DNA of 64,000 nucleotides from an uncultured Holophagaceae bacterium (lineage in GTDB: Bacteria; Acidobacteriota; Holophagae; Holophagales; Holophagaceae), in NCBI GenBank assembly GCA_903937385.1, contig CAIZZF010000010.1, positions 1-64,000 on the forward strand, written 5' to 3'. The position numbers and the translations under genes were made by a program. The notes below the pieces were generated by a model. That model was not told the DNA's origin, ran no database searches, and saw nothing but the letters and a program-made list of their open reading frames with translations. Positions within the stretch are counted from its first letter, which is position 1; each line of letters opens with the position of its first letter. Positions 1 to 64,000 of the stretch are shown here, piece by piece.

Positions 1-38
1 ACATCGAACGAAATCCTCAAAGGCTTCCTATCTTCTAT

Positions 39-57
39 CCGGTTTTCAAAGACGCTC
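39..57 (-). promoter_or_regulatory. boxA-like rRNA leader sequence
   Basis: Read on the minus strand this stretch contains GTCTTTGAAAACCGGATAG, which resembles the CTTTGAAAAC/boxA-type sequence that many bacteria carry in the leader or spacer just before 16S or 23S rRNA. An rRNA operon would then start left of position 1 and run away from trmFO. No rRNA body is inside the window, so this is inference from a short motif. In the remaining bases up to 251 I see no gene. Confidence 0.3.
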
Positions 58-251
58 CCATGCTCTCACATGGTCGAAACCGCCTCGCGGCCGCTTCTTG
101 CACCCCGCAGCCTCAACTGCGCAGGACATTCAGACTAACACGCAGGTCCTCAATGGCAAGCGAAAAATACGGGAGACCTGCTTCTCCCGACCACGGGCCC
201 GGAATGCCGCCCACGACGCGCCCAGGGCAGGCATAGAATCAGCCCCAGGGG

Positions 252-1604
252 GTGGGCGTGGTTCATGTCATCGGTGCGGGACTGGCGGGCTCCGAGGCCG
301 CATGGCAACTGGCGTCGCGGGGGCACCGGGTCCGGCTGACCGAGATGCGCCCGGCCAGCATGACGCCCGCACACACCACGGGCCAGGCCGCGGAGATGGT
401 CTGCTCGAACTCCTTCAAGAGCGATGACCCCAACTCGGCCACGGGAATCCTGAAGGAAGAGATGCGCCGCATGGGTTCGCTGATCCTGCGCTGCGCGGAG
501 GCCACCCGGGTTCCCGCCGGCAGCAGCCTGGCTGTGGACCGGGGCGCCTTCTCCGCCGCGGTGACCACCTGCCTCAGGGAACATCCCCTCATCAGCTGGG
601 AGGAAGCGCGGGTGGACAGCCCCGAGCTGACCGAGCCGACCCTGCTGGCCACCGGCCCCCTCACCGCGGAGCCCCTGGCCGACTGGCTCTCTGCCGTCAC
701 CGGCAGTGGGCGCCTGCACTTCTACGATGCCATCGCCCCCATCGTGGAGCGGGACAGCATCAACCTGGACATCGCCTGGATGGCCACCCGCTACGACAAG
801 GGGGATCCGGACTTCATCAACTGCCCCATGACCCTGGAGCAGTACGAGCGCTTCCTCGAGGCGCTGCTGGCCGCGGAGCGCACCCCCCTCGCGGACCTGG
901 ACACGCCCTACTTCGAGGCCTGCCTGCCCCTTGAGGTGATGGCGGACCGTGGGCGCGAGACGCTGCGGCACGGCCCCCTGAAGCCCGTGGGGCTGGATGA
1001 TCCCCGCACAGGCCGGTGGCCCCATGCGGTGGTCCAGCTGCGCCAGGACACGCTGGCTGGAGACCACTTCAACCTGGTGGGCTTCCAGACCCGCCTGAAG
1101 TGGGGCGCCCAGAAGGAGGTCTTCCGCCTCATCCCCGGGCTGGAGGCAGCCGAGTTCGCCCGCTTCGGCAGCATCCACCGCAACACCTACCTCCAGGCCC
1201 CCACGGTTCTGGATGCGACACTAGCTGTCAAATCAGTGCCAGGGCTGTGGGTGGCCGGGCAGCTGGCGGGCGTCGAGGGCTACCTCGAATCGGCCGCGGC
1301 GGGGCTGGCGGCGGCGCTCGCCATGGACGGTGCCCTGCGGGGACTCCCGGCGACGCCCTTCCCCGCGGACACCATGACCGGCGCCCTGCTCCACTACCTG
1401 GCCCATGCTGCGCCCCGGGACTTCGCACCCACCAACGCCATGCTCGGCCTGCTCCCCGCCCTGGCCGAAGGGGCCGTGGATGCCCGGGCCCTGAAGAAGG
1501 CCGGGGGCATCAGGGCCCTCCGGGCCGCCAAGGGCGGGATTCACCGGGCGCGGGCCCTGGCCTCCCTGGAAGCCCACCTCCGGGCCGCGGATCAGCCCAG
1601 GTAG
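252..1604 (+). CDS. trmFO: Methylenetetrahydrofolate-tRNA-(uracil-54-C5)-methyltransferase
   Basis: Folate/FAD-dependent enzyme that makes ribothymidine at U54 of the tRNA T-loop, using methylene-tetrahydrofolate instead of SAM. The 450-residue length is typical of TrmFO. The N-terminus carries the FAD dinucleotide motif GAGLAGSEAAWQLASRG at about residues 8-24, and further family blocks follow (MVCSNSFKSDDP, GPLTAEPLADWL, FYDAIAPIV, NCPMTLEQYERF, GQLAGVEGYLESAAAGLAAA). Translation starts at a GTG; another GTG two codons later is possible. The gene is monocistronic and its last 13 bases overlap the end of flgL on the other strand. Confidence 0.95.
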   Translation: MGVVHVIGAGLAGSEAAWQLASRGHRVRLTEMRPASMTPAHTTGQAAEMVCSNSFKSDDPNSATGILKEEMRRMGSLILRCAEATRVPAGSSLAVDRGAFSAAVTTCLREHPLISWEEARVDSPELTEPTLLATGPLTAEPLADWLSAVTGSGRLHFYDAIAPIVERDSINLDIAWMATRYDKGDPDFINCPMTLEQYERFLEALLAAERTPLADLDTPYFEACLPLEVMADRGRETLRHGPLKPVGLDDPRTGRWPHAVVQLRQDTLAGDHFNLVGFQTRLKWGAQKEVFRLIPGLEAAEFARFGSIHRNTYLQAPTVLDATLAVKSVPGLWVAGQLAGVEGYLESAAAGLAAALAMDGALRGLPATPFPADTMTGALLHYLAHAAPRDFAPTNAMLGLLPALAEGAVDARALKKAGGIRALRAAKGGIHRARALASLEAHLRAADQPR

Positions 1605-2485
1605 TCGAACAGGTTCACCTTGTTCGCCTTGGCCATGACGCTCAGGGTGGCGGACTGGATGGTCTGGTCATTGCTGTATTCGGTGATGGCCGTGGGATAG
1701 TCCGTGGATTCCTGGGCGCTCTGGAGCGACTGCAGGCTCGCGTTGAAGTTGCCCAGAGTGGTCTGGAGGCTCTGGAGCCCGGCCTGGCGGCCGCCCAACT
1801 TGGCCAGCATGTCGTTGAGGTTGGCCAGGACGGCATCCAGATTCGTCGTGGCAGTCTTGACCTTGGTCCCGTCCGCATTCTGGAAACCGTCGGCCAAGGT
1901 CTGTACCGCCGTGAAGAGGTCGCTGGGCGAGGCCCCCGGGGCCAAGTTCTTGCCCCCGAGGAAGACTTCGTCGCCGGTGAGGTTGGTGGCGACCAGGGTG
2001 TCCGTGCTCACACCCAGGTTGATGTCCTGCTGATTGCCGCTGTAGCTGTATGGAACCGCGCTCGTGGCACTGAAGGGCGCAATGCCCGTCTGGGTCCCGG
2101 AGAAGAGGTACTTCCCCTGGGACTGGGTGTTCGCCAGAGCTAGCAGGTTCTGCAGGATGGCGTTCACTTCGGGCACGGAGGCCGAGTTGCCGGACACCGC
2201 CAGCTCCTGCAGCCGCATGACACCCTGGACAGCGCCGTTCACGGCATCCTCCGTGGAGGTCAGGAAGGCACTCGCAGAGCTGATCTGCTTGAGGTACTGG
2301 GTATTGGCCTGGATGGAGTTCCCGAAATCCAGGATCAGCGCCGTCCCATTGGGGTCCTCGCCGGGGCTGCCGATGCGGCTGCCGGAAGTGATCCGGGCAT
2401 TGTTGAGGGCCATCCGCTCCTGGGTTGCCTGGAGGTCCTGGAGGTTCTGGCGCAGCTGGGTGGCGGTACTGGTGCGAAAGGACAT
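1592..2485 (-). CDS. flgL: Flagellar hook-associated protein 3 (hook-filament junction)
   Basis: FlgL forms the second junction ring between the hook and the flagellin filament. The 297-residue protein has the flagellin-like N-terminal helix (MSFRTSTATQLRQNLQDLQ, then ITSGSRIGSPGEDPNGTALI at about 30-50) and a C-terminal flagellin-type helix ending NKVNLFDYLG, as usual for FlgL. It directly follows flgK with a 19-bp gap and is the last gene of the flagellar run. Its end overlaps trmFO tail to tail, so no room exists for a separate terminator. It is probably transcribed from the sigma-28-type promoter before flgM. Confidence 0.93.
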   Translation of the reverse strand: MSFRTSTATQLRQNLQDLQATQERMALNNARITSGSRIGSPGEDPNGTALILDFGNSIQANTQYLKQISSASAFLTSTEDAVNGAVQGVMRLQELAVSGNSASVPEVNAILQNLLALANTQSQGKYLFSGTQTGIAPFSATSAVPYSYSGNQQDINLGVSTDTLVATNLTGDEVFLGGKNLAPGASPSDLFTAVQTLADGFQNADGTKVKTATTNLDAVLANLNDMLAKLGGRQAGLQSLQTTLGNFNASLQSLQSAQESTDYPTAITEYSNDQTIQSATLSVMAKANKVNLFDYLG

Positions 2486-2504
2486 GGTCCACCTGCTTTC
2501 GGGA

Positions 2505-4022
2505 TCACTTGCCGAACTGGTTCACCAACTGATCGGTCAGTTGGTTGATGACACTGATAAATCGCGCGGAGGCCTGGTAGCCCCGCTGGAGGGTCATCAT
2601 GCTGGAGGCCTCCTCGTCCAGATTCACGCCCGAGACGCTGTCCCGCTGGGCCTGGAGCGCCGAGACCAAGTTCTGCTGGGCGGTGCTCTGAGCCTTGTAG
2701 TTCTGGGCCTGGCTGCCGAGGTCGGTGACCAGGGCCGCCACGGCCGAGGTGAACCCCGTGGGGATGCCCCCCATGTCCACGGCTGAGTTGTCGTTCTGGA
2801 AGGCCGCCATTACAAGGGCATTGCTATTGTCCCCCTTGGCCCCTCCGGCGCCGGCCGCGGCGATGAGGGAGGGATCCTTGACCAGGGCCGCATTCACCGA
2901 GAGCAGGTTGACCATCCCCTTGTAGCGGTCAGTCCATCCCGCGCCGCTCAGCGAGGCCGTGGCCGCCGAGATGCTGTTTGGCAGCCCGTCGGCCGTCGGC
3001 AGCCCGGTGACGGGGTTAAAGTTGGCCCCAGGGGTGTTCTGGAAGAAGTCCTGCCCAGCCAGGCCATTCTGGGCGATCCCATTCCTATGGGTCAGGTTCG
3101 CGGCGCTGGCCAGGCCCGCGGCGATCTGATCCAGCTGGGCCTGGAACCCCACCAGGATGTTGTCCCGCAGGTCCAGCTTGGCGCCGAGCGAGCCATCCCT
3201 GATGGCGGAGGTGACGTCCACCACGTTGCCGGCCATGTCGGAGGCCACCTGAAGATAGCCGCCGGACCCTGCGCGCTTGGCCACCAGGTCGAAGCTGCTG
3301 CTGCCGGTCACCAGGACGGCGCTGCCGGTGTCCAGGGTGATCTGGTACTCCCCCTGGGAGCTCTCAACCACATTGATCCCGACCAGTCCCGCTAGCTTGT
3401 CCGTGAGGGTCTTGCGCTGATCCCGGGCGTCATTGTCGGCGCCCGGCGTGGTCTCGGTGGAGATGCGCTGGTTCAGCTGGGCGATCTGACCGGTGAGGGT
3501 ATTCACTTCCCCGACCTGCGCAGCGATGGACTGATCCGCATTGCCCCGCTGGTCGGTCAGCAGCTGGTACTTGGTCTGCAGGCCCGTGATCATGGCCTGG
3601 GCCTTCCCGAGGAGGCTCGTCCGGAGGGCCGCGTCCTCGGGCTTGGTGGAGAGGTCCTGGAAGCCCTGGAAGAACGCCTGGATCTGGGCGGCGATGCCGG
3701 TGCTGCTCGTGTCCCCGAGGGCGGAAGAGATGGCGTTCACCGCCGCATAGCGCTCGTCGGCGCCCGTCTGCTTGGCGGTCTCGCGATAGATCTGGAGGTC
3801 CAGGAAGCGATCTCGGATGCCCTGGACGGAGCTGAGCGTGACACCGGTCCCGAAGTAGACCTGACCTTCAATCTGGGACTGGCCGGCGGTGAGGTCGGCC
3901 CGCTGGCGGGTGTAGCCGGGGGTATTCACGTTGGCGATGTTGTGGCCCACCACATTCAGGGCCGCCTGCTGAGCCTGCAGTCCCGAGAGCCCGAGGTAGA
4001 GGCTGGCATTCAGTCCGGGCAT
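2505..4022 (-). CDS. flgK: Flagellar hook-associated protein 1
   Basis: FlgK forms the first hook-filament junction ring. The N-terminus has the rod/hook-family motif (LSGLQAQQAALNVVGHNIANVNTPGYTRQ in segments, about residues 13-41) and the C-terminus the matching block GVNLDEEASSMMTLQRGYQASARFI with a helical tail, both diagnostic for FlgK. At 505 residues it is within the family range. It starts 2 bp after the upstream FlgN-like gene ends, so coupling is likely, and it precedes flgL. Confidence 0.95.
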   Translation of the reverse strand: MPGLNASLYLGLSGLQAQQAALNVVGHNIANVNTPGYTRQRADLTAGQSQIEGQVYFGTGVTLSSVQGIRDRFLDLQIYRETAKQTGADERYAAVNAISSALGDTSSTGIAAQIQAFFQGFQDLSTKPEDAALRTSLLGKAQAMITGLQTKYQLLTDQRGNADQSIAAQVGEVNTLTGQIAQLNQRISTETTPGADNDARDQRKTLTDKLAGLVGINVVESSQGEYQITLDTGSAVLVTGSSSFDLVAKRAGSGGYLQVASDMAGNVVDVTSAIRDGSLGAKLDLRDNILVGFQAQLDQIAAGLASAANLTHRNGIAQNGLAGQDFFQNTPGANFNPVTGLPTADGLPNSISAATASLSGAGWTDRYKGMVNLLSVNAALVKDPSLIAAAGAGGAKGDNSNALVMAAFQNDNSAVDMGGIPTGFTSAVAALVTDLGSQAQNYKAQSTAQQNLVSALQAQRDSVSGVNLDEEASSMMTLQRGYQASARFISVINQLTDQLVNQFGK

Positions 4023-4024
4023 GG

Positions 4025-4321
4025 CTAGACCTTTCCGATCAGGCGGGGCGCGATCGCGGAAGCATCGGCGGCCAGGCCCTCCCGGCTATAGCCAGGGAAG
4101 CCGGACAGGCCGATGAGGGCCGCGCGCAGCGGGGACTGGAGCCCCATGAGCAGGGTGCGGACCGACGTGATGCGCCGCTTCAGGGCCTGGGCGCCAGCGG
4201 CATCCTCGGGCCACCCCACCAGCTCCGACCAGCGAATTCCCGACAGGAGCACCGCCGGATCCTCACCGGCGATCAGCCTGGTCTCAAGTGCGTCCAGGAG
4301 TTCGGGCACGGCATGCAGCAT
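4025..4321 (-). CDS. Small protein in FlgN position (putative FlgK/FlgL export chaperone)
   Basis: A 98-residue, mostly helical protein without signal peptide or membrane segment (begins MLHAVPELLDALETRL). It sits directly before flgK in a flgM-x-this-flgK-flgL order, the slot usually occupied by the FlgN chaperone that binds FlgK and FlgL before export. Sequence similarity to FlgN is not obvious by eye, and the protein is shorter than most FlgN. The assignment therefore rests on position and predicted helicity. Start codon and frame are supported by the tight spacing to flgK. Confidence 0.5.
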   Translation of the reverse strand: MLHAVPELLDALETRLIAGEDPAVLLSGIRWSELVGWPEDAAGAQALKRRITSVRTLLMGLQSPLRAALIGLSGFPGYSREGLAADASAIAPRLIGKV

Positions 4322-4353
4322 GGAAGACCTCCCTGGCTGTCTTCCGGCAAGGC

Positions 4354-4668
4354 TCAGGCCAAGAGATCCAGGTGTGGCCCGGCACCCTCTGCCGTGATGG
4401 TCTCTGGCAGCTCGCCGGGGAGTGCCTCGGAAGCCCCGGTGCCATGCTGCCTTCGGGCCTCCCGCTCCTGGGCCTCCTTCTCCGCCAGGCTCATCTTGTC
4501 CGACTCGGACACGTCCGCCACATCGAGCAGGGTCTCTGCCAGCTTCGCGTCGAAGGCCTGCTTGCGGGCCTGATCCCGCTGCACCTGGGCGCCGCCCTCC
4601 ATGGACAGGCGGACAGCCTCGACCGCGGCGGTCTGCAGGATCTGGCGCTGGGTCAGGGGACTGATCAT
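4354..4668 (-). CDS. Hypothetical flagellar-operon protein
   Basis: A 104-residue charged protein (starts MISPLTQRQILQTAA) with a central helical region rich in Glu, Lys and Ala and a low-complexity Pro/Gly tail ending PHLDLLA. It has no signal peptide, membrane segment or cysteines. It lies between flgM (24-bp gap) and the FlgN-like gene (32-bp gap) and shares their strand, so it is likely co-transcribed. I do not recognise a family; a role in flagellar export or assembly is inferred only from location. Confidence 0.55.
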   Translation of the reverse strand: MISPLTQRQILQTAAVEAVRLSMEGGAQVQRDQARKQAFDAKLAETLLDVADVSESDKMSLAEKEAQEREARRQHGTGASEALPGELPETITAEGAGPHLDLLA

Positions 4669-4692
4669 GCCCTCACGTGAAGGGCTCCAGGG

Positions 4693-4995
4693 CTAGGAAT
4701 GGCGTCCGTACGCCTTGTGTTCCTTGATGAGCCCTTCGGCCACGGCCTCTCCATCGGGGTGGTAGGCGTCTGCATCCAGCTGGCTCTTGATGGCTTCCAC
4801 CTTGTCCGTCCGGATGTCTGGGACCGCCGCCAGGGCCTGCTGGGCCACGGCGACCAGACGTGCGGCGGAGGAAACCTGGAGGGCATCGCTGGCTGCGGCA
4901 GGAGCGACGGGGCCCGAGGCGGAAGAAGCCGCAGGTTTGGCTCCCGCCACACCCTGAGTGCTGCTGACGCTCCCCGATTTACCACTGATACGCAT
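4693..4995 (-). CDS. flgM: Anti-sigma-28 factor FlgM
   Basis: FlgM holds the flagellar sigma factor FliA inactive until the hook is complete and FlgM is exported. I place the start at 4995 (MRISGKSGSVSSTQG) because GAGGTGAG precedes it at good spacing; an upstream in-frame start would run through the promoter region. The 100-residue product has the usual disordered Ala/Ser/Pro N-terminal half and the C-terminal helical block (VSSAARLVAVAQQAL, then RTDKVEAIKSQLDADAYHPDGEAVAEGLI) typical of FlgM. It is preceded by a sigma-28-like promoter and followed by the flgN-like, flgK and flgL genes. Confidence 0.88.
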   Translation of the reverse strand: MRISGKSGSVSSTQGVAGAKPAASSASGPVAPAAASDALQVSSAARLVAVAQQALAAVPDIRTDKVEAIKSQLDADAYHPDGEAVAEGLIKEHKAYGRHS

Positions 4996-5013
4996 ACTCA
5001 CCTCGACAAGGCT

Positions 5014-5040
5014 GTATCGGCAGTTTGCCAAGAACCCTCA
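5014..5040 (-). promoter_or_regulatory. Sigma-28 (FliA)-type promoter for flgM-flgK-flgL
   Basis: On the minus strand TGAGGGTT, 11 bp, GCCGATAC. The enterobacterial-type sigma-28 consensus is TAAAGTTT-N11-GCCGATAA, so the -10 element matches 7 of 8 and the -35 element 5 of 8 with exact spacing. Transcription would start about 10 bp before the flgM start codon. The -35 element overlaps the last codons of flgJ. This makes flgM and the downstream junction-protein genes late flagellar genes, as expected from other bacteria. Confidence 0.65.
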
Positions 5041-5376
5041 ACTTGCTGGGAATTCTTTTTCAGAGACCTTTTTTCCGGACTGGTCCCAGGCCGCCTTCAG
5101 CTTGTCAGCCAGTCCCCAGCCCCGGCCCCCGGCCACGGCCCGATCCACCACCGCCTGATCCATCAGGTATTCGTAGGTGGAACGGGACTGCCCGGAGTCC
5201 CCGAACAGGCCCGAGGGCTGCACAGTCTTCCGCATGGTCTGGAAGAGCAGGTTCATGAGGAGGCCCTCGAACTGCCGGGCCGCCTTTTCCGTCTTCTCCG
5301 TGGAATTGGGCAACGCCTGCCCGGCCTGGGCCTGGGCCAGGGGATCCACTGAGGGCAGGCCGGGGGCGCTGATCAC
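5038..5376 (-). CDS. flgJ: Rod-binding protein FlgJ, N-terminal domain only
   Basis: A 112-residue stand-alone rod-binding (FlgJ N-terminal) domain, with the family core KAARQFEGLLMNLLFQTMRKTV at about residues 32-53 (given here as the defining block around QFEGLL) followed by SRSTYEYLMDQAV. In enterobacteria FlgJ also carries a C-terminal muramidase; here that domain is absent, which is common outside gammaproteobacteria and implies a separate peptidoglycan hydrolase for rod penetration. The gene overlaps flgI by 4 bp (ATGA), showing translational coupling. Confidence 0.88.
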   Translation of the reverse strand: MISAPGLPSVDPLAQAQAGQALPNSTEKTEKAARQFEGLLMNLLFQTMRKTVQPSGLFGDSGQSRSTYEYLMDQAVVDRAVAGGRGWGLADKLKAAWDQSGKKVSEKEFPAS

Positions 5377-6482
5377 AGGATCCTCAGCTCGGCCTGGAGT
5401 GCGCCGGCTTCCTTGATGGCCTGGAGGATGGCCACCAGATCGCGAGAGCTAACACCCATTCCATTCAGCATCTCCGCAAGCTTGCCCACGCTGATGCCCG
5501 GCTCGACGGTGACGGTCTTCGCCTTCTCCTCCACTGCCGTGACGTCCTTCTTGGTGGCCTGGACGGTCTTGCCCTGGCTGAAGGGGGCCGGCTGGCTCAC
5601 CAGCGGGGTGGAGCTCACCATGATGCTGAGGCCGCCCTGCACGATGCTCACAGCGCCGATGCGGACATCCGAGCCCATGATCACGGTGCCGGTGCGCTCG
5701 TTCACCACCACCCGGGCCTTGGGCTGCAGCTGGACGTTGAGGTTCTCCAGGCGCGCCACCAGTTCGACCGCGCGGCCAAGGAACTCCTTGGGGATCTGCA
5801 GTTCAATCGTTCTCGCATCCAGAGGCTGGGCCAGCTTCTCACCCAGCTCCTCGTTGATGACATGGACCACCCGCATGGCCGTGGTGAAGTCCTCTTCCAG
5901 CAGGCTGTAGCGCAGCGTGGTGCGGGCGTTGAAGTTGCCGCCCAGCTCCCGCTCGATGAGGGCGCCTTCGGGGACGCGGCCCACAGTGGGATGGTTCTTG
6001 GTGACCGAGGCGCCCCCGGCGGAAGCGCTGAAGCCCCCCACCAGCAGCGGCCCCTGGGCCACGGCGTAGGTCTGGCCATCAGGTCCCTGCAGAGCGGTCA
6101 TCAGGAGGATGCCCCCAGCCAGGGACTTGGCGTCGCCGGTGCTCGACACGGTCACATCCAGGCGCGAGCCCGTCCGGGCGAAGGCCGGCAGCTCCGCCGT
6201 CACCATGACGGCAGCCACGTTCTTCACCTTCACGGTCGTGGGATTGACCGTGAGGCCCTGGCGGGACATCAGGTTCGTGAGGGACTGCACCGTAAACTTG
6301 GTCTGGTCCTTGTCACCGGTGCCGTCCAGGCCCACCACCATGCCGTAGCCCAGCAGCTGGTTGCCCCGGACGCCCTGGAGGCGGGCCACTTCCCGGAGGT
6401 GCACTTCGACCTTCTTCTCGGCCTTGGCGACATCGGCCCCCAGGAGGGTCAGGGCCGCGAGAAACAGGGCTGCGACGCGCAT
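5373..6482 (-). CDS. flgI: Flagellar P-ring protein
   Basis: FlgI builds the periplasmic P-ring around the rod in Gram-negative bacteria. The 369-residue precursor has a signal peptide (MRVAALFLAALTLLGADVAKA, about 1-21, here shown in part) followed by the conserved start of mature FlgI (VHLREVARLQGVRGNQLLGYG) and later family blocks (GLTVNPTTVKVKNVAAVMVTAEL, INEELGE, VNERTGTVIMGSDVRIG, ISVGKLAEMLNGMGVSSRDLVAILQAIKEAGAL at the C-terminus, all seen in segments). It starts 9 bp after flgH ends. Its presence with flgH shows a flagellum crossing an outer membrane. Confidence 0.96.
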   Translation of the reverse strand: MRVAALFLAALTLLGADVAKAEKKVEVHLREVARLQGVRGNQLLGYGMVVGLDGTGDKDQTKFTVQSLTNLMSRQGLTVNPTTVKVKNVAAVMVTAELPAFARTGSRLDVTVSSTGDAKSLAGGILLMTALQGPDGQTYAVAQGPLLVGGFSASAGGASVTKNHPTVGRVPEGALIERELGGNFNARTTLRYSLLEEDFTTAMRVVHVINEELGEKLAQPLDARTIELQIPKEFLGRAVELVARLENLNVQLQPKARVVVNERTGTVIMGSDVRIGAVSIVQGGLSIMVSSTPLVSQPAPFSQGKTVQATKKDVTAVEEKAKTVTVEPGISVGKLAEMLNGMGVSSRDLVAILQAIKEAGALQAELRIL

Positions 6483-6491
6483 GGAAGCCTC

Positions 6492-7163
6492 CTAGAAGGG
6501 CCAGATGTAGTTGAGGAGGCGGCTGATGTAGCCAGGCTTCAGGGTCTCGTCCACGATGCCCTCGCCGCCGTAGCCGATGCGGAGCTCCGCCACCTGGCCC
6601 GAGGTGATGGTGTTGGTGCCATCGAGCCGGTTGGGATCGATCATGCCGGCCACGTAGAGGCGCTGGGTCTCGTTGTTCAGCTGGATGTCGCGGTAGCCCT
6701 CGACGATCAGGTTGCCGTTGCCGATCACCTTCACGACCCGGGCGGTGATGGTCGTGGTGAAGGTGGCGCTGCGACCCGTGGTGCCGGTGCCGGCGAACTT
6801 GTTGGTATTGGAGGTGGACTTGTCGCCAGAGTTGCTGGCGATGCCCAGGCTCGTCAGGGCCCCGAAGAGGGTGGGGCTGCTCAGTTTGTTGCTGCCGGCC
6901 CGGTTCGTGGTCACGTCGGCCTTGCTGATGGCGTTGGTGCTCTCGCTGATCTTGACGGTCACCAGGTCATTGACCCGGTAGGCCCGGAGGTCCGCCACGA
7001 AGGGCCGGTCCCGCCAGAGGCTGCCTTCGCTGATCGGGGCCGTCGCCGGGGCCTCATCCACCAGGGGAATGGCCGGCTTCTTCACAAGATTCGGATCGTG
7101 ACGCTTGGGAATGGAGCAGCCGATCCCCACAAAGAGCAGGACGATGGGCAGCATTTTCCTCAT
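6492..7163 (-). CDS. flgH: Flagellar L-ring lipoprotein
   Basis: FlgH forms the outer-membrane L-ring. The true start is the ATG at 7163 (MRKMLPIVLLFVGIGCS) preceded by GGAGGTGTTCC; the frame stays open upstream through prmC but that part is antisense noise. The 223-residue product has a lipoprotein signal with GIGC lipobox (Cys at residue 16). Family blocks follow: GSLWRDRPFVADLRAYRVNDLVTVKISE, GNLIVEGYRDIQLNNETQRLYVAGMIDPNRLD, QVAELRIGYGGEGIVDETLKPGYISRLLNYIWPF (read in segments). It heads the flgH-flgI-flgJ run and follows a sigma-54-type promoter. Confidence 0.95.
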   Translation of the reverse strand: MRKMLPIVLLFVGIGCSIPKRHDPNLVKKPAIPLVDEAPATAPISEGSLWRDRPFVADLRAYRVNDLVTVKISESTNAISKADVTTNRAGSNKLSSPTLFGALTSLGIASNSGDKSTSNTNKFAGTGTTGRSATFTTTITARVVKVIGNGNLIVEGYRDIQLNNETQRLYVAGMIDPNRLDGTNTITSGQVAELRIGYGGEGIVDETLKPGYISRLLNYIWPF

Positions 7164-7186
7164 GGAACACCTCCGCTCTCTCCTAG

Positions 7187-7202
7187 GGCGAAGATGGTGC
7201 CA
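7187..7202 (-). promoter_or_regulatory. Sigma-54 (RpoN)-type promoter before flgH
   Basis: On the minus strand TGGCACCATCTTCGCC lies in the 44-bp gap between prmC and flgH. It matches the -24/-12 consensus TGGCACG-N4-TTGCA at the invariant GG and GC with exactly 10 bp between them, and TGGCAC is perfect. Transcription would start about 12 bp downstream, leaving a short leader with the flgH ribosome binding site. Middle flagellar genes in many bacteria use sigma-54, so the position fits. Confidence 0.6.
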
Positions 7203-7207
7203 AGGCG

Positions 7208-8038
7208 TCAGACCAGGGCGATCAGGATCCGGTCGTGCCCTGCAAAGTCCTGATGCACAAGGGCTTTTGCCCAACCGAGGCCCATGGCCCACCGGCACAA
7301 CTCGCCGCCCTGCTCGGCCCCGATCTCCAGCAGGCAGGCCGGCGCCTGCCGGGCCCGGGCCTGGCTGAGCAGCAGCCTCGAGAGGGCCAGACCCCGCTCC
7401 GGAGCGAACAGGGCCGAGGCCGGCTCGAAGCCCAGCTCCCGCTGCAGGGTCGGCTGGTCGGCCGGATCCACATAGGGCAGGTTCGCCACCACCAGGCCCA
7501 GGGGGTCCGGCACCGGCTCCAGCAGGCTGCCCTCGTGGAACTGGAGGCGCGCTCCGAGCTGCGCGGCGTTGGCCCGGGCCACCGCCAGGGCGCCGGGGCT
7601 CAGGTCCGTGGCCGAGACCTGCCAGGAGGTCTCCAGCGCCAGGCTGATGGCGATGATTCCGCTGCCCGTGCCCACGTCCGCGCAGCGCTCGACCCCAAGC
7701 CGCTGGCCGATGTCCAGGGCGGCCGCCACCAGCAGCTCCGTCTCCGGCCGGGGGATCAGGGTCTCGGGCGTGACCTCGAAGCGCCGGCCCCGGAACTGGG
7801 TCCAGCCCAGGAGGTAGGCCCAGGGCTCCCCGGTCCGGCGGCGGCGGAGCCAGGTGGCCACCTGCTGTGCCCGGACCTCGGGCACCGGCTCTGCGCCATG
7901 CGTTGCCAGCCAGGTCCGGGAGAGGCCGAGCCCATCCTCGAACCAGCGGACACACTCCGCCTGGGCCTCCTCAGGCTCCAGGAACTCGGCCAGGGCCGAG
8001 GCCAGGTCGCGGCGGAGTCGGTGGTGGGTCCCGGGCAT
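7208..8038 (-). CDS. prmC: Peptide chain release factor N5-glutamine methyltransferase
   Basis: PrmC (HemK) methylates the glutamine of the GGQ motif in release factors RF1 and RF2 using SAM. The 276-residue protein has a helical N-terminal domain, the substrate-loop block RRRTGEPWAYLLGWTQFRGRRFEVTPETLIPRPETELLV (about 70-110, in segments) and the SAM motif DVGTGSGIIAISLAL. The catalytic tetrad, normally NPPY, reads NLPY here (VANLPYVDP), a variant seen in some PrmC proteins and in rRNA dimethylases. It ends 44 bp before flgH and lies 5 bp after the fumarase beta gene. Confidence 0.93.
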   Translation of the reverse strand: MPGTHHRLRRDLASALAEFLEPEEAQAECVRWFEDGLGLSRTWLATHGAEPVPEVRAQQVATWLRRRRTGEPWAYLLGWTQFRGRRFEVTPETLIPRPETELLVAAALDIGQRLGVERCADVGTGSGIIAISLALETSWQVSATDLSPGALAVARANAAQLGARLQFHEGSLLEPVPDPLGLVVANLPYVDPADQPTLQRELGFEPASALFAPERGLALSRLLLSQARARQAPACLLEIGAEQGGELCRWAMGLGWAKALVHQDFAGHDRILIALV

Positions 8039-8043
8039 GCCTC

Positions 8044-8622
8044 TCAGGCCATGAGCGCCTTGGCGCGGTCCTGGCTCTGCTGGGCGACGATCTCGTGGAG
8101 GCTGCCGCCGTGGCTGTCCATGGTGACCACCAGGGGGAAGTCCTCCACCTCGATGATCCAGAAGGCCTCGGGGCTGCCGAACTCTTCCAGCATCTTCACG
8201 TCGACGACCCGCTTGACGCGCTCCGCCAGCAGGCTGCCGGCACCGCCGGTGGCATGGAGGTAGACGGCGCCGGTCTTCTGCAGACCCTCGCTGGTCTTCT
8301 TGCCCATGCCGCCCTTGCCGATCACGCCGCGGACCTTGTAGGTCTCGATGACGTCCGCCTGGTAGGGCTCTTCACGGATGCTGGTGGTGGGGCCCGCGGC
8401 CACGAAGGTCCAGCTGCCGTCCGCGTTCTTCCGGACCACGGGGCCGCAGTGGTAGATGACCATGTTCTCGAGGATGGGCTTCAGCCAGTCGGGCTTCTGC
8501 TCCTTCATGAACTTGTGGCCCATGTCGCGGCTGAGGACGACGTTGCCGTTCAGCAGGACTTCGTCGCCGACCTTGAGCTGCCGGATGGCTTCTTCGGTGA
8601 TGGGGGTGGTGAGTCGGATCAT
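8044..8622 (-). CDS. Class I fumarate hydratase, beta subunit
   Basis: The 192-residue beta (C-terminal) subunit of an iron-sulfur, heat-labile fumarase of the two-subunit type, which with the alpha subunit interconverts fumarate and malate in the TCA cycle. Family blocks are DEVLLNGNVVLSRDMGHKF, GPTTSIREEPYQADVIE, GVIGKGGMGKKTSEGL and the C-terminal FPLVVTMDSHGGSLHE. The closely related tartrate dehydratase beta subunit cannot be excluded by eye. It begins 7 bp after the alpha gene ends, so the two are co-translated. Confidence 0.88.
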   Translation of the reverse strand: MIRLTTPITEEAIRQLKVGDEVLLNGNVVLSRDMGHKFMKEQKPDWLKPILENMVIYHCGPVVRKNADGSWTFVAAGPTTSIREEPYQADVIETYKVRGVIGKGGMGKKTSEGLQKTGAVYLHATGGAGSLLAERVKRVVDVKMLEEFGSPEAFWIIEVEDFPLVVTMDSHGGSLHEIVAQQSQDRAKALMA

Positions 8623-8629
8623 GGGAGCC

Positions 8630-9613
8630 TCACAGGTCGTAGGAGGGCTGGCCGTCGGCCGCGAGGGTGAGGGTGCCGCGGCGGCTGCTCCAGCACATGT
8701 AGGCGATGGACACGTAGAAGCTGGCGGGGTGGCGATACATCTCCTCGGCGGAGACGCCCAGCACCGTGGTGGCGCCGCCGTAGCCCATGGGCCCGATGCC
8801 GAGGGTGTTCAGGTCCCGGGTGAGTTCCTTCTCGAAGGCATCCATCTTGGGATCCGGGTTGGCGGTGCCCAGCTTGCGCAGGACGAGTTCCTTGGCCCGC
8901 TCCCAGCCCGTGACCCGGTCGCCGCCGATGGACACGCCGAGGATGCCGGGGCTGCAGCCCTGGCCCTGGGCCTTCACCACGGCGTCGATGATGCACTTGC
9001 GCACACCCTTGATGTCCCGGCCCGCGCCCAGCGCGGCGTCCGGCAGGCGGTACTGGGCGCCCACGTTCTCGCTGCCCCCGCCCTTCTGCATGACGGAGAC
9101 CTCGATGTGGGGCTGGTCCCACTCCTCGAAGTGGATGGCCGGATGGTGGTCGTGGAAGGGATCCATGTTGGTGCCACTGTTCTTGCCGCTCAGCGACTCC
9201 ACACAGTTGGGCCGGAGCCAGGACCGCTTGGTGGCGTCCATGACCGCGGCGCGCAGCTGCTTGCGGGCAGCCCGCTGGCTGAAGCCGAAGGGATGGCGCA
9301 CCCAGAAAATGATCGAGCCCGTGTCCTGGCAGAGGGGGGAGACATTCCCATCCGCGAGGATGATGTTGCGCACCATGTCATTGAGCGTGTTGAAGGCGCG
9401 GCTGCCCGGCTCCTCGGCATCGCGGCCCTTCACCAGGGCGTCGATGACATCCTGGGGCAGGCGGCTGGTGGTGCGCCGCAGCAGCTCCGTGGCGCACAGG
9501 GTCAGGTCCAGCCCGGCCAGGTTGGACATGTCCGCCTTCCAGCCCTGGGGCAGCAAAGACTTGGATGCCACCACCTCGGCTGAGGTCAGGGTGGGAACGA
9601 CGCATTCAGACAT
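8630..9613 (-). CDS. Class I fumarate hydratase, alpha subunit
   Basis: The alpha (N-terminal, [4Fe-4S]-binding) subunit, 327 residues from the ATG at 9613 (MSECVVPTLTSAEVVASKS) with GGAGGG upstream; the frame remains open further upstream but without support. Cluster cysteines expected of the family lie in SPLCQDTG, GQGCSPGILGVSIGGDR and near the C-terminus (SIAYMCWSSRRG). The conserved MQKGGGSENVG block is present. It pairs with the beta subunit immediately downstream. The 92-bp gap upstream separates it from holA and may hold its own promoter. Confidence 0.9.
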   Translation of the reverse strand: MSECVVPTLTSAEVVASKSLLPQGWKADMSNLAGLDLTLCATELLRRTTSRLPQDVIDALVKGRDAEEPGSRAFNTLNDMVRNIILADGNVSPLCQDTGSIIFWVRHPFGFSQRAARKQLRAAVMDATKRSWLRPNCVESLSGKNSGTNMDPFHDHHPAIHFEEWDQPHIEVSVMQKGGGSENVGAQYRLPDAALGAGRDIKGVRKCIIDAVVKAQGQGCSPGILGVSIGGDRVTGWERAKELVLRKLGTANPDPKMDAFEKELTRDLNTLGIGPMGYGGATTVLGVSAEEMYRHPASFYVSIAYMCWSSRRGTLTLAADGQPSYDL

Positions 9614-9705
9614 GAGCCCTCCGGGATGCAGAGGTCCATCTTCCGCCCGCAGGGGGCTGCGCTCAAGTGACCAATGCCCGGTTCCCCGGCCAGTCCACCT
9701 GCCGC

Positions 9706-10728
9706 TCAGCGTCCCCAGGCCCGGCAGAGGGCCAAGGTCAGGTCCAGCAGGGACGCCTCGCTGCGGGACAGGGCCAGACCCTTGAGGTCCCGCTCGCACT
9801 GATTGACCCGGGTGAGCAGGGCCTTCGCGCCGCGGAACTTCAGCTTCGCCAGGGTGGTGCGATAGCCGTCCAGCAGGAAGGCCTGCTTGGGGGACAGGCC
9901 CAGGGCCGCCAGCACCTCGCCGCCCTTCAGCCCTGCCGACTCGGCCTCCGCCAGCCGCAGCAGGCGGTCCACCTCGCGGCGCGCCTGGCCAAGCATCATC
10001 AGCGGCTCATCGCCATCCTCCAGGGCCGTGCGGAGCGCCCGCAGAGCTCCCCCCGCGTCACCCTTCTGCCAGGCCCCGGACCAGGCAAAAGCCTTCTGGT
10101 CCGCCAGGCGGAACGTCACCTGGTCCACCATGGCCTCGGTGACCCGGCGGTCCTCCGCCAGCAGGTCCAGCACCTCCAGGGCCCTCTTCAGCAGGCCGGG
10201 GTTGCCACCCTGGCGCTGGGCCAGCAGGCTGGCGGCGGCGCCCTGGAGCGTGAGGCCCAGGCGCCGGGCCTCGGCCTCGATGAAGGAAGGTACCTCAAGG
10301 GCGTCCAAGGCGCCCACCTTCAGGATCCGCCCAGCCTTGGCCCAGTCGGTCCAAGGCTTGGCCCCCAGGGCCTTGCCCGGCGCTGCCGGCAGAGTGGTCC
10401 AGGCCACCAGCAGCAGCTTCACGCCGGTGGGGGGTTTGTCCAGCAGGGCCTTCACCGCGGGTGGCAGCTCCTTGGCGCGCAGGAACAGGTTGTCGGCGGC
10501 GGGGGCGACCACCGTGCGGTCCTCGGCACCCAGGGGCGAGGCCTCCTGCAGGGCGGCCATGACCTCCGGCCAGGGGCAGCCTTCGGCGCAGACCGTGAGC
10601 GAGAAGTCGGCCCACTCGGGGTCCACGTGCTTGCGCTTCCACTGGGCCACGGCCTCGCGGCGGGCATCACCGTCCTCCCCGTGGATCAGGGCGAACCGGT
10701 GCTCCAGCCAGGCGGTAGGAATGGCCAT
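9706..10728 (-). CDS. holA: DNA polymerase III delta subunit
   Basis: HolA opens the beta clamp in the clamp loader. The 340-residue protein has the family order: an N-terminal block with an Ile-His-Gly-Glu-Asp stretch (RFALIHGEDGDARREAV), a central PPAVKALLDKPPTGVKLLLV segment, a predicted AAA-like domain and the C-terminal collar with LLRLAEAESAGLKGGEVLAAL. Its ATG overlaps the lptE stop by one base. lptE-holA adjacency is a widespread arrangement and supports both assignments. The protein is divergent, as delta subunits usually are. Confidence 0.88.
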   Translation of the reverse strand: MAIPTAWLEHRFALIHGEDGDARREAVAQWKRKHVDPEWADFSLTVCAEGCPWPEVMAALQEASPLGAEDRTVVAPAADNLFLRAKELPPAVKALLDKPPTGVKLLLVAWTTLPAAPGKALGAKPWTDWAKAGRILKVGALDALEVPSFIEAEARRLGLTLQGAAASLLAQRQGGNPGLLKRALEVLDLLAEDRRVTEAMVDQVTFRLADQKAFAWSGAWQKGDAGGALRALRTALEDGDEPLMMLGQARREVDRLLRLAEAESAGLKGGEVLAALGLSPKQAFLLDGYRTTLAKLKFRGAKALLTRVNQCERDLKGLALSRSEASLLDLTLALCRAWGR

Positions 10729-11282
10729 CAGTCGGTGCCTTCCAGCAGCTGAGTGAGGAAGCTCTCGGCGAAGTCGTCGGCCAGGCTCTCGACCACCTGC
10801 AGCTCGCGGCTCTCGAAGCTGGCGAAATTCTGATCCACCCGGTACTGGTTCGAGAAGGTCAGGCCCCGGCGGGCCAGCACCACGGCCCCGGTCTGGCCAT
10901 CCAGCAGCTCCACGCTGGCCACGACCACCACCTCCACCCGGGAGGCAGAACCCGCGCTGGCCTTCATCCGGTCATTGCCCAGGGTGAGGCCGATGGGCCG
11001 GGAGGCATAGCTCTCCAGGGTGCCCTGCAGCACCCAGCGCGAGGGCTCGCCCTGAGCCACCAGCCGCCAGGGGCTCGCGGCCACCACCCGGTTCTCCAGG
11101 GCCTTGGTGAAGCGGTCCTCCAGCCCCAGTCGGGGCGTGAGGTTGCGGAACCGAGCCAGGCGGATGGTCTCGCCCTTCTTGGCCCAGGCCGCGGAGCGCT
11201 GCTGTCGGTCCAGGCGATGGTAGCCACAGCCCGAGAGCAGCAGCAGGGCCAGCGGCAGGCAGGACCACCGGGGCCAGGTCAT
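10728..11282 (-). CDS. lptE: LPS-assembly lipoprotein LptE
   Basis: LptE plugs the LptD outer-membrane channel that inserts lipopolysaccharide. The 184-residue precursor has a lipoprotein signal with lipobox LLSGCGYH (Cys at about residue 19). The GYH after the cysteine and the following RFRNLTPRLGLEDRFTKALENRV block are typical of LptE (DUF4136-like fold excluded by length and context). It lies between hpt (4-bp ATGA overlap) and holA (1-bp overlap), forming a coupled cluster. LptE sequences are weakly conserved, so context carries much of the weight. Confidence 0.85.
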   Translation of the reverse strand: MTWPRWSCLPLALLLLSGCGYHRLDRQQRSAAWAKKGETIRLARFRNLTPRLGLEDRFTKALENRVVAASPWRLVAQGEPSRWVLQGTLESYASRPIGLTLGNDRMKASAGSASRVEVVVVASVELLDGQTGAVVLARRGLTFSNQYRVDQNFASFESRELQVVESLADDFAESFLTQLLEGTD

Positions 11283-11800
11283 GGGTGGTAGACCCCCACG
11301 TAGGGCAGGTTGCGGAGCTTGTCGTCCAGGTCAAGCCCGTAGCCCACCACAAAGTGATCCTCGATGGTGAAGCCCACGTAGTCCACGGGCACCTGCACCT
11401 TCCGGCGGCTGGGCTTGTCGAGCAGGGTGCAGACCTTCAGGCTGGCGGGCTCGCGGTCCCGCAGCAGTTTGCCCACCTTGAACAGGGTCAGGCCGGTATC
11501 GACGATGTCCTCCACGATCAGCGCATGGCGTCCCTGGATCCCTCGGTCCAGATCCTTGAGGATGTGGACCTCGCCGGTGCTCTCGGTGCCGCCGCCGTAG
11601 CTGGCCACCTGCATGAAGCTGATGTTCAGGTCCATGTCCATGGCCCGGACCAGGTCTGCGATGAAGGGGAACACGCCGTTCAGCAGGCCGATCACCACCA
11701 GGTCCTTCCCGGCATAGTCCTGCGTCAGCTGGGCGCCGAGTTCCTGGACCCGGGTCCGGATCTGGGCCTCGGTCAAAAGCGGGGTGATGCGGTCACGCAT
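11279..11800 (-). CDS. hpt: Hypoxanthine phosphoribosyltransferase
   Basis: Salvages hypoxanthine and guanine with PRPP to IMP and GMP. The 173-residue protein starts at 11800 (MRDRITPLLTEAQIRTRVQEL) with CAGGAG upstream; the longer open frame crosses the divergent sigma-factor gene and is not real. The PRPP-binding motif ALIVEDIVDTGLTL (about 100-113), the N-terminal VVIGLLNGVFPFIADLVRAM block and the base-recognition block VDYVGFTIEDHFVVGYGLD are all present. It starts divergently from the ECF sigma factor gene. Confidence 0.95.
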   Translation of the reverse strand: MRDRITPLLTEAQIRTRVQELGAQLTQDYAGKDLVVIGLLNGVFPFIADLVRAMDMDLNISFMQVASYGGGTESTGEVHILKDLDRGIQGRHALIVEDIVDTGLTLFKVGKLLRDREPASLKVCTLLDKPSRRKVQVPVDYVGFTIEDHFVVGYGLDLDDKLRNLPYVGVYHP

Positions 11801-11911
11801 GAAAACTCCTGAAGACTGAAGATAGTGCCGTATCCATTCAACCCCGGGAAGGCTTGCCGGGTCCATCCGCTGACGGCGGTTTCTCCTTGATCCCTGCCGC
11901 CGGAGCCTAAC

Positions 11912-12559
11912 ATGATGGCGACAGCCACCTTGAGCGAGCCATTCATGACCCAGACGGCCCAGCAGACCGCTGATCGGACCCCCGATCCGGCCTCGCCCTA
12001 CCACACCCCCGAGGTGCTGGCCTGGGTGGAAGCGGCCCAGGGGGGCGACCAGGGGGCCTTCGGATCCCTGGTCCGGCTGTTCTCCCGGGACGTCTACGGC
12101 AAGGCCTACTCCATCCTGAAGAACCACCAGGACGCGGACGACGTGGTCCAGGAGACCTTCATCCGGGTCTTCCGCGCCCTGCCCGGCTTCCGCTTCGAGT
12201 CCTCGTTCCGCACCTGGCTCATCACCATCGCCACCCGCCAAGCCCTCAACTACCGGGAGCGCGTGGCCCGGGACTTCGACAGCCTGGACGAGCAGGAAGG
12301 GCATCCCGAGCACTCGGCCCTGCGGATCGAGGAGACCCAGATCGCCACCCTCATGGACGAAGAAGCCCGCCGCCTCCTCCGGGAGGCCCTGCCCAAGCTG
12401 CCTCCGCGCCAGAAGCAGGCCCTGACCCTGAAGCTGCAGCACGACTGGAAGTACGAGCGGATCGCCCAGGAGATGGGCACCACCATCGGCAGCGTGAAGG
12501 CGCACATCTTCCACGCCATCCGGAACCTGACCCGCCACGTGAAAGGAGGCAGCGTATGA
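11912..12559 (+). CDS. ECF-type RNA polymerase sigma factor
   Basis: A 215-residue extracytoplasmic-function sigma factor. Region 2 is seen at about residues 45-110 (FGSLVRLFSRDVYGKAYSIL, then the DADDVVQETFIRVFRALPGF core and FRTWLITIATRQALNYRER) and region 4 at the C-terminus (LPPRQKQALTLKLQHDWKYERIAQEMGTTIGSVKAHIFHAI, in segments). It looks like the RpoE-type group. Its stop overlaps the next gene by 4 bp (ATGA), and that gene encodes a matching anti-sigma factor. Two adjacent ATGs occur at the start; GGAG precedes them. Confidence 0.94.
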   Translation: MMATATLSEPFMTQTAQQTADRTPDPASPYHTPEVLAWVEAAQGGDQGAFGSLVRLFSRDVYGKAYSILKNHQDADDVVQETFIRVFRALPGFRFESSFRTWLITIATRQALNYRERVARDFDSLDEQEGHPEHSALRIEETQIATLMDEEARRLLREALPKLPPRQKQALTLKLQHDWKYERIAQEMGTTIGSVKAHIFHAIRNLTRHVKGGSV

Positions 12560-13068
12560 CCGAGGCCCTTCTTGCTCTCCCCGATAGCTGCTCCCTTGCA
12601 CTGAGCGCCCTCGAGGCCGACCCCGTCGATCCCGGTGCCGAGGCCGAGCGGCACCTGCGGACCTGCCGCGCCTGCGCCGAGGCCCGAGTGGCCTACCTGG
12701 CCCAGGAGGAGGCTCCCGAGGCGCTGGCCCCGGCCGGCTATCACGAGCGCCTGACAGGCCGCATTCTGGCCAAGCTGCCCGCCCGGGCGCCCCTGCACCG
12801 CCGGCTGGCCCCCCTGACCTGGGCCGCCGCGGCGGCGCTGCTCATGGCCGTCGGCGCCGGCGCCTTCTGGGCGGGCCGGGCCAACCGCGCCCCCTTGGTG
12901 GAGGCCGCCCTGCCCCGATCCGCGGAGCCCGTGGAGGCCGCCACCTCCGTGTCCGATACACCCTTCCATGATCGGGAGGAGGATGCCGCCCAGGTGCAGT
13001 CGCTCAGCCCCGACGAGCTCAAGGCCCTGCTCAAGCAGCTCGATCCGCCGCCTCCCTCTGCCAGGTAA
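12556..13068 (+). CDS. Membrane-bound zinc anti-sigma factor
   Basis: A 170-residue protein with the cytoplasmic zinc-binding anti-sigma (ZAS) motif H-x3-C-x2-C (HLRTCRACAEAR, about residues 33-44). One transmembrane helix follows at about 92-115 (LTWAAAAALLMAVGAGAFW) and then a periplasmic Glu/Asp-rich tail. It overlaps the sigma-factor gene, the usual arrangement for a cognate pair, so it probably sequesters that sigma factor at the membrane until an envelope signal arrives. The periplasmic part is short and shows no recognisable sensor fold. Confidence 0.85.
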   Translation: MTEALLALPDSCSLALSALEADPVDPGAEAERHLRTCRACAEARVAYLAQEEAPEALAPAGYHERLTGRILAKLPARAPLHRRLAPLTWAAAAALLMAVGAGAFWAGRANRAPLVEAALPRSAEPVEAATSVSDTPFHDREEDAAQVQSLSPDELKALLKQLDPPPPSAR

Positions 13069-13081
13069 CCCCGAGGTGTCC

Positions 13082-13576
13082 ATGCTCCGCCCCCTCCTGC
13101 TCCTGTCCCTGCTGTCCCTCTCCGCCCTGCCCGGCCTCGCCCAGGGCGAGGAAGGCCGCTCCCTGGCCCGCTTCCGCCTGGACCAGCTCCAGCAGTCCGT
13201 GGGCCTGCCCGAGGACCAGGCCCGCCTCGTGGTGGAGCGCTGGACCCGCTATGACCGCGAGCAGTTCGACCGGACCCAGGTGCTCCACCAGGTCCGGCGC
13301 AAGTTCAACGACATCCTGCTGGGGCCGGGCTCCGAGGAGGAGAAGAACACCCGGGTCCGGCCCCTGCTGGAGCAGTTCGTGGACCTGCGGCGGCAGCAGG
13401 CAGAGCTGAAGTTCCGCTTCGAGGACGACATCCGGGGCAAGCTCAGCCCCGCCCAGCAGGTGCGCCTGATCCTGCGGGTCGAGGAGATGCAGCGCCAGAT
13501 GGCCGAAGTCCTGCGGCAGAACAACGCCGCCCGCCCCGGCCTCCGCCAGGGCCCCCTCCGCCGCGCCAACCCCTAG
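13082..13576 (+). CDS. Exported helical protein, Spy/CpxP-like
   Basis: A 164-residue protein with a clear signal peptide (MLRPLLLLSLLSLSALPGLAQ, about 1-20, cleavage near LAQ-GE). The mature part is almost entirely helical and charged, with a block (VRLILRVEEMQRQMAEVLRQN) resembling periplasmic Spy/CpxP/ZraP-type chaperones or metal sensors. It follows the sigma/anti-sigma pair by 13 bp, so it may be a target or modulator of that envelope-stress circuit. Family membership is a guess from helicity and context. I start it at 13082; longer in-frame starts run inside the anti-sigma gene. Confidence 0.65.
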   Translation: MLRPLLLLSLLSLSALPGLAQGEEGRSLARFRLDQLQQSVGLPEDQARLVVERWTRYDREQFDRTQVLHQVRRKFNDILLGPGSEEEKNTRVRPLLEQFVDLRRQQAELKFRFEDDIRGKLSPAQQVRLILRVEEMQRQMAEVLRQNNAARPGLRQGPLRRANP

Positions 13577-13644
13577 CCCAGGCGCGCACCACGTTCTGTC
13601 TTACCGAAAACACGGATACAGGGAAAAAGGGAAAAGGATCTTTT

Positions 13645-13775
13645 ACCACCGATGAACACCGATAAACACCGATAAACACCGATTAAAAGCTGATAAAAAA
13701 TGAATTAGATAATTGTCGACAGTTGTCTTTATCATGCTTTTATCGGTGTTCATCGGTGTTCATCGGTGTTATTCA
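13645..13775. repeat. 10-bp tandem repeat with inverted second arm (element A)
   Basis: The left arm (13645-13684) is four 10-bp units, three of them AACACCGATA/T. The right arm (13741-13770) is three units of (T/C)ATCGGTGTT, the reverse complement. The two arms could pair over about 30 bp with two or three mismatches around a 56-base AT-rich loop. The element lies between converging genes, the Spy-like gene and rnj, in a 228-bp gap that holds nothing else recognisable. It could act as a bidirectional terminator or be a mobile repeat; period and base composition are unlike the neighbouring coding DNA. Confidence 0.85.
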
Positions 13776-13804
13776 GTTGTTTTTATTTTTCCGAAAAACC
13801 TGCC

Positions 13805-15520
13805 TCACCCCGCTGGCGCGTCCAGGATCACGGGGATGACCAGGGGCCGGGACTGGGTGGTCTTGCGGATGATCCGGCGCAGGGCCAGGCGCACGGCGTC
13901 GCGCAGGGCTTCGGGGTCCTTCCGGATCACCTTGGGCGCCTCCTCGTAGGCCTTGCGGGCCACGCCGGCCAGCAGCTCGGCGTAGGTCTCGTCGTCCGAG
14001 AGCATCACGAAGCCGCGGCTCAGGATACTGGGATCCGCCGTCAGGTCCCCGGTTTGGGGATCCACCAGCAGGGTGACGAACACCACGCCATCTTCCTGGA
14101 GGATGAGACGGTCCTTCACCACGCGGGCATCCACCATGTGATCCACGCCCTCGTGCACGAAGCACTTGCCCACGGGCACCGTGCCCGGCATGTCCAGGCG
14201 GCCATCAGTGAAGAGGCGCAGGCAGAGGCCGCCGTCCAGCAGGCTGATGCGGTCGGGGGTCCAGCCCAGAGAGGCCGCCAGGGCCCCGTGGGCGCGCAGG
14301 TTCCGGTAGGTGCCATGCACGGGCACCATCTGGTCGGGGCGCACCGCGCGAATGAGGTCCGCCAGCTCGTCCCGGCTGCCATGGCCCGAGGCGTGGACCG
14401 GCCCGATGCCGTCCGTGGAGGTCTCCGCGCCCAGGCGCTCCGCGGTGTCGAGCATCCGCGAGATGGACACCTCGTTGCCGGGGATGGCCCGGGCGCTCAC
14501 CACCAGGCGATCGCCGGGCTGGATGGGCAGGCCCTTCACCTCGCGGCGCAGCAGCCGCGCCAGGCCGCTCATGGGCTCGCCCTGGCTGCCCGTGCAGAGC
14601 ACCATCAGGTCGCCGGGATCAAAGAGGTGCGCGTCCTTGACGTCCACCAGGATGTCATCCGGCAGCTCCAGCAGCTTGAGGGAGCGGGCCAGCTGCAGGT
14701 TGCGGTCCAGGCTGCGCCCCAGCACCACCACCCGGCGGTGGAACTCCCAGGCCAGGTCCACCAGCATCTGCAGCCGGTGGATGTTCGAGCTGAAGGTCGT
14801 CACGAAGAGGCGCCCGTCGGTCTTTTCCAGCGCCGCCTCGATGCCCTCGCGGCAGACGGCCTCCGAGGGGGACCGGCCTGGCCGGCCCACGTTGGTGGAG
14901 TCTGCCATGAGCAGGCGCACGCCGGCGTCCCCCAGCTCCTCCAGGCGGGCCATGCCCGTCAGGCGGCCATCCAGGGGGTCGGGGTCCAGCTTGAAGTCGC
15001 CGGAGTGCACCACCACGCCCTGCGGCGTATGCAGGACCAGGGCGCAGGCGTCCGGGATGCTGTGGGTGACAGGAATCCACTCGGCCTCGATCTCGCCGTC
15101 GCCCACCTTCACGCGGCCGTAGTCCCGGACGGGCCGCAGCAGGCTCAGGTCGAGGTCGTGCTCGCGGAGCTTGTTCTCCAGCAGGCCGAGGGTGAAGGCC
15201 GTGCCATAGACCGGCACCGGCCAGCGCCGCAGGAAGTAGGGCAGCGCCCCGATGTGGTCCTCGTGACCGTGGGTGAGCAGCACCGCCTGCAGCTTGTCCG
15301 CGAAGGGCTCCAGGTAGGCGAAGTCCGGCACGATGGAGTCGATGCCCGGCTGGTCGTCAGAAGGAAAGAGCTGACCGCAGTCCACCAGGAAGAGGCTGCG
15401 CGCGGAGTGGACCACCAGGGCGTTCATGCCGAACTCGCCGAGCCCGCCGATGGGGATCAGCCGCAGCTCTCCCTTGGCGGGAGCTTCGGTCCAGGCTTCG
15501 AATTCGGGCGCGAGGGACAT
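13805..15520 (-). CDS. rnj: Ribonuclease J
   Basis: A 571-residue metallo-beta-lactamase/beta-CASP nuclease that performs 5'-to-3' exonucleolytic and endonucleolytic RNA decay. It has the zinc motif HGHEDHIGALPYFL at about residue 80, PIGGLGEFGMNALVV near the N-terminus, VVVHSGDFKLDPDPLDG, the beta-CASP blocks VVLGRSLDRNLQLA and VLCTGSQGEPMSGLARL, and PVHGTYRNLRAHGALA with a histidine expected in the active site. The C-terminal domain is present. It overlaps rsmA by one base (TAATG), so the two are coupled. Confidence 0.95.
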   Translation of the reverse strand: MSLAPEFEAWTEAPAKGELRLIPIGGLGEFGMNALVVHSARSLFLVDCGQLFPSDDQPGIDSIVPDFAYLEPFADKLQAVLLTHGHEDHIGALPYFLRRWPVPVYGTAFTLGLLENKLREHDLDLSLLRPVRDYGRVKVGDGEIEAEWIPVTHSIPDACALVLHTPQGVVVHSGDFKLDPDPLDGRLTGMARLEELGDAGVRLLMADSTNVGRPGRSPSEAVCREGIEAALEKTDGRLFVTTFSSNIHRLQMLVDLAWEFHRRVVVLGRSLDRNLQLARSLKLLELPDDILVDVKDAHLFDPGDLMVLCTGSQGEPMSGLARLLRREVKGLPIQPGDRLVVSARAIPGNEVSISRMLDTAERLGAETSTDGIGPVHASGHGSRDELADLIRAVRPDQMVPVHGTYRNLRAHGALAASLGWTPDRISLLDGGLCLRLFTDGRLDMPGTVPVGKCFVHEGVDHMVDARVVKDRLILQEDGVVFVTLLVDPQTGDLTADPSILSRGFVMLSDDETYAELLAGVARKAYEEAPKVIRKDPEALRDAVRLALRRIIRKTTQSRPLVIPVILDAPAG

Positions 15521-16329
15521 TACGATGGGAACACCTCCGGGTGTTTACTTAGCAGGATACGGGTTGCCGCGAGCCACGCCGCGGGCGTGATCACTTCGGC
15601 GCGCAGGGCTGAAGGCAGCCCCACGCTGGAGAGCGCCTCCGCCGAGAGGGTCTCCTGCCAGTTGTTGGCGAGGGTCTTGCGGCGATGGGCGAAAGATCGA
15701 TGCAGCACCGTGAGCAGCGGCCTGCGCTCGGCGAGGGTGGGGGCGTCCGCCCGGGGCTCGAACTGCACCACGGCGGAGTCCACCTTGGGGCTTGGGCGGA
15801 AGGAACCGGGCCCCAGCTTGGCCAGCCGCGTCAGGCGGGCACAGAGCTGGGCCAGCACCGACAGGGGGCCATAGGCCTTGGTGCCGGGCTCGCCCATGAG
15901 CTTCTGGGCCACCTCCAGCTGGAACATCAGCACCATGCGGTCCCAGGCGATGTCCTCGGTGAGCAGGCGCGCCAGGATGGGCGTGGCGGCGTTATAGGGC
16001 AGGTTGCCCACCACGGACCAGGGCTCGCCCACCGGCAGGGGGATCCGCACCGCGTCGCCCTGGAGCAGGTGGAAGTGCGCCTGGTCAGCGAAGCGCTGCT
16101 GCAGCAGCGCGCAGGCCTCGGGATCCAGGTCCACGGCCCAGAGGGGACGGCCGTCTGCGAGCAGGCGCTCGGTCAGCACCCCGGGTCCCGGCCCGATCTC
16201 CAGCAGCCGCGCCGCCTTTGAAGCCAGGGCCCCGGCCACGATGGTCCGGATGGCCCCGTCGTTCACCAGGAAGTTCTGGCCAAAGGCCTTTTTCGGGCGA
16301 AGGCGGGCGATGGGGGAGGGTTCCGGCAC
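15520..16329 (-). CDS. rsmA: 16S rRNA (adenine-1518/1519-N6) dimethyltransferase
   Basis: RsmA (KsgA) dimethylates two adjacent adenines in helix 45 of 16S rRNA late in 30S assembly. The motif order is KKAFGQNFLVNDGAIRTIV at the N-terminus, the SAM motif LLEIGPGPGVLTERLL, then VDLDPEACALLQQRF, the catalytic NLPYNAATPIL and FRPSPKVDSAVVQF. I place the start at the GTG at 16329, which leaves the short family-typical leader before KKAFGQNF. Longer in-frame starts exist up to 16413 but would add a Pro/Arg-rich stretch not expected in the family. It is followed directly by rnj. Confidence 0.92.
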   Translation of the reverse strand: MPEPSPIARLRPKKAFGQNFLVNDGAIRTIVAGALASKAARLLEIGPGPGVLTERLLADGRPLWAVDLDPEACALLQQRFADQAHFHLLQGDAVRIPLPVGEPWSVVGNLPYNAATPILARLLTEDIAWDRMVLMFQLEVAQKLMGEPGTKAYGPLSVLAQLCARLTRLAKLGPGSFRPSPKVDSAVVQFEPRADAPTLAERRPLLTVLHRSFAHRRKTLANNWQETLSAEALSSVGLPSALRAEVITPAAWLAATRILLSKHPEVFPS

Positions 16330-16394
16330 ACCCCAGCGTACCACGGCTGCTGGCAGCCGCCGGGCCGGGCTGGTCCAGCAGCGGAACGCTCCCG

Positions 16395-16432
16395 GCGAAC
16401 CAGGTGAGCCCAAGCCAGCTCACCCGGTTCGC
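16395..16432 (-). terminator. Long stem-loop downstream of pilY1
   Basis: A 15-bp stem around an 8-base loop (16410-16417) lies 11 bp after the pilY1 stop codon. In RNA from the minus strand every position pairs, one as G-U. In plus-strand RNA the same position is an A-C mismatch, which suggests that the minus-strand transcript, the pil operon, is the one that matters. No clear T-run follows, so it may act as an mRNA 3'-end stabiliser or a terminator lacking a U tract. Confidence 0.55.
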
Positions 16433-16442
16433 TGGATCGAAC

Positions 16443-19400
16443 CTAATGCACGGTGCGCCAGACGCGGACTTTCGGGAAGCGCTGCTGTTGCGCTCCAAGA
16501 ATGGTCTTCAGGTCCAAAGTTGTCTTGGACGCCCCTAGCGCCGGATTGGCGACGGCGACGGCGCCGCCCTGAATGACGCCCCGAGTGCCGTAGGCCGAGA
16601 AGGTCGAGGCCACCCCAGCCCAGGTAGTCTTGTTGCCGCTCACGCAGGACACGGTGGTGCGGGCATCCCGGGCGATGGGCTGGTACACATCACAGACCAT
16701 GTTGCTGTAGGTGATGCCATCACCCCCGGAACAGACGTCGAGAGTTGTGGGCGTGAAGTAGGAGTAGAAGAGGCTGCCCGAAACGACCATGGGCTCACTG
16801 ATGCCCTTGGGAATGAAGTAGTCGGGAGAGGCGCCCGTCCCCGGCAGAGAGAGGTAGTACCCGAAATAGGGATTGCCGGAGTTGGTCAGGTAGAAGCTGC
16901 TGGCGCCAGGAGTGATCAAATTGCTGGCGGCCGAACCCAGCCCAGGGGCGACGGTCTGATTGGTGAAATCGATCAGCTTGCTGTCCGGGATCCCAGCCGA
17001 ATCGAGGCTCCAGACCTTGCTGTCCTGGCGGTCGAAGACCACCGTGAGACGGTGACCTGTCGGCCGATTGCTGCCGACTCCAGAGGTGTATTGGGTGTCC
17101 ACGGGGTTATTGCGGTCGCCACTGATCATGGCCACACCCACAGCGGCTGGGGTGGGAGCCGAAGTGGTGCCCGAGCTCTTGCCCTGGCCGAGGAACCCGC
17201 CCACCCGGAAGGGCGCGGGCAGGGTGGTGTACAGGGCCCCGCTGGTGCTGTCCTTGGCCACCTTCCGCACACTGGAATTCGAGGACGCAAGCCCATCCGT
17301 GGTCCATTTGGCCAGGTCGGACGTATCGATCCGGTAGTCGGTGTAGCTGCCGGATCCGGAAGTCAGACCCGAGCCCCAGCTCCAGAGCCCGCCCCCGTAG
17401 TCCAGGAAGTAGGCCCGCTGGGCCATGCCCGAATTCGGGAAGAACTCGAAGGGAACCAGACCGGCCGGGATGCAGGCGATGTCGGACTTGATGGTCGTCA
17501 TGTCCACGGCGGCCAGCACCTCTCCGGTATAGACATCCAGGGCCAGGACGGAACGCCCGAGCTTGGTGGCAGTTCCGGAGCTGTCCTTGAAGTTCGCGTC
17601 CACGTCAGCGGTGGTGAAGCCCCCGCTGAAGAAGACGGCGTCCTTGACGATGCCGTTGAACAGCACCCGCCCCAGCGCCGGCGTGGCTGTCGAGAACCCC
17701 ATCTTTGCCAGTATGGCCTTCACCGTCACAAGACTGGGCCCCCCGGTCACGATGCGTCCGCCGTCGAAGTAGGCGGCCTCGTCGGGGCACAGGGACCATT
17801 TCAAAGTGGGCGAGAAGGGATCGTGGATGTCGATGGCGTAGTAGCTGCGCCCGCCCTTCCTCAGGCCGATGATGGCGATGGCCCGTTCCGTGCTGTCCAC
17901 GGCGCCATTGCCGGACCCGCCCGTGGAGGGCGGCAGGTCCAGGTGGTAGATGAGCGGCGCGCCATCCACCATGAAGCGATGGGCATTGCCCGTGGAACCG
18001 CCGAAGACATAGTCCAGCTGCCCCAGGAAATCCGTGGGCATGAAGGCCCAGAGCTCGTCCACGGCACCCTTGACCAGCGTCAGAGTCTTGCCGGACGAGT
18101 CCGTCACCGCGGTATCCCGGCTGATCTCGCCAAAGGCGTGGAGCCAGCCCTGGTTGGTCCCGGAGAGGACCAGCCGGAAGCGGTCCCCGGTCTGCAGGGA
18201 GAGCTTGGTATTGGCGGCAATGCTGGCTGCCAGGGTCGATGACACCGTGTAGGGAATGGCAGCGGGGCTGGAGTCGACGATGTCCCCCATGATGCTGCTC
18301 CGGTTCAGGGTGGGCCGGCCGGAACTGGGATCAGCGGGGCTCGTCAAGTCGGCGCCCATGGCCTTCTGGACAACGGCCATCTTGGCGGAATCGGTGGCGG
18401 CGGTCGGGGTCCGGGGGAGCGAAGGATAGGGACCTGTGGACGGACTGGTCGTGCCGTCCGGCCCCTTGGTCATGACCTCTCCTTTGAGGGCCGTGAAGGC
18501 AGTTCCCGTGTCGCTGAACGCAATGAGTCCCTTTTCGGCGGTGCTCCCGTCACCGGGCAGACGCGTGTAGAGCTTCCGCTGATACCAGTAGCGGTTGGTC
18601 TTCAGGGCCGTATAGGCGGACCACTGGGCCGTGGAGGCATCCAGCGTCGTCACGACGTTGCCGCTGTTGTCGATGATCTGGGTCTGGTTGTTGACTTCCT
18701 TGGTGGCGAACATCAGCAGATCGCCCGACCAGATGGGGCCGCCGGTGGCGGGCGGCGTGAACTTGCCCAGGTAGACCTGCTTGCCGAGGCTGGCCCCGAT
18801 GAAGGGCAAGTTGGGATTGCTGGTGGAGTTGATATTCGAGGGGGCCAGGGTCGACTGGATGGCCCGCTGCAGCATGAGCGCCAGCTTTTCGGGGTCGGAG
18901 CCGTCGAAGAAGTAGGTGGCGCCCGCCTTCCTCAGGCCGACCTCGGGATAGTCCGCGGGATCGGCAGGGTTGACCAGCCAGTCCGTGGCCGGATCAAATC
19001 CGTGGTAGTCCGTCGCATTCCCGGAAGTGATGGTCGGATCTCCAAGGAGCGCCGTCCGGAACAGGGCCCGCTTGCCGCTGACGGAGTAGGTGGTTTCATT
19101 GTCGTTGTAGTAGCCACCCAGGCTCACGCCAAGGGTCATGGTGGTGACGCGATGGCCGTAGGTCCCGAAGTCCACTGTGCCCCGCTTCTTGATGGCGAAG
19201 GGCATGAAGGAGTGGGGGGTCGCGGAAGTGGAGGCCGCCGGGGCGGTGGCAGCCAGGTAGTCGGCGCCAAGGGCGGTACCCAGGGAGGTATCCGTTAGGT
19301 GGGCCGCCATGGCAGCGAAGGTGAAGGAGTTCCACCAGGTGCCCGTGCGATCGACGTAGGTGGGGTGCAGGATGACCTGCTGGTTGCCCGCCAGGGGGTT

Positions 19401-21587
19401 CACCACGCCGTTCACAAGATAGGGTGTGGTGGCATTGGCATTGAGGTTTTGAGTGTCACCGTTGTTGTCGTTGCCATCCGTGAAGACGATGAGGAAGTGG
19501 CTCATGCAGGCGGAGGGGGCATCGCCCCCGGTCTCCACCGAACTGAAGACATTGTTGGGATCGTTGAGCTGGGCCAGTGCGTTGGCAACCGCGTAGGTCA
19601 GGGGCGTGCTGTTGCCCGCCTTGAAGGTCGCGATCCGCTTCATGTTGGTGACCGAGTTCCCACTGGAGGCGTTGATGCCATCCGCTGCCGTGTTGTTCAG
19701 CAGCTGCCAGCCTGAGTCTTCCCCGATCTTGGCGGTGGTGGGAACCCCTGCGGTGGTGTTCAGGGTGGTGGCAGAGTTGTTGTGGATCGTGGAGGTATTT
19801 GAGGAGGAGGCTTCCGTGGTGGAGTCCAGGAAGCGGAAGGCCCACAGGACGGAGGCCTGGTTCTGGATCCAGGTCTCGATGGCCGCCCGCTTCACGGCCT
19901 GGACCCGGGACATGCCGGGGACAATATTCACCGAAGCATCCTGCCAGCTCTCACTCTGGTAGACCCCGGCATCGTTGTATTTGGGCACCATCAGGAGATT
20001 GCCCTTGGCCGCCGCACCGTAGCCCTGGCCCCAGCTCACATGGCCCTGCCCACCCGCCAGGTTCGCATTGGCGGCGTCGAAGACGATGTACTTGCCGGAT
20101 GATGAGTAGCTGCCGTTGGCGTATTTCCCTGTGAACAGCCAACCCATGTAGTCCTGGCGGTGCGTGACCATCAGCAGCTTGGTGGTCACGTTATCGGGAT
20201 CCAGCACTTGATCGCCGTTGGTGAGCGTGTAGCACCGGTCCAGCTCGATCTGCAGGCCGCTGCCGTAGGTGACGCTCTTCCGGACGACCTGGTCCTTCAC
20301 GGTTCGCGAGCTCAGGGGGTTGCCGCTGGAGTTGGCGTCTGTGAGCTTCCAGGGGATGGGAATGTCGATCGTGCGGAGGTCCGTGCCCACCATCGCGCTG
20401 AACCGCGCGTGGCTGGCGGCCCGCACCCAGTTGCGGACATCGAGCTTGCCATCGGCGTAGCCGGACATCTGGGTGGGATCACTCGTGGAGGTGTCGGCGA
20501 GGATCTCGTCCACCAGGGTGCCGGCGGGGGTGACCAGGCCAATGAAGGTCGGCCCGGACGTCAGTCCATCAGCGTTGAGTGAGCTGTCGATGTGGGCGGC
20601 CGTAGCCGGGGTGCCGGGATTGTAGGCGGGCACGGTCCAGTTCCACGAGGTGCCGGTCCCGCTGCTCCCGTTGGATGCGGTCCAGTTGATGACCGTGTCC
20701 GAGCCGTTGTGCTTGAGGAGCGAGGCATTGAACGTGACGGTGGCGCCGGCGGTAAAGGTGGTGGTGCCCGTGCTGATGTTGGAGATCTGGAAGGGATCGG
20801 TGGAGGGCACCGTCCAGGTCCAGGTCGACTTGTAGGGGCTGGATCCACTCGCGGTCGTCACGGTCGTGGGGCCAAAACCGTCTGAGCTGGACCAGATGAT
20901 GTTCTTCCGGTTTGCCTGGGATGCTGACGTTTTCAGGTAAGTCGTGAAAGTTAGGAGCGTGCCTGAGGAATAGGTCGCAGGAGAAACCGTGATCGGGTTG
21001 GTGGTCGTCGTGCCATTGCTCTGCGTGATGAGGTTGGTTCCAGTCGTGACGTTGTTCGACTGAGAGGTGATTCCAGTCCCGACGGTAAAGTTGGCAATAG
21101 CGGTTGGAATGGTGCCCGACGATGGGTAAGACGCTTTGGCCGTGATGGTGTAGGTGCTTGTGGGCGTGCAGCTGGTCCCCGTGTTGATCCCCACCGTGCC
21201 GTTGCTGTTGACGGTCACGATGTAGGTGGTATAGACCGCAGGGCACCCGTGGGCCTTCGCCGTGATGGTGTAGGTATTGACTCCGGGCACGGCCACTGTG
21301 CCAGGAACCAGGGTGAAGGCGAGGCTCTGCTTGGCGTTGTTGTCGTCCCGATCCAGGTTCACATACTGGGGATGGAACATGGAGGCCGCCATGGACCCCG
21401 AGAAGTCGAAGACCGTGACGACCTCAGGCTTCAGGGGCGTCGAGGTGGACTTCTGATAGAGATCCAGAAAGTCTGTCTTGGTCGCCTGCAGCCTCGGGTC
21501 CAACTGCGCGCGGAGGGGCAGGAAGGCAGCGAAAGCGAGCCCAAGGCTCAGGATCGCGCGGGAAACAACTCGAGCTTGGATGGTCAT
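16443..21587 (-). CDS. pilY1: PilY1-type type IV pilus tip adhesin with von Willebrand A domain
   Basis: A 1714-residue exported protein; the start at 21587 (MTIQARVVSRAILSLGLAF) follows AGAGGAG and gives a signal peptide ending near LRAQ. A VWA metal site begins at residue 61 (DFSGS), and the second VWA block FLIVFTDGNDNN appears near residue 700. Between them lies a Thr/Ser/Asn-rich Ig-like stretch at about 85-330. The C-terminal half is the PilY1 beta-propeller, with blocks such as AIIGLRKGGRSYYAIDIHDP and GRSVLALDVYTGEVLAAVDM. PilY1 primes pilus assembly and mediates adhesion or surface sensing. It is the last gene of the minor-pilin operon. Confidence 0.9.
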   Translation of the reverse strand: MTIQARVVSRAILSLGLAFAAFLPLRAQLDPRLQATKTDFLDLYQKSTSTPLKPEVVTVFDFSGSMAASMFHPQYVNLDRDDNNAKQSLAFTLVPGTVAVPGVNTYTITAKAHGCPAVYTTYIVTVNSNGTVGINTGTSCTPTSTYTITAKASYPSSGTIPTAIANFTVGTGITSQSNNVTTGTNLITQSNGTTTTNPITVSPATYSSGTLLTFTTYLKTSASQANRKNIIWSSSDGFGPTTVTTASGSSPYKSTWTWTVPSTDPFQISNISTGTTTFTAGATVTFNASLLKHNGSDTVINWTASNGSSGTGTSWNWTVPAYNPGTPATAAHIDSSLNADGLTSGPTFIGLVTPAGTLVDEILADTSTSDPTQMSGYADGKLDVRNWVRAASHARFSAMVGTDLRTIDIPIPWKLTDANSSGNPLSSRTVKDQVVRKSVTYGSGLQIELDRCYTLTNGDQVLDPDNVTTKLLMVTHRQDYMGWLFTGKYANGSYSSSGKYIVFDAANANLAGGQGHVSWGQGYGAAAKGNLLMVPKYNDAGVYQSESWQDASVNIVPGMSRVQAVKRAAIETWIQNQASVLWAFRFLDSTTEASSSNTSTIHNNSATTLNTTAGVPTTAKIGEDSGWQLLNNTAADGINASSGNSVTNMKRIATFKAGNSTPLTYAVANALAQLNDPNNVFSSVETGGDAPSACMSHFLIVFTDGNDNNGDTQNLNANATTPYLVNGVVNPLAGNQQVILHPTYVDRTGTWWNSFTFAAMAAHLTDTSLGTALGADYLAATAPAASTSATPHSFMPFAIKKRGTVDFGTYGHRVTTMTLGVSLGGYYNDNETTYSVSGKRALFRTALLGDPTITSGNATDYHGFDPATDWLVNPADPADYPEVGLRKAGATYFFDGSDPEKLALMLQRAIQSTLAPSNINSTSNPNLPFIGASLGKQVYLGKFTPPATGGPIWSGDLLMFATKEVNNQTQIIDNSGNVVTTLDASTAQWSAYTALKTNRYWYQRKLYTRLPGDGSTAEKGLIAFSDTGTAFTALKGEVMTKGPDGTTSPSTGPYPSLPRTPTAATDSAKMAVVQKAMGADLTSPADPSSGRPTLNRSSIMGDIVDSSPAAIPYTVSSTLAASIAANTKLSLQTGDRFRLVLSGTNQGWLHAFGEISRDTAVTDSSGKTLTLVKGAVDELWAFMPTDFLGQLDYVFGGSTGNAHRFMVDGAPLIYHLDLPPSTGGSGNGAVDSTERAIAIIGLRKGGRSYYAIDIHDPFSPTLKWSLCPDEAAYFDGGRIVTGGPSLVTVKAILAKMGFSTATPALGRVLFNGIVKDAVFFSGGFTTADVDANFKDSSGTATKLGRSVLALDVYTGEVLAAVDMTTIKSDIACIPAGLVPFEFFPNSGMAQRAYFLDYGGGLWSWGSGLTSGSGSYTDYRIDTSDLAKWTTDGLASSNSSVRKVAKDSTSGALYTTLPAPFRVGGFLGQGKSSGTTSAPTPAAVGVAMISGDRNNPVDTQYTSGVGSNRPTGHRLTVVFDRQDSKVWSLDSAGIPDSKLIDFTNQTVAPGLGSAASNLITPGASSFYLTNSGNPYFGYYLSLPGTGASPDYFIPKGISEPMVVSGSLFYSYFTPTTLDVCSGGDGITYSNMVCDVYQPIARDARTTVSCVSGNKTTWAGVASTFSAYGTRGVIQGGAVAVANPALGASKTTLDLKTILGAQQQRFPKVRVWRTVH

Positions 21588-21604
21588 CGCGGAGCTCCTC
21601 TGCG

Positions 21605-22210
21605 CTACTGGACAGGCGTGGAAAGCCACGCCTCTTTGGCGTGGATAAAGGTGATACCGCCCTGCTGGACCTGGGCATCGGAGCGGATGGCCCAAAGGTC
21701 AGGGGCCAGCTTGAGCGGCCCCCCCGAGGCCGGCGTGAAGGCCCCCGGTCCCGAGCCCTGGCTCATGTTGGCGATGGGCAACTTGCCCATGCGGGTGAGA
21801 CCGATGGTGAAGCCCTGGGTGACGCCGGTGGGACCGGGCAGGGTGAGGGCGGTCTGGAGCGTGCCCCCGGACGCGTAGTTGGCGCCGGTGATGATGTCCT
21901 TGGCGACACCGGACAGGGTGTCATCCAGCAGGAGGGCCGTCTTCTCCGCACCCAGTTTTGCGGCCGTGCCGGTTGCAGCATTGCTGTTCGCCAAGTCGAT
22001 CCAGTGGATGGACCACTCGATGCCAGAGTCCGCCACGTTCCGGGCCATGGCCCCCTGCCGGCTGAAGCCCGACGTGACGATCTCCCGCAGGGAGTTGCGG
22101 GACATGGCCATGGAAGCCACGGTGAGGAGCACGAGCAGCATGAGGGCCACGATGATGGTGATGGCGCCCGCTTGGGGCTGGGCCAGATCGCGATGTCGGG
22201 AAGCAAGCAT
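21605..22210 (-). CDS. pilX: PilX-like minor pilin protein
   Basis: A 201-residue protein with the PilX N-terminal pattern: a short polar leader, then a hydrophobic segment (AGAITIIVALMLLVLLTVAS, about 14-33) followed by MAMSRNSLREIVTSGFSRQGAMARNVADSGIEW, seen in segments. PilX proteins lack the strict prepilin glycine-Phe site and act with PilV, PilW and PilY1 in the tip-priming complex. It lies between pilW (10-bp gap) and pilY1 (17-bp gap), matching the Pseudomonas minor pilin order. Identity rests on the N-terminus and on synteny. Confidence 0.82.
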   Translation of the reverse strand: MLASRHRDLAQPQAGAITIIVALMLLVLLTVASMAMSRNSLREIVTSGFSRQGAMARNVADSGIEWSIHWIDLANSNAATGTAAKLGAEKTALLLDDTLSGVAKDIITGANYASGGTLQTALTLPGPTGVTQGFTIGLTRMGKLPIANMSQGSGPGAFTPASGGPLKLAPDLWAIRSDAQVQQGGITFIHAKEAWLSTPVQ

Positions 22211-22220
22211 GGCGGGCCTT

Positions 22221-23420
22221 TCAGTTCATGGTCAGACCCGAATGCCGCGGCACGAAGACGAGGCTCTGGGTCAGGTTCCGGTAGGCAAGGGCAGCACCGG
22301 TGGTGGAATACTCGCTGCGCTGGGTGGCCGTGCGCGTGGTGACATCCACCCGCACCAGGGTTGGCACGGACCGCATCCAGTGCTCGGTTCCCCGGGTGGT
22401 CTTGAAGTCAGGGCGGCCCGAGGCCGCGAGCTGAGCGTCCACCTCGGTGCGGATGCCTCCGTCCCAGCCGAGTGTGAAGCCGATGTAGGACTTCGGAAGT
22501 CCCGAGGCCAGCGTTCCGGCCCAGGAGGCACCCGCATTGGTGCTCAGGTAGACCTTGAAGCCGGAGACGTTCTCGGCGATCACCTGCTGGGCGGCGGTCG
22601 GCGTGAAGGCCGTGGTGTTGTAGGTCCCCTGGTCCCGGACCAGACAGGGGATGCCATTGGCATTGGACGGGTCCAGGTTCAGGATCTCGATCCGGTAGCG
22701 GACCATCTGGGCCGGAAGAAAGAACACAATCCCGCTGTTGGGCAGGTGCTTGGCCTTGGACGGCAGGCCGGCGGAGCCCATGCCGGTGATCGAGGCATCG
22801 GGTGAGGCGCCCGCCACGACGGAAACGGTGGTGCCTGAGACCGTGGGAACGTCCTTGATGTAGGCGGTCTCCCAGGAATCCTTGAACGAAAAGAGCTGAC
22901 CCTGCTTGACCTGTTTGGCGTAGGTGGCACTCCCGCAGTCGATGACGAAGGTGTTGTCGGCTGTGGACGGAGCGGTACCGGCCACCACCAACTCGGCAGC
23001 CGTCTTCTGCGGCGCGGCGACGCCGAGGGCGCCCTCGAAGGCGAGGGCCTCATCCATGTAGAAATAGAGCTCGTCACTGAAGACGGTGGGATCAAGGCTG
23101 GGGTAGGCCGTGGCCCCGCTCTTCAGGACGGGCATGTTGGGCAGGATGTAGAAAGGTGGCACCGCCGCACTGACCGTCGGGGGCACCGACAGGTCTGTGA
23201 GATACATGCAGGCCGTGTTGAGGTCATCGACCAGCAGGTCCACGGACATGCGGTTCCGCCGCGCGCTGGAGAGCGACTCGCCCGAGGTGTAGTAGGTGGT
23301 GAGGCTGGCCTTGTAGACGTTGGCCATGCCCGCCATCAGCACCATGGTGAAGACCAGCGCCACCAGCAGCTCGACTAGAGAGAACCCGCGGGCACTTCTT
23401 CGGAGCAGGGCCTTAGCCAT
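22221..23420 (-). CDS. pilW: PilW-like prepilin
   Basis: A 399-residue type IV prepilin. It has a short basic leader followed by the prepilin peptidase site GFSLVELLVALVFTMVLMAG at about residues 12-31, with Glu at position +5. The large C-terminal globular domain contains a long insert and few family landmarks beyond PilW-type length. Its start overlaps the end of pilV by 8 bp. It is expected to form part of the minor pilin tip complex with PilV, PilX, FimT/FimU and PilY1. Confidence 0.85.
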   Translation of the reverse strand: MAKALLRRSARGFSLVELLVALVFTMVLMAGMANVYKASLTTYYTSGESLSSARRNRMSVDLLVDDLNTACMYLTDLSVPPTVSAAVPPFYILPNMPVLKSGATAYPSLDPTVFSDELYFYMDEALAFEGALGVAAPQKTAAELVVAGTAPSTADNTFVIDCGSATYAKQVKQGQLFSFKDSWETAYIKDVPTVSGTTVSVVAGASPDASITGMGSAGLPSKAKHLPNSGIVFFLPAQMVRYRIEILNLDPSNANGIPCLVRDQGTYNTTAFTPTAAQQVIAENVSGFKVYLSTNAGASWAGTLASGLPKSYIGFTLGWDGGIRTEVDAQLAASGRPDFKTTRGTEHWMRSVPTLVRVDVTTRTATQRSEYSTTGAALAYRNLTQSLVFVPRHSGLTMN

Positions 23421-23955
23421 GGGCGATCCTCCGGGTCAGGGTGATGGTGCGGGGAATCTTCACGCTGGACTGGTCCACCTGATCCGAGAACTGGATCTGG
23501 ACGGATACGTCGGATAGCGCCCCTGTCGCCGCCTTGTTGAAGGGCACCCGCGAGGTGGTGACCGTGAAGAAGGCGGTCTGTTCGAGAGGGTCCGCCGAGG
23601 CGGCATTCACCGCGCCCCCCTTGATGTTCAGATACTCCACAAGCGGCACCCCGGCGGCGATGGTGATGTATTTGAGTGTCGGCAGGTCGGCCAGGCTGGG
23701 GGCGGTGAGGGTCGTATCCGTGACGTTGAGCCAGCTGAGGCGGCCCTCCAGCTCGGCCCGGTCCATCACATGCTCGCCCACAAGGACGGCAGTGGTCATG
23801 CTGCGGCTGCCCCTGGAGGCCTTCAGGGACATCACCTGGAGCAGGGAGAGGCCGAGAATCCCGACGGCCATGATGAAGGCGGTCATCAGCATCTCCACCA
23901 TGCTGAACCCGGCCTGTCCACGCAGCAGGCGGGAGACCCGTGACTGTGTGCGCAT
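23413..23955 (-). CDS. pilV: PilV-like prepilin
   Basis: A 180-residue prepilin from the ATG at 23955 (MRTQSRVSRLLRGQAGFSMVE), which is preceded by GGAGGAGG at ideal spacing; an upstream in-frame ATG would place the ribosome site inside the gene. The prepilin site is AGFSMVEMLMTAFIMAVGIL, and the pattern of a methionine-rich helix then SLLQVMSLKASRGSRSM fits PilV. Its start shares one base with the fimT stop (TGATG), so the genes are translationally coupled. It encodes a minor pilin of the tip complex. Confidence 0.86.
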   Translation of the reverse strand: MRTQSRVSRLLRGQAGFSMVEMLMTAFIMAVGILGLSLLQVMSLKASRGSRSMTTAVLVGEHVMDRAELEGRLSWLNVTDTTLTAPSLADLPTLKYITIAAGVPLVEYLNIKGGAVNAASADPLEQTAFFTVTTSRVPFNKAATGALSDVSVQIQFSDQVDQSSVKIPRTITLTRRIAHG

Positions 23956-24728
23956 CAAATCCTCCTCCATTTCCCATCACCGTCTTTGGCACCAGGGTTG
24001 TAGAACTTGTAGATGGAGCCCCCGTTGGCGAGGACCACGATCACCCCCATGGGGCCACCGGGAACTGCGCCACCACTGGAAGTGGTCCCCACCACCGGGA
24101 CGATGATCGTGCTGTTGAACCGCTTGTTGCTGCCGCTGATCACGAACCGCTGGAGCGTGGCCGAGAACGAGAACAGGTTGTTGGCGTCAGTCACCAACCC
24201 CGTCATGGGTCCGGTCTTGAAGGGCTCCACGGTGGTCAGCACCTCGTTGGTGGCCCCGGCGGCGGTGGCCTGCATCACGATGGACCACTGGGTTGATCCC
24301 ACGGCCACGATGCGCGCCCTGGTCTGGACCGCGTCGTTGGGCAGGAAGCGGAATGGCACGGCCACCGTCTGGCCAGCCACGCCCAGGGCAGCCGCGGGGG
24401 CCGTGCCCAGGAGCAGGTTGTTGGCCGTGGTCTGGATGTCAGTATCCAGAAGCGAGGCATCACCATGGGCCAGCCTCAGCGGAGTCGCGGCATCCCAGGC
24501 ACCCCAGGTGACGATGGCCACATCCCGCCCCGTGGCGACGGAGGCCTTGTGAGCATTGCTCAGGGCCCCTTCCACCTCATCCATGACGGCGCGCACGCCC
24601 CCTGCCTGCCGGTTTCCGATCATGGTCACGCCGGCTATGGCCAGGACGCCCACTATGGCCACGACTACCAACAGTTCTACAAGTGAATACCCGCCATTCT
24701 TGCGCTGTGGTGTGTGGAATGGACGCAT
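23955..24728 (-). CDS. FimT/GspH-type pseudopilin
   Basis: A 257-residue prepilin at the head of the minor-pilin operon. The start at 24728 (MRPFHTPQRKNGGYSLVELL) follows GAGGTCGGC. The frame remains open to 24845 but that extension covers the AT-rich promoter region. The prepilin site is GGYSLVELLVVVAIVGVLAI with Glu at +5, and VRAVMDEVEGALSNAHKASVATGRDVAIV is the FimT/FimU/GspH-type helix and first strand. It probably sits at the core of the priming complex. Some FimT proteins bind DNA during natural transformation; that activity cannot be read from the sequence. Confidence 0.85.
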   Translation of the reverse strand: MRPFHTPQRKNGGYSLVELLVVVAIVGVLAIAGVTMIGNRQAGGVRAVMDEVEGALSNAHKASVATGRDVAIVTWGAWDAATPLRLAHGDASLLDTDIQTTANNLLLGTAPAAALGVAGQTVAVPFRFLPNDAVQTRARIVAVGSTQWSIVMQATAAGATNEVLTTVEPFKTGPMTGLVTDANNLFSFSATLQRFVISGSNKRFNSTIIVPVVGTTSSGGAVPGGPMGVIVVLANGGSIYKFYNPGAKDGDGKWRRI

Positions 24729-24760
24729 GCCGACCTCGAGTCTCTGAATTAAGAATCGAG

Positions 24761-24828
24761 AATCTAGACAAATTTGGTGAAATCCGGCCAATGATAAGAT
24801 TTTAAACAGGTTAAAAAATCTAGACAAA
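24761..24828 (-). promoter_or_regulatory. Promoter and twin TTTGTCTAGATT boxes upstream of the minor-pilin operon
   Basis: The 144-bp gap between priA and fimT is AT-rich against its surroundings. The minus strand holds a sigma-70-like promoter: TTGTCT (24822-24827), 17 bp, TAAAAT (24799-24804). The 12-mer TTTGTCTAGATT occurs twice, at 24817-24828 over the -35 element and at 24761-24772 about 20 bp beyond the expected start site, both containing the palindrome TCTAGA. The arrangement suggests a regulator binding two sites around the start of transcription. The promoter is reasonable; the operator role is inference. Confidence 0.45.
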
Positions 24829-24872
24829 AGCAGCATGTGGTTCAAAGAAGATATATGTATAAATTTTATCCA

Positions 24873-27158
24873 CTATCCAAACTGGAGCGGGTCCCGGTCT
24901 ACGTGGATCAGGCCGGTGGGCTCCAGGGGGTGGCGGGCGAGGACCTCGCTCAGGGCGCCGCGACTGGCCTTCAGCAGCAGGTGCATGCGCCAGCGGTCCT
25001 TCACCCGGGGCACGGGGGCCTCCAGGGGGCCGAGGATGCGCAGCCCCGGCACGCTGAGCCGCTGCCGGAAGGCCTCCAGGGCATCCCGGGCCTCCTGGGG
25101 CGTGTCTGCCTCGGCGCGGTAGAGCGACAGCGCCGTGAAGGGGGGATAGCGCAGCCCCTGCCGGAAGGGTAGCTCCGAGGCGGCGAAGCCCTCGAAGTCC
25201 TGGGCCAGGGCGAAGCTGATGGCCGGGTGATCCGGCGAGTAGGTCTGGAGGATCACCCGGCCCTGCAGCTCGGCCCGACCGGCCCGACCGGCCACCTGGG
25301 TGAGCAGCTGGAAGGTGCGCTCCGAGGCCCGGAAGTCTGCCACCTTGAGGCCCTGGTCCGCGTTGATCACGCCCACCAGCGTGAGGCGGGGAAAGGTGTG
25401 CCCCTTGGCCAGCATCTGGGTGCCCACCAGGATGTCCACCTCGCCGGCCTCAGCAGCCAGCAGCCCCGCTTCGAGGGAGCCGCGCCGCCGGGTGGTGTCG
25501 CGGTCCAGGCGCAGGATCCGGGCCTTGGGGAAGAGCTGCCGCAGGTGCTCCTCCACCTGCTCGGTGCCCTCGCCCACGCCGCGCAGGTGCTCGGCACCGC
25601 AGTCGGGGCAGGCCTCGGGCGGCACAGTCTCGTGGCCGCAGAGGTGGCAGCGCAGGCGGAAGTCGCCCCGGTGGTAGGTGAGAGAGATGGCGCAGTGCGG
25701 GCAGCCGAGGTTCTTGCCGCAGGCGCGGCACATCCAGAAGTTCTCGTAGCCGCGGCGGTTCAGCAGCAGCAGCGACTGCTCGCCCCGCGCCACAGTCTCG
25801 GAGAGCGCCTGCAGCAGGGGCGGCGCGAAGATCACCTTCCGCCGGGCCTGCCGGTAGGCGTCGCGCAGGTCGACAATCTCCACCGTGGGCAGGGTGACGC
25901 CCGCGGGCCGCTGGGTGAGCCGCAGCAGCCGGTAGCGCCCGGTCTGGGCGGCCTGCCAGCTCTCCAGGCTGGGCGTGGCGCTGCCCAGCACGATGGGGCA
26001 GTCCTCCAGCTGGGCGCGCTTGATGGCCAGGTCCCGGGCGTTGACGCGGGGGTGCTCCTCGGACTTGTAGGAGCCTTCCTGCTCCTCGTCCACGACGATG
26101 AGGCCGATGTCCCGCAGGGGCGCCAGCACGGCGTTCCGCACGCCCACGAAGAGGTCGGCCCCGTTGAACAGCAGACGCACGACATCGCCGTGCTTTTCCC
26201 CTGCGTTGAGCCCCGCGTGGCCCACGGCGACGCGGCCCGGGAAGCGGGCCTCCAGCCTGTCCAGGAGGCTGCCCGTGAGGCCGATCTCCGGCACCAGCCA
26301 CAGCACGCGGCGGCCCGCGGCCAGCACCCGCTCGGCCAGGGCGAGGTAGACCTCGGTCTTGCCCGAGCCCGTGACTCCCTGCAGCAGGTGGACACCGAAG
26401 GCCCCCAGCGCCACCGCATCCAGGGCCACTTGCTGCTCGTCGTTCAGCACGACCGTGCGGTCCGTGCCCGCCTCCCGGCGCTGGGCCAGCAGGTCCACCC
26501 GCTTCATCCGCGTGACGAGGCCCCGCTTCTCCAGGGTGTTCAGCACCGAGGCCCCCACGCCTGCAGCCTCCAGCAGCTCCGGCTCCATGAGGGACCCGCC
26601 CGCCTCCTCCAGGGCCAGCAGCAGCTTCGCCTGGGCCGGGGTCACCCGGGGGGGATGCGGGGCTCCGGTGAGGCGCACTTCGGTGAAGCCGGCGCCGCGC
26701 CGGAGTGCGCGGTGCAGCAGGGTCGGCAGCAGCGTGGGGTCCCGGTGCCAGGCCTCCCCGAGGTCGGCCAGCACGCCCCAGCCCCCGCGGTCCCGGTGGA
26801 AGGACAGGCGCTGGCCATCCTCATCGGCCTCCCAGTTCGGCAGCAGCGCCTGGGGCAGGCTGAGGGGCAGCAGGTTGGCCTCCAGGCAGCCGTAGTAGCG
26901 GGCAGCGAAGGTGTGCAGCTCCCGCAGCTTGGGCGGCAGCAGGGGGAAGGGATCCAGCACCAGTTCAATGGGCCGCAGCTTCGCGGCGGGCGGGGAGGAA
27001 TCCGGCCCCATGGCCAGCCCGAAGGCCAGGCTGTTGCGCAGCTTCACCCGCACCCGCACGCCGGCGGGGAGGCCCTCCGGCGCCAAGTAGGTGAGCGGCG
27101 GCAGGGGCCGGTTCAGCTGGACCCGCGTCGGCACCAGGTTGGGAGAGGTTCCGCTCAT
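24873..27158 (-). CDS. priA: Primosomal protein N' (replication restart helicase)
   Basis: PriA recognises stalled forks and reloads the replisome. The 761-residue protein starts at 27158 (MSGTSPNLVPTRVQLNRPL), overlapping the previous stop (ATGA); earlier open frame is noise. Motifs run in order: Walker A GVTGSGKTEVYLALAERVL, Walker B-like DEEQEGSYKSEEHPRVNARDLAI (Gln in place of the more usual His), GSATPSLESW, then the zinc-binding cysteine cluster with CRACGKNLGCPHC, CHLCG and CPDCG, and the helicase C-terminal blocks ILVGTQMLAKGHTFPRLTLV and QVAGRAGR. Length and order match PriA. Confidence 0.95.
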   Translation of the reverse strand: MSGTSPNLVPTRVQLNRPLPPLTYLAPEGLPAGVRVRVKLRNSLAFGLAMGPDSSPPAAKLRPIELVLDPFPLLPPKLRELHTFAARYYGCLEANLLPLSLPQALLPNWEADEDGQRLSFHRDRGGWGVLADLGEAWHRDPTLLPTLLHRALRRGAGFTEVRLTGAPHPPRVTPAQAKLLLALEEAGGSLMEPELLEAAGVGASVLNTLEKRGLVTRMKRVDLLAQRREAGTDRTVVLNDEQQVALDAVALGAFGVHLLQGVTGSGKTEVYLALAERVLAAGRRVLWLVPEIGLTGSLLDRLEARFPGRVAVGHAGLNAGEKHGDVVRLLFNGADLFVGVRNAVLAPLRDIGLIVVDEEQEGSYKSEEHPRVNARDLAIKRAQLEDCPIVLGSATPSLESWQAAQTGRYRLLRLTQRPAGVTLPTVEIVDLRDAYRQARRKVIFAPPLLQALSETVARGEQSLLLLNRRGYENFWMCRACGKNLGCPHCAISLTYHRGDFRLRCHLCGHETVPPEACPDCGAEHLRGVGEGTEQVEEHLRQLFPKARILRLDRDTTRRRGSLEAGLLAAEAGEVDILVGTQMLAKGHTFPRLTLVGVINADQGLKVADFRASERTFQLLTQVAGRAGRAELQGRVILQTYSPDHPAISFALAQDFEGFAASELPFRQGLRYPPFTALSLYRAEADTPQEARDALEAFRQRLSVPGLRILGPLEAPVPRVKDRWRMHLLLKASRGALSEVLARHPLEPTGLIHVDRDPLQFG

Positions 27159-28432
27159 CGGGCCGGGGCCTGGGACAGGGCGCCCCACCGCAGGGCGAGG
27201 TCGCTGCGGTTGAGCCGCTGGGCCAGGTCCCGAGCCTGGGCCACCACCCCTTCCCAGCGCAGCGTCTCCAGGGCCTGCAGCACCACCTGATCTGCGGTGC
27301 CCGCGTCCCCCAGGCTGATGAGGGACTCCACCAGCGGCTGCAGGATCCGGGACCAGATCCGCTCGCCGGGTCCCTGCCCCATGGCCGCCCGCCGGGCATC
27401 CCGGCGCCACTCGTCCCAGCGAGGCTCCATGGCCTCCCGGATGGCGCGCCAGTCGCCCCGCTTCTTGGCGTCCCGCACGAAGGCCTCGAGCACGGCCGCC
27501 GGGGGCCAGTCCTCGGGCGCGGTCCCCGGAAGAGGGTCCAGGCTGGCCAGCAGCGGCGAGAGCGCCCGCCCACCGGAGATGTCCGCGCCCAGGATCCACA
27601 TCCGCCAGAGGTCCCAGGCGTTGGGCTGGCGGCGCAGGGCGTCCTCGACCAGGGGCAGGCGCTGCGCCCAGAGGGCCCGCATGGTGGGCGAGTGGGTGGC
27701 CTCGTCCCCGGCGAGGGCCCAGGGCAGGTCCGAAGAGACTTCGATCCAGGCGCCCTGGAACAGGTGATCCAGCAACCGCGCGGTCTCGGACCAGATCCTG
27801 GCGTCCTGCTCGGTGCTCAGCAGCAGGGGCTCGCCCGGTTTCCCGGCCGCCTCCCGGGCGGTCTTCTTCTCGAGCTCGGGACCCAGCGCGCGCTGGGTGC
27901 GGCGGCAAGCGACGAGGGTGCGCTCGCGCAGCAGGGCCGCCTGAGCCTCCAGGTGGTCCGCGTTCCGGGTCAGGAACTCGGTCAGCTCCTGGGCCCGGGT
28001 CTTCAGGCCCGCGCGCTCCGCCGCCGCGGCCAGCTTGGCGGCGTCGGGCGAGGTGGCCCCCTCCACCAGTGCGCGCCCCTCGGCATCGACCAGGGCCCAG
28101 TGGCCGCCACGGAGCCAGCCGTAGCGCTCGCGGACGTAGGTCGACATGGCATCGGGCTTCTTGCCACCCACCAGCAGCAGCGGCAGGTTCAGGGCGAGCA
28201 GGGCGTCGTCCTGCAGGGCCGCGCGGGCCGGAGCTCCCCAGGTGGCGCCCTCGTCCTCCAGCACCAGCCACATGCCCAGGCGGTTCTGCTTCAGCTGCCG
28301 CTCGAAGGCGTCCGCCGGGGACGCGGGGCCCCGAGTGCCCAGGGAGCCCGTTGCCCCGCCGGGCCGGCCCTGGGCCACCAGGGTCAAGGGCAAGGCGAGC
28401 AGGAGGGCAACGAGCTGGCGGCGCATGATCAT
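27155..28432 (-). CDS. Exported protein of unknown function, paralogue of the gene upstream
   Basis: A 425-residue exported protein (MIMRRQLVALLLALPLTLVAQ signal peptide in part), rich in Ala, Leu and Trp, with a first domain reminiscent of thioredoxin-like or TlpA-type proteins (LNLPLLLVGGKKPDAM, WALVDAEGRALVEG) and a helical, TPR-like second half. It is related to the neighbouring 28429-29685 protein: both share W-x5-GG-R-L-PLL-SL-LPG and a PRWD-type block. The start overlaps the upstream stop (ATGA) and the end overlaps priA by 4 bp, so three genes form a coupled run. I do not recognise a named family. Confidence 0.7.
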   Translation of the reverse strand: MIMRRQLVALLLALPLTLVAQGRPGGATGSLGTRGPASPADAFERQLKQNRLGMWLVLEDEGATWGAPARAALQDDALLALNLPLLLVGGKKPDAMSTYVRERYGWLRGGHWALVDAEGRALVEGATSPDAAKLAAAAERAGLKTRAQELTEFLTRNADHLEAQAALLRERTLVACRRTQRALGPELEKKTAREAAGKPGEPLLLSTEQDARIWSETARLLDHLFQGAWIEVSSDLPWALAGDEATHSPTMRALWAQRLPLVEDALRRQPNAWDLWRMWILGADISGGRALSPLLASLDPLPGTAPEDWPPAAVLEAFVRDAKKRGDWRAIREAMEPRWDEWRRDARRAAMGQGPGERIWSRILQPLVESLISLGDAGTADQVVLQALETLRWEGVVAQARDLAQRLNRSDLALRWGALSQAPAR

Positions 28433-29685
28433 CCCTTGGGCACGGTCAGGGCGGCCCACTGGGTCGCCAGGGAGGGCTGCCCGCAGACCTGGGCCAGGGC
28501 CGAAGCCCAGCCCGGCAGGCCCTTGGAGGGCATCCAGACCATGGCCTCACGGATGACGCTGTCCGCTTCCAGCGTGCGGCCCAGGCGCAGCTGGGCCTCG
28601 ACGATGGGCTTCAGCAGGGAGTCCCAGGTGCTCTTGAGTTCGTCCGGACGCTTCCCATCGTCGCCGATGAAGAGGATGTCCAGCTCCTGGTCCTTCTTCT
28701 GGTCCCAGCGCGGTCCCAGGACGTCGAGGATTCCGGTCCAGTCTTCTCGGGCCCGGGCGTTCCGGGCATAGGTGGTGAACACCGAATCCGGGATGCCCCA
28801 GCGGTCCCCCGGGAGCAGCACGAGGGAGTCCAGCAGGGGCCGCAGGGGACGGCCCCCCGCCGCCTCGGCCAGGACCTGCCAGATGCTCCAGTTGGTGTAG
28901 TGGCCCGGGTCCTGGCGCAGGGCCTCCTCCACTGTGGGCAGGCACTTCAAGGCTGCCGCCCGCAGCAGGGGAGAGGCCTGGCCCGCCTCCTGAAAAGCGA
29001 CCATGAGGCCGCCGTTGGCCAGCCGCCAGTCCCCACTCTGGACATAGGGAAGCAGCAGGGCTGCGGCCCGGCCCCACACCCGCTCGTCCTCGGCTTCCGT
29101 CAGAGGCTGCGGATACTCGGGGGGCAGCGGGTTGCCCTCCGCATCCTTCTTCATGGTGGGCTTGACCAGTCGATAGGTGCGCCGGCCAGCCAAGTTGAAG
29201 TGACTCACCAGGAGCTGCCGGTAGGCCTGCAGGTGGCCTGGGTGCCTGGCGACAAAGCTCTCCAGGTCCCTCAGCTCACCCCGGATGCCGTTGCCCTCCG
29301 CCAGGTCCAGCAGCTGCCGGGCCGTGGGCAGACTCTTGCCGCTCCCCAGCACCCGGGCCCCAGGCCCCAGCAGGGCCCACACGGCCTCTGGGCCCCAGCT
29401 CTGCTGAGCTCGCAGCTCCACCGCCAGCGCAGACTTCGGGCCGTAGAACTCGACGGGGAGCCCCAGCACCATCAGGTCCTCGTCCTGGCCGAGCAGGCCA
29501 CGGAAACCGCCGGTCCACTCGGCCTTGGGAGCATCCAGGAGCAGCCACGCCGCGCCCTGGCCGCGCTTCAGCTTCTTGGCCAGCTGCAGGATGGTTTCGG
29601 GCGCCTTGGGAGGCTTGGGCATGATGATGGTGGTCTGACCCATCACGGCGCCACACATCAGCAGGGCGGCCAGGAAGCGGCGCAT
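28429..29685 (-). CDS. Exported protein of unknown function, paralogue of the gene downstream
   Basis: A 418-residue exported protein with an N-terminal signal (MRRFLAALLMCGAVMGQ). A first part (AAWLLLDAPKAEWTGGF, VWALLGPGARVLGSGKSLP) resembles that of the next gene, and the helical second part carries AGGRPLRPLLDSLVLLPGD, matching SGGRALSPLLASLDPLPG there. One cysteine in the signal lacks lipobox context. It is divergently arranged with tsaD, 44 bp away. The pair appears to be an old tandem duplication. No enzymatic motif is visible; a TPR-like scaffold exported to the periplasm is my best description. Confidence 0.7.
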   Translation of the reverse strand: MRRFLAALLMCGAVMGQTTIIMPKPPKAPETILQLAKKLKRGQGAAWLLLDAPKAEWTGGFRGLLGQDEDLMVLGLPVEFYGPKSALAVELRAQQSWGPEAVWALLGPGARVLGSGKSLPTARQLLDLAEGNGIRGELRDLESFVARHPGHLQAYRQLLVSHFNLAGRRTYRLVKPTMKKDAEGNPLPPEYPQPLTEAEDERVWGRAAALLLPYVQSGDWRLANGGLMVAFQEAGQASPLLRAAALKCLPTVEEALRQDPGHYTNWSIWQVLAEAAGGRPLRPLLDSLVLLPGDRWGIPDSVFTTYARNARAREDWTGILDVLGPRWDQKKDQELDILFIGDDGKRPDELKSTWDSLLKPIVEAQLRLGRTLEADSVIREAMVWMPSKGLPGWASALAQVCGQPSLATQWAALTVPKG

Positions 29686-29729
29686 CTCAGGACTCCGTCA
29701 GCGACTGACCCCCAGGATACACTTGGCGG

Positions 29730-30770
29730 ATGCTGGTCCTGGGCCTTGAATCCTCCTGCGACGACTGCTCCGCCGCGGTGGTGGAGGAGACGCCTGCGGG
29801 CCCGCGGCTCCGCTCCCTCGTGCGGGAGAGCCAGGACGCCATCCACGGACCCTTCGGGGGCGTGGTGCCCGAGCTGGCGGCCCGGGAGCACCTGCTGCAG
29901 GTGCGAGCGGTCATGGCGGGCGCCCTCACGCAGGCGGGCGTCGGCTGGGCGGACCTGGACCGCATTGCGGTCACCCGCGGCCCCGGCCTGGTCGGCAGCC
30001 TCCTGGCCACCTTCAGCGCCAGCAAGGCCGCGGCCTGGCGGCACAGCCTCCCCTGGGTGGGCGTCCACCACCTGCTGGGCCACCTGAACGCGGCCCGCTT
30101 CGCGGCGCCGGACCTGCCCTTCCCGGCCCTGGTGCTGCTGGTCTCCGGGGGCCACACCCACCTCTACCGGGCCGAGAACTGGACCTCCCTCCAGCTGCTG
30201 CAGAAGACCCGAGACGACGCCGCCGGCGAGGCCTTCGACAAGACCGCCCGCATGCTGAACCTGGGCTATCCCGGCGGCCCCGTGGTGGATGCCTGCGCCC
30301 AGACCGCGGGCCGGGCCGCCGAGCCCTTCACGCCGCCAAAATTCCGGGACGGCAAGGCTTCCTGGAGCTTCTCGGGCCTCAAGACCGGCGTGAAGCTGCG
30401 GGTGGAGCGGAACCCCCGGCTGGCAACCGCCGGCGCGGCGGATGCCGAGGTCCAGGGCCTCTGCCGCAGCCTCCAGGAGGCCATCGCCACCTGGCTGCTG
30501 AAGCCCATTCCCGCCCTTGCCGAGGAGCACGGCGCCCGCAGCCTGGTGATCAGTGGCGGCGTGGCCTGCAACTCCCGCCTCCGCGCCGAAGCCGCCCTAC
30601 TCGCGGCCAGGCATGGCCTGGTGCTGGCCATCCCCGAGCCCCGCCTCTGCACGGACAACGGCGCCATGATCGCCGCCGCCTGCGCCCTGCTGGAACCCGA
30701 TCCCGCGCCCTGGTCCCAGAACGCCGACGCCGACCTCAAACTTGGAGGAGCCCATGGAAGTCACGCGTGA
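29730..30770 (+). CDS. tsaD: tRNA N6-adenosine threonylcarbamoyltransferase
   Basis: TsaD transfers the threonylcarbamoyl group to A37 of ANN-decoding tRNAs (t6A), working with TsaB, TsaC and TsaE. The 346-residue protein has the N-terminal LGLESSCDDCSAAVVEE block, the metal-binding histidines in GVHHLLGHLNAARF, the nucleotide-binding LLVSGGHTHLY, GEAFDKTARMLNLGYPGGP and the C-terminal VISGGVACNSRLRAEA with LCTDNGAMIAAA. The length matches the family. It overlaps gatC by 17 bp. Confidence 0.95.
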   Translation: MLVLGLESSCDDCSAAVVEETPAGPRLRSLVRESQDAIHGPFGGVVPELAAREHLLQVRAVMAGALTQAGVGWADLDRIAVTRGPGLVGSLLATFSASKAAAWRHSLPWVGVHHLLGHLNAARFAAPDLPFPALVLLVSGGHTHLYRAENWTSLQLLQKTRDDAAGEAFDKTARMLNLGYPGGPVVDACAQTAGRAAEPFTPPKFRDGKASWSFSGLKTGVKLRVERNPRLATAGAADAEVQGLCRSLQEAIATWLLKPIPALAEEHGARSLVISGGVACNSRLRAEAALLAARHGLVLAIPEPRLCTDNGAMIAAACALLEPDPAPWSQNADADLKLGGAHGSHA

Positions 30771-31038
30771 GGATGTCTTGCGGTGCGCGCAGCTGGCGCA
30801 CCTGAGCTTACGGGAGGACGAGGTCGAGCCCATGCGCGAGGCCATGGCGCGGATGCTGAGCCATGCCGCCAGCCTGGACGAGCTGCCGCTGGAGGCCATT
30901 GAGCCCATGCTCACGGGCCTCGACCGGCCCCTGCCCCGCCGGACGGACGAACCAGGCAGCTCCTTTACCCAGGCTCAGGCCCTGGCGAACGCCCCGCAGC
31001 AGGACCGGGGCATGTTCGTGGTGCCGAAGGTGCTGTAG
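30754..31038 (+). CDS. gatC: Asp-tRNA(Asn)/Glu-tRNA(Gln) amidotransferase subunit C
   Basis: A 94-residue GatC, the small subunit that links GatA to GatB in the transamidation pathway. I start it at 30754 (MEVTREDVLRCAQLAHLSL) because GGAGGAG precedes at 5 bp. The family features are the VLRCAQLAHLSL start, the central helices and the C-terminal GMFVVPKVL, which inserts between GatA and GatB. No gatA or gatB lies next to it; they would have to be elsewhere in the genome. The overlap with tsaD suggests co-expression. Confidence 0.9.
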   Translation: MEVTREDVLRCAQLAHLSLREDEVEPMREAMARMLSHAASLDELPLEAIEPMLTGLDRPLPRRTDEPGSSFTQAQALANAPQQDRGMFVVPKVL

Positions 31039-31101
31039 ACCCCGACACCCCAACCCCGACCAAGCCTGCCCTCTCAATACGAAATCAAGAAGAGGAGCAA
31101 C

Positions 31102-31166
31102 TGTCCTCGCGGGCAGGACACCAAGGGGTCAACCTGGCAGTCCTTGGTGTCTTGGTGCCTTGGTGG
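31102..31166. repeat. 8-bp tandem repeat with inverted partner (element B)
   Basis: Three 8-bp units CTTGGTGT, CTTGGTGC, CTTGGTGG run from 31143 to 31166. The sequence GACACCAAGG at 31117-31126 is the exact inverted complement of 31142-31151, giving a 10-bp stem with a 15-base loop; a second small hairpin (31102-31120) overlaps its left side. The element occupies the gap between gatC and the converging zinc-ribbon gene, so it may serve as a shared transcription end. Its period differs from the 10-bp element at 13645 and the 9-bp one at 56605, but the design is alike. Confidence 0.75.
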
Positions 31167-31199
31167 TGATCTATTTGATTCTTTGAACGGAATCCGGGA

Positions 31200-31775
31200 T
31201 TACCAGTCTCCGCCGCCGGAGTCGCCGCCGCCGGAGTCACCCCAGTCACCGCCCCCCGAGTCGCCGCCCCCGGAGTCGCCCCAGTCGCTGGAGGAGCCCC
31301 CGGAGCTGTCGCTGCCGAAGCCATCGCCGTCCTGGTTGCGGTGCTCATGGTGGCTCCCGCCGCCCATCATGCTGCCGAGCATCATGCCTGTCAGCAGCCC
31401 GCCCATGCCGCCGCCCTGCCCGTAGCCGCCTGGCTGCATGGGCATGGAGCCCTGAGCCGGCGCATCCATGCCCAGCTGCCGACGGGCCGAAGGGGGCAGC
31501 TCCTCGTCCTTGAGGGACTGCACGCCAGCCACGGCGCTGCAGTAACCGCAGGACCACTTGACGGAGCGGAGCCCGTCCCACTCCTGCTTCATCTTGTCGC
31601 CGGAGGCGCCGCAGGTGGGGCACTTGGGATAGGGACAGGCGAAGGTGTGGGGCTCCAGCGGGCCCGTGGGCAGGGCCCGGCGCGAGGCGCCCAGCTGCTC
31701 GGGCTGGTCCTGCCGACCCCGCAGCACGAGGTAGAGGACAACGCCGATGATGATGAGGACAACGATGGTGGTCAT
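31200..31775 (-). CDS. Membrane-anchored zinc-ribbon protein with Asp-Gly-Ser repeat tail
   Basis: A 191-residue protein starting at 31775 (MTTIVVLIIIGVVLYLVLRG): one N-terminal transmembrane helix, then a four-cysteine zinc-ribbon-like segment (CPYPKCPTCG, then CGYC about 30 residues later). A Gly/Met-rich stretch (GGYGQGGGMGGLLTGMMLG) follows, and the tail ends in two 13-residue repeats DWGDSGGGDSGGG plus DW. The tail resembles low-complexity ends of TPM/YgcG-type or secreted proteins. The repeats are also 39-bp DNA repeats at 31203-31286 and are prone to copy-number change. Function unknown; monocistronic, converging with gatC and divergent from anmK. Confidence 0.7.
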   Translation of the reverse strand: MTTIVVLIIIGVVLYLVLRGRQDQPEQLGASRRALPTGPLEPHTFACPYPKCPTCGASGDKMKQEWDGLRSVKWSCGYCSAVAGVQSLKDEELPPSARRQLGMDAPAQGSMPMQPGGYGQGGGMGGLLTGMMLGSMMGGGSHHEHRNQDGDGFGSDSSGGSSSDWGDSGGGDSGGGDWGDSGGGDSGGGDW

Positions 31776-31831
31776 GGAACCCCCCGACGCCCCAAGGGTA
31801 TCCGCATCCACAGCCAAGGGTACTTGCTGGC

Positions 31832-32965
31832 ATGATCAGCAGCATGCGAACCCGTGTCCCGCTCCCGGAGGACCGTCCCTGGCGCGTGCTGGGCCTGATG
31901 TCGGGCACCAGCGCCGACGGCGTGGACGTGGTGGCCATCGAGGTGGACCCTGGCGGCTTCCAGGCCGGCCAGCCCTTCCGAGCCCTCCTGGGCCACCACA
32001 GCTGCGCCTATCTCGAGCCCGTGCGGCAGCAGGTGCTGGCCGCCGCCTCCAACGCCCTGGATCCCGCCGCACTCTGCATCCTCCAGCGGCGCCTCGGCAA
32101 CCACCATGCCCGCGCCGCCTACGACCTCTGCGCCAGCCTGGACCTGCGCCCGGACCTGGCCGCCCTGCACGGCCAGACCGTCCAGCACCATCCCGGCCAG
32201 GGCGCGAGCCTGCAGCTGGCGGATCCCTATGTGCTGGCCGAGGCGCTCAAGTGCCCCGTGGTGTGGGACCTCCGCCGGCGGGATCTGGCCCTGGGCGGCC
32301 AGGGCGCCCCCCTGGTGCCCCTGCCGGAGCGCTGGCTGCACGGCGCTGGCCCTTGGTTGGCCCTGAACCTCGGCGGCATCGCGAACCTGGCCCTCTGGGA
32401 CGGGCAGCGGACCCGCGCCTGGGACACGGGACCCGGCATGTCCCTGCTGGACCTGGCCGCCCAGCGCTGGCTGGGCCTGCCCTTCGATCCCGAGGGCGCC
32501 ACCGCCACGGGCCAGGTGGCTGGATCGCTGCTGGCGCGGTGGCTCCTGCACCCCTACTTCCCGGCGGTCCCGCCGAAGTCCACAGGCCGGGAGGTATTTG
32601 GTGAAGCCTGGCTGGCCGAAGAGGCCCCGGCTCTGGAGGCGCTGCCCCTGGCCGACCGCTTGGCCACCCTGGCGGCCTTCACTGCCGCCGCCGTGGCCCA
32701 GGAGGCCACCCGCGTGGCTCCCTGGCCCGGTGGCCTGCGGGGGCTGGTTAGCGGCGGCGGCGCCCGCCACCAGCGGGTGCGCCAGGAACTGTCGGAACGG
32801 CTGCCCCTGCCGCTGGAAGATGACACTGCCTTTCCCTCCGGGGCGCGGGAAGCCGTGAGCTGGGCCCTGCTGGGCGCCGCCAGCGCCCTGGGCCTGCCCG
32901 GGAACCTACCGGAAGTCACCGGGGCCGCCCGCCCCGTGGTGCTGGGGAGCTGGGTGTGGGCCTGA
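31832..32965 (+). CDS. anmK: Anhydro-N-acetylmuramic acid kinase
   Basis: AnmK phosphorylates and opens 1,6-anhydroMurNAc released during cell-wall turnover, giving MurNAc-6-phosphate. The 377-residue protein has the N-terminal ATP site VLGLMSGTSADGVDVVAIE, the catalytic-region blocks AALHGQTVQHHPG and NLGGIANLALWDG, DTGPGMSLLDLAAQRWLG and the C-terminal VSGGGARHQRVRQELSERLP. Start could be the ATG at 31832 or at 31844; no strong ribosome site distinguishes them. Its end overlaps the next gene by 10 bp. Confidence 0.93.
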   Translation: MISSMRTRVPLPEDRPWRVLGLMSGTSADGVDVVAIEVDPGGFQAGQPFRALLGHHSCAYLEPVRQQVLAAASNALDPAALCILQRRLGNHHARAAYDLCASLDLRPDLAALHGQTVQHHPGQGASLQLADPYVLAEALKCPVVWDLRRRDLALGGQGAPLVPLPERWLHGAGPWLALNLGGIANLALWDGQRTRAWDTGPGMSLLDLAAQRWLGLPFDPEGATATGQVAGSLLARWLLHPYFPAVPPKSTGREVFGEAWLAEEAPALEALPLADRLATLAAFTAAAVAQEATRVAPWPGGLRGLVSGGGARHQRVRQELSERLPLPLEDDTAFPSGAREAVSWALLGAASALGLPGNLPEVTGAARPVVLGSWVWA

Positions 32966-34929
32966 GGCTCCGGTGGGCCCCCTGGAGCGATCACCTGCCG
33001 CTCTGGGTGGCCCTGGGAGCCACGGCGACCACAGGGATCTACAAGAACGGGGAGCTGGCGCTGATGGTCCTGCCGCTGCTCGCGGCGGCGGCGGTGCAGG
33101 CGCTGCGCTGGGACCTCGAGCGGCGGCGCCGCTGGGTGGAGATCGGCGCCCTGGTGTTCTTTCTCGGCAATCTGGCCCGCGGCCACGGGATCTTTCCCGT
33201 GGCCGTTCAGACCCTCTTTGTCCTGGCCGGCGCCCGCCTGGCCCTGCCCCGCGAGCTGCCCCAGCGACGCCAGCTGCTGCTCATCGGCTTCCTGCTCTAC
33301 CTGACCACGGCCCTCGCGGGCACGGACCTCCTCTTCCTCTTCTGGACGCTGGCCTGGGCCTGCGCCGCCACCCTGGCCCTGGTGCAGCAGGCCTGGGAGC
33401 CCTCCGCGGCCCTGCGGCCCGGCCCCCCGCCCCGGCCGCCGCTGGCCCGGGTGCCCCTCTGGGTGGGCGCGGCCGCCCTCTTCGGCGCCGGGTTCTTCGT
33501 GATCCTGCCGCGGCTGAGCCTGGGCCTGCGGCCGGCCCTCCTGGCAGGGGCTGGCACCGGCTTCGGCCAGGCAGGCCTCAGCGAGCGCCTGGACCTGTCC
33601 GGCGGGGGGCCCCTCGAACCCAATCCCGAGGTGGCCCTGCGCATCCTCCCGCCGGAGGGGGTCGACCCCCGCCGGGACCCGGGCTGGGCCCAGGGGCTGG
33701 CGCTGCTGCGCGGCATCACCCTGGAGGTGGTCCGAGGTCCCCGCTGGGAGCCCGCGGCCCTGACTCCGCCCCTGGTGCGCGCCCGAGGCACCGGGTCCGA
33801 ACCGCGCCGGGCCGAGATCCTCTACACCCCGAGCTCCCACGGCATCCTGGCCCTGCCGGCCGGCCTGGCCTCCCTGGAGCCCGCCGAGCTGCCCCTGGTG
33901 CCGGGTCCCGGTGCCAGCCTCCGGTGGCGCTACCCGCGGACCCGCACCGCCCCGGTCACCGTGACCTGGGATCCCCGGGAGCTGGGGGTTGCGGAGCGGC
34001 GCCTGTCCCCGCACCGCCTGGAGCTGCTGACCACCCTGGAGCCGGAGCACGACGCCGCCCGCCGGGCCAGCCTGCGCTTCGCCCCGGGCATCCTGCCCGC
34101 GCCACAGCTGGTCCAGACGCTGGCTGCGGCCCTGGGCCGCTTCCGCTACACCCTGGAGAACCCCGCCGGGCCGGCCGCCAATCCCCTCGAGGCCTTCCTC
34201 GAGCAGACCCAGGCCGGCCACTGCGAGTATTTCGCCTCCGCCCTGGCGCTGATGCTGCGGGCCCGGGGGGTTCCGGCCCGGGTGGTGAACGGCTACCGGC
34301 TGGGGCCCTGGATTCCCGAGGGGGGCTACTTCCGCGTGAGCCAGAACGAGGCCCACAGCTGGGTGGAGTACTGGCACGAGGGCCGCTGGTTCACGGTGGA
34401 TCCGACCCCGGCGGGCGCCGCGGCCGCCGCGGGGGAAGCCCAGGGCTTTGGCCCTCTGGCGCGCTGGCTGGATGCCGTCCGCTACCGCTGGGAGCGCTAC
34501 GTGGTGCGCTTCTCGGACCAGGACCAGCAGAGCGGTCTGGCCTGGCTCCAGGCCCGCGCCCAGAGCTGGGAGTGGCAGTGGCGCGCGCCGTCCCGGCCCC
34601 TGCTCGAGGCCCTGGGCCTCGCAGCCCTCGCCTGGCTGCTCTGGCGCACCCGCGCCCGCTGGCGGACGGTCCCCGAAGGACCCGGGCGCATCCGGGCCCT
34701 GGGCCCCCTGCTGGCGCGCACCCGGCGTTTTGCCGCGCCCCAGGTGGGCGAGACGGCCCGGGCCTGGCTGCTGCGCCTGGGCGAGCTGCGCCCCGACCGC
34801 CGGGAGGCCCTCGCCGCCCTGGCCGAGGCCGTGGACGCCGAGGCCTACGCTGGCAATCGCGACGCAGCCGCCGCCCAGGCGAAGGCCGAAGCCCGCGCCT
34901 GGCGTGGCTGGAAGCCTACTTCTGGGTGA
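32956..34929 (+). CDS. Transglutaminase-like membrane protein, TgpA type
   Basis: A 657-residue protein with several transmembrane helices in the first 190 residues (DUF3488-like), a periplasmic transglutaminase core and a C-terminal membrane segment with cytoplasmic tail. The catalytic triad is intact: Cys423 in AGHCEYFASALALML, His467 in AHSWVEYW and Asp482 in VDPTP. TgpA-type proteins are thought to act on cell-envelope proteins or peptides and often accompany DUF58 and MoxR genes; here the DUF58 gene lies 25 kb away. It starts with a GTG overlapping anmK, and its 3' end overlaps the slipin gene by 14 bp on the other strand. Confidence 0.88.
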   Translation: MGLRLRWAPWSDHLPLWVALGATATTGIYKNGELALMVLPLLAAAAVQALRWDLERRRRWVEIGALVFFLGNLARGHGIFPVAVQTLFVLAGARLALPRELPQRRQLLLIGFLLYLTTALAGTDLLFLFWTLAWACAATLALVQQAWEPSAALRPGPPPRPPLARVPLWVGAAALFGAGFFVILPRLSLGLRPALLAGAGTGFGQAGLSERLDLSGGGPLEPNPEVALRILPPEGVDPRRDPGWAQGLALLRGITLEVVRGPRWEPAALTPPLVRARGTGSEPRRAEILYTPSSHGILALPAGLASLEPAELPLVPGPGASLRWRYPRTRTAPVTVTWDPRELGVAERRLSPHRLELLTTLEPEHDAARRASLRFAPGILPAPQLVQTLAAALGRFRYTLENPAGPAANPLEAFLEQTQAGHCEYFASALALMLRARGVPARVVNGYRLGPWIPEGGYFRVSQNEAHSWVEYWHEGRWFTVDPTPAGAAAAAGEAQGFGPLARWLDAVRYRWERYVVRFSDQDQQSGLAWLQARAQSWEWQWRAPSRPLLEALGLAALAWLLWRTRARWRTVPEGPGRIRALGPLLARTRRFAAPQVGETARAWLLRLGELRPDRREALAALAEAVDAEAYAGNRDAAAAQAKAEARAWRGWKPTSG

Positions 34930-35686
34930 ACTTCTCGAAGGCCTTCATGAGCTCCATGGGCAGCGGGAAGACGATGGTGCTGTTCTTCTCCACGGCGATC
35001 TCCGTGAGGGTCTGCAGGTAGCGCATCTGGATGGCCGTGGGGTTCTGGCTGATCTTGTTGGCGGCTTCCAGCAGCTGCTCGGAGGCCAGAAGCTCGCCCT
35101 CGGCCGCGATGACCTTGGCCCGCTTCTCGCGCTCGGCCTCGGCCTGCTTGCCCATGGCGCGCTGGATCTGCTCGGGCAGGTCGACGCTCTTGAGCTCGAC
35201 ACTGCTCACCTCGACGCCCCAGGGCTCCGTGGAGCGGTCGATGATCTCCCGCAGGCGGGCGCTGAGCTTCTCCCGGTCCGCCAGCAGCTCGTCGAGGCTG
35301 ACCTCGCCGAGGATGGAGCGCAGGGTGGTCTGCGCGATCTGGCTGGTGGCGTAGTAGTAGTTCTCCACGCCGATGATGGCCTGCTTGGGATCCAGCACCC
35401 GGGAGTAGACCACGGCGCTGACCTTCAGGCTGACGTTGTCGCGGGTGATGACGTCCTGGCTCGGCACCTCCAGCACCCCCGTGCGGAGGCTCACGGTCAT
35501 GGCGGTCTGGAAGGGTCTCCAGACGAAGCAGAGGCCTGGTCCCTTGGGTTTGTCCTCCACCTTGCCCAGGGTGAAGACCACCAGCCGCTCGTACTCGTTC
35601 ACCACCTTGAGGCAGGAGAACAGGTAGATCACCACGAAGAGGGCCGCGGGGCCGAAGCAGCCGAGAGAGGTAATCAAGGTGTCCAT
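34916..35686 (-). CDS. Slipin (SPFH/stomatin-like membrane protein)
   Basis: A 256-residue stomatin-family protein with an N-terminal hydrophobic segment (CFGPAALFVVIYLFSCLKVV, about 9-28) and an SPFH domain (VVNEYERLVVFTLGKVEDKPKGPGL, SLRTGVLEVPSQDVITRDNVSLKVSAVVYSRVLDP, in segments), followed by the coiled-coil QAEAEREKRAKVIAAEGEL. Such proteins oligomerise into membrane microdomain scaffolds and often regulate a partner NfeD-type protease, but no nfeD gene is adjacent here. Monocistronic, converging with the transglutaminase gene. Confidence 0.92.
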   Translation of the reverse strand: MDTLITSLGCFGPAALFVVIYLFSCLKVVNEYERLVVFTLGKVEDKPKGPGLCFVWRPFQTAMTVSLRTGVLEVPSQDVITRDNVSLKVSAVVYSRVLDPKQAIIGVENYYYATSQIAQTTLRSILGEVSLDELLADREKLSARLREIIDRSTEPWGVEVSSVELKSVDLPEQIQRAMGKQAEAEREKRAKVIAAEGELLASEQLLEAANKISQNPTAIQMRYLQTLTEIAVEKNSTIVFPLPMELMKAFEKFTQK

Positions 35687-35805
35687 CTAGGACCTCCGGA
35701 GAAAGACGGCCTCAGTCTACGCCTGATTGGCGGGGCCCAGCGGGTCCAGGCCTCGCTTTAGCAGACAGTCCATAGAAATCATCTGGCCTAACTTTCGCCC
35801 CCGGG

Positions 35806-35818
35806 GATCATAATGATC
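35806..35818 (+). promoter_or_regulatory. Palindrome overlapping a possible -10 box upstream of the protease cluster
   Basis: GATCATAATGATC is a perfect 6-1-6 palindrome and contains CATAAT, a 5-of-6 match to a -10 box. It lies 46 bp before the first gene of the 35864-42854 block, in a 177-bp gap with AT-richer composition. No convincing -35 box is found at 16-18 bp upstream, so activation by a regulator would be needed if this is a promoter. Low confidence. Confidence 0.3.
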
Positions 35819-35863
35819 GCCAGTTACCCATTCCAACGAACAGGCCCGAGAGAGGTGATGGAT

Positions 35864-36565
35864 ATGCGCCGTGGCGTTTCATTGCTTTCAGCAGCGTTGC
35901 TCTTCCTGGCGGCAGGGGTCCCGGTCGCCTCCCAGGCTCCGCCTGCCGCAGAGGAGAGCGACTGCCTGTCTGAAAATGCGAACATGAAGAACAAGATGCA
36001 GTTCTTTGTTTGCCTGAATGCCAAGCGGGAATACTGGCAGGACCAGCTCATCAAAGTGCAGAACGAGTGCCAGGCCAACTCCGTGAAATACGCGGGAACC
36101 TACTCCCGCTACCTCTCGCTGAAGAGCAAGGCTAACCAGCTGATCGATATGGTGATCGCCGAGCTGAAATACAGCGACAAGACGCCTCCCGAGAAGTTCA
36201 AGCAGCTCATGCAGGCCGTCAACACCAGCTCCCAGGAGCTCGACAAGTACATCCAGGGCACCTCCTGTGAAGGCGCCAGCAACCGCTTCCTGCCGATCCT
36301 CCTGCCGATCATCACCGCGGCCCTCCTGGACCGAAGCCGCACGCTGCTCGATGGCTGGCTCTCCGGCAACAGGGCCATCAAGGACCAGCGCGCGGCGGAG
36401 CTCGGCACCCAGCGCTGGCGCTCACCCTCGGAATTCGGAGCCATGGCACCCTCCGCGCCACCGCCCCAGGCCCCGCCACCACCGCCCCCCATGGAGCCCC
36501 CCAGCGCGCCACCGGGCGCGGCACCCCCCGTGATTCCACCCTCCCCCCCGCCCGGAGTGTCCTGA
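35864..36565 (+). CDS. Exported cysteine-containing protein with proline-rich tail
   Basis: A 233-residue protein of unknown family. I start at 35864 (MRRGVSLLSAALLFLAAGV), which has GAGAGG at 8 bp; an ATG six bases earlier is too close to that site. A signal peptide ends near VASQA. Four cysteines in the mature part (SDCLS, FFVCLN, NECQA, TSCEG) suit two disulfides in the periplasm. The centre is helical (KAKNQLID-like Lys/Ala-rich helices), and a hydrophobic stretch FLPILLPIITAALL precedes the end, where about 40 residues are mainly Pro and Ala. It ends 24 bp before the caspase-like gene and probably is its operon partner. Confidence 0.7.
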   Translation: MRRGVSLLSAALLFLAAGVPVASQAPPAAEESDCLSENANMKNKMQFFVCLNAKREYWQDQLIKVQNECQANSVKYAGTYSRYLSLKSKANQLIDMVIAELKYSDKTPPEKFKQLMQAVNTSSQELDKYIQGTSCEGASNRFLPILLPIITAALLDRSRTLLDGWLSGNRAIKDQRAAELGTQRWRSPSEFGAMAPSAPPPQAPPPPPPMEPPSAPPGAAPPVIPPSPPPGVS

Positions 36566-36589
36566 GTCTTTCCTGGAGCTGGTTTCGAG

Positions 36590-39500
36590 ATGCCGTCCTC
36601 TGACCCCAAGGGAGCTGCCGTCCACGGCAGGCGCCGGGCAGTCCTGGCCCTGCTGTTCTTGCTTGCCGGCGCCCTGACCGGCCAGGAGCTGCTCATGGTG
36701 ACCGTGCCGGAACGGGCCATGGCCAGCTCCGAGGTCCAGCAGCGGCTCGCCCTCTCCCCGGACGGGAGCACGGCCCTGCTCCTGCAGCAGGGCAACACGC
36801 TCCGCACGGTGGCGCTGGCCTCCGGACGGACCCTCCGGACCTTTGGCCCCCTCCCTGGAAAGGTCACGGCTCTGGCCCTGGAAGGGAGAGCGGGCATCGC
36901 CCTGGTGGCCACCGAGCGGGAGGTCTGGTCGGCCTCGGTGGACCAGGAGGATGCCCCGAGGCGACTCTGGGTGACCGAGGGCAGCATCCAGGACCTGAGC
37001 TTGTCTCCGGACCTGGATCTCCTGGCGGTGGCCACCTCCAAAGGGATGTACGTGCTGAACCCCCGCACAGGTGCCACCGTCTGGTCAGCAGCAGGATCCC
37101 CCGGCACGTTCATCCGGTTCGCACCGGCGGGTAACACGGTCGTCATGGCCATAAGGAAGACCCTGGAGGTCCGCGAGGTCCCCGGCTTCGCCCTGAAACA
37201 GACGTGGACCTTGGACTTTCAGGTTTCGGCCCTCGCCTATGCTCCCGATGCCCGGTCCCTGGCCGTGGGCGGAAAGAACGGCAGGCTGCTGCTCAAGCGG
37301 CTTTCCGATGGACAGACCCTCAAGCAGCTGGATCCCGATCTCGCGGGCCGGGAGGTCGCGCAGCTGACCTTCGCCTCGGATGCCTCCGGATTGCTCGTTG
37401 CCTCGGGACGGACGCTGCAGGCCTTCTCGGGACTCGAGCGGAGCACCCCCGCCTCCCGCACGCTCACGGTGGACGAGCCCATCCTCTCACTGGCGTTCTC
37501 CATGCCCAGTGGAGCCCTGCTGGCTGTCACCGAAGGCGGCAAGGCCCTAGCCCGCTGGCCCCTCGCGGCTCCACCACGGCTTGCGGCGAGGCCCCTCGAG
37601 GAGCTGCCGGTCCTCACCATCCTGAGCCCGGAGCAGGGCACGAAGGTGGCATCGGGCGGCGTGGACTTGGCCTTTCAGGTGACCTTCCCGCCCGAGCGAC
37701 CCGTGTCCCGGATCCGGATCCTGGCCGGGGGGCACCCCGCCCGCCTCACCTTCGCACCCACCCCCGGCGCCGCTGCCACCCCCTCGGAGGGCTCCATCGG
37801 TGCGAGCTTCCAGAGTGGCCGCCGCTACACCTGCCGGGTCCAGCTATCGGAACGGGACACGACCCTCCTGCTGCAGGCCGACAGCCCGGGCGGCTCCAGT
37901 GAACCGGCCCTCCTGACACTGCAAAGGATCTCGAAGGCTGCCCAGGACCTGAAGGTCATCCCTCCCACGGTCACCCTGCTGAGTCCTGCGGGGAAGGTGT
38001 TCCTCCAGTCGCCTTCCCTCGTCGTGTCCTTCCGGGTCAGCTCTGCGCCCGGCCAACCAGTCACCCTGATCCACGCCCTGCTGGATGGCGTCCCTGTCGC
38101 CTTCCGGAACATCACCCGCGCCAATGGCGCGCCCTTCGATTCCGCCCTGGGCTGGGTCAACGGCGAGACCTACCGCTGCCGCATCGAGGTGCCAGGCTGG
38201 GACAGTACCCTGATGCTGGTCGCCGACACGGACCATGCCAGCAGTGCTCCCGCGGTGGCGAAGCTCCAGTGGAAGAGCCCGCTCACGCCCTCCACCAAGT
38301 CCCCTGCCCCGGCCCATGCCGGCTTGGTGCCGGGTGAGACACCCCTCGCAGGGGGCACGGTGGGAACGGACTTCGGCAAGGTGAGAGCCGGGGAGCAGAC
38401 GAGCCGAATCCTGGAGGGCAGTCCCCAGGGATCCGCAGGGGCCATGGAGATGGACGCCAAGGGGCGCCTCCGCTGGCGGGATCCCGCTTCCGACTCAGCC
38501 CGAAAGGCCGCCCCTCGGCCCCCCGGCACGGCCCAGGCGGCAGTGGCCCGGCCCGCGCAGCCGAGCCTGCCCAGCCTGCAGCTCCTCGCGCCCGGGGAGG
38601 GCTCGCGATTCAAGGGAGCGGAGACCCAGCTCTCCCTGAAGGTCGGCGGTGCTCCTGGCGCGGAGGTCACGCGGCTACAGGTCTTCGTGGATGGCGCTCC
38701 CGTCGAGGTCGTCCCCCAGTCCCCCGCAGGGGCCCCCCTCAGCCCGCCCTACTCCGCAGGCCAGGTGCTCAAGGTAAGCCTGCCCCTGCCGCCTCGGGAC
38801 TGTCAGGTCTCGGTGCTCCCCGAAGGCCCTTCCGGAGCGGGCAGGCCCGCGCTGCTCCGGCTCAGGTTCGATGGGGCCAGCACCCCGGTGGCTGCGACCC
38901 GCGGCTCGGTGGTCCAGGCGGCGAAGCCCCGGATCTCGATCATCGAGCCCCAGCACAATGCCCTCATCCGCACCAACGTAGTGCAGCTCGGCGTGAGGGT
39001 GACCGGGGATGCCAAGAGTCCGCCTCCGGCCATCCGCATCCTCGTGGACGCCCAGGAGGTGAAGGCCGAGAGAGTGACGCCCGCGGGAGCGGCGCCCCCA
39101 GCGACTCCGGGCGCTGGCGCTCGGGGACCGGCCGAGGACACCCAGTATTTCAGCCTGACCCTGCCCTCCAAGGACTGCACGGTCATGGCCTATGCCGAGA
39201 CGCCCTACGCCACGAGTGATCCCTCCCTGGTGAAGCTGCGCTGGGAGGCGCCCGCGAAGGCCTCCACCGCCGCCGCGGCAGGCCCGCCCACCCTCTACCT
39301 CCTGGCCGTGGGTGTGAGCAACTACAAGGACAAGAACATCACCCTCACCTATCCCTCGAAGGACGCCAAGGACTTCGCAGAGGCCATGAGCCTGCAGAAA
39401 GGGAAGCTCTATCGGGACGTGGTCGTGAGGGTCCGCACCGATGACCAGGCCACCCGCGACAACATCATGGACGACCTGGAGTGGATCCAGCGGCAGGCCA

Positions 39501-40033
39501 CCCAGCGGGACATGGTCATCGTGTTCCTGGCGGGTCACGGCATCAACGACGCCGTGACCGGGAACTACTACTACCTGCCCTACGACGCCAGCATCGAGGC
39601 GGTGAAGCGGACCATGATCCCGGGCTCGGAGATCCACTCCACGCTGGCGCGGCTCACCGGCACCCGCATCCTCTTCATGGACACGTGTCACGCCGGCAAT
39701 GTCACCGGGACCGCCATGCGGGGCGTGCCCGACCTGCGGCAGTTCCTCCAGGACCTCAAGGAGGGCGGTCAGGGGCTCGTGGTGATCACCTCCTCCCGCC
39801 CCGGCCAGAAGTCCCAGGAGCACCCCGCCTGGAACAACGGCGCCTTCACCAAAGCCCTGGTGGAGGGCCTGAAGGGCAAGGCCGGGAAGGACCGGCAGGG
39901 CTTCATCACCTTCACCGCGCTGGATGCCTACATCACTCAGAGGGTGAAGGAACTGACCAAGGGAACCCAGGCCCCAGCCACCCAGAAGAGCACCGAGGTC
40001 TCTGATTTCCCCTTGGCCTTCTCGGAGCTCTGA
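36590..40033 (+). CDS. Exported caspase-like (peptidase C14) protein with beta-propeller and Ig-like modules
   Basis: A 1147-residue exported protein. Basic leader and signal helix at about 10-32 (RRAVLALLFLLAGALTG). A WD40/quinoprotein-like propeller occupies about 35-340 (SPDGSTALLL, LSPDLDLLAVATSKGMYVLN, YAPDARSLAVGGKNGRLLL). Four similar Ig-like modules begin near 340, 458, 663 and 781, each opening with a LLSPxxG-type strand. The C-terminal caspase-like domain (about 900-1147) starts LYLLAVGVSNYKD and has the dyad His983 (FLAGHG) and Cys1033 (MDTCHAG), 50 residues apart. Substrate is unknown. Prokaryotic caspase homologues commonly cleave after basic or acidic residues; specificity cannot be read here. 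Confidence 0.85.
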   Translation: MPSSDPKGAAVHGRRRAVLALLFLLAGALTGQELLMVTVPERAMASSEVQQRLALSPDGSTALLLQQGNTLRTVALASGRTLRTFGPLPGKVTALALEGRAGIALVATEREVWSASVDQEDAPRRLWVTEGSIQDLSLSPDLDLLAVATSKGMYVLNPRTGATVWSAAGSPGTFIRFAPAGNTVVMAIRKTLEVREVPGFALKQTWTLDFQVSALAYAPDARSLAVGGKNGRLLLKRLSDGQTLKQLDPDLAGREVAQLTFASDASGLLVASGRTLQAFSGLERSTPASRTLTVDEPILSLAFSMPSGALLAVTEGGKALARWPLAAPPRLAARPLEELPVLTILSPEQGTKVASGGVDLAFQVTFPPERPVSRIRILAGGHPARLTFAPTPGAAATPSEGSIGASFQSGRRYTCRVQLSERDTTLLLQADSPGGSSEPALLTLQRISKAAQDLKVIPPTVTLLSPAGKVFLQSPSLVVSFRVSSAPGQPVTLIHALLDGVPVAFRNITRANGAPFDSALGWVNGETYRCRIEVPGWDSTLMLVADTDHASSAPAVAKLQWKSPLTPSTKSPAPAHAGLVPGETPLAGGTVGTDFGKVRAGEQTSRILEGSPQGSAGAMEMDAKGRLRWRDPASDSARKAAPRPPGTAQAAVARPAQPSLPSLQLLAPGEGSRFKGAETQLSLKVGGAPGAEVTRLQVFVDGAPVEVVPQSPAGAPLSPPYSAGQVLKVSLPLPPRDCQVSVLPEGPSGAGRPALLRLRFDGASTPVAATRGSVVQAAKPRISIIEPQHNALIRTNVVQLGVRVTGDAKSPPPAIRILVDAQEVKAERVTPAGAAPPATPGAGARGPAEDTQYFSLTLPSKDCTVMAYAETPYATSDPSLVKLRWEAPAKASTAAAAGPPTLYLLAVGVSNYKDKNITLTYPSKDAKDFAEAMSLQKGKLYRDVVVRVRTDDQATRDNIMDDLEWIQRQATQRDMVIVFLAGHGINDAVTGNYYYLPYDASIEAVKRTMIPGSEIHSTLARLTGTRILFMDTCHAGNVTGTAMRGVPDLRQFLQDLKEGGQGLVVITSSRPGQKSQEHPAWNNGAFTKALVEGLKGKAGKDRQGFITFTALDAYITQRVKELTKGTQAPATQKSTEVSDFPLAFSEL

Positions 40034-40160
40034 TCGCCGCGGTCCTGCCAGATTCAAGACGTTGTCCCGGAACGCGCCTTCCCTTGGGGTGGCCCTCTCG
40101 CGCTAATCTTGCAGGATCCTACCCCATTGACGGCGCGAGCCGAGACCCCAAGGAAGAGGC

Positions 40161-42854
40161 ATGACTGCTGCGGCCTTCGTCGTCACCATCCACACACCTG
40201 GCGGAGTGCCCCCCAGGACTCAGGCCATCCTCAAGCCCCGCACGGTGATCGGCCGTGTGAATGGGGACATCCTGCTGCAGGACCCGCTCTGCTCCTCCAC
40301 CCATGCGGAGCTGCTCCTGGAGGGGGCGACCCTGCGCCTCCGGGATCTCGCCAGCACCAATGGCACCCTGCTGGAGGGGAAGCCCGTGACCGACCTGGTC
40401 TGGCTGCCCGGGACCAAGGTCCAGATCGGGGGTCATGAGCTGACCCTCGAGGATCTCAGCGCCGCACCGCTGCTGGGGCCCAAGGGTACCGTGGTCGTGG
40501 ACAAGGAGGTCATGGCCACGGCACCCGAGCCCTCCTACTTCCTGATCCTTCATGCGCCGGACCAGCCCCCCCGCACCGAGGAGATCTTCCGGGCGCGCAC
40601 GGTGATCGGCCGGGCCGAGGGGGACATCGTCCTGCCGGATGTCCGGTGCTCCTCGACCCACGCGGAGATCCTCTTCGACGGGGCCGAGGTGCGGCTGAAG
40701 GATCTCGGCAGCACCAACGGAACCAAGCATGGCCAGGACCGCATCACGGAATGGCTCTGGCAGCCCGGTGAGGTGCTGGAGATAGCCTCCTTCAAGCTTG
40801 AGCTGCGCGAGATCCGCACGAGAACCCAGGCCGCACTCCCGTCTGTCGCCGGAGCCCCCCCTGCCGAAGTTACCGCCAAGCCGAAAGGGACGACCTGGCG
40901 GACACTCGCCCTTCGGGGTGCCGCCCTCTTGGGGCTCTGTGGGCTGGCCCTGTGGGGCCTCACCAAGGCCTTTGGCTGGGAGCTTCCTGACCTCCCAGGG
41001 GGCGGCAACGCCATCCTCTCGGAGACCCGGGAGGCCACCGTCCAGTTCGTCTGGTACTCCGGGCAGCCGGGAGCCAACGCCACGGGAGGGACCGCCCCCG
41101 CCCGCATCCGCGTGAGCCCCAACCGCACCGGGACCGTCTCGGTCGGCGTCTCCGAGGAGTTCGCCGGTGGCGGGGGGAACCAGTGGCGCACTGCCGTCTG
41201 GTTGGCCGCCTTCAACGCGACCCGGACGCTGGGAGCCTCCATCTCGGACTGCGAGTTCAATGTCCATGTGTCTGGGCATACGGACGGTCCTTCCGCCGGC
41301 ATGCTGACCACCGCCGCGATGCTGGCCCTCCTGAGGGGGAAGTCCATCCCCCAGGACACCACCATGACCGGGACCATCAATCCGGACGGTACCGCAGGCC
41401 CCGTGACCGGCATTGTCCAGAAGATGGAGGGCGCCAAGCAGGCGGGCATCAAGCGCTTCGGCTTCCCCCTGGGCTGCCGCAACCACAAGGACCAGAAGAC
41501 CGGGCAGGATGTGGACCTCCTGCTGGTGGGCCAGAAACTGGGCCTGGAGGTCAAGGAGATCGGGGACATCCACGAGGCCTACGAGTTCCTCACCCGGGAC
41601 AAGCTGCCCCGCACCGAGCCCATCGCCGAGGCCGAGATGGAGCCGGCCCTGGCCACCCAGACCCTCCTCCGCACGAAGCTGGCGACCTGGAAGTCCCGGG
41701 TCGAGCGCGAGGCGGCCGGACTCCGGAATGAGGTCAAGGCCACAGGGGTACCGCCCCCGGTCTACGCCCACCTCATGGCCGAGGCAGACAAGGCCTTCGA
41801 GACCGCCAAGCGCGATGAGCGCAACGGCTTCCTCATGCCCGCCCTCCAGGGCTATGTCCAGACCGTGAGTGCCTTCGCCGGTGCCACCCAGACCGTCTCG
41901 GCCTATGCCCACATGTTCAAGGGCGACCAGGGCGGCCTGGTCGAGGCCATCCAGAGCGCCGCTGCCATCGGCAGTGAGGTCACGGCCTTCGGGCAGCAGC
42001 TGGAGCTCAAGGCCCTGCGCCAGACCCGCGGCGGCCAGCTCACCAGCTCCAAGGTCTGCACCACCTACGTGAAGGCGCGGGCAGCCGCCCTCATCGCCGA
42101 TGACTTCGCCGCTCCCGCCGTGGCCGTCCTCAAGAAGATCCAGGAGAAGAAGGGGCAGCTCAAGGGCGAGAATCTCGAGTCCCTCATGACCCGGATCACG
42201 CTGCCCCTGATTTACTACGACCTGTCGAAGGTCCAGCTTGAGTTCACCCGGGACATGCAGGATTTCATCGCGGAGGAAGGCGAGGCCAAGTCCCTCAGCA
42301 CCAGGTCCGTGAGCCGGGCCGTCACCAGCTACGCCTCGCTGGCCACGGCTGTGCTCGCCTACTTCGATGCGCTGATCACAGAGGAAGTGGCCAAGGGCAA
42401 GGGGCTCTCCATCGAGGAGGCCAAGGCCCTGATCGCCAACCGCGAAGCGGACTATTACCTCGCCCAGAAGGCGAAGCTGCTGGCCGAGAGCCAGGACAGG
42501 TCCAGCGATGGCGCCAAGCTCATCCGCCTCGCCGCAGCCGGTTATGCCTTCCTGGACGGGGCCAAGCTGGTCAACAAGTGGTACTCGCTCGGCGCCGGGT
42601 TTGACGCTCGCGGAGGCGTGGTGCTGGAGAACCGCCGGGCACTCACCGCGCAGCTTGACCTGGCCCGGCGGAATGCCCGGGAAGCCGCCGCCCGGGCCAA
42701 GGCTTCCGCGGGCTTCGTGCCTACGCCAGCGCGTCTGGCCTACCAGATCGCCAATGCCCGCCGGGAAGGCAACGACGAAGAGAAGCTCGCCGCCCTGGCC
42801 TCCTACTGGCAGGCCTCCCTCTGGAGCGAACTGGCCGCCGCGCCGGAGAGGTAG
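40161..42854 (+). CDS. Membrane protein with two FHA domains and a Lon-type (S16) protease domain
   Basis: An 897-residue protein with good ribosome site AAGGAAGAGG. FHA1 (about 1-100) has GR at 31-32, S45-x-x-H48 and STNG at 65-68; FHA2 (about 125-220) has GR at 150-151, S164-x-x-H167 and STNG again. A transmembrane helix lies near 247-270 (LALRGAALLGLCGLALWGL). A Lon proteolytic domain follows (about 285-480) with Ser378 in DGPSAG and Lys421 in GIVQKMEG; the 43-residue spacing equals that of the Lon Ser-Lys dyad. The rest is helical. Since FHA domains read phospho-threonine in the cytoplasm, the protease half should face outward. No Lon AAA+ domain is present. Confidence 0.85.
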   Translation: MTAAAFVVTIHTPGGVPPRTQAILKPRTVIGRVNGDILLQDPLCSSTHAELLLEGATLRLRDLASTNGTLLEGKPVTDLVWLPGTKVQIGGHELTLEDLSAAPLLGPKGTVVVDKEVMATAPEPSYFLILHAPDQPPRTEEIFRARTVIGRAEGDIVLPDVRCSSTHAEILFDGAEVRLKDLGSTNGTKHGQDRITEWLWQPGEVLEIASFKLELREIRTRTQAALPSVAGAPPAEVTAKPKGTTWRTLALRGAALLGLCGLALWGLTKAFGWELPDLPGGGNAILSETREATVQFVWYSGQPGANATGGTAPARIRVSPNRTGTVSVGVSEEFAGGGGNQWRTAVWLAAFNATRTLGASISDCEFNVHVSGHTDGPSAGMLTTAAMLALLRGKSIPQDTTMTGTINPDGTAGPVTGIVQKMEGAKQAGIKRFGFPLGCRNHKDQKTGQDVDLLLVGQKLGLEVKEIGDIHEAYEFLTRDKLPRTEPIAEAEMEPALATQTLLRTKLATWKSRVEREAAGLRNEVKATGVPPPVYAHLMAEADKAFETAKRDERNGFLMPALQGYVQTVSAFAGATQTVSAYAHMFKGDQGGLVEAIQSAAAIGSEVTAFGQQLELKALRQTRGGQLTSSKVCTTYVKARAAALIADDFAAPAVAVLKKIQEKKGQLKGENLESLMTRITLPLIYYDLSKVQLEFTRDMQDFIAEEGEAKSLSTRSVSRAVTSYASLATAVLAYFDALITEEVAKGKGLSIEEAKALIANREADYYLAQKAKLLAESQDRSSDGAKLIRLAAAGYAFLDGAKLVNKWYSLGAGFDARGGVVLENRRALTAQLDLARRNAREAAARAKASAGFVPTPARLAYQIANARREGNDEEKLAALASYWQASLWSELAAAPER

Positions 42855-42904
42855 GAGCCTCTCGAGCCTGGCCAAGCTTCGGCTGGACTGCTCCTGGGGC
42901 GCCG

Positions 42905-43528
42905 CTAGCGCCTGACGTAGGGATTCGTCTCCGCCTCTTCGCCAATGGTGGTGGCGGGACCGTGCCCGGGGATCACCAGGGTCCCACCGTCCATGACGTA
43001 GAGCTCCCGGCGGATGCTCTGCTCCAGCAGGTCCCAGCTGCCGCCCCACAGGTCAGTCCGACCGACGCCGCCGCGGAAGAGGGTGTCTCCCGCCAGCACC
43101 ACCTGGCCCTGCTCGAAGGCGCCGTGGAAGCAGCAGGAGCCGGGCGTGTGGCCCGGGGTGTGCAGGGTGGCGAGGTCCAGGTGCCGATCGCCCGCGCAAA
43201 GGTCCACCATGTCCGGTTGCGGGATGGCAGGCATCCCGAACCTCCCGGTCTGCTGGGGCAGGGCCTCGATCAGGAACCCATCGTCACTGTGCAGGTGCGC
43301 CGGACACTGCCAGAGATCCTGCAGCTCCCGCGTGGCGCCTACGTGATCGAAATGGGCGTGGGTGTGGAGCAGGGCCGTGACCTTGAAGCCCAGGGTCTCG
43401 ACCCGCTTGCGGATCTTGGCCCCGTCACCGCCAGGGTCCACCACCAGCCCGAGCCCCGTGGTGGGCTCCCAGAGCAGGGTGCAGTTGCAGCCCAGGGGGC
43501 CGACAGGGAAGGATTCGAGGCGCAGCAT
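42905..43528 (-). CDS. Metallo-beta-lactamase-fold hydrolase (glyoxalase II-like)
   Basis: A 207-residue MBL-fold hydrolase of the hydroxyacylglutathione hydrolase-like group. The start at 43528 (MLRLESFPVGPLGCNCTLLWE) follows the previous stop by one base. Zinc ligands are in HTHAHFDHVG (about residues 56-65), HTPGHTPGS and VLAGDTLFRGGVGRTDLWGG, with a final histidine in IPGHGPAT. The short length suggests a general thioester or lactoylglutathione-type hydrolase without the C-terminal GloB domain. Substrate cannot be assigned. Confidence 0.88.
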   Translation of the reverse strand: MLRLESFPVGPLGCNCTLLWEPTTGLGLVVDPGGDGAKIRKRVETLGFKVTALLHTHAHFDHVGATRELQDLWQCPAHLHSDDGFLIEALPQQTGRFGMPAIPQPDMVDLCAGDRHLDLATLHTPGHTPGSCCFHGAFEQGQVVLAGDTLFRGGVGRTDLWGGSWDLLEQSIRRELYVMDGGTLVIPGHGPATTIGEEAETNPYVRR

Positions 43529-43529
43529 C

Positions 43530-44102
43530 CTACCAGCGTAGATCAAACACGCAGGCCTTGGCGCCCTGGCGGCGGCAGTCCGCGCCTGGCCGGTGACTGA
43601 CCACGGCGCGGGACCCGCCATAGTGCTCCGCCAGGCGCTCGAGAAGGCCCCAGTCCAGGTCACAGGGATAGGGGTTCTCGCAGACCACTTCGGCGTGCCG
43701 CGGCCGGTCCATGGTGCAGTAGTAGCCGCCGATGCCCGCACCCCGGTGGTTCACCTGGTAGGCGACGGCGAGCACCCGGAGGGCCCGGTCGAGGGTGTCC
43801 ATGTCCGGCGCGAAGCGGGCGGTGTCCGGAATCGCCCGCCCCATGACCCTTAGGGCAGGACGGCCATGGGCCCGCTCCACGGCCGCGTGGAAGGCCAGGT
43901 TCGCCTCGAGCGGCACCCAGGCCTCGGCCTTCGGCAGGCCGAGGCCTGCTTCCCCCAGCAGCTGCAGGACACCCTGCCAGGGGATGCCGTGGGCCGCCAG
44001 CCCCTCGGCCACGCCGAGGACGGCACCGCCCCAGACTTCGGCCTGGGCCTCTGGTGAAAACAGCCTGTCCTTCAAGAAAGAACTCCAAGGAAATTTATTC
44101 AA
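43530..44102 (-). CDS. Uncharacterised protein, C-terminus like V4R/heme-NO-binding domains
   Basis: A 190-residue soluble protein (MNKFPWSSFLKDRLFSPEAQ). The C-terminal part (CENPYPCDLDWGLLERLAEH, then RPGADCRRQGAKACVFDLRW) resembles the ending of V4R and heme-NO-binding-like domains, in which paired cysteines precede a C-x-F-x-(L/I)-x-W terminus. If so it may be a small-molecule or redox sensor. It is not preceded by a kinase or regulator. It starts divergently from the DUF1648 gene across an AT-rich 87-bp gap, and is followed by the MBL hydrolase, probably as one transcript. Confidence 0.55.
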   Translation of the reverse strand: MNKFPWSSFLKDRLFSPEAQAEVWGGAVLGVAEGLAAHGIPWQGVLQLLGEAGLGLPKAEAWVPLEANLAFHAAVERAHGRPALRVMGRAIPDTARFAPDMDTLDRALRVLAVAYQVNHRGAGIGGYYCTMDRPRHAEVVCENPYPCDLDWGLLERLAEHYGGSRAVVSHRPGADCRRQGAKACVFDLRW

Positions 44103-44189
44103 TTAATCTAATTTTATGCAAGCAGTCAAGGGCGGCCGGATCGAACGGCTCTGGAGGCCAAGCCTTCTCAGCCCGGATAATCTGGGGGC

Positions 44190-44837
44190 ATGCCGCCGAT
44201 CGAGCCCCCGCGCACCCGCTGGTTCTCCCGCTGGGACCTGCTCCCCCTGGGAGTGGCGGTGGTGCTGCTTTTCCTCCTGCCGACGCTGCTGAAGGGCCTG
44301 CCCGACCCCCTGCCCAGCCACTTCGACAGGCACGGGCACGCCAACGGCTGGACCCCTCTGCGCGGCCTCCCCTATCTGGTATTCGGGATTCCGGCCTTTG
44401 CCTGGGGGCTGCTGCTGGTGTCGGGCAACGCCTTCACCGGGACGGAGCAGGATCCGGATGGCCGGAAGGGCGCGGCCATGGCGCCCCTGCGGGGCCTGGT
44501 GGCCACCGGGATGGAGCTGCTGATGCTGGCGCCGGTGGCCATCCTCCGGGTCGGAATGGTGGGCCTGTGGGTGCTCCTCGCCCTGTTCTTCCTGTGCCTG
44601 GCTGTGGGCGTAGGCCTCATGATCCGGGACATGAAGCGGAACGGCCTGGGACCCGTCGATACCCGACACTACCGGTGGGGACTCTTCTACGTGAATCCGG
44701 ACGATCCCGCGCTCTGGGTGCCCAAGCCGCTGGGCCTGGGCTGGACGCTTAATTTCGCTCATGGCGGAAGCTGGCTCATCATGGGGCTGCTGCTCCTTCC
44801 CCTTCTGCTCCTGGCGCTCCTGCCCCGGCTTCGATGA
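44190..44837 (+). CDS. DUF1648/DUF5808 membrane protein
   Basis: A 215-residue integral membrane protein with about five transmembrane helices. The N-terminal half has the DUF1648 (SdpI-related) signature LPSHFDRHGHANGW after the first helix. The C-terminal part has the DUF5808 pattern YRWGLFYVNPDDPALWVPK then GLGWTLNFAHGGSWLI. Such proteins occur with SdpI-type immunity and signalling proteins, but a defined function is not known. It begins divergently from the V4R-like gene and may be transcribed with the small ORF and uvrC. Confidence 0.8.
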   Translation: MPPIEPPRTRWFSRWDLLPLGVAVVLLFLLPTLLKGLPDPLPSHFDRHGHANGWTPLRGLPYLVFGIPAFAWGLLLVSGNAFTGTEQDPDGRKGAAMAPLRGLVATGMELLMLAPVAILRVGMVGLWVLLALFFLCLAVGVGLMIRDMKRNGLGPVDTRHYRWGLFYVNPDDPALWVPKPLGLGWTLNFAHGGSWLIMGLLLLPLLLLALLPRLR

Positions 44838-44848
44838 TGGTGTGATCC

Positions 44849-44950
44849 ATGCCTGACAGTCTCGTGCTCGCCCTCATGCTGCTCGGCCCTGCGGTGGTCT
44901 TCGCCTTCATCTTCCTGAAGAAGGACAAGAAGCCCGGCCAGCCGTCCTGA
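44849..44950 (+). CDS. Small single-pass membrane protein (33 residues)
   Basis: A 33-codon frame (MPDSLVLALMLLGPAVVFAF, then IFLKKDKKPGQPS) placed 11 bp after the DUF1648 gene and 9 bp before uvrC. It has one clear hydrophobic helix with a basic C-terminal end, the usual look of real small membrane proteins, and follows GTG-rich sequence with no strong Shine-Dalgarno. Tight placement supports it. It might otherwise be only a leader. Function unknown. Confidence 0.5.
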   Translation: MPDSLVLALMLLGPAVVFAFIFLKKDKKPGQPS

Positions 44951-44959
44951 GGCGGAGCC

Positions 44960-46768
44960 ATGGCCGTGATCCGCACCAACCTGGAGAAGTCCCCCTTCCT
45001 GAAGCGGAAGCTGGGGGACCTGCCCCAGCGACCCGGCTGCTACCTCTACCGGGACGAGGGCGGAAACCTGCTCTACGTGGGCAAGGCGAAGGTGCTGCGG
45101 AACCGCGTGAAGTCCTACTTCCAGAACAAGTCGCTGGATGCCAAGACCCGCCGGCTGGTGGCCCGGATCTGGGACATCGAGCTCATCGTCTGCGAGACGG
45201 AGCTGGAAGCCCTGGTCCTCGAGAACAACCTCATCAAGGAGCACTTCCCACCCTTCAACATCCTGCTGCGGGATGACAAGAGCTACCCCTACGTGAAGCT
45301 CACCTGGAAGGAGGCCTTCCCCAAGGTCTATGTCACCCGCAAGCTCCGGAAGGACGGCAGCCTCTACTTCGGCCCCTTCTTTCCCGCCAGCACCGCCTAC
45401 CGCACGGCAGAGCTGGTCACCCGCTTCTTCCAGATCCGCGACTGCGACATCGAGATCGATGGCAAGCGGGGCCGGGCCTGCCTGAAATACCAGCTGCACC
45501 GCTGCACCGCGCCCTGCATCGCCGCCGTCAGCCAGGAGGCCTACCGCGAGCAGGCCCGGGAGGCCCGGCTGTTCCTGGAGGGCAAGCGCGAGGAGCTGAA
45601 GGCCCGGCTGGAGGCCGCCATGTGGAAGGCCGCCGAGGCCGCCGCCTTCGAGCAGGCGGCCCAGCACCGGGACGCGCTGCAGCAGGTGGACGCCTGGTTC
45701 ACGCGACAGAAGGCCGCCAGCGCCGACCTCGACGACACGGACATCTTCGGCAGCGCCGTCCTGGATGGCCAGGGCTGCGTGCACCGGCTGCTCATGCGGG
45801 AGGGCCGCATGGTGGGCCGCCAGGAATACCTGCTGGACGACGTCGAGACCTTCGACGCCAAGGTGCTGGCCGGCGTGCTGCAGCGGGTCTACAGCGCCGA
45901 TGCGCCCCCGGCCCGGATCCTCGCCGAGGTGGACCCCGAGGAATCGGAGCTGCTGCGCAAGTGGCTCTCGGGGCTGCGGGGCACCAAGGTCCGCATCCAC
46001 GTGCCCCAGAAGGGCGAGAAGGTAGACCTGCTGAGCATGGCCCAGGAGAACGCCCGCCTGGCGCTGGAGCGCAAGTTCGAGCCGGCCCGCCTCAACGAGG
46101 CCGTGCTGGAGGGACTGCAGGCCTTCCTGGGCCTCAGCCACCTGCCCCGCCGCCTGGAGTGCTTCGACATCAGCCACGGCCAAGGCCGCGAGGTGGTGGC
46201 CAGCTGTGTGGTGTTCAGCGACGGCAGCCCCGACAAGGCCCGCTACCGGCGCTTCAAGATGACCAATGAGCAGAATGACGACTTCGCCAACATGCAGGAG
46301 GCCGTGACGCGGCGCTTCAAGCGCATGAAAGACGAAGGCCAGGACTTCCCGGACCTCGTCCTCATCGACGGTGGCCTTGGCCAGCTGCACGCCGCCGAGG
46401 CCGCGCTGAAGGAGCTGGGCCTGGAACAGCTGGAGCTGGCCAGCCTCGCCAAGAAGGAAGAGCTGGTCTTCCGGCCCGGCGCCACCACGCCGCTCAAGAT
46501 CCCCAAGTCCTCACCGGTGCTGCAGCTGCTCCAGCGCATCCGGGACGAGGCCCACCGGTTCGCCATCACCTACCACCGGGCCCTGCGCGCCAAGCGCACG
46601 CTGCAGACGGAGCTGACCCAGATCCCGGGGGTCGGCCCCGCCACGGCCAAGAAGCTGCTGCTGGCCTTCGGCAGCGTCACCCAAGTGCGCGAGGCCGAGG
46701 AAGCGGCCCTGGTCACCGCCGTGGGTGCAGCCGCCACCGCCAAGGTCCTCGCCTGGCGGACGGTCTAG
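44960..46768 (+). CDS. uvrC: Excinuclease ABC subunit C
   Basis: UvrC makes the 3' and 5' incisions of nucleotide excision repair after UvrA/UvrB damage recognition. The 602-residue protein has the GIY-YIG nuclease domain at the N-terminus (GCYLYRDEGGNLLYVGKAKVLRNRVKSYF in segments), the central Cys-rich block CDIEIDGKRGRACLKYQLHRCTAPC, the UvrB-binding UVR segment, the C-terminal endonuclease domain (LECFDISHGQGREVVASCVVF, LVLIDGGLGQLHAAEAAL) and HhH motifs at the end (IPGVGPATAKKLLLAFGS). It stops 3 bp from the converging Sel1-like gene. Confidence 0.96.
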   Translation: MAVIRTNLEKSPFLKRKLGDLPQRPGCYLYRDEGGNLLYVGKAKVLRNRVKSYFQNKSLDAKTRRLVARIWDIELIVCETELEALVLENNLIKEHFPPFNILLRDDKSYPYVKLTWKEAFPKVYVTRKLRKDGSLYFGPFFPASTAYRTAELVTRFFQIRDCDIEIDGKRGRACLKYQLHRCTAPCIAAVSQEAYREQAREARLFLEGKREELKARLEAAMWKAAEAAAFEQAAQHRDALQQVDAWFTRQKAASADLDDTDIFGSAVLDGQGCVHRLLMREGRMVGRQEYLLDDVETFDAKVLAGVLQRVYSADAPPARILAEVDPEESELLRKWLSGLRGTKVRIHVPQKGEKVDLLSMAQENARLALERKFEPARLNEAVLEGLQAFLGLSHLPRRLECFDISHGQGREVVASCVVFSDGSPDKARYRRFKMTNEQNDDFANMQEAVTRRFKRMKDEGQDFPDLVLIDGGLGQLHAAEAALKELGLEQLELASLAKKEELVFRPGATTPLKIPKSSPVLQLLQRIRDEAHRFAITYHRALRAKRTLQTELTQIPGVGPATAKKLLLAFGSVTQVREAEEAALVTAVGAAATAKVLAWRTV

Positions 46769-46771
46769 GCG

Positions 46772-47560
46772 CTATTTCCCGGACTGCTCCAGCTTGTCGA
46801 GCTCGGCCCGGGCGGCCATGCTGCCATGCTCCGCGGCCTTCCGGTACCAGGCAAGGCCCTTGACCGGGTCCCGGGGCACGTTCAGGCCGTTGTAGTACAT
46901 GGCTCCCAGCATCCGCATGGCGTTGACATCTCCGGCCTGGGCCTTGTCGACGTAGCCCTGAACCGACGCCGGGAGGACTTCTCCGGCGTGGGGCACCACC
47001 ACCGCCGGCCGAGGCGACGGCGTCGATGCAGAGGGAGGTGGCACAGGCAGCCGGGAGAGGACCAGGTAGCCGGCGATTCCCAGCACGACCAGGCCGACGA
47101 GTGCGGCCGGAAGCTTCCAGGAGAAAGGGGTGGGCGTCGGCGGGACCAGGGGGGTCGCGGCAGGTACAAGAATCGGTGGAATACCCGGATTCAGGAGGGT
47201 GCGGTCCGGGGCCTGCCCGACATCACCCTCATGGCGCGGCAGGAGCCCCTTCACGGTCGGCTCGATGGGGAGGGCCATCCGCTGGGTCCGGGCGGGGTCC
47301 GTGGGCTCCCCAGCCGTCAGTTGCTGGGTCGCCTCAAGCGGGAGCTGCAGCTTCTGGGTGATCTCCGGACCCACGGGCTCCCCGGCCAGCAGCGGCTGAG
47401 TCGCCTCCATGGACACCTTTAGCTGCTGGGTGCCGGCAGGACCCACGAGCTCCCCGACCGGCAGCTTCTGGGTGACTTCGGAGGAGGGCGCCAGCGGCTC
47501 CCCGATCCTAAGGCGCACAGTGGCGTCCAGCGCGGGATCAGGCTGCTCGGGATCACGCAT
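46772..47560 (-). CDS. Membrane protein with 24-residue TQ repeats and a Sel1-like repeat
   Basis: A 262-residue protein starting at 47560 (MRDPEQPDPALDATVRLRIGE) after TTGGAGGA. Residues 28-99 are three 24-residue tandem repeats of pattern E-(A/V)-T-Q-x-L-x2-G-E-x3-P-x2-T-Q-x-(L/M)-x4, giving threonines at 30, 44, 54, 68, 78 and 92. One transmembrane helix follows at about 150-170 (LPAALVGLVVLGIAGYLVL), a proline/serine linker, and a C-terminal Sel1-like repeat (AQAGDVNAMRMLGAMYYNGL). Paired TQ motifs look like phosphorylation sites for Ser/Thr kinases and docking sites for FHA domains; that is inference. Located 4 kb from the FHA-Lon gene. Confidence 0.75.
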   Translation of the reverse strand: MRDPEQPDPALDATVRLRIGEPLAPSSEVTQKLPVGELVGPAGTQQLKVSMEATQPLLAGEPVGPEITQKLQLPLEATQQLTAGEPTDPARTQRMALPIEPTVKGLLPRHEGDVGQAPDRTLLNPGIPPILVPAATPLVPPTPTPFSWKLPAALVGLVVLGIAGYLVLSRLPVPPPSASTPSPRPAVVVPHAGEVLPASVQGYVDKAQAGDVNAMRMLGAMYYNGLNVPRDPVKGLAWYRKAAEHGSMAARAELDKLEQSGK

Positions 47561-47602
47561 GGGTCCTCCAAGGCACGGGAAAGGCAAGCATACCTGCTGG
47601 CG

Positions 47603-48058
47603 TCATCCTTCCAAGGCTTTCCGCCAGCGGGCTTCGCGGGGGACCAGGGCCAGGAAGAGAGCCGGGGTGAGCAGGATGAAGCTCCAGGCGTGCCGGCCGG
47701 CCTGGCTGCCCACCTGGCTCCAATAGACCAGACCACAGAGGCTGCTCAGGTCGAGCACCGCCGCGTAGAGGAGGCACTCCCGAAGGAGCACCAGGGGACG
47801 CTGGGCTTCGGCCACTCCCCGGAACTCCCGCAGCGCCTGCCCGCTGCGCCAGAGCACCCAGGCCGCCGACAGGAAGACCAGGCCGGTAAAGAGGTAGCCG
47901 ATCTGCTGGTGGATCCCCTCCGGCGCCTCCGTGCCCGGCGGGATCACGCCCGCCAGGAGCAGGACTGCGATCACACCAGGGGTTCCGCAGCAGAGCGCCA
48001 GGCCCAGACCGTAGGCCCGCCGGTGGGCCGTGCGGAGGGGATCGACGGCGTCGCTCAC
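47603..48058 (-). CDS. Hypothetical membrane protein
   Basis: A 151-residue protein with three or four hydrophobic segments (LGLALCCGTPGVIAVLLLAGVI, QQIGYLFTGLVFLSAAWVLW, LLYAAVLDLSSLCGLVYW, ILLTPALFLALV, in order, partly shown) and basic loops. I do not recognise the family. It overlaps the end of scpA by 4 bp (ATGA), so it is translated with it and shares its transcript; the TQ-repeat gene follows 42 bp later. Confidence 0.6.
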   Translation of the reverse strand: MSDAVDPLRTAHRRAYGLGLALCCGTPGVIAVLLLAGVIPPGTEAPEGIHQQIGYLFTGLVFLSAAWVLWRSGQALREFRGVAEAQRPLVLLRECLLYAAVLDLSSLCGLVYWSQVGSQAGRHAWSFILLTPALFLALVPREARWRKALEG

Positions 48059-48870
48059 GCGGCCTCGGCGGCCTTGACCCGGATCTCGCCGAAGGTCTCG
48101 CCCTGCACCAGGGCAATGCGGCCCGTGCGAACCAGCTCCAGCAGCGCCAAGAACGTGAGCACCAGCTCTTCCCGGGTGCGGGCCTGGCTCAGCAGGCCCT
48201 GGAAGGGCTTCCAGAAGCCATCCTGCAGGTCGCGGAGCACCTCGGCCACGCGCTGCTCCAGGGTCTTGGGCTGGGTGCGCACCTCCACCGGGGGCGGGGG
48301 CAGCAGGTTCTTCAGAGCCTCCCGGTAGGCGCCGAGCAGGTCGAAGAGGGTGGCCTTGATCGGCTCTTCTTCCACACGCTTGTGGTCCTCCAGGTCGATG
48401 CCCGGCGCGAAGGCGATCTTCTGCCAGTCCGACTCGCGCTCGGAGAGCACCCGGGCCGCGGCCTTGACCTGCTGGTAGTCCAGCAGCCGCTGCACCAGAG
48501 ACTCGCGGGGATCCTCCTCGCCGCAGGCCTCGGGCGGCCGGGGCAGCATCAGGCGGGACTTGATCTGCAGCAGCTGGGCCGCCATGGCCACGTATTCCGC
48601 GGCGATCTCCAGGTTGAGCTCCTCCATGACGTGGAGGTATTCCATGTACTGCTGCGTAACCTCGGCCATGGGCAGGTTCAGGAGGTCCAGCTTCTGTTCC
48701 TGGATGAGGTAGAGCAGCAGGTCCAGGGGCCCGTCAAAGGTCGCCAGGTGCAGGGCCAGGCCACGGAACTTGGTCTCGAACCCCTTCGGGGGCTCGAACA
48801 CCGTCGGGGCCGCAACAGCGGGTGCCGGCTCGGCGGGGATCGCGGGGACTTCCTGGGGGGCATCGGACAT
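48055..48870 (-). CDS. scpA: Segregation and condensation protein A
   Basis: ScpA is the kleisin of the SMC-ScpAB condensin. The 271-residue protein has a Pro/Ala-rich lead-in, then the N-terminal winged helix start FDGPLDLLLYLIQEQKLDLLNLPMAEVTQQYMEYL (in segments), the LLQIKSRLMLP block and the C-terminal winged helix (LALLELVRTGRIALVQGETFGEI). No scpB follows in this window. It is divergent from lipA across a 116-bp gap. Confidence 0.93.
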   Translation of the reverse strand: MSDAPQEVPAIPAEPAPAVAAPTVFEPPKGFETKFRGLALHLATFDGPLDLLLYLIQEQKLDLLNLPMAEVTQQYMEYLHVMEELNLEIAAEYVAMAAQLLQIKSRLMLPRPPEACGEEDPRESLVQRLLDYQQVKAAARVLSERESDWQKIAFAPGIDLEDHKRVEEEPIKATLFDLLGAYREALKNLLPPPPVEVRTQPKTLEQRVAEVLRDLQDGFWKPFQGLLSQARTREELVLTFLALLELVRTGRIALVQGETFGEIRVKAAEAA

Positions 48871-48986
48871 GCCCCTATTCTACCCGGGGCCTCCCCGGCG
48901 GCTGAAAAGGGAAATCCGTCACACCTGGGGGCCCGCCAGGTCTGCAGGCGTGACCATGATCGGACCCCCAGGCACAATGAACGGCT

Positions 48987-49871
48987 ATGGTCAGACCACC
49001 CGTTCTCCCCGGCGCTCGCCCCGATTGGCTCAAGATCCGCCTCCCGGCCCCGGAGGGGGTGGCCGAGCTCGAGAGCCTGATGCGGGAGCAGAAGCTCGTC
49101 ACGGTCTGTGAAGAGGCCCGCTGCCCCAACCTGCCTGAGTGCTGGGGGGTGCATCGCACCGCCACGTTCATGCTCATGGGGGCGATCTGCACCCGGCACT
49201 GCGGCTTCTGCAATGTGGGCAAGGGCCGCCCCGGGGAGCTGGACGCCGAGGAGCCCCAGCGGGTGGCCGAGGCCGTCGCCCGCCTGGCGCTGAAGTTCGC
49301 CGTGGTGACCTCCGTGAACCGTGACGACCTGCACGACGGGGGCTCGGTGCACTTCGCGGAGACCATCCGCTGGATCCGCTCCCTGTCGCCCCGGTGCGGC
49401 GTGGAGGTACTCATCCCGGACTTCGGCGGCAGCGCCACGGCCCTGCTCACGGTGCTCGAGGCCCTGCCCGACGTGCTGAACCACAACGTCGAGACGGTGC
49501 CCCACCTCTACCGGCGGGTGCGTCCCGACGCGGACTACGCCCAGAGCCAGGAGGTGCTCCAGCGCGCCGCGGACTGGCGCGACGAGAACGCCCCGGCCAT
49601 GCGGGTGAAGAGCGGCATCATGGTGGGCCTGGGCGAGACGCCGGAGCAGGTGCTGGAGCTGATGGCCGACTGGCGGGACAGCCGGGTGGACATCGCCACC
49701 CTGGGCCAGTACCTGCCGCCGTCCGAGCTGCACCTGCCCCTGGAGCGCTATGTCGAGCCAGCCGAGTTCGAGATGTATCGGATCAAGGGCCTGGAGATGG
49801 GCTTCCAGCGGGTGGAGTCCGCGCCCCTGGTGCGCTCCAGCTATCACGCAGGCGAAGGGTTCGAAGCCTGA
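48987..49871 (+). CDS. lipA: Lipoyl synthase
   Basis: LipA is the radical-SAM enzyme that inserts two sulfur atoms into octanoyl groups on lipoyl carrier domains. The 294-residue protein shows the auxiliary cluster CEEARCPNLPECW (C-x4-C-x5-C), the radical-SAM motif CTRHCGFCNVGKG (C-x3-C-x2-C), the VVTSVNRDDLHDGGSVHF block and the terminal serine in RSSYHAGEGF. Monocistronic, converging with the response-regulator/GcvH-like gene. The juxtaposition is interesting because that regulator has a lipoyl-carrier-like domain, though apparently without the lysine. Confidence 0.96.
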   Translation: MVRPPVLPGARPDWLKIRLPAPEGVAELESLMREQKLVTVCEEARCPNLPECWGVHRTATFMLMGAICTRHCGFCNVGKGRPGELDAEEPQRVAEAVARLALKFAVVTSVNRDDLHDGGSVHFAETIRWIRSLSPRCGVEVLIPDFGGSATALLTVLEALPDVLNHNVETVPHLYRRVRPDADYAQSQEVLQRAADWRDENAPAMRVKSGIMVGLGETPEQVLELMADWRDSRVDIATLGQYLPPSELHLPLERYVEPAEFEMYRIKGLEMGFQRVESAPLVRSSYHAGEGFEA

Positions 49872-49886
49872 GCTCCGAACCCTTCG
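49853..49886. terminator. Stem-loop at the lipA end, shared with the converging operon
   Basis: CGAAGGGTTCG (49853-49863) and its exact reverse complement CGAACCCTTCG (49876-49886) form an 11-bp perfect stem with a 12-base loop containing the lipA stop codon. It lies between the ends of two converging genes and works equally on both strands. No T-run is present on either side, so it is a terminator-like hairpin, not a textbook intrinsic terminator. Confidence 0.5.
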
Positions 49887-49907
49887 TGGCTGACGTCGCC
49901 TCGCGGC

Positions 49908-51017
49908 CTAGGCGTTGAGGTTCAGGAACTTCTGCTGGAAGGCCGTCCAGTCTAGGTTGCCGTTGGCCAGGGGGCCATTCTCGGCCCGCAGGAGGGCGAT
50001 CTCGTCCTGGTACCAGTCGATGACGGGCTTGCCGATCTTCAGGGAACCCAGCTCCGTGGCGAGGTCGCTGGGGGTCATCAGGCACACCCAGCCGCGGTCG
50101 TAGGGGCTCGCGATGAGCTCGCCCGGATCCGACTTCAGGCCAGCATTGTCATGCTCCACCTTGCCGGACATCGGCGAGGCCACACTGACCGTGCCCAGCT
50201 TGCCCTTGAGGGTGAAGAGGACATCGCCCTGGCGGACAACCTTGCCCCGCTCAGGCAGGACCACTTCCTTCACTTCGCCAAGGGCCTTGCGCATGAAGTC
50301 ATCGATGCCGACCCGGATCTGGCCTTCGGGCTCGAGGCGCACCCAGGCGTGCCCGGGGGAGAGGAAAGCGCCGCCAGGCACACAGAACTCCGAGGCGGGA
50401 ACGACTTCGGCCATCTCCGGGGTCACCACGCGGACGCTGGGGCGCTGGGCGAAGGCAATGCGGGCCTGGCGCTTGATGAGCAGGTTCTTGGCGAACTCGC
50501 CCAGCTCGTCGGCGGTGAAGGGCTTCTGAACGTATTCACACGCGCCGTGCTGCAGGGTCTGGACGGCGGTCTCGATGCTGCCGTAGCCGGTGACAACGAC
50601 CACGTCCACGTCAGGCCGGAGGTGCTTCACGGCCTTCACCACTTCGACACCATCCATGTCCGGCATCTTGAGGTCGGTGAAGACGAAGTCGTAGTCGTTG
50701 CGCTGCACCAGGCCCAGGGCCTCGGGGCCGTGCTCCACGGTGTCGACGCTGAAGCCTTCCAGCACCAGGATGCGGCGGAAGGAGTCGAGCACCACGCCCT
50801 CGTCGTCCACAGCGAGGATGCGGGCCTTGGGATTCGGCACCTCGACCCGCTTCAGGCTCTTGGCCTCGTGGGTGAAGTCCAGCTTCACCGACGTGAGGAG
50901 CACCTTCTCCCGGGCCTCGCGCTCCTTGGCGTCGCGCATCTTGTGGAGGCTGGTGCGCACCAGGAAGTCGATGCCCACAAAGGCCACGAACATGAAAATG
51001 ATCAGAATTGCGGCCAT
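49908..51017 (-). CDS. Membrane-tethered response regulator fused to a GcvH-like domain
   Basis: A 369-residue protein after AGGAGGTC. Residues 1-21 are a transmembrane helix (AAILIIFMFVAFVGIDFLV). A receiver domain (about 65-180) follows, with DD at 71-72, phospho-acceptor Asp115 in FTDLKMPDMDG and Lys in the YVQKPF block. The C-terminal part (about 205-335) matches glycine cleavage H protein: SPGHAWVRLEPEGQIRVGIDDF, LGEVKEVVLPERGKVVRQGDVLF, SPMSGKVEHDN, SPYDRGWVCLMTPSD. The lipoylation site, normally ESVKAVS, aligns with KLGTVSVAS, so Leu or Gly replaces the lysine. There is no DNA-binding domain; output is probably protein-protein. It follows its kinase gene. Confidence 0.82.
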   Translation of the reverse strand: MAAILIIFMFVAFVGIDFLVRTSLHKMRDAKEREAREKVLLTSVKLDFTHEAKSLKRVEVPNPKARILAVDDEGVVLDSFRRILVLEGFSVDTVEHGPEALGLVQRNDYDFVFTDLKMPDMDGVEVVKAVKHLRPDVDVVVVTGYGSIETAVQTLQHGACEYVQKPFTADELGEFAKNLLIKRQARIAFAQRPSVRVVTPEMAEVVPASEFCVPGGAFLSPGHAWVRLEPEGQIRVGIDDFMRKALGEVKEVVLPERGKVVRQGDVLFTLKGKLGTVSVASPMSGKVEHDNAGLKSDPGELIASPYDRGWVCLMTPSDLATELGSLKIGKPVIDWYQDEIALLRAENGPLANGNLDWTAFQQKFLNLNA

Positions 51018-51026
51018 GAAGACCTC

Positions 51027-52553
51027 CTAGCTGAGGGTGGTAAGAGAGGGCTCTCCGCCCCGGGTATCGGCGGACAGGGGCAGGACTAGAGTAAAGCAAG
51101 TGCCCTTGCCTGGTTCACTTTGGACTGTCAGGGACCCGCCGTGGGCTTCGACGATGCCCCAGCTGACCGCGAGACCCAGGCCTGTGCCGTGGTTTCCCTT
51201 GGTGGTGAAGAAGGGTTCGAAGATGCGGGGCAGGTCCTCGGGGGCGATCCCCTTCCCGCTGTCCTCGAGGAGCACCTCGATGGTGTCCTCGGCTGCCGGC
51301 CGCGTGGTGGCGCGGATGGTGCCGCCCTCGGGGCCGATGGCATCTGCCGCGTTCAGGATGAGGTTCACCACCACCTGCTGGATCTGGTTCGCGTCCGCCA
51401 TGACTTCGGGCAGGTCCGGCGACAGCTGCAGGGAGAGATCCACCTTGTTCATGCTCAGCTGCGTCATGACCACCGAGACGGACCGGCGGATGACCTCGTT
51501 CAGGTCGATGAGCTTCCGCGCCGGCGCCGTGGGCCGGGCAAAGTCCAGCAGGCCGCGGATGATCCCCCGGCAGCGGACGGTTTCCCGGACGATGACATCC
51601 AGGTCTTCGCAGGCCTCCGCATCCTGATCCAGGCGCTTGCGGAGCAGGGAGGCATAGCTGAGGACGCCCGTGAGCGGGTTGTTGATCTCGTGGGCCACCC
51701 CGGCGGCCAGGCGACCCACCGAGGCGAGCTTGTCCGCCTGGGCGAGCTGTCGCTGGGTGTCTGAGAGGTTCTTGGTCATCTCGTTGAACGACTTGGCCAG
51801 GTGGCCCAGCTCATGCCGTCCGAGGTAGGGAATGGAGGTGCTCAGGTCCCCGGCAGTGACCCGCTCGGTCCCGGCCACGAGGGCCGCCACCGGCCGCACC
51901 ACCAGGCGGCGGTTGAGCCACCAGAGCATGAGGCTGCCCGCGAGGATCGCCAAAACGGCCGAGCCGAGGATGACGTTGCGGCTGCGGGCGATCTCCTGAT
52001 CCACCTGGGTCAGGGAGACGTTCACATCGAGCACGCCCAGCAGGCGCTGCTTGGCGCTGTGGGCATGACAGGCGGCGGTGGAGCAGGAAGGCGAGTTGGG
52101 GATGGGGTTGATCACGCCCAGCAGCCTGGTGCCGTCAGGGGCGCGGAAGGTCCGGGCCCGGGCCTGGATGTCCAGGTGTTCCAGGGGCTTGCCCTCCGCA
52201 TGGCAGACATAGCAGGCCTCCCCGCGGATATCGAGGCTGGTCCCGATCTCCTCGGCCGAGGAGGAGAACATGACGCGCCCTTCCTTGTTGAACACGCGGA
52301 CCTTCTGGATGCCCTGCTCCGAGAGCCCCCCCACCGCCTGGATCTGGCGGTGCAGGTTGTCCCGGCGGTTTTCCATCATGTCGAAGTGGGTGGCGCTCTT
52401 GATGGTCTCGCTCAGCTGATCGGCGCTGCGGGTGCGCTCGGCCATGAGCTGGGCGGAGTGGGTCCGCAGCACCGCCACGGCCATGCCGCCGATCGCCAGC
52501 GCTGTCGCGAGGCCAGCGCCGAGGATCAGACGGGTACCGATGCGGCTGCGCAT
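51027..52553 (-). CDS. Sensor histidine kinase with c-type haem-like motifs
   Basis: A 508-residue kinase. TM1 at about 8-30, an extracytoplasmic sensor domain to about 190, TM2 at about 193-212, HAMP, then HisKA with phospho-acceptor His288 (GVAHEINNPLTG) and a full HATPase (NLILNAADAIG, LLEDSGKGIAPEDLP, FEPFFTTK, GTGLGLAVSWG). The sensor holds C114-Y-V-C117-H118, a classic c-haem site, and C157-x4-C162-H163, a longer variant. It should sense redox state or a haem ligand outside the cytoplasm. It starts 3 bp after the NrfD-like gene and is followed by the regulator gene. Confidence 0.88.
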   Translation of the reverse strand: MRSRIGTRLILGAGLATALAIGGMAVAVLRTHSAQLMAERTRSADQLSETIKSATHFDMMENRRDNLHRQIQAVGGLSEQGIQKVRVFNKEGRVMFSSSAEEIGTSLDIRGEACYVCHAEGKPLEHLDIQARARTFRAPDGTRLLGVINPIPNSPSCSTAACHAHSAKQRLLGVLDVNVSLTQVDQEIARSRNVILGSAVLAILAGSLMLWWLNRRLVVRPVAALVAGTERVTAGDLSTSIPYLGRHELGHLAKSFNEMTKNLSDTQRQLAQADKLASVGRLAAGVAHEINNPLTGVLSYASLLRKRLDQDAEACEDLDVIVRETVRCRGIIRGLLDFARPTAPARKLIDLNEVIRRSVSVVMTQLSMNKVDLSLQLSPDLPEVMADANQIQQVVVNLILNAADAIGPEGGTIRATTRPAAEDTIEVLLEDSGKGIAPEDLPRIFEPFFTTKGNHGTGLGLAVSWGIVEAHGGSLTVQSEPGKGTCFTLVLPLSADTRGGEPSLTTLS

Positions 52554-52556
52554 GGT

Positions 52557-53723
52557 TCAGGCTCCGGGTTTCGGATCCGGGCCGGCCCCGACGGGGCCTC
52601 CGGGGAAGATGCTGAAGTTCCGCACCGCGAAGGCGAAGACCGCCATGCCGGTGGCCACCAGGCCCACGGAGACGATGATCTCCATGGCCGAGGGAATGTA
52701 GCGGGTGCCGGAAGCGGCCTCCATGCCGGTGATGCTGACATTCAGCCGGTTCATGACGAAGCCGAGCACCGCCATGAAGGCGCCGCCCACCAGCCAGTTT
52801 GGATCCGAGCGCAGGCGGCGGAAGGACATCAGCGCCACGGGCAGGATCACGCCCAAGGTGAACTCCAGCAGGAACATCCGTCCCTCATAGCCAAACTCCA
52901 GGATGGAGCCGAAGGCGTGGTTCCGCTGAATGGCCTGGAGGCGCATGAGGCCGTAGATGCCCAGCGCGACGACCATGCCCCTGGCCAGCGGCTCGAGCAG
53001 GTCCATCTCCAGGTGGCGGTGGAAGGCGCGTTTGCTGAGGTAGGACTCCAGGACCACCATGCCGATGCCGGCGCCGATGGCCGAGATGTAGAACTGGACT
53101 GGCAGCATGGGCGAATACCAGAGGGGGTGCAGCTTGCTGGGCACGATCAGGTAGAGGGTGCCAAGGGAGGACTGGTGCAGGGTGGAGAGCATCACGCCCA
53201 GGATCACCAGGGGCGTGATGAGGCGGTGGATGAACCGCGCCGGGGCGTTGAACCCGAAGCGCTCCAGGACCACAGGTGCGAACTCCACGGCGAGCACCGT
53301 GGTGTAGAGCATCACGCACCAGGCCACCTCGAACATGACGGAGTGGGGATTCCAGTAGATGATGGCGTGCCAGATGCGCCAGGGCTGCCCGAGGTCCAGC
53401 AGCAGGGCCACGATCACGAAGGAGTAGCCCAGGAAGCCCGTAAGGATGGTCGGGCGGACGATGGGTTCGAACTTCTTGAGGTTGAAGAGGTGGACCACCG
53501 CCGTCAGCGTGAAGGCGCCAGCGGCCAGACCCACGCCGCAGAGCAGATCGAAGCCGATCCAGATGCCCCAGGGGAACTTGTCGCTGAGGTTGGTGACCGC
53601 GCCCAGACCCTTGGTGAATCGGATCACGGTGACCGTCAGGAAGGCCAGGAAGAGGATGCCGGCGACGAAGGTCCAGAAGCCCGGACGGAAGCGGCGGGAA
53701 GCGAGGGTGGCGGTATCAGTCAT
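52557..53723 (-). CDS. NrfD/HybB-like quinone-reactive membrane subunit
   Basis: A 388-residue integral membrane protein with nine or ten transmembrane helices. The start at 53723 (MTDTATLASRRFRPGFWTFV) overlaps the previous stop by 4 bp (ATGA). Blocks DKFPWGIWIGFDLLCGVGLAAGAF, LLDLGQPWRIWHAIIYWNPHSVMFEVAW and FVMNRLNVSITGMEAASGTRYIPSAMEI (in segments) are those of the HybB branch of the NrfD/PsrC family, which passes electrons between an Fe-S subunit and menaquinone. It is accompanied by its Fe-S partner but by no catalytic subunit in this window. Confidence 0.88.
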   Translation of the reverse strand: MTDTATLASRRFRPGFWTFVAGILFLAFLTVTVIRFTKGLGAVTNLSDKFPWGIWIGFDLLCGVGLAAGAFTLTAVVHLFNLKKFEPIVRPTILTGFLGYSFVIVALLLDLGQPWRIWHAIIYWNPHSVMFEVAWCVMLYTTVLAVEFAPVVLERFGFNAPARFIHRLITPLVILGVMLSTLHQSSLGTLYLIVPSKLHPLWYSPMLPVQFYISAIGAGIGMVVLESYLSKRAFHRHLEMDLLEPLARGMVVALGIYGLMRLQAIQRNHAFGSILEFGYEGRMFLLEFTLGVILPVALMSFRRLRSDPNWLVGGAFMAVLGFVMNRLNVSITGMEAASGTRYIPSAMEIIVSVGLVATGMAVFAFAVRNFSIFPGGPVGAGPDPKPGA

Positions 53724-54472
53724 GACCGGTTCTCCCGTCCGTTGTCCTTGGCTTCCGCGTGGGCGACATCCTCGCGCCGCGCGGTGATCCAGTGGACGCC
53801 ATAGAGCAGGACGCCCCACACCGCCACGAAGTCGGGGATGTTGGACAGCACCTGCCAGGTGCGCATGGCCGGCGGCTCGCCCGGCAGCTTGGTCTTCAGG
53901 CCCAGCTTATCGAAGGGCACGCTGGAGATCGCCATCACCGACGTGCCGCCCGCTTCCGTGAGGCCGTAGATGTGGTTGACGTATTCGCCGGGCTTCTGGC
54001 GGAGGCGGGTCCGGGCTTCCCAGACGAGGTCCTCCTTCTTGCCGAAGACCGTGGCCTCATAGGCGCAGGCTTCGGCACAGGCGGTCTGCTTGCCTTCCTT
54101 GAGGCGACCAGCGCAGAGGATGCACTTGCCGACGATGGGAACAGGCCGATCCCACTGGTACTTCGGGATCTCGAAGGGGCAGGCCATCATGCAGTAGCGG
54201 CAGCCCATGCAGCGCTCGGCATCATAGACCACGGGGCCTTCGGGGGTCTTGGTCAGGGCGGCCACAGGGCAGACCGAGGCGCAGGTGGGCACCTCGCAGT
54301 GCATGCACATGCGCCGGACGTTCAGCCCCTCCCGGGGCTGGACCGTCGTCCAGGTATACGCCGTGAGCACCTCCTCCACCGGCCCCGGGAGCTTGTTCTG
54401 CTCCTTACAGGCGGAGCTGCATGCGCCGCAACCAACGCAGCGTGTGGCATCAAAGAGAAGGCCCATACCCAT
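53720..54472 (-). CDS. HybA-like protein with four [4Fe-4S] clusters
   Basis: A 250-residue Fe-S protein. I start at the ATG at 54472 (MGMGLLFDATRCVGCGACSS), which AGGAG precedes by 5 bp. Four cysteine sets are visible: CVGCGACSSAC, CMHCEVPTCASVC, CMGCRYCMMAC and CILC-x11-CAEAC. The C-terminus has a hydrophobic anchor (FVAVWGVLLYGVHWI). No twin-arginine signal is seen, so the ferredoxin part should be cytoplasmic, unlike exported HybA. It starts the operon with the NrfD-like, kinase and regulator genes, 4-bp overlap to the first. Confidence 0.88.
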   Translation of the reverse strand: MGMGLLFDATRCVGCGACSSACKEQNKLPGPVEEVLTAYTWTTVQPREGLNVRRMCMHCEVPTCASVCPVAALTKTPEGPVVYDAERCMGCRYCMMACPFEIPKYQWDRPVPIVGKCILCAGRLKEGKQTACAEACAYEATVFGKKEDLVWEARTRLRQKPGEYVNHIYGLTEAGGTSVMAISSVPFDKLGLKTKLPGEPPAMRTWQVLSNIPDFVAVWGVLLYGVHWITARREDVAHAEAKDNGRENRS

Positions 54473-54528
54473 GGGTTCTCCTGTCAATCAATCACCCTCG
54501 AGAGGAATTCCCGGGGTATTTGGCTGGT

Positions 54529-54557
54529 AGCATGCGCCCTGTATTCCGCATAGTCAA
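54529..54557 (-). promoter_or_regulatory. Sigma-70-type promoter for the Fe-S/NrfD/kinase/regulator operon
   Basis: On the minus strand TTGACT (54552-54557), 17 bp, CATGCT (54529-54534). The -35 element matches 5 of 6 and the spacing is ideal, but the -10 element matches only 3 of 6. The start of transcription would fall about 45 bp before the Fe-S gene. An activator may be needed. Confidence 0.4.
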
Positions 54558-54859
54558 CCCTTTGGTAGCAATTAAAAAATCACTCTGGCGCCACGATTAA
54601 CGTAGGGCTCGCGCCGATTCAGAGCTCTCAAAGGATCACCAGGGAATTTGTCTTTCCCGGACGGCTCGACCAAGACGGCCCCCAGACTTTTTGCAATCGC
54701 CCTGTTTGCGGCAGTTCTTCATCCATCCGGGTCGGTCCTGGGGTTGGACCCACTGCCCCCTGAGGCAGCGCTGGCCTGATTATCTGGCCCGGGGAGTGGG
54801 AATTGATCACAACCACCCCGGCAAAGGAACCCTCTCGGCGCCCAGGACCTGGACAAAGA
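54558..54859. other. Intergenic region, no gene seen
   Basis: Together with its flanks this is the only gap above 300 bp. Apart from the promoter to its left and the groEL terminator and repeat to its right, I see no conserved coding frame; a 93-codon minus-strand frame here crosses the terminator hairpin and has no protein-like features. AT-rich patches occur near 54570-54600. A non-coding RNA cannot be excluded or supported. Confidence 0.4.
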
Positions 54860-54885
54860 AAGCGCCCCGCCGAGGCGGGGCGCTT
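54860..54885 (-). terminator. Intrinsic terminator after groEL
   Basis: A 12-bp perfect GC-rich stem AAGCGCCCCGCC with a 2-base centre is followed on the minus strand by TTTCTTTG, a U-rich tract. It lies 59 bp after the groEL stop codon and should end the groES-groEL transcript. The stem has no T-run in the plus direction. Confidence 0.85.
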
Positions 54886-54916
54886 GACACTCTGGCAACT
54901 TTCAACCACCAGCCAA

Positions 54917-54943
54917 GAGCTGATAGCTGACAGCCGACAGCTC
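54917..54943. repeat. 7-bp tandem repeat after groEL (element D)
   Basis: Units AGCTGAT, AGCTGAC, AGCCGAC and AGCTCGT run in phase from 54918 to 54945, ending at the groEL stop codon. The ends GAGCTG and CAGCTC are mutually inverted, so a hairpin is possible. It precedes the intrinsic terminator by about 30 bp in the groEL transcript. The unit differs in sequence and period from the other three short-period repeats in the window. Confidence 0.6.
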
Positions 54944-54944
54944 G

Positions 54945-56585
<1,641 letters not shown>

Positions 56586-56604
56586 CTAGATGTCAGAAAA
56601 GGGA

Positions 56605-56683
56605 TTAACCACGAAGACCACGAAGACCACGAAGGCTCACGAAAAGGTGTTTCTTCGTGGTCTTCCCGTCTTCGCGGTGAATG
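56605..56683. repeat. 9-bp tandem repeat with inverted arm in the groES-groEL gap (element C)
   Basis: Left arm: three exact 9-bp units ACCACGAAG (56608-56634) and one degenerate unit. Right arm (56653-56678): CTTCGTGGT, CTTCCCGT, CTTCGCGGT, the reverse complement with changes. The arms can fold into a long hairpin inside the groES-groEL transcript, between the groES stop and the groEL ribosome site. It might stabilise or attenuate the messenger. The position inside a two-gene operon shows the element inserts without breaking co-transcription, or ends part of it. Confidence 0.8.
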
Positions 56684-56685
56684 TT

Positions 56686-56973
56686 TTAGGCCATGATCGC
56701 CAGGATCTCGTCCTCGCGGACGATGACGTGGTCGATGCCGTCGATCTTCACTTCCGTGCCGCTGTACTTGCCGATCAGCACCTTCTGGCCGGCCTTGACG
56801 GACATGGGATTGCGAGTGCCGTTCTCGTTGATCTTGCCCTCGCCGACAGCCACCACTTCAGCCTCCATGGGCTTCTCTTTGGCGGTGTCGGGGATGATGA
56901 TGCCGCCCTTGACGGTTTCGGCGGGGTCGACGCGCTTCAGCACAACGCGGTCGGAAAGGGGCTGGATGGCCAT
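56686..56973 (-). CDS. groES: Co-chaperonin GroES (Hsp10)
   Basis: The 95-residue lid of the GroEL chamber. The start at 56973 (MAIQPLSDRVVLKRVDPAE) follows AGGAGG; a longer open frame reaches into the CIRCE promoter and is not used. The mobile-loop block ETVKGGIIIPDTAKEKPMEAEVVAVGEG and the IDGIDHVIVREDEILAI end are standard (in segments). First gene of the heat-shock operon with groEL. Confidence 0.98.
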   Translation of the reverse strand: MAIQPLSDRVVLKRVDPAETVKGGIIIPDTAKEKPMEAEVVAVGEGKINENGTRNPMSVKAGQKVLIGKYSGTEVKIDGIDHVIVREDEILAIMA

Positions 56974-57014
56974 GGAACCTCCTGAGGTTGAAGAAATGGG
57001 GACGGGTGGAGCTG

Positions 57015-57041
57015 TTAGCACTCACCAACAGTGAGTGCTAA
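57015..57041 (-). promoter_or_regulatory. CIRCE operator (HrcA binding site)
   Basis: The sequence is TTAGCACTC, nine bases, GAGTGCTAA, a perfect CIRCE inverted repeat with the standard spacer. It lies 42 bp before groES and immediately downstream of the promoter -10 box. HrcA binds it at normal temperature and is released by heat or unfolded proteins. No hrcA gene is in the window. Confidence 0.97.
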
Positions 57042-57069
57042 TTCTGGCATCCCAGGAGAAGAGGGTCAA
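57041..57069 (-). promoter_or_regulatory. groESL sigma-70-type promoter
   Basis: On the minus strand TTGACC (57064-57069), exactly 17 bp, CAGAAT (57041-57046). The -35 matches 5 of 6 and the -10 matches 4 of 6. The -10 overlaps the outer base of CIRCE, so HrcA would block polymerase at the start site. This is the classic arrangement. Confidence 0.75.
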
Positions 57070-57182
57070 GGGCAATTTCCCGAAGATCTCCAACATCTTA
57101 GTTTTTTGAATCATATTTTCTTCTTATTAGCCATAATGTCCTAAAGAACCGCGGCATGGCCGAGAGGGTGTAGCCTCAAATC

Positions 57183-57881
57183 ATGGAAACACTGGCAACC
57201 CTCCGCGACCTCCAAGCCACTCTGAGAGATCTGGGCACCATCCAGCGCGAGTTGTCAGCCCTTCCGCCCGATCTGGCCGTCCTGGATGGCAGGGTCAAGA
57301 CCGCCACCAAGTTCATCGCCGAGAAGACCAAGGCGCTGGAAACGGCCCGGCTTCAGATCGAGTCCAAAACAAAGGACCTGACCCTTGCCCAGAAGGAAGA
57401 GGATCGGGCCCGCGAGGCCGTGAAGGCCACGAGCCAGAAGGTCCACTACGCCTCCGCCATCCGCGAGCTGGACGAGAAGGAGCGCGTCAAGGCCAACATC
57501 GCCCGCCCCCTCAAGGCCCTGGAGGCCACGGTGCAGGTCCTCGAGAAGGCCCTGGCCGGGCTGGAAGCCGAGCGGTCCGCCGCCCAGACCCAGTTCGACG
57601 AGCTTCATGCCATCTTCCTGGACGAGCACGCCAACCAGGTGGAAGGCCGGAAGCTGCTGCAGACCAGGCAGGCCAAGCTGGAAGCAAAGCTGCCGCCCCT
57701 CGACGTCGCCCGCTTCCACCGCATGGCCGCTGCCCGGCAGGGCCGGGTGGTCGTCCCCGTGGAGGGCGGCGCCTGCACCGGCTGCCGGGTCAAGCTGCGC
57801 GGCCCGCTCATGGCGGAGCTGAAGGAGGGCAAGACCCTCGTCGCCTGCGAGTCCTGCCAGCGGACCCTCTTCCTGCCGTGA
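57183..57881 (+). CDS. Coiled-coil zinc-ribbon protein (zf-RING_7-like family)
   Basis: A 232-residue protein: a long coiled coil over about residues 1-170 (Ala/Lys/Glu heptads such as DLTLAQKEEDRAREAVKAT) and a C-terminal four-cysteine ribbon with CTGC then CESC (about 200-227). It matches the C4-type zinc-ribbon family found next to yggS-type and nif3 genes in many bacteria; a proposed role is in nucleic-acid or nucleotide metabolism, not established. Its stop overlaps the next start (GTGA), so the two are coupled. Confidence 0.82.
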   Translation: METLATLRDLQATLRDLGTIQRELSALPPDLAVLDGRVKTATKFIAEKTKALETARLQIESKTKDLTLAQKEEDRAREAVKATSQKVHYASAIRELDEKERVKANIARPLKALEATVQVLEKALAGLEAERSAAQTQFDELHAIFLDEHANQVEGRKLLQTRQAKLEAKLPPLDVARFHRMAAARQGRVVVPVEGGACTGCRVKLRGPLMAELKEGKTLVACESCQRTLFLP

Positions 57882-58543
57882 GCCTGCAGGACCGGATTAC
57901 CACGCTGCAGAACCGCATCCTGCGGGCCTGTGAGCTTGCCGGTCGCGAGCCGGTCACGGTCGAGCTGCTGCCGGTCTCCAAGCGGCAGCCCCTGGCGCTC
58001 ATCCGCGAGGCCGCCAGCCTGGGCTTTCCACGCTTCGGCGAGAACTACGTCCAGGAAGGGGTTGAGAAGGCTCTGGCCGCTCCGGACCTCGCCTTTGTGC
58101 TGCTGGGCCCCCTGCAGCGCAACAAGGCCAAGCCCGCCCTCCAGCACTTCCGCGAGATCCAGAGCCTCGACCGGCCGGACCTCGCTGAGCGCCTCCGCCG
58201 CCTGGCTGCCGAGCTCGAGGTGACCTGCCCGGTCTGGATTCAGGTGGACCTCTGGGACGAGGCCACCAAGCTGGGCGGCTGCGGCGAGGCCGATCTCCCC
58301 GCCCTGTTCGAAGCCCTGGGGGGCGATCCCCGGCTGCCGCTCAAGGGCCTCATGGCCATCCCGCCGCCCGACGAGGGCGCCGCCTTCGGCCAGCTGGCAG
58401 ACCTGCGGGAGCGCCTGCAACAGGACCTGGGCCAGTCCCTGCGCCTGAGCATGGGCATGAGCGGCGACCTCGAGGCGGCCATCGCCGCGGGCTCGGACCA
58501 GATCCGCATCGGCACGGCCTTCTTCGGCGAGCGCCGGACCTGA
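57878..58543 (+). CDS. yggS: YggS family pyridoxal phosphate homeostasis protein
   Basis: A 221-residue single-domain protein of the alanine-racemase-like barrel fold that binds PLP and keeps vitamin B6 pools in balance. PLP lysine in LPVSKRQPLALI, then FGENYVQEGVEKAL, FVLLGPLQRNKAK, IQSLDRPDLAERL and the C-terminal LSMGMSGDLEAAIAAGSDQIRIGTAFFG. The start is a GTG overlapping the upstream stop. YggS has no known enzymatic activity of its own. Confidence 0.93.
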   Translation: MSLQDRITTLQNRILRACELAGREPVTVELLPVSKRQPLALIREAASLGFPRFGENYVQEGVEKALAAPDLAFVLLGPLQRNKAKPALQHFREIQSLDRPDLAERLRRLAAELEVTCPVWIQVDLWDEATKLGGCGEADLPALFEALGGDPRLPLKGLMAIPPPDEGAAFGQLADLRERLQQDLGQSLRLSMGMSGDLEAAIAAGSDQIRIGTAFFGERRT

Positions 58544-58700
58544 CTCTGGTGTTGGAGGGGCGACGGGCTTAGCCTGCAGCCAGCGGGTTGGGAAGATTCC
58601 CTGAAAGGAAGATCGTCCTCGGGGCATCTCCAGGCAGCGGACCCGGTTTCCCATCGGGCTTGCGGCTCCCCCCTTCCCGTCCCACCCCACCGGAGGCACC

Positions 58701-60131
58701 ATGCGCCCCACCCTGCTCCTCGCCACCCTCCCCACGCTCCTGCTCGCCCAGGAGACAGCCACCACCCTGAAGGACCAGAAGGCCCTGGCGGTGACCATCT
58801 ACAACGACAACCTGGCTCTGGTGAAGGACACCCGGGAGGTGCGCCTGCCGAAGGGGACGGCGAGGCTGGCCTTCCAGGAGGTCTCCGCCCAGATCCGGCC
58901 TGAGACCGCCTCCCTGCGCAACCTCACGGCGCCCCGGGACTTCTGGGTGGCCGAGCAGAACTTCGACTTCGACCTGCTGACGCCCCAGAAGCTGCTGGAG
59001 AAGTACGTGGGCGAGCAGGTGACGGTGGTGCGGAGCCTCCCGGCGGCCGACGGTTCCGGTGCGAAGGAGGTCCGCGAGGAAGCCACCGTGCTGGCCACCA
59101 ACGCCGGCACCGTCCTGCAATTCGCGGACCGCATCGAGACCAGCTTCCCGGGGCGCATCATCTTCCCCAAGGTACCCGGCAACCTGCGGGCCCGCCCCAC
59201 CCTGGTCATCAGCCTCCACAGCAGCGCCGAGAAGGCCCAGCAGCTGGAGCTGAGCTACCTCACGGGCGGCCTGTCCTGGCGTGCGGACTATGTGGCGAAC
59301 CTGGCGCCCGACGAGAAGACCCTGGACCTCAGCGGCTGGGTGACCCTCACCAACCAGAGCGGCGCCGCCTACCCCAACGCCACCCTGCAGCTGGTGGCGG
59401 GCGATGTGAACCGGGCCCGGCAGCGCCCCGAGCGGATCCTGGCGAAGGCGGACATGGCCATGAGCATGGCCGGTGCGGCGCCGAGGATGGCCGAGGAGAG
59501 CCTGTTCGAGTATCACCTCTACACCCTGGACCGACCCACCACCCTGGCCGTGAACCAGACCAAGCAGGTGGCCCTGCTCACCGCCAGCTCGGTGCCCGTG
59601 CGCAAGGACTACCTGCTCCAGGGCCAGAACTACTACTACTCCGGCAGCTACGGCGACCTGGGCGAGAAGCAGAAGGTCGGCGTCTTCCTCGAGTTCGACA
59701 ACAAGGAGTCGAGCCGGCTGGGCATGCCCCTGCCCAAGGGCATCCTGCGGGTCTACAAGCGCGACAGCGAAGGTCGCGCCCAGTTCGTGGGCGAAGACAG
59801 CCTGGACCACACCCCCAAGAACGAGCTGGTCCGCCTGAAGCTGGGCGACGCCTTCGATGTCACCGCCCGGCGCAAGCAGACCGACTACAAGAGCCTCGGC
59901 CGCCAGGGCAAGTTCGGCTCCGTGCACGAGTCCGCCTTCCAGGTGGAGCTGAAGAACGCCAAGAAGGAGGCGGTCACCGTGAGCCTGCTGGAGCCCCTGC
60001 CCGGCGACTGGGAGGTGCTCCAGGAGAGCCACCCCCACACCAAGGAGGCCGCCGGCACCGCGAAGTTCCATGTCACCGTGCCCGCCGAAGGCAGCGCCAC
60101 CCTGACCTACCGCGTCCGCGTGCGGTGGTAG
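58701..60131 (+). CDS. DUF4139 domain protein, exported
   Basis: A 476-residue exported protein (signal MRPTLLLATLPTLLLAQ). It matches DUF4139 proteins: TIYNDNLALVKDTREVRLPKG near the N-terminus, a YVGEQVTV middle block, LSYLTGGLSWRADYVANL and LSGWVTLTNQSGAAYPNATLQLVAGDV, and a C-terminal VPAEGSATLTYRVRVRW. These beta-rich proteins are of unknown function, perhaps surface-associated. GGAGG precedes the start. It lies upstream of the DUF58/Bat genes but separated by 45 bp. Confidence 0.88.
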   Translation: MRPTLLLATLPTLLLAQETATTLKDQKALAVTIYNDNLALVKDTREVRLPKGTARLAFQEVSAQIRPETASLRNLTAPRDFWVAEQNFDFDLLTPQKLLEKYVGEQVTVVRSLPAADGSGAKEVREEATVLATNAGTVLQFADRIETSFPGRIIFPKVPGNLRARPTLVISLHSSAEKAQQLELSYLTGGLSWRADYVANLAPDEKTLDLSGWVTLTNQSGAAYPNATLQLVAGDVNRARQRPERILAKADMAMSMAGAAPRMAEESLFEYHLYTLDRPTTLAVNQTKQVALLTASSVPVRKDYLLQGQNYYYSGSYGDLGEKQKVGVFLEFDNKESSRLGMPLPKGILRVYKRDSEGRAQFVGEDSLDHTPKNELVRLKLGDAFDVTARRKQTDYKSLGRQGKFGSVHESAFQVELKNAKKEAVTVSLLEPLPGDWEVLQESHPHTKEAAGTAKFHVTVPAEGSATLTYRVRVRW

Positions 60132-60176
60132 CAGCGGGTCTCCGTCCGATCCGCGCAACTGATCCATACTGGGGCC

Positions 60177-60941
60177 ATGCCCCTGCCCGCCCGCTTCCTC
60201 GCCCGTCTGCGGCGCCTGCCGCTGCGGCTGCGCGGGCGCCTGACGGGCGGCACCGAGGGGCAGCACCCCTCCCGGTTCAAGGGCGCGGGCCTCACCTTCG
60301 TGGAGAACCGCCCCTACGAGCCCGGGGATGATCCGCGCTACATCAACTGGCCCCTGACCGCTCGCACGGGCGAGCCCATCATGAAGCGCTTCGAGAGCAG
60401 CCGCGACCTGGTGCTCTGGCTGGTGGTGGATCCCTCGCCGTCGATGTTCCTGGGCGATCCGGTCTCGCCGCTGCGCTGGGCCCTGGAGCTGTGCGGCGCG
60501 GCCTTCGCCACCCTGCAGGCCAGCGGCGACCGGCTGGGCCTGGTGGTGCCCGGCGATGGCCGCACCCCGGCCCTGCGCATCGCCCCCAAGCGGGGCCGCA
60601 TCCACGGCCTGCGCATCCTGGAGCTGCTGGCCGAGCGGGGGCCCTACATCCCCACGGAGGCGGCCTGGCGCGAGGCCCTGGGGCACTGGGGCCAGCACGG
60701 CCGGGGCCACCGCCTCTGGCTCTTCAGCAATGGCGCCGGGCTGCAGGGCCTGGCCCCGCTGCTCAAGCCTCTGGCCACCCGCCACCGGGTGGTGTGGTTC
60801 CAACCAGATGACCCTGATACCCACGGAGCCATGACCTGGCCCGACCCCGGCTTCAGCGGCGCCGTGGAGCATCAGCGCTGGGAGGTGCAGGCAGATCCCG
60901 TGGTGAAGCTGAACGCGTGGCTGCGGGCGGGGGGCGCATGA
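60177..60941 (+). CDS. DUF58 domain protein
   Basis: A 254-residue DUF58 protein, related to VWA-type proteins and usually transcribed with MoxR ATPases. The family core FVENRPYEPGDDPRYINWPLTARTGEPIMKRFESSRDL (in segments, about 40-80) is followed by a degraded VWA metal site LVVDPSPSMFLG. The protein is soluble without a signal peptide. No moxR gene is adjacent in the window. It overlaps the next gene by 4 bp (ATGA) and begins the Bat-like operon. Confidence 0.9.
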   Translation: MPLPARFLARLRRLPLRLRGRLTGGTEGQHPSRFKGAGLTFVENRPYEPGDDPRYINWPLTARTGEPIMKRFESSRDLVLWLVVDPSPSMFLGDPVSPLRWALELCGAAFATLQASGDRLGLVVPGDGRTPALRIAPKRGRIHGLRILELLAERGPYIPTEAAWREALGHWGQHGRGHRLWLFSNGAGLQGLAPLLKPLATRHRVVWFQPDDPDTHGAMTWPDPGFSGAVEHQRWEVQADPVVKLNAWLRAGGA

Positions 60942-61780
60942 GGGGTCGGGTGGATTCCGACGGGCGGCCGTTCTCGCTTGGATTCCGCTCGCGGAATCCG
61001 AGTGTTGAAAAGATGGGGCTGGTGCTGGTTGCTGGGATGTCGTTGAGCGCGACGCCGGTCTGGAAGGCTCCGGCGGCGCTCAAGCTGGGTGAGCTGCAGG
61101 TGCTGGAGCTGGCTGAAGCCGATCCCTTGAAGCCCGCCCTGCCGCGCCCCACGGTGGAGGACCGCCTGGGGCCGCTGCGTCTGCGAAGCATGGAGCCCCT
61201 GCCCGACGGGCGCGGCTGGCGCTTCCAGGTGCAGGCGCTCAGCCCTGGCCTCGCGGTGATCCCGGCCCTGGACCTCGGCAACGGCCAGCGTGCCCCGGAG
61301 CTGCGTCTGCCGGTGCCGCGCAGCATCCCCTACGGCGGCCCCTGGGTGGGCTTCGGCGGGGGCAACGAGGACCAGCTGCCGGCGATCCCCTTCCCTTGGG
61401 CCTGGGCCAGCCTGCTGCTGCTGCCCCCCCTGGGCCTGCTTGGCTGGGTCGGACAGCGCTGGCGCCAGGGCTCGGGCGCGCGGCAACTGCACCAAGCCGT
61501 TCGGGTGTTTCGCCACCAGTGGCCCCCCGCGAACCGCGATCGGGTCACCCTGGACGCGGCCCACGGCCAGGGCCGGGACCTGCTGGCCGCGCGCTTCGGC
61601 GAGGCCGCCCGGGCCTGGGGGACCGCCGAGTTCCAGGCGCAGCAGCTCGCCGTCTGGGAGCAGTGGTCCCGCAGCCTGGACGCCGCCCGCTTCGGCCAGG
61701 CGGAGCCGCCCTTTCCCTCTTCGGAGGAGCTGATCGCCGCCCTCCGTGAGGATCGACCGCGCGGGAAGGGTGGCCGGTGA
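60938..61780 (+). CDS. DUF4381-like membrane protein in Bat operon
   Basis: A 280-residue protein from the ATG overlapping the DUF58 stop (MRGRVDSDGRPFSLGFRSRN); an alternative ATG at 61013 (MGLVLVAGMSLSATPVW) would begin directly at a signal peptide. That choice would leave 72 bp of lower-GC leader, which holds a 20-bp palindrome. A beta-rich extracytoplasmic part follows, then one transmembrane helix (AWASLLLLPPLGLLGWVG, about 165-185 from the first start) and a cytoplasmic helical tail. Placement between DUF58 and BatA is the DUF4381/BatB-helper position. It overlaps the next gene by 4 bp. Confidence 0.75.
   Translation: MRGRVDSDGRPFSLGFRSRNPSVEKMGLVLVAGMSLSATPVWKAPAALKLGELQVLELAEADPLKPALPRPTVEDRLGPLRLRSMEPLPDGRGWRFQVQALSPGLAVIPALDLGNGQRAPELRLPVPRSIPYGGPWVGFGGGNEDQLPAIPFPWAWASLLLLPPLGLLGWVGQRWRQGSGARQLHQAVRVFRHQWPPANRDRVTLDAAHGQGRDLLAARFGEAARAWGTAEFQAQQLAVWEQWSRSLDAARFGQAEPPFPSSEELIAALREDRPRGKGGR
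60980..60999. repeat. 20-bp palindrome in the first codons of the DUF4381-like gene
   Basis: GGATTCCGC, two bases, GCGGAATCC forms a 9-bp perfect stem; GGATTCCG also appears at 60953. The surrounding 70 bp is less GC-rich than the rest of the operon. If the downstream ATG at 61013 is the true start, the palindrome is a regulatory or repetitive hairpin in the gap after DUF58. Confidence 0.5.
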
Positions 61781-62733
61781 TCGCCCTGCGCCATCCCCTG
61801 CTGCTGCTGGCGGCGGTGCCCCTGCTGATCTGGGCCTGGCGGGTGGTCTACCGCTGGGGCATCCCCGCCTCGCGGCCCTCCAGCCGCCTGGCCCGGTACA
61901 CCTCCCACTGGCTGCCGGTGCTGCTGGCCCTGGCCCTGGGCCTCGCCGGCGCCGGTCCCGAGTGGCGCACCCCCCTGCGGGGCAGCGCCCCCGTGGTGGA
62001 CTTCGCCGTGGTGCTGGACGGCAGCAGCAGCATGAAGATCCTGGACCGGCCCGACGAGGACCGCTGGCACGCGGCCCGGCGCCTGCTGGCCCAGTTCGTC
62101 CTGCGCCGTCCGGACGACCGCTTCGCCCTCATCCTGTTCAGCGCGCACCCGGTCACCTTGAGCCCGCTCACCAACGACCACCTGCGGCTGCTCCGGATGC
62201 TGGCCCGCCTCGACCTGGATAGCCGCGATGACGGCACTGCCATCGGCTCGGCGCTGATGACCGCCGTGCGGCGCCTGGAGGACAGTCCCGCCCGCAGCCG
62301 CGTGATCCTGCTCATCACGGACGGCGTCCAGAACCGGGGCCGGGTCACGCCCCTGGAAGCCGCCGAGGAGGCCCGCCGCAACGGCATCCGCATCCACGCC
62401 GTGGCGCTGGGCGCTGGCGGCGAGAGCCTCGTGCCCCTCGAGGGCGGCGGCTTCGCGCGGCTGCATGTGGAAGTGGACCACGCCACGCTGAAGGAGGTCG
62501 CCGGCCTCACCGGCGGCGAGGCCTTCAGCGCCGAGGATCCCGGGGGCCTCGCTCGCAGCCTCGCCGCCGTGGATCAGCTGGAGAAGACCCTCCTGCCCGT
62601 GGACCCGCCCACGGAAGGCCAGCCCCTGGCCGGCTGGTGCCTGCTGGCCGCGGCCCTGCTGGCCCTGCCCCTGTCCGCCGACCTCGCCTTCAAGCGCGGC
62701 CGCCGCCGACCCGCCTGGGTGGAGGGCGCATGA
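61777..62733 (+). CDS. BatA-like von Willebrand A domain membrane protein
   Basis: A 318-residue protein: N-terminal helices LLLLAAVPLLIWAWRVVYRW and LPVLLALALGLAGAG flank the entry to a VWA domain with intact metal site (VVLDGSSSMKI, T at RDDGTAIGSAL and D at LLITDGVQNRG). A C-terminal transmembrane helix (GWCLLAAALLALPLSADLAF) ends it. BatA-type proteins, first described as Bacteroides aerotolerance genes, act with MoxR ATPases in envelope functions. Overlaps both neighbours by 4 bp. Confidence 0.88.
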   Translation: MIALRHPLLLLAAVPLLIWAWRVVYRWGIPASRPSSRLARYTSHWLPVLLALALGLAGAGPEWRTPLRGSAPVVDFAVVLDGSSSMKILDRPDEDRWHAARRLLAQFVLRRPDDRFALILFSAHPVTLSPLTNDHLRLLRMLARLDLDSRDDGTAIGSALMTAVRRLEDSPARSRVILLITDGVQNRGRVTPLEAAEEARRNGIRIHAVALGAGGESLVPLEGGGFARLHVEVDHATLKEVAGLTGGEAFSAEDPGGLARSLAAVDQLEKTLLPVDPPTEGQPLAGWCLLAAALLALPLSADLAFKRGRRRPAWVEGA

Positions 62734-64000
62734 CCCTGCCCTTCTCCCATCCTTGGGTGCTGCTGCCCGCGGCTGCGCTGATCCTGGTCATCCTGGGCCT
62801 GGCCCTGCGCGCCCACCTGCGGCCCGGCCTGGGCGTCCAGGTGGTGGGTCAGCGGCCCCTCTGGCAGGGCCTGGGTCTCGCACTCCTCGCGGCGGGCCTC
62901 GGCCTCGGCCTGGCAGAACCCCGCTGGGGTCTGCCGGAGTTCCCCCGGCTCACGGTGCACGTGGTGCTGGATGCCAGCCGCTCCATGGCGGTGACCGATG
63001 TGGACGGTCGCAGCCGCTGGGATGCCGCGGTGGCGGCCCTGGACCGCCTCTGGTCCCGCCCCGAGTCCGGCCTGCGCTGGAGCCTCGACCTGCTCACCGG
63101 GGACGCCATCCCGGTGCTGCCCCCCGGGGAGGACCGCACCCTGCTGCGGGAGGCCCTGCGGGTGGTGACCCCCGGCGCCGTGGGCTCGCCCGGCACCAGC
63201 CTGGGCCGGGGCCTGCCCCAGGTGGCGGCCCAGGTGGACCGCGACGCGCCAGCGGTGCTGCTGCTGCTCAGCGATGGCGAAGAGACCTGGGAGGATCCCG
63301 AAGCGGCCCTCCAGCGGGCCGTGGAGCCCCTCAAGCAGGCCCGGCTGCCGGTCTATGTAGTGGCCTTCGGGGATGGGCACTCCCACGCCGTGCCGCCCCG
63401 GGCCGGGGCCGAGGCCTCAAGCCAGGACCCGGCCGTCAGCATCGCGCACCCGGACTTCCTGGCGCGCCTCGCCCAGGCCACGGGCGGCCAGGTGTTCAAG
63501 AACGGGGAAGCCGCCGCCGCGGGGCTCCTGGCCCTGGCCGCCGGCCACGCCCCCCTGCCCGCCCGGCGCAGCCTCCAGCCAGCCCACCCGGAGGTCGGGG
63601 CCTGGCTGGCCCTGGCGGGGTTGGCGCTGTGGCTGACCTTCGCAGGCAAGCCCATGGCCCGGTGGCGGCCCATCCTGCTCTTCGTGCTGGCCTGCGCGGC
63701 CCCGGGGCTGCGGGCCCAGGATCGCGGCCTCCCGGCCTGGACCCCGCCCGGCGTCCGGGCCTGGCTGGCCCAGCGGGCCATCGAGGGCGGGGACCTGCCC
63801 GGCGCCCGCCGCTGGCGGCCGGCGGATGCCCGGCCCAGCCACCTCCTGCTGGCCGCGCAGATCGACCTGCGCACGGGCTTCCCCGAGGATGCCCTCAAGG
63901 CCCTGAGCCCGCTGGTCGGTCAGGGTAGCCCTCGGCCGCTGCCCGTCTGGCGCGCTCCCGCGCTGCTGCTGGCCGCCCGGGCCCACCTCGAGGCCCGGCG
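62730..64000 (+). CDS. BatB-like von Willebrand A domain protein, possibly with TPR tail (cut by window end)
   Basis: A frame opening with MTLPFSHPWVLLPAAALIL and still open at the last base (423 codons seen). TM helices flank a VWA domain with the metal site VVLDASRSMAV, the Thr in GSPGTSLGRGL and Asp in LLLSDGEETWED. After a further TM helix (MARWRPILLFVLACAAPGL) the chain continues with Trp/Ala/Leu-rich helices (VRAWLAQRAIEGGDLPGARRW, LLLAAQIDLRTGFPEDALKAL) that look like TPR units, as if BatB and BatC were fused. The start overlaps the BatA stop by 4 bp. Confidence 0.85.
   Translation, partial: MTLPFSHPWVLLPAAALILVILGLALRAHLRPGLGVQVVGQRPLWQGLGLALLAAGLGLGLAEPRWGLPEFPRLTVHVVLDASRSMAVTDVDGRSRWDAAVAALDRLWSRPESGLRWSLDLLTGDAIPVLPPGEDRTLLREALRVVTPGAVGSPGTSLGRGLPQVAAQVDRDAPAVLLLLSDGEETWEDPEAALQRAVEPLKQARLPVYVVAFGDGHSHAVPPRAGAEASSQDPAVSIAHPDFLARLAQATGGQVFKNGEAAAAGLLALAAGHAPLPARRSLQPAHPEVGAWLALAGLALWLTFAGKPMARWRPILLFVLACAAPGLRAQDRGLPAWTPPGVRAWLAQRAIEGGDLPGARRWRPADARPSHLLLAAQIDLRTGFPEDALKALSPLVGQGSPRPLPVWRAPALLLAARAHLEAR

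Follow-up and report, generated by a model that had tools for sequence, protein, structure and literature searches.

CalpL, a CRISPR-linked and nucleotide-sensing protein, contains a Lon domain joined, without an AAA+ ATPase, to a signal-receiving domain. Lon peptidase domains lacking AAA+ also occur in YlbL and SepM, which possess an N-terminal transmembrane helix (TM) and presumably function extracytoplasmically (PMC6051672; PMC11197336); YlbL, a membrane-bound, extracytoplasmic Lon-PDZ protease, helps to clear the division inhibitor YneA (PMC6051672). Bacterial orthocaspases and metacaspases are most often combined with WD40 as the partner domain, and N-terminal helices resembling signal sequences have been described in them (PMC3501461). 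Each of the domain families discussed below is already known, as are AAA+-less extracytoplasmic Lon proteases (YlbL and SepM) and WD40-caspases.

The locus described here lies within a 64,000-nucleotide stretch of DNA from an uncultured Holophagaceae bacterium, referred to in its entirety as the window. A 7.2-kb cassette (positions 35726–42912) comprises three consecutive plus-strand genes: P1 (35864–36565; 233 aa), encoding an exported helical protein with four cysteines and a proline-rich tail; P2 (36590–40033; 1147 aa), encoding an exported beta-propeller/Ig-like repeat/caspase (C14) protein; and P3 (40161–42854; 897 aa), the product of which has an FHA-FHA-TM-Lon-helical architecture. The initial annotation had proposed this arrangement, and because related genomes contain all three genes in the same arrangement, these are not chance open reading frames (ORFs). 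Computed against three relatives, dN/dS is well below 1 for every domain of the three proteins. P2 and P3 are separated by 127 nt, and a single transcript is thus not assured. We favour—with a probability of roughly 0.4—the reading that this accessory cassette would encode a phosphothreonine-gated relay of envelope proteases, the Lon member of which would be gated from the cytoplasm.

In P3, two FHA domains (FHA1, residues 27–98, 40239–40454, Pfam FHA/YscD_cpl; FHA2, residues 147–207, 40599–40781, Pfam FHA; both plus strand, like all features of the three genes) are followed by a single TM identified by hydropathy and Lys/Arg-rich on its N-terminal side (residues 249–267; 40905–40961), a Lon proteolytic domain (residues 290–482; 41028–41606; Lon_C 1e-9), and a conserved C-terminal helical region that belongs to no Pfam family (residues 490–897; 41628–42851). 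Both FHA domains display the phosphothreonine-pocket sequence pattern GR...SxxH...N: residues R32, S45, H48, and N67 of FHA1 are kept in every homologue with its N terminus present, and R151, S164, H167, and N186 of FHA2 are invariant among homologues. Pfam detects no AAA+ family in P3, the FHA domains and TM standing in its place. The AF2 model of residues 280–897 consists of a Lon fold and then a large helical region; the Lon part superposes on Lon proteolytic domains with a VIA Z of about 20, among them Bacillus subtilis LonBA (BsLonBA; 8dvh_A; Z 20.4, 2.4 Å over 173 residues), while the helical half is modelled with lower confidence and the VIA match list is taken up by the Lon domain. Ser378 (41292–41294; motif DGPSAG) and Lys421 (41421–41423; motif VQKMEGAK) are invariant in Holophagaceae and Myxococcota homologues. 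This combination of Lon fold and Ser–Lys dyad places P3 in family S16, and dN/dS is 0.00–0.11 in the Lon domain as against 0.37–0.66 in the linker; the protease looks catalytically intact. An inactive Lon-like fold of the RadA/BrxL type, which we take to lack the Ser–Lys dyad, was considered and excluded, both dyad residues being kept. Pfam, hydropathy, and the dyad residues thus agree with the earlier proposal of two FHA domains, one TM, and a Lon dyad without AAA+.

P3 resembles YlbL and SepM in its AAA+-less Lon domain and in having a TM ahead of it, which in P3 is single and has basic residues on the FHA side; however, those proteins carry PDZ rather than FHA, whereas P3 has tandem FHA domains, a 400-residue helical C terminus, and no PDZ match in Pfam. 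It scores 19.1 bits with the NCBIfam SepM model (NF041438; cut-off 200) and falls far below the equivalog cut-offs for LonA and LonB, the canonical forms of which contain the AAA+ domain that P3 lacks. Like CalpL, P3 has an AAA+-less Lon domain recruited to a signal-receiving domain, but no CRISPR gene accompanies the cassette, and Pfam finds no SAVED/CARF domain in its three proteins.

The Lon-plus-helical part of P3 also exists elsewhere. Homologues with up to 59% identity across the Lon and helical regions are present in 21 of 379 Myxococcota genomes (one named record being a Polyangiaceae assembly), a Lon-helical profile recovers no additional members from 297 Acidobacteriota genomes, and Pfam and NCBIfam cover only the Lon part of the family. 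All 20 Myxococcota ORFs examined keep both the Ser and the Lys of the dyad, and 14 of them begin with a lipobox-like signal (relaxed pattern); where these relatives have a lipoprotein-like signal, P3 has FHA-FHA-TM, with basic residues preceding the TM. Unlike the cassette, the Myxococcota genes have no caspase-motif gene seen nearby, and none of the eight homologues scanned with Pfam contains an FHA domain, for which reason the addition of FHA appears to be specific to Holophagaceae within the genomes searched. Because the relatives mostly carry lipoprotein-like signals, the Lon domain of P3 most likely lies outside the cytoplasm; the same is most likely true of the P2 caspase, which follows a signal peptide, and the earlier view of two extracytoplasmic catalytic domains is upheld at that strength.

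These relatives also bear on an alternative in which the cassette would perform envelope proteolysis or quality control with no phospho-regulation, the FHA domains only anchoring P3 to a cytoplasmic scaffold and Lon, caspase, and papain cutting periplasmic or surface proteins constitutively. FHA domains can also serve as phospho-independent scaffolds. The Myxococcota homologues are exported without FHA, some of their genes adjoin housekeeping genes such as xseA, and YlbL offers the precedent of an AAA+-less extracytoplasmic Lon-PDZ protease (PMC6051672). Against this, the phosphothreonine-binding residues are kept in both FHA domains of P3, which evolve slowly relative to the linker, and a patchy, island-like distribution would be unusual for quality control. 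We consider this alternative unlikely, and prefer phosphothreonine gating.

P2, the presumed downstream protease of the preferred relay, has one N-terminal signal-like segment (hydropathy), a propeller region of Pfam WD40 type (residues 45–325; 36722–37564) that matches the PkwA propeller 5yzv (E 1.7e-7), an Ig-like repeat region that includes Big_7 (residues 336–890; 37595–39259), and a C-terminal caspase domain (residues 895–1147; 39272–40030). In Pfam, Peptidase_C14 (7e-20) and Big_7 (2.5e-8) are matched, and ANAPC4_WD40 exceeds its cut-off. The proposed dyad was recovered as His983 (39536–39538; LAGHGIN) and Cys1033 (39686–39688; MDTCHAGN), neither of which varies among the 16 caspases aligned, and with its [GS]HG and D[TSA]CH[AS] motifs, P2 belongs to family C14. 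Asp1031 stands two residues ahead of the catalytic cysteine, as in basic-specific metacaspases. The caspase domain has a dN/dS of 0.01–0.12, compared with 0.13–0.39 for the propeller and Ig parts, and looks catalytically intact. The two protease dyads of the cassette lie in its most tightly constrained domains, and neither is degenerate in homologues. P2 shares a p20-type caspase domain, a His/Cys dyad, and a WD40-type propeller with the WD40 orthocaspases, but differs in that the caspase is C-terminal, after both propeller and Ig repeats, and in having separate P1 and Lon partners. It also differs from the caspase-containing NTP-dependent conflict systems (PMC7159879), as the cassette has neither an NTPase domain in P1, P2, or P3 (Pfam) nor an EACC1-type partner, and the EACC1-caspase model yields 81.9 bits against a cut-off of 140.

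P1 is the small exported partner. The signal peptide, four cysteines, and proline tail that had been ascribed to it are all present, as one N-terminal signal-like segment by hydropathy, Cys 34, 50, 69, and 135, and the tail itself. No curated family in Pfam, NCBIfam, or PADLOC matches P1 above its cut-off; AF2 predicts helices throughout (mean pLDDT 65), and Foldseek finds no significant match to this model (best E 0.27). A weak resemblance to AAA_lid_9/ClpC (E 0.001 in Pfam and 0.035 in PDB, below cut-off) was treated as helical chance. P1-like N-terminal domains are, however, fused to exported propeller-caspases of about 1180 residues in three genomes (G044, G045, and G031), where Cys69, Cys135, and a hydrophobic segment near residue 145 are all retained, and a similar N terminus was judged by eye in the alignment of a G076 caspase. 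In G044, G045, and G076, the P1-bearing caspase shares a gene cluster with a caspase lacking the P1 domain; hence, the pairing of a P1 domain with a plain caspase recurs. On account of these fusions, P1 is tied functionally to P2, whether as subunit, inhibitor, or substrate.

Of 93 genomes from this class, 10 contain P3 and eight contain a stand-alone P1, the same eight also having P2, with P1-P2-P3 order and orientation kept in G000, G048, G047, G038, G070, G066, G064, and G063. The initial annotation had expected the three to be neighbours in related genomes, and they are so in 8 of the 9 genomes in which the upstream side of P3 is visible (in G037, outside these nine, the contig begins inside P3). 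G059 has P3 alone, with P1 and P2 undetected, and P3 can thus presumably work without the caspase. The three-gene set therefore stands as a conserved unit, but it is not always complete and is often larger, with a papain-like protease and a chagasin-type inhibitor. The other named records are Holophagaceae metagenome assemblies and one Acidobacteria groundwater assembly.

The cassette's insertion site is marked by two minus-strand genes outside the unit: an SPFH/Band7 gene on the left (34916–35686) and an MBL-fold hydrolase gene on the right (42905–43741). In genus-mates without the cassette, these two genes are directly adjacent; the empty site of G049, the Band7 of which is 100% identical to that of the window, aligns by blastn to 33419–35725 and 42913–44335, with 29 bp instead of the 7.2 kb. 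The window's flanking genes have no match among the cassette flanks of G038, G070, G064, and G066, and the Band7 gene of G038 lies on a different contig from its cassette. No convincing terminal repeats or target-site duplications were found at the cassette. Judging by these comparisons, the cassette is an accessory unit, gained or lost as a block in Holophagaceae; ancestral loss is conceivable at the window's site, while the several different sites argue for transfer.

An accessory cassette that occupies various loci and is missing from the corresponding loci of relatives would also suit a defence or cell-death island in which an intracellular infection or stress signal, in the form of Thr phosphorylation, leads the caspase and its companions to destroy the envelope. 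A generic PADLOC caspase model matches the P2 caspase domain (1.5e-10), and a conserved hydrophobic stretch of P1, FLPILLPIITAALLD, could touch membranes. That caspase match is, however, the sole PADLOC match, with no model matching P1 or P3; no other defence gene occurs among the neighbours examined; and P3 relatives are absent from the viral contigs and plasmids searched, so that nothing points to transport by phages or plasmids. The catalytic parts of the cassette, moreover, appear to be extracytoplasmic, whereas, to our knowledge, those of described caspase defence systems do not lie outside the cytoplasm. A defence role is accordingly rated as quite improbable beside the phosphothreonine-gated relay.

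The larger form of the cassette involves a papain-like protease with a signal-like N terminus. Its gene is divergent from P1 in G038, G070, G064, and G063, and at a second G047 locus, another papain-like gene adjoins the 3′ end of P3, giving adjacency at five cassette loci. Chagasin-type inhibitor genes occur alongside this papain in three of these genomes (G038, G070, and G064), and in G063 alongside a further papain; the window's genome has a papain homologue about 18 kb past the window end. Among the 56 genomes of genera g1, g6, and g7, the papain family occurs in six, all among the nine cassette carriers (hypergeometric 2.6e-6, with the relatedness of genomes ignored). Secreted feeding or competition—in which P2 and papain would cut outside proteins, the chagasin-type inhibitor would shield the producer, and P3 would govern maturation—is consistent with such genes adjoining the cassette or a second papain copy and with the signal-like N termini of P1, P2, and papain, but is very doubtful, as the multidomain propeller-Ig-caspase proteins would seem to resemble regulated processors more than digestive enzymes and the cassette contains no secretion-system gene.

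Signalling partners recur beside related caspases. Caspase loci without P3 adjoin CHASE2-cyclases in G045, G044, G031, and G076. The last of these additionally has a CHASE2-Ser/Thr kinase gene, which belongs to a series of overlapping or directly adjoining genes that includes the caspases. These loci resemble the cassette in that related exported propeller-caspases, several of them P1-fused, stand beside a transmembrane signalling protein; they differ in that the partner is a sensor cyclase or kinase rather than FHA-TM-Lon. In all of them, exported caspases are accompanied by a signalling protein that spans the membrane, and in the cassette this protein is FHA-TM-Lon.

Under the preferred relay, P3 would be a single-pass inner-membrane protein with its FHA pair in the cytoplasm and its Lon and helical domains in the periplasm, a topology for which the case is strong. 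The FHA domains would recognize phosphothreonine in partner proteins of the cytoplasm, and P3, once bound to such a phosphorylated protein, would cluster or rearrange, so that its Lon domain would be switched on. Such gating is held with moderate confidence: no kinase gene lies within the cassette, and gating is made plausible by the conserved FHA pocket residues, the approximately 19 Ser/Thr kinase-domain loci of the window's genome, and the one caspase operon with a CHASE2 Ser/Thr kinase. Lon would then cut P1 and/or P2—P1 presumably being a dissociated subunit of the propeller-caspase—and thereby release or activate the caspase, although an order of Lon before caspase is a guess. The caspase would act on envelope or extracellular proteins, as would, in many genomes, the adjacent papain-like protease held by its chagasin-type inhibitor. 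The most specific version, in which phosphothreonine acts through the tandem FHA domains to activate a periplasmic, AAA+-independent Lon allosterically and so starts a cascade of Lon, caspase, and papain with inhibitor on a mobile cassette, is tentative and leans towards the unlikely.

Neither the cassette nor the FHA-FHA-TM-Lon-helical architecture was found in the family libraries or open-access literature searched, and no relevant paper on FHA-Lon-caspase, metacaspase-FHA, or Holophaga caspase appeared in the latter; the initial annotation's statement that no such set had been described thus holds for the open-access full texts searched. Studies of Ser/Thr phosphorylation in bacteria are usually kept apart from those of envelope proteolysis. 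If true, an FHA pair joined to an extracytoplasmic Lon would connect a kinase directly with proteolysis outside the membrane; P3 would reveal a way of regulating a Lon domain that has lost its ATPase partner, and a phosphothreonine-gated Lon cascade would constitute a previously undescribed principle of transmembrane signalling. As a compact unit pairing an exported caspase with a putative subunit that is fused to such caspases elsewhere and, often, with a papain-like protease and chagasin-type inhibitor, the cassette provides a naturally occurring relay of several proteases that can be tested, and it suggests what role the exported caspases of bacteria might have.

Genes for exported papain-like proteases adjoin the cassette in other genomes (loci L063:3555-6076, L064:563-3280, L066:317-2028, L075:63-1415, and L074:8736-10613), and at the first three of these loci they are accompanied by genes for chagasin-type inhibitors. 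The papain homologue of the window's own genome lies beyond the window, at G000:C10:82150-83211. L074, on contig C302, is one of two versions of the cassette locus in the G047 assembly, the other being L073 (C150); the two are around 93% alike in the P3 region, with flanking genes identical in kind on the MBL side, and represent either a strain mixture or a duplication.

A run of overlapping or abutting genes in G076 (L072:929-13320) encodes a pair of propeller-caspases, of which one begins with a P1-like domain, together with a CHASE2-cyclase, a FecR-looking protein, a CHASE2-Ser/Thr kinase, and a GAF protein. In G045, a CHASE2-cyclase gene adjoins four consecutive caspase-type genes (L069:2567-13659): P1-fused propeller, Sel1-repeat-like, FGE-sulfatase-like, and propeller.

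Elsewhere in the window, a 1750-residue ORF on the minus strand (16443-21695) has no Pfam match at E 0.01.

On two Myxococcota contigs, a tyrosine recombinase (phage integrase family) gene (L103:269-1195 and L126:6564-7508) lies directly 5′ of the Lon-helical gene, which encodes a homologue of the Lon and C-terminal helical half of P3; downstream of one Myxococcota Lon-helical gene is a gene for an eCIS_core-domain protein (L127:12283-13902).
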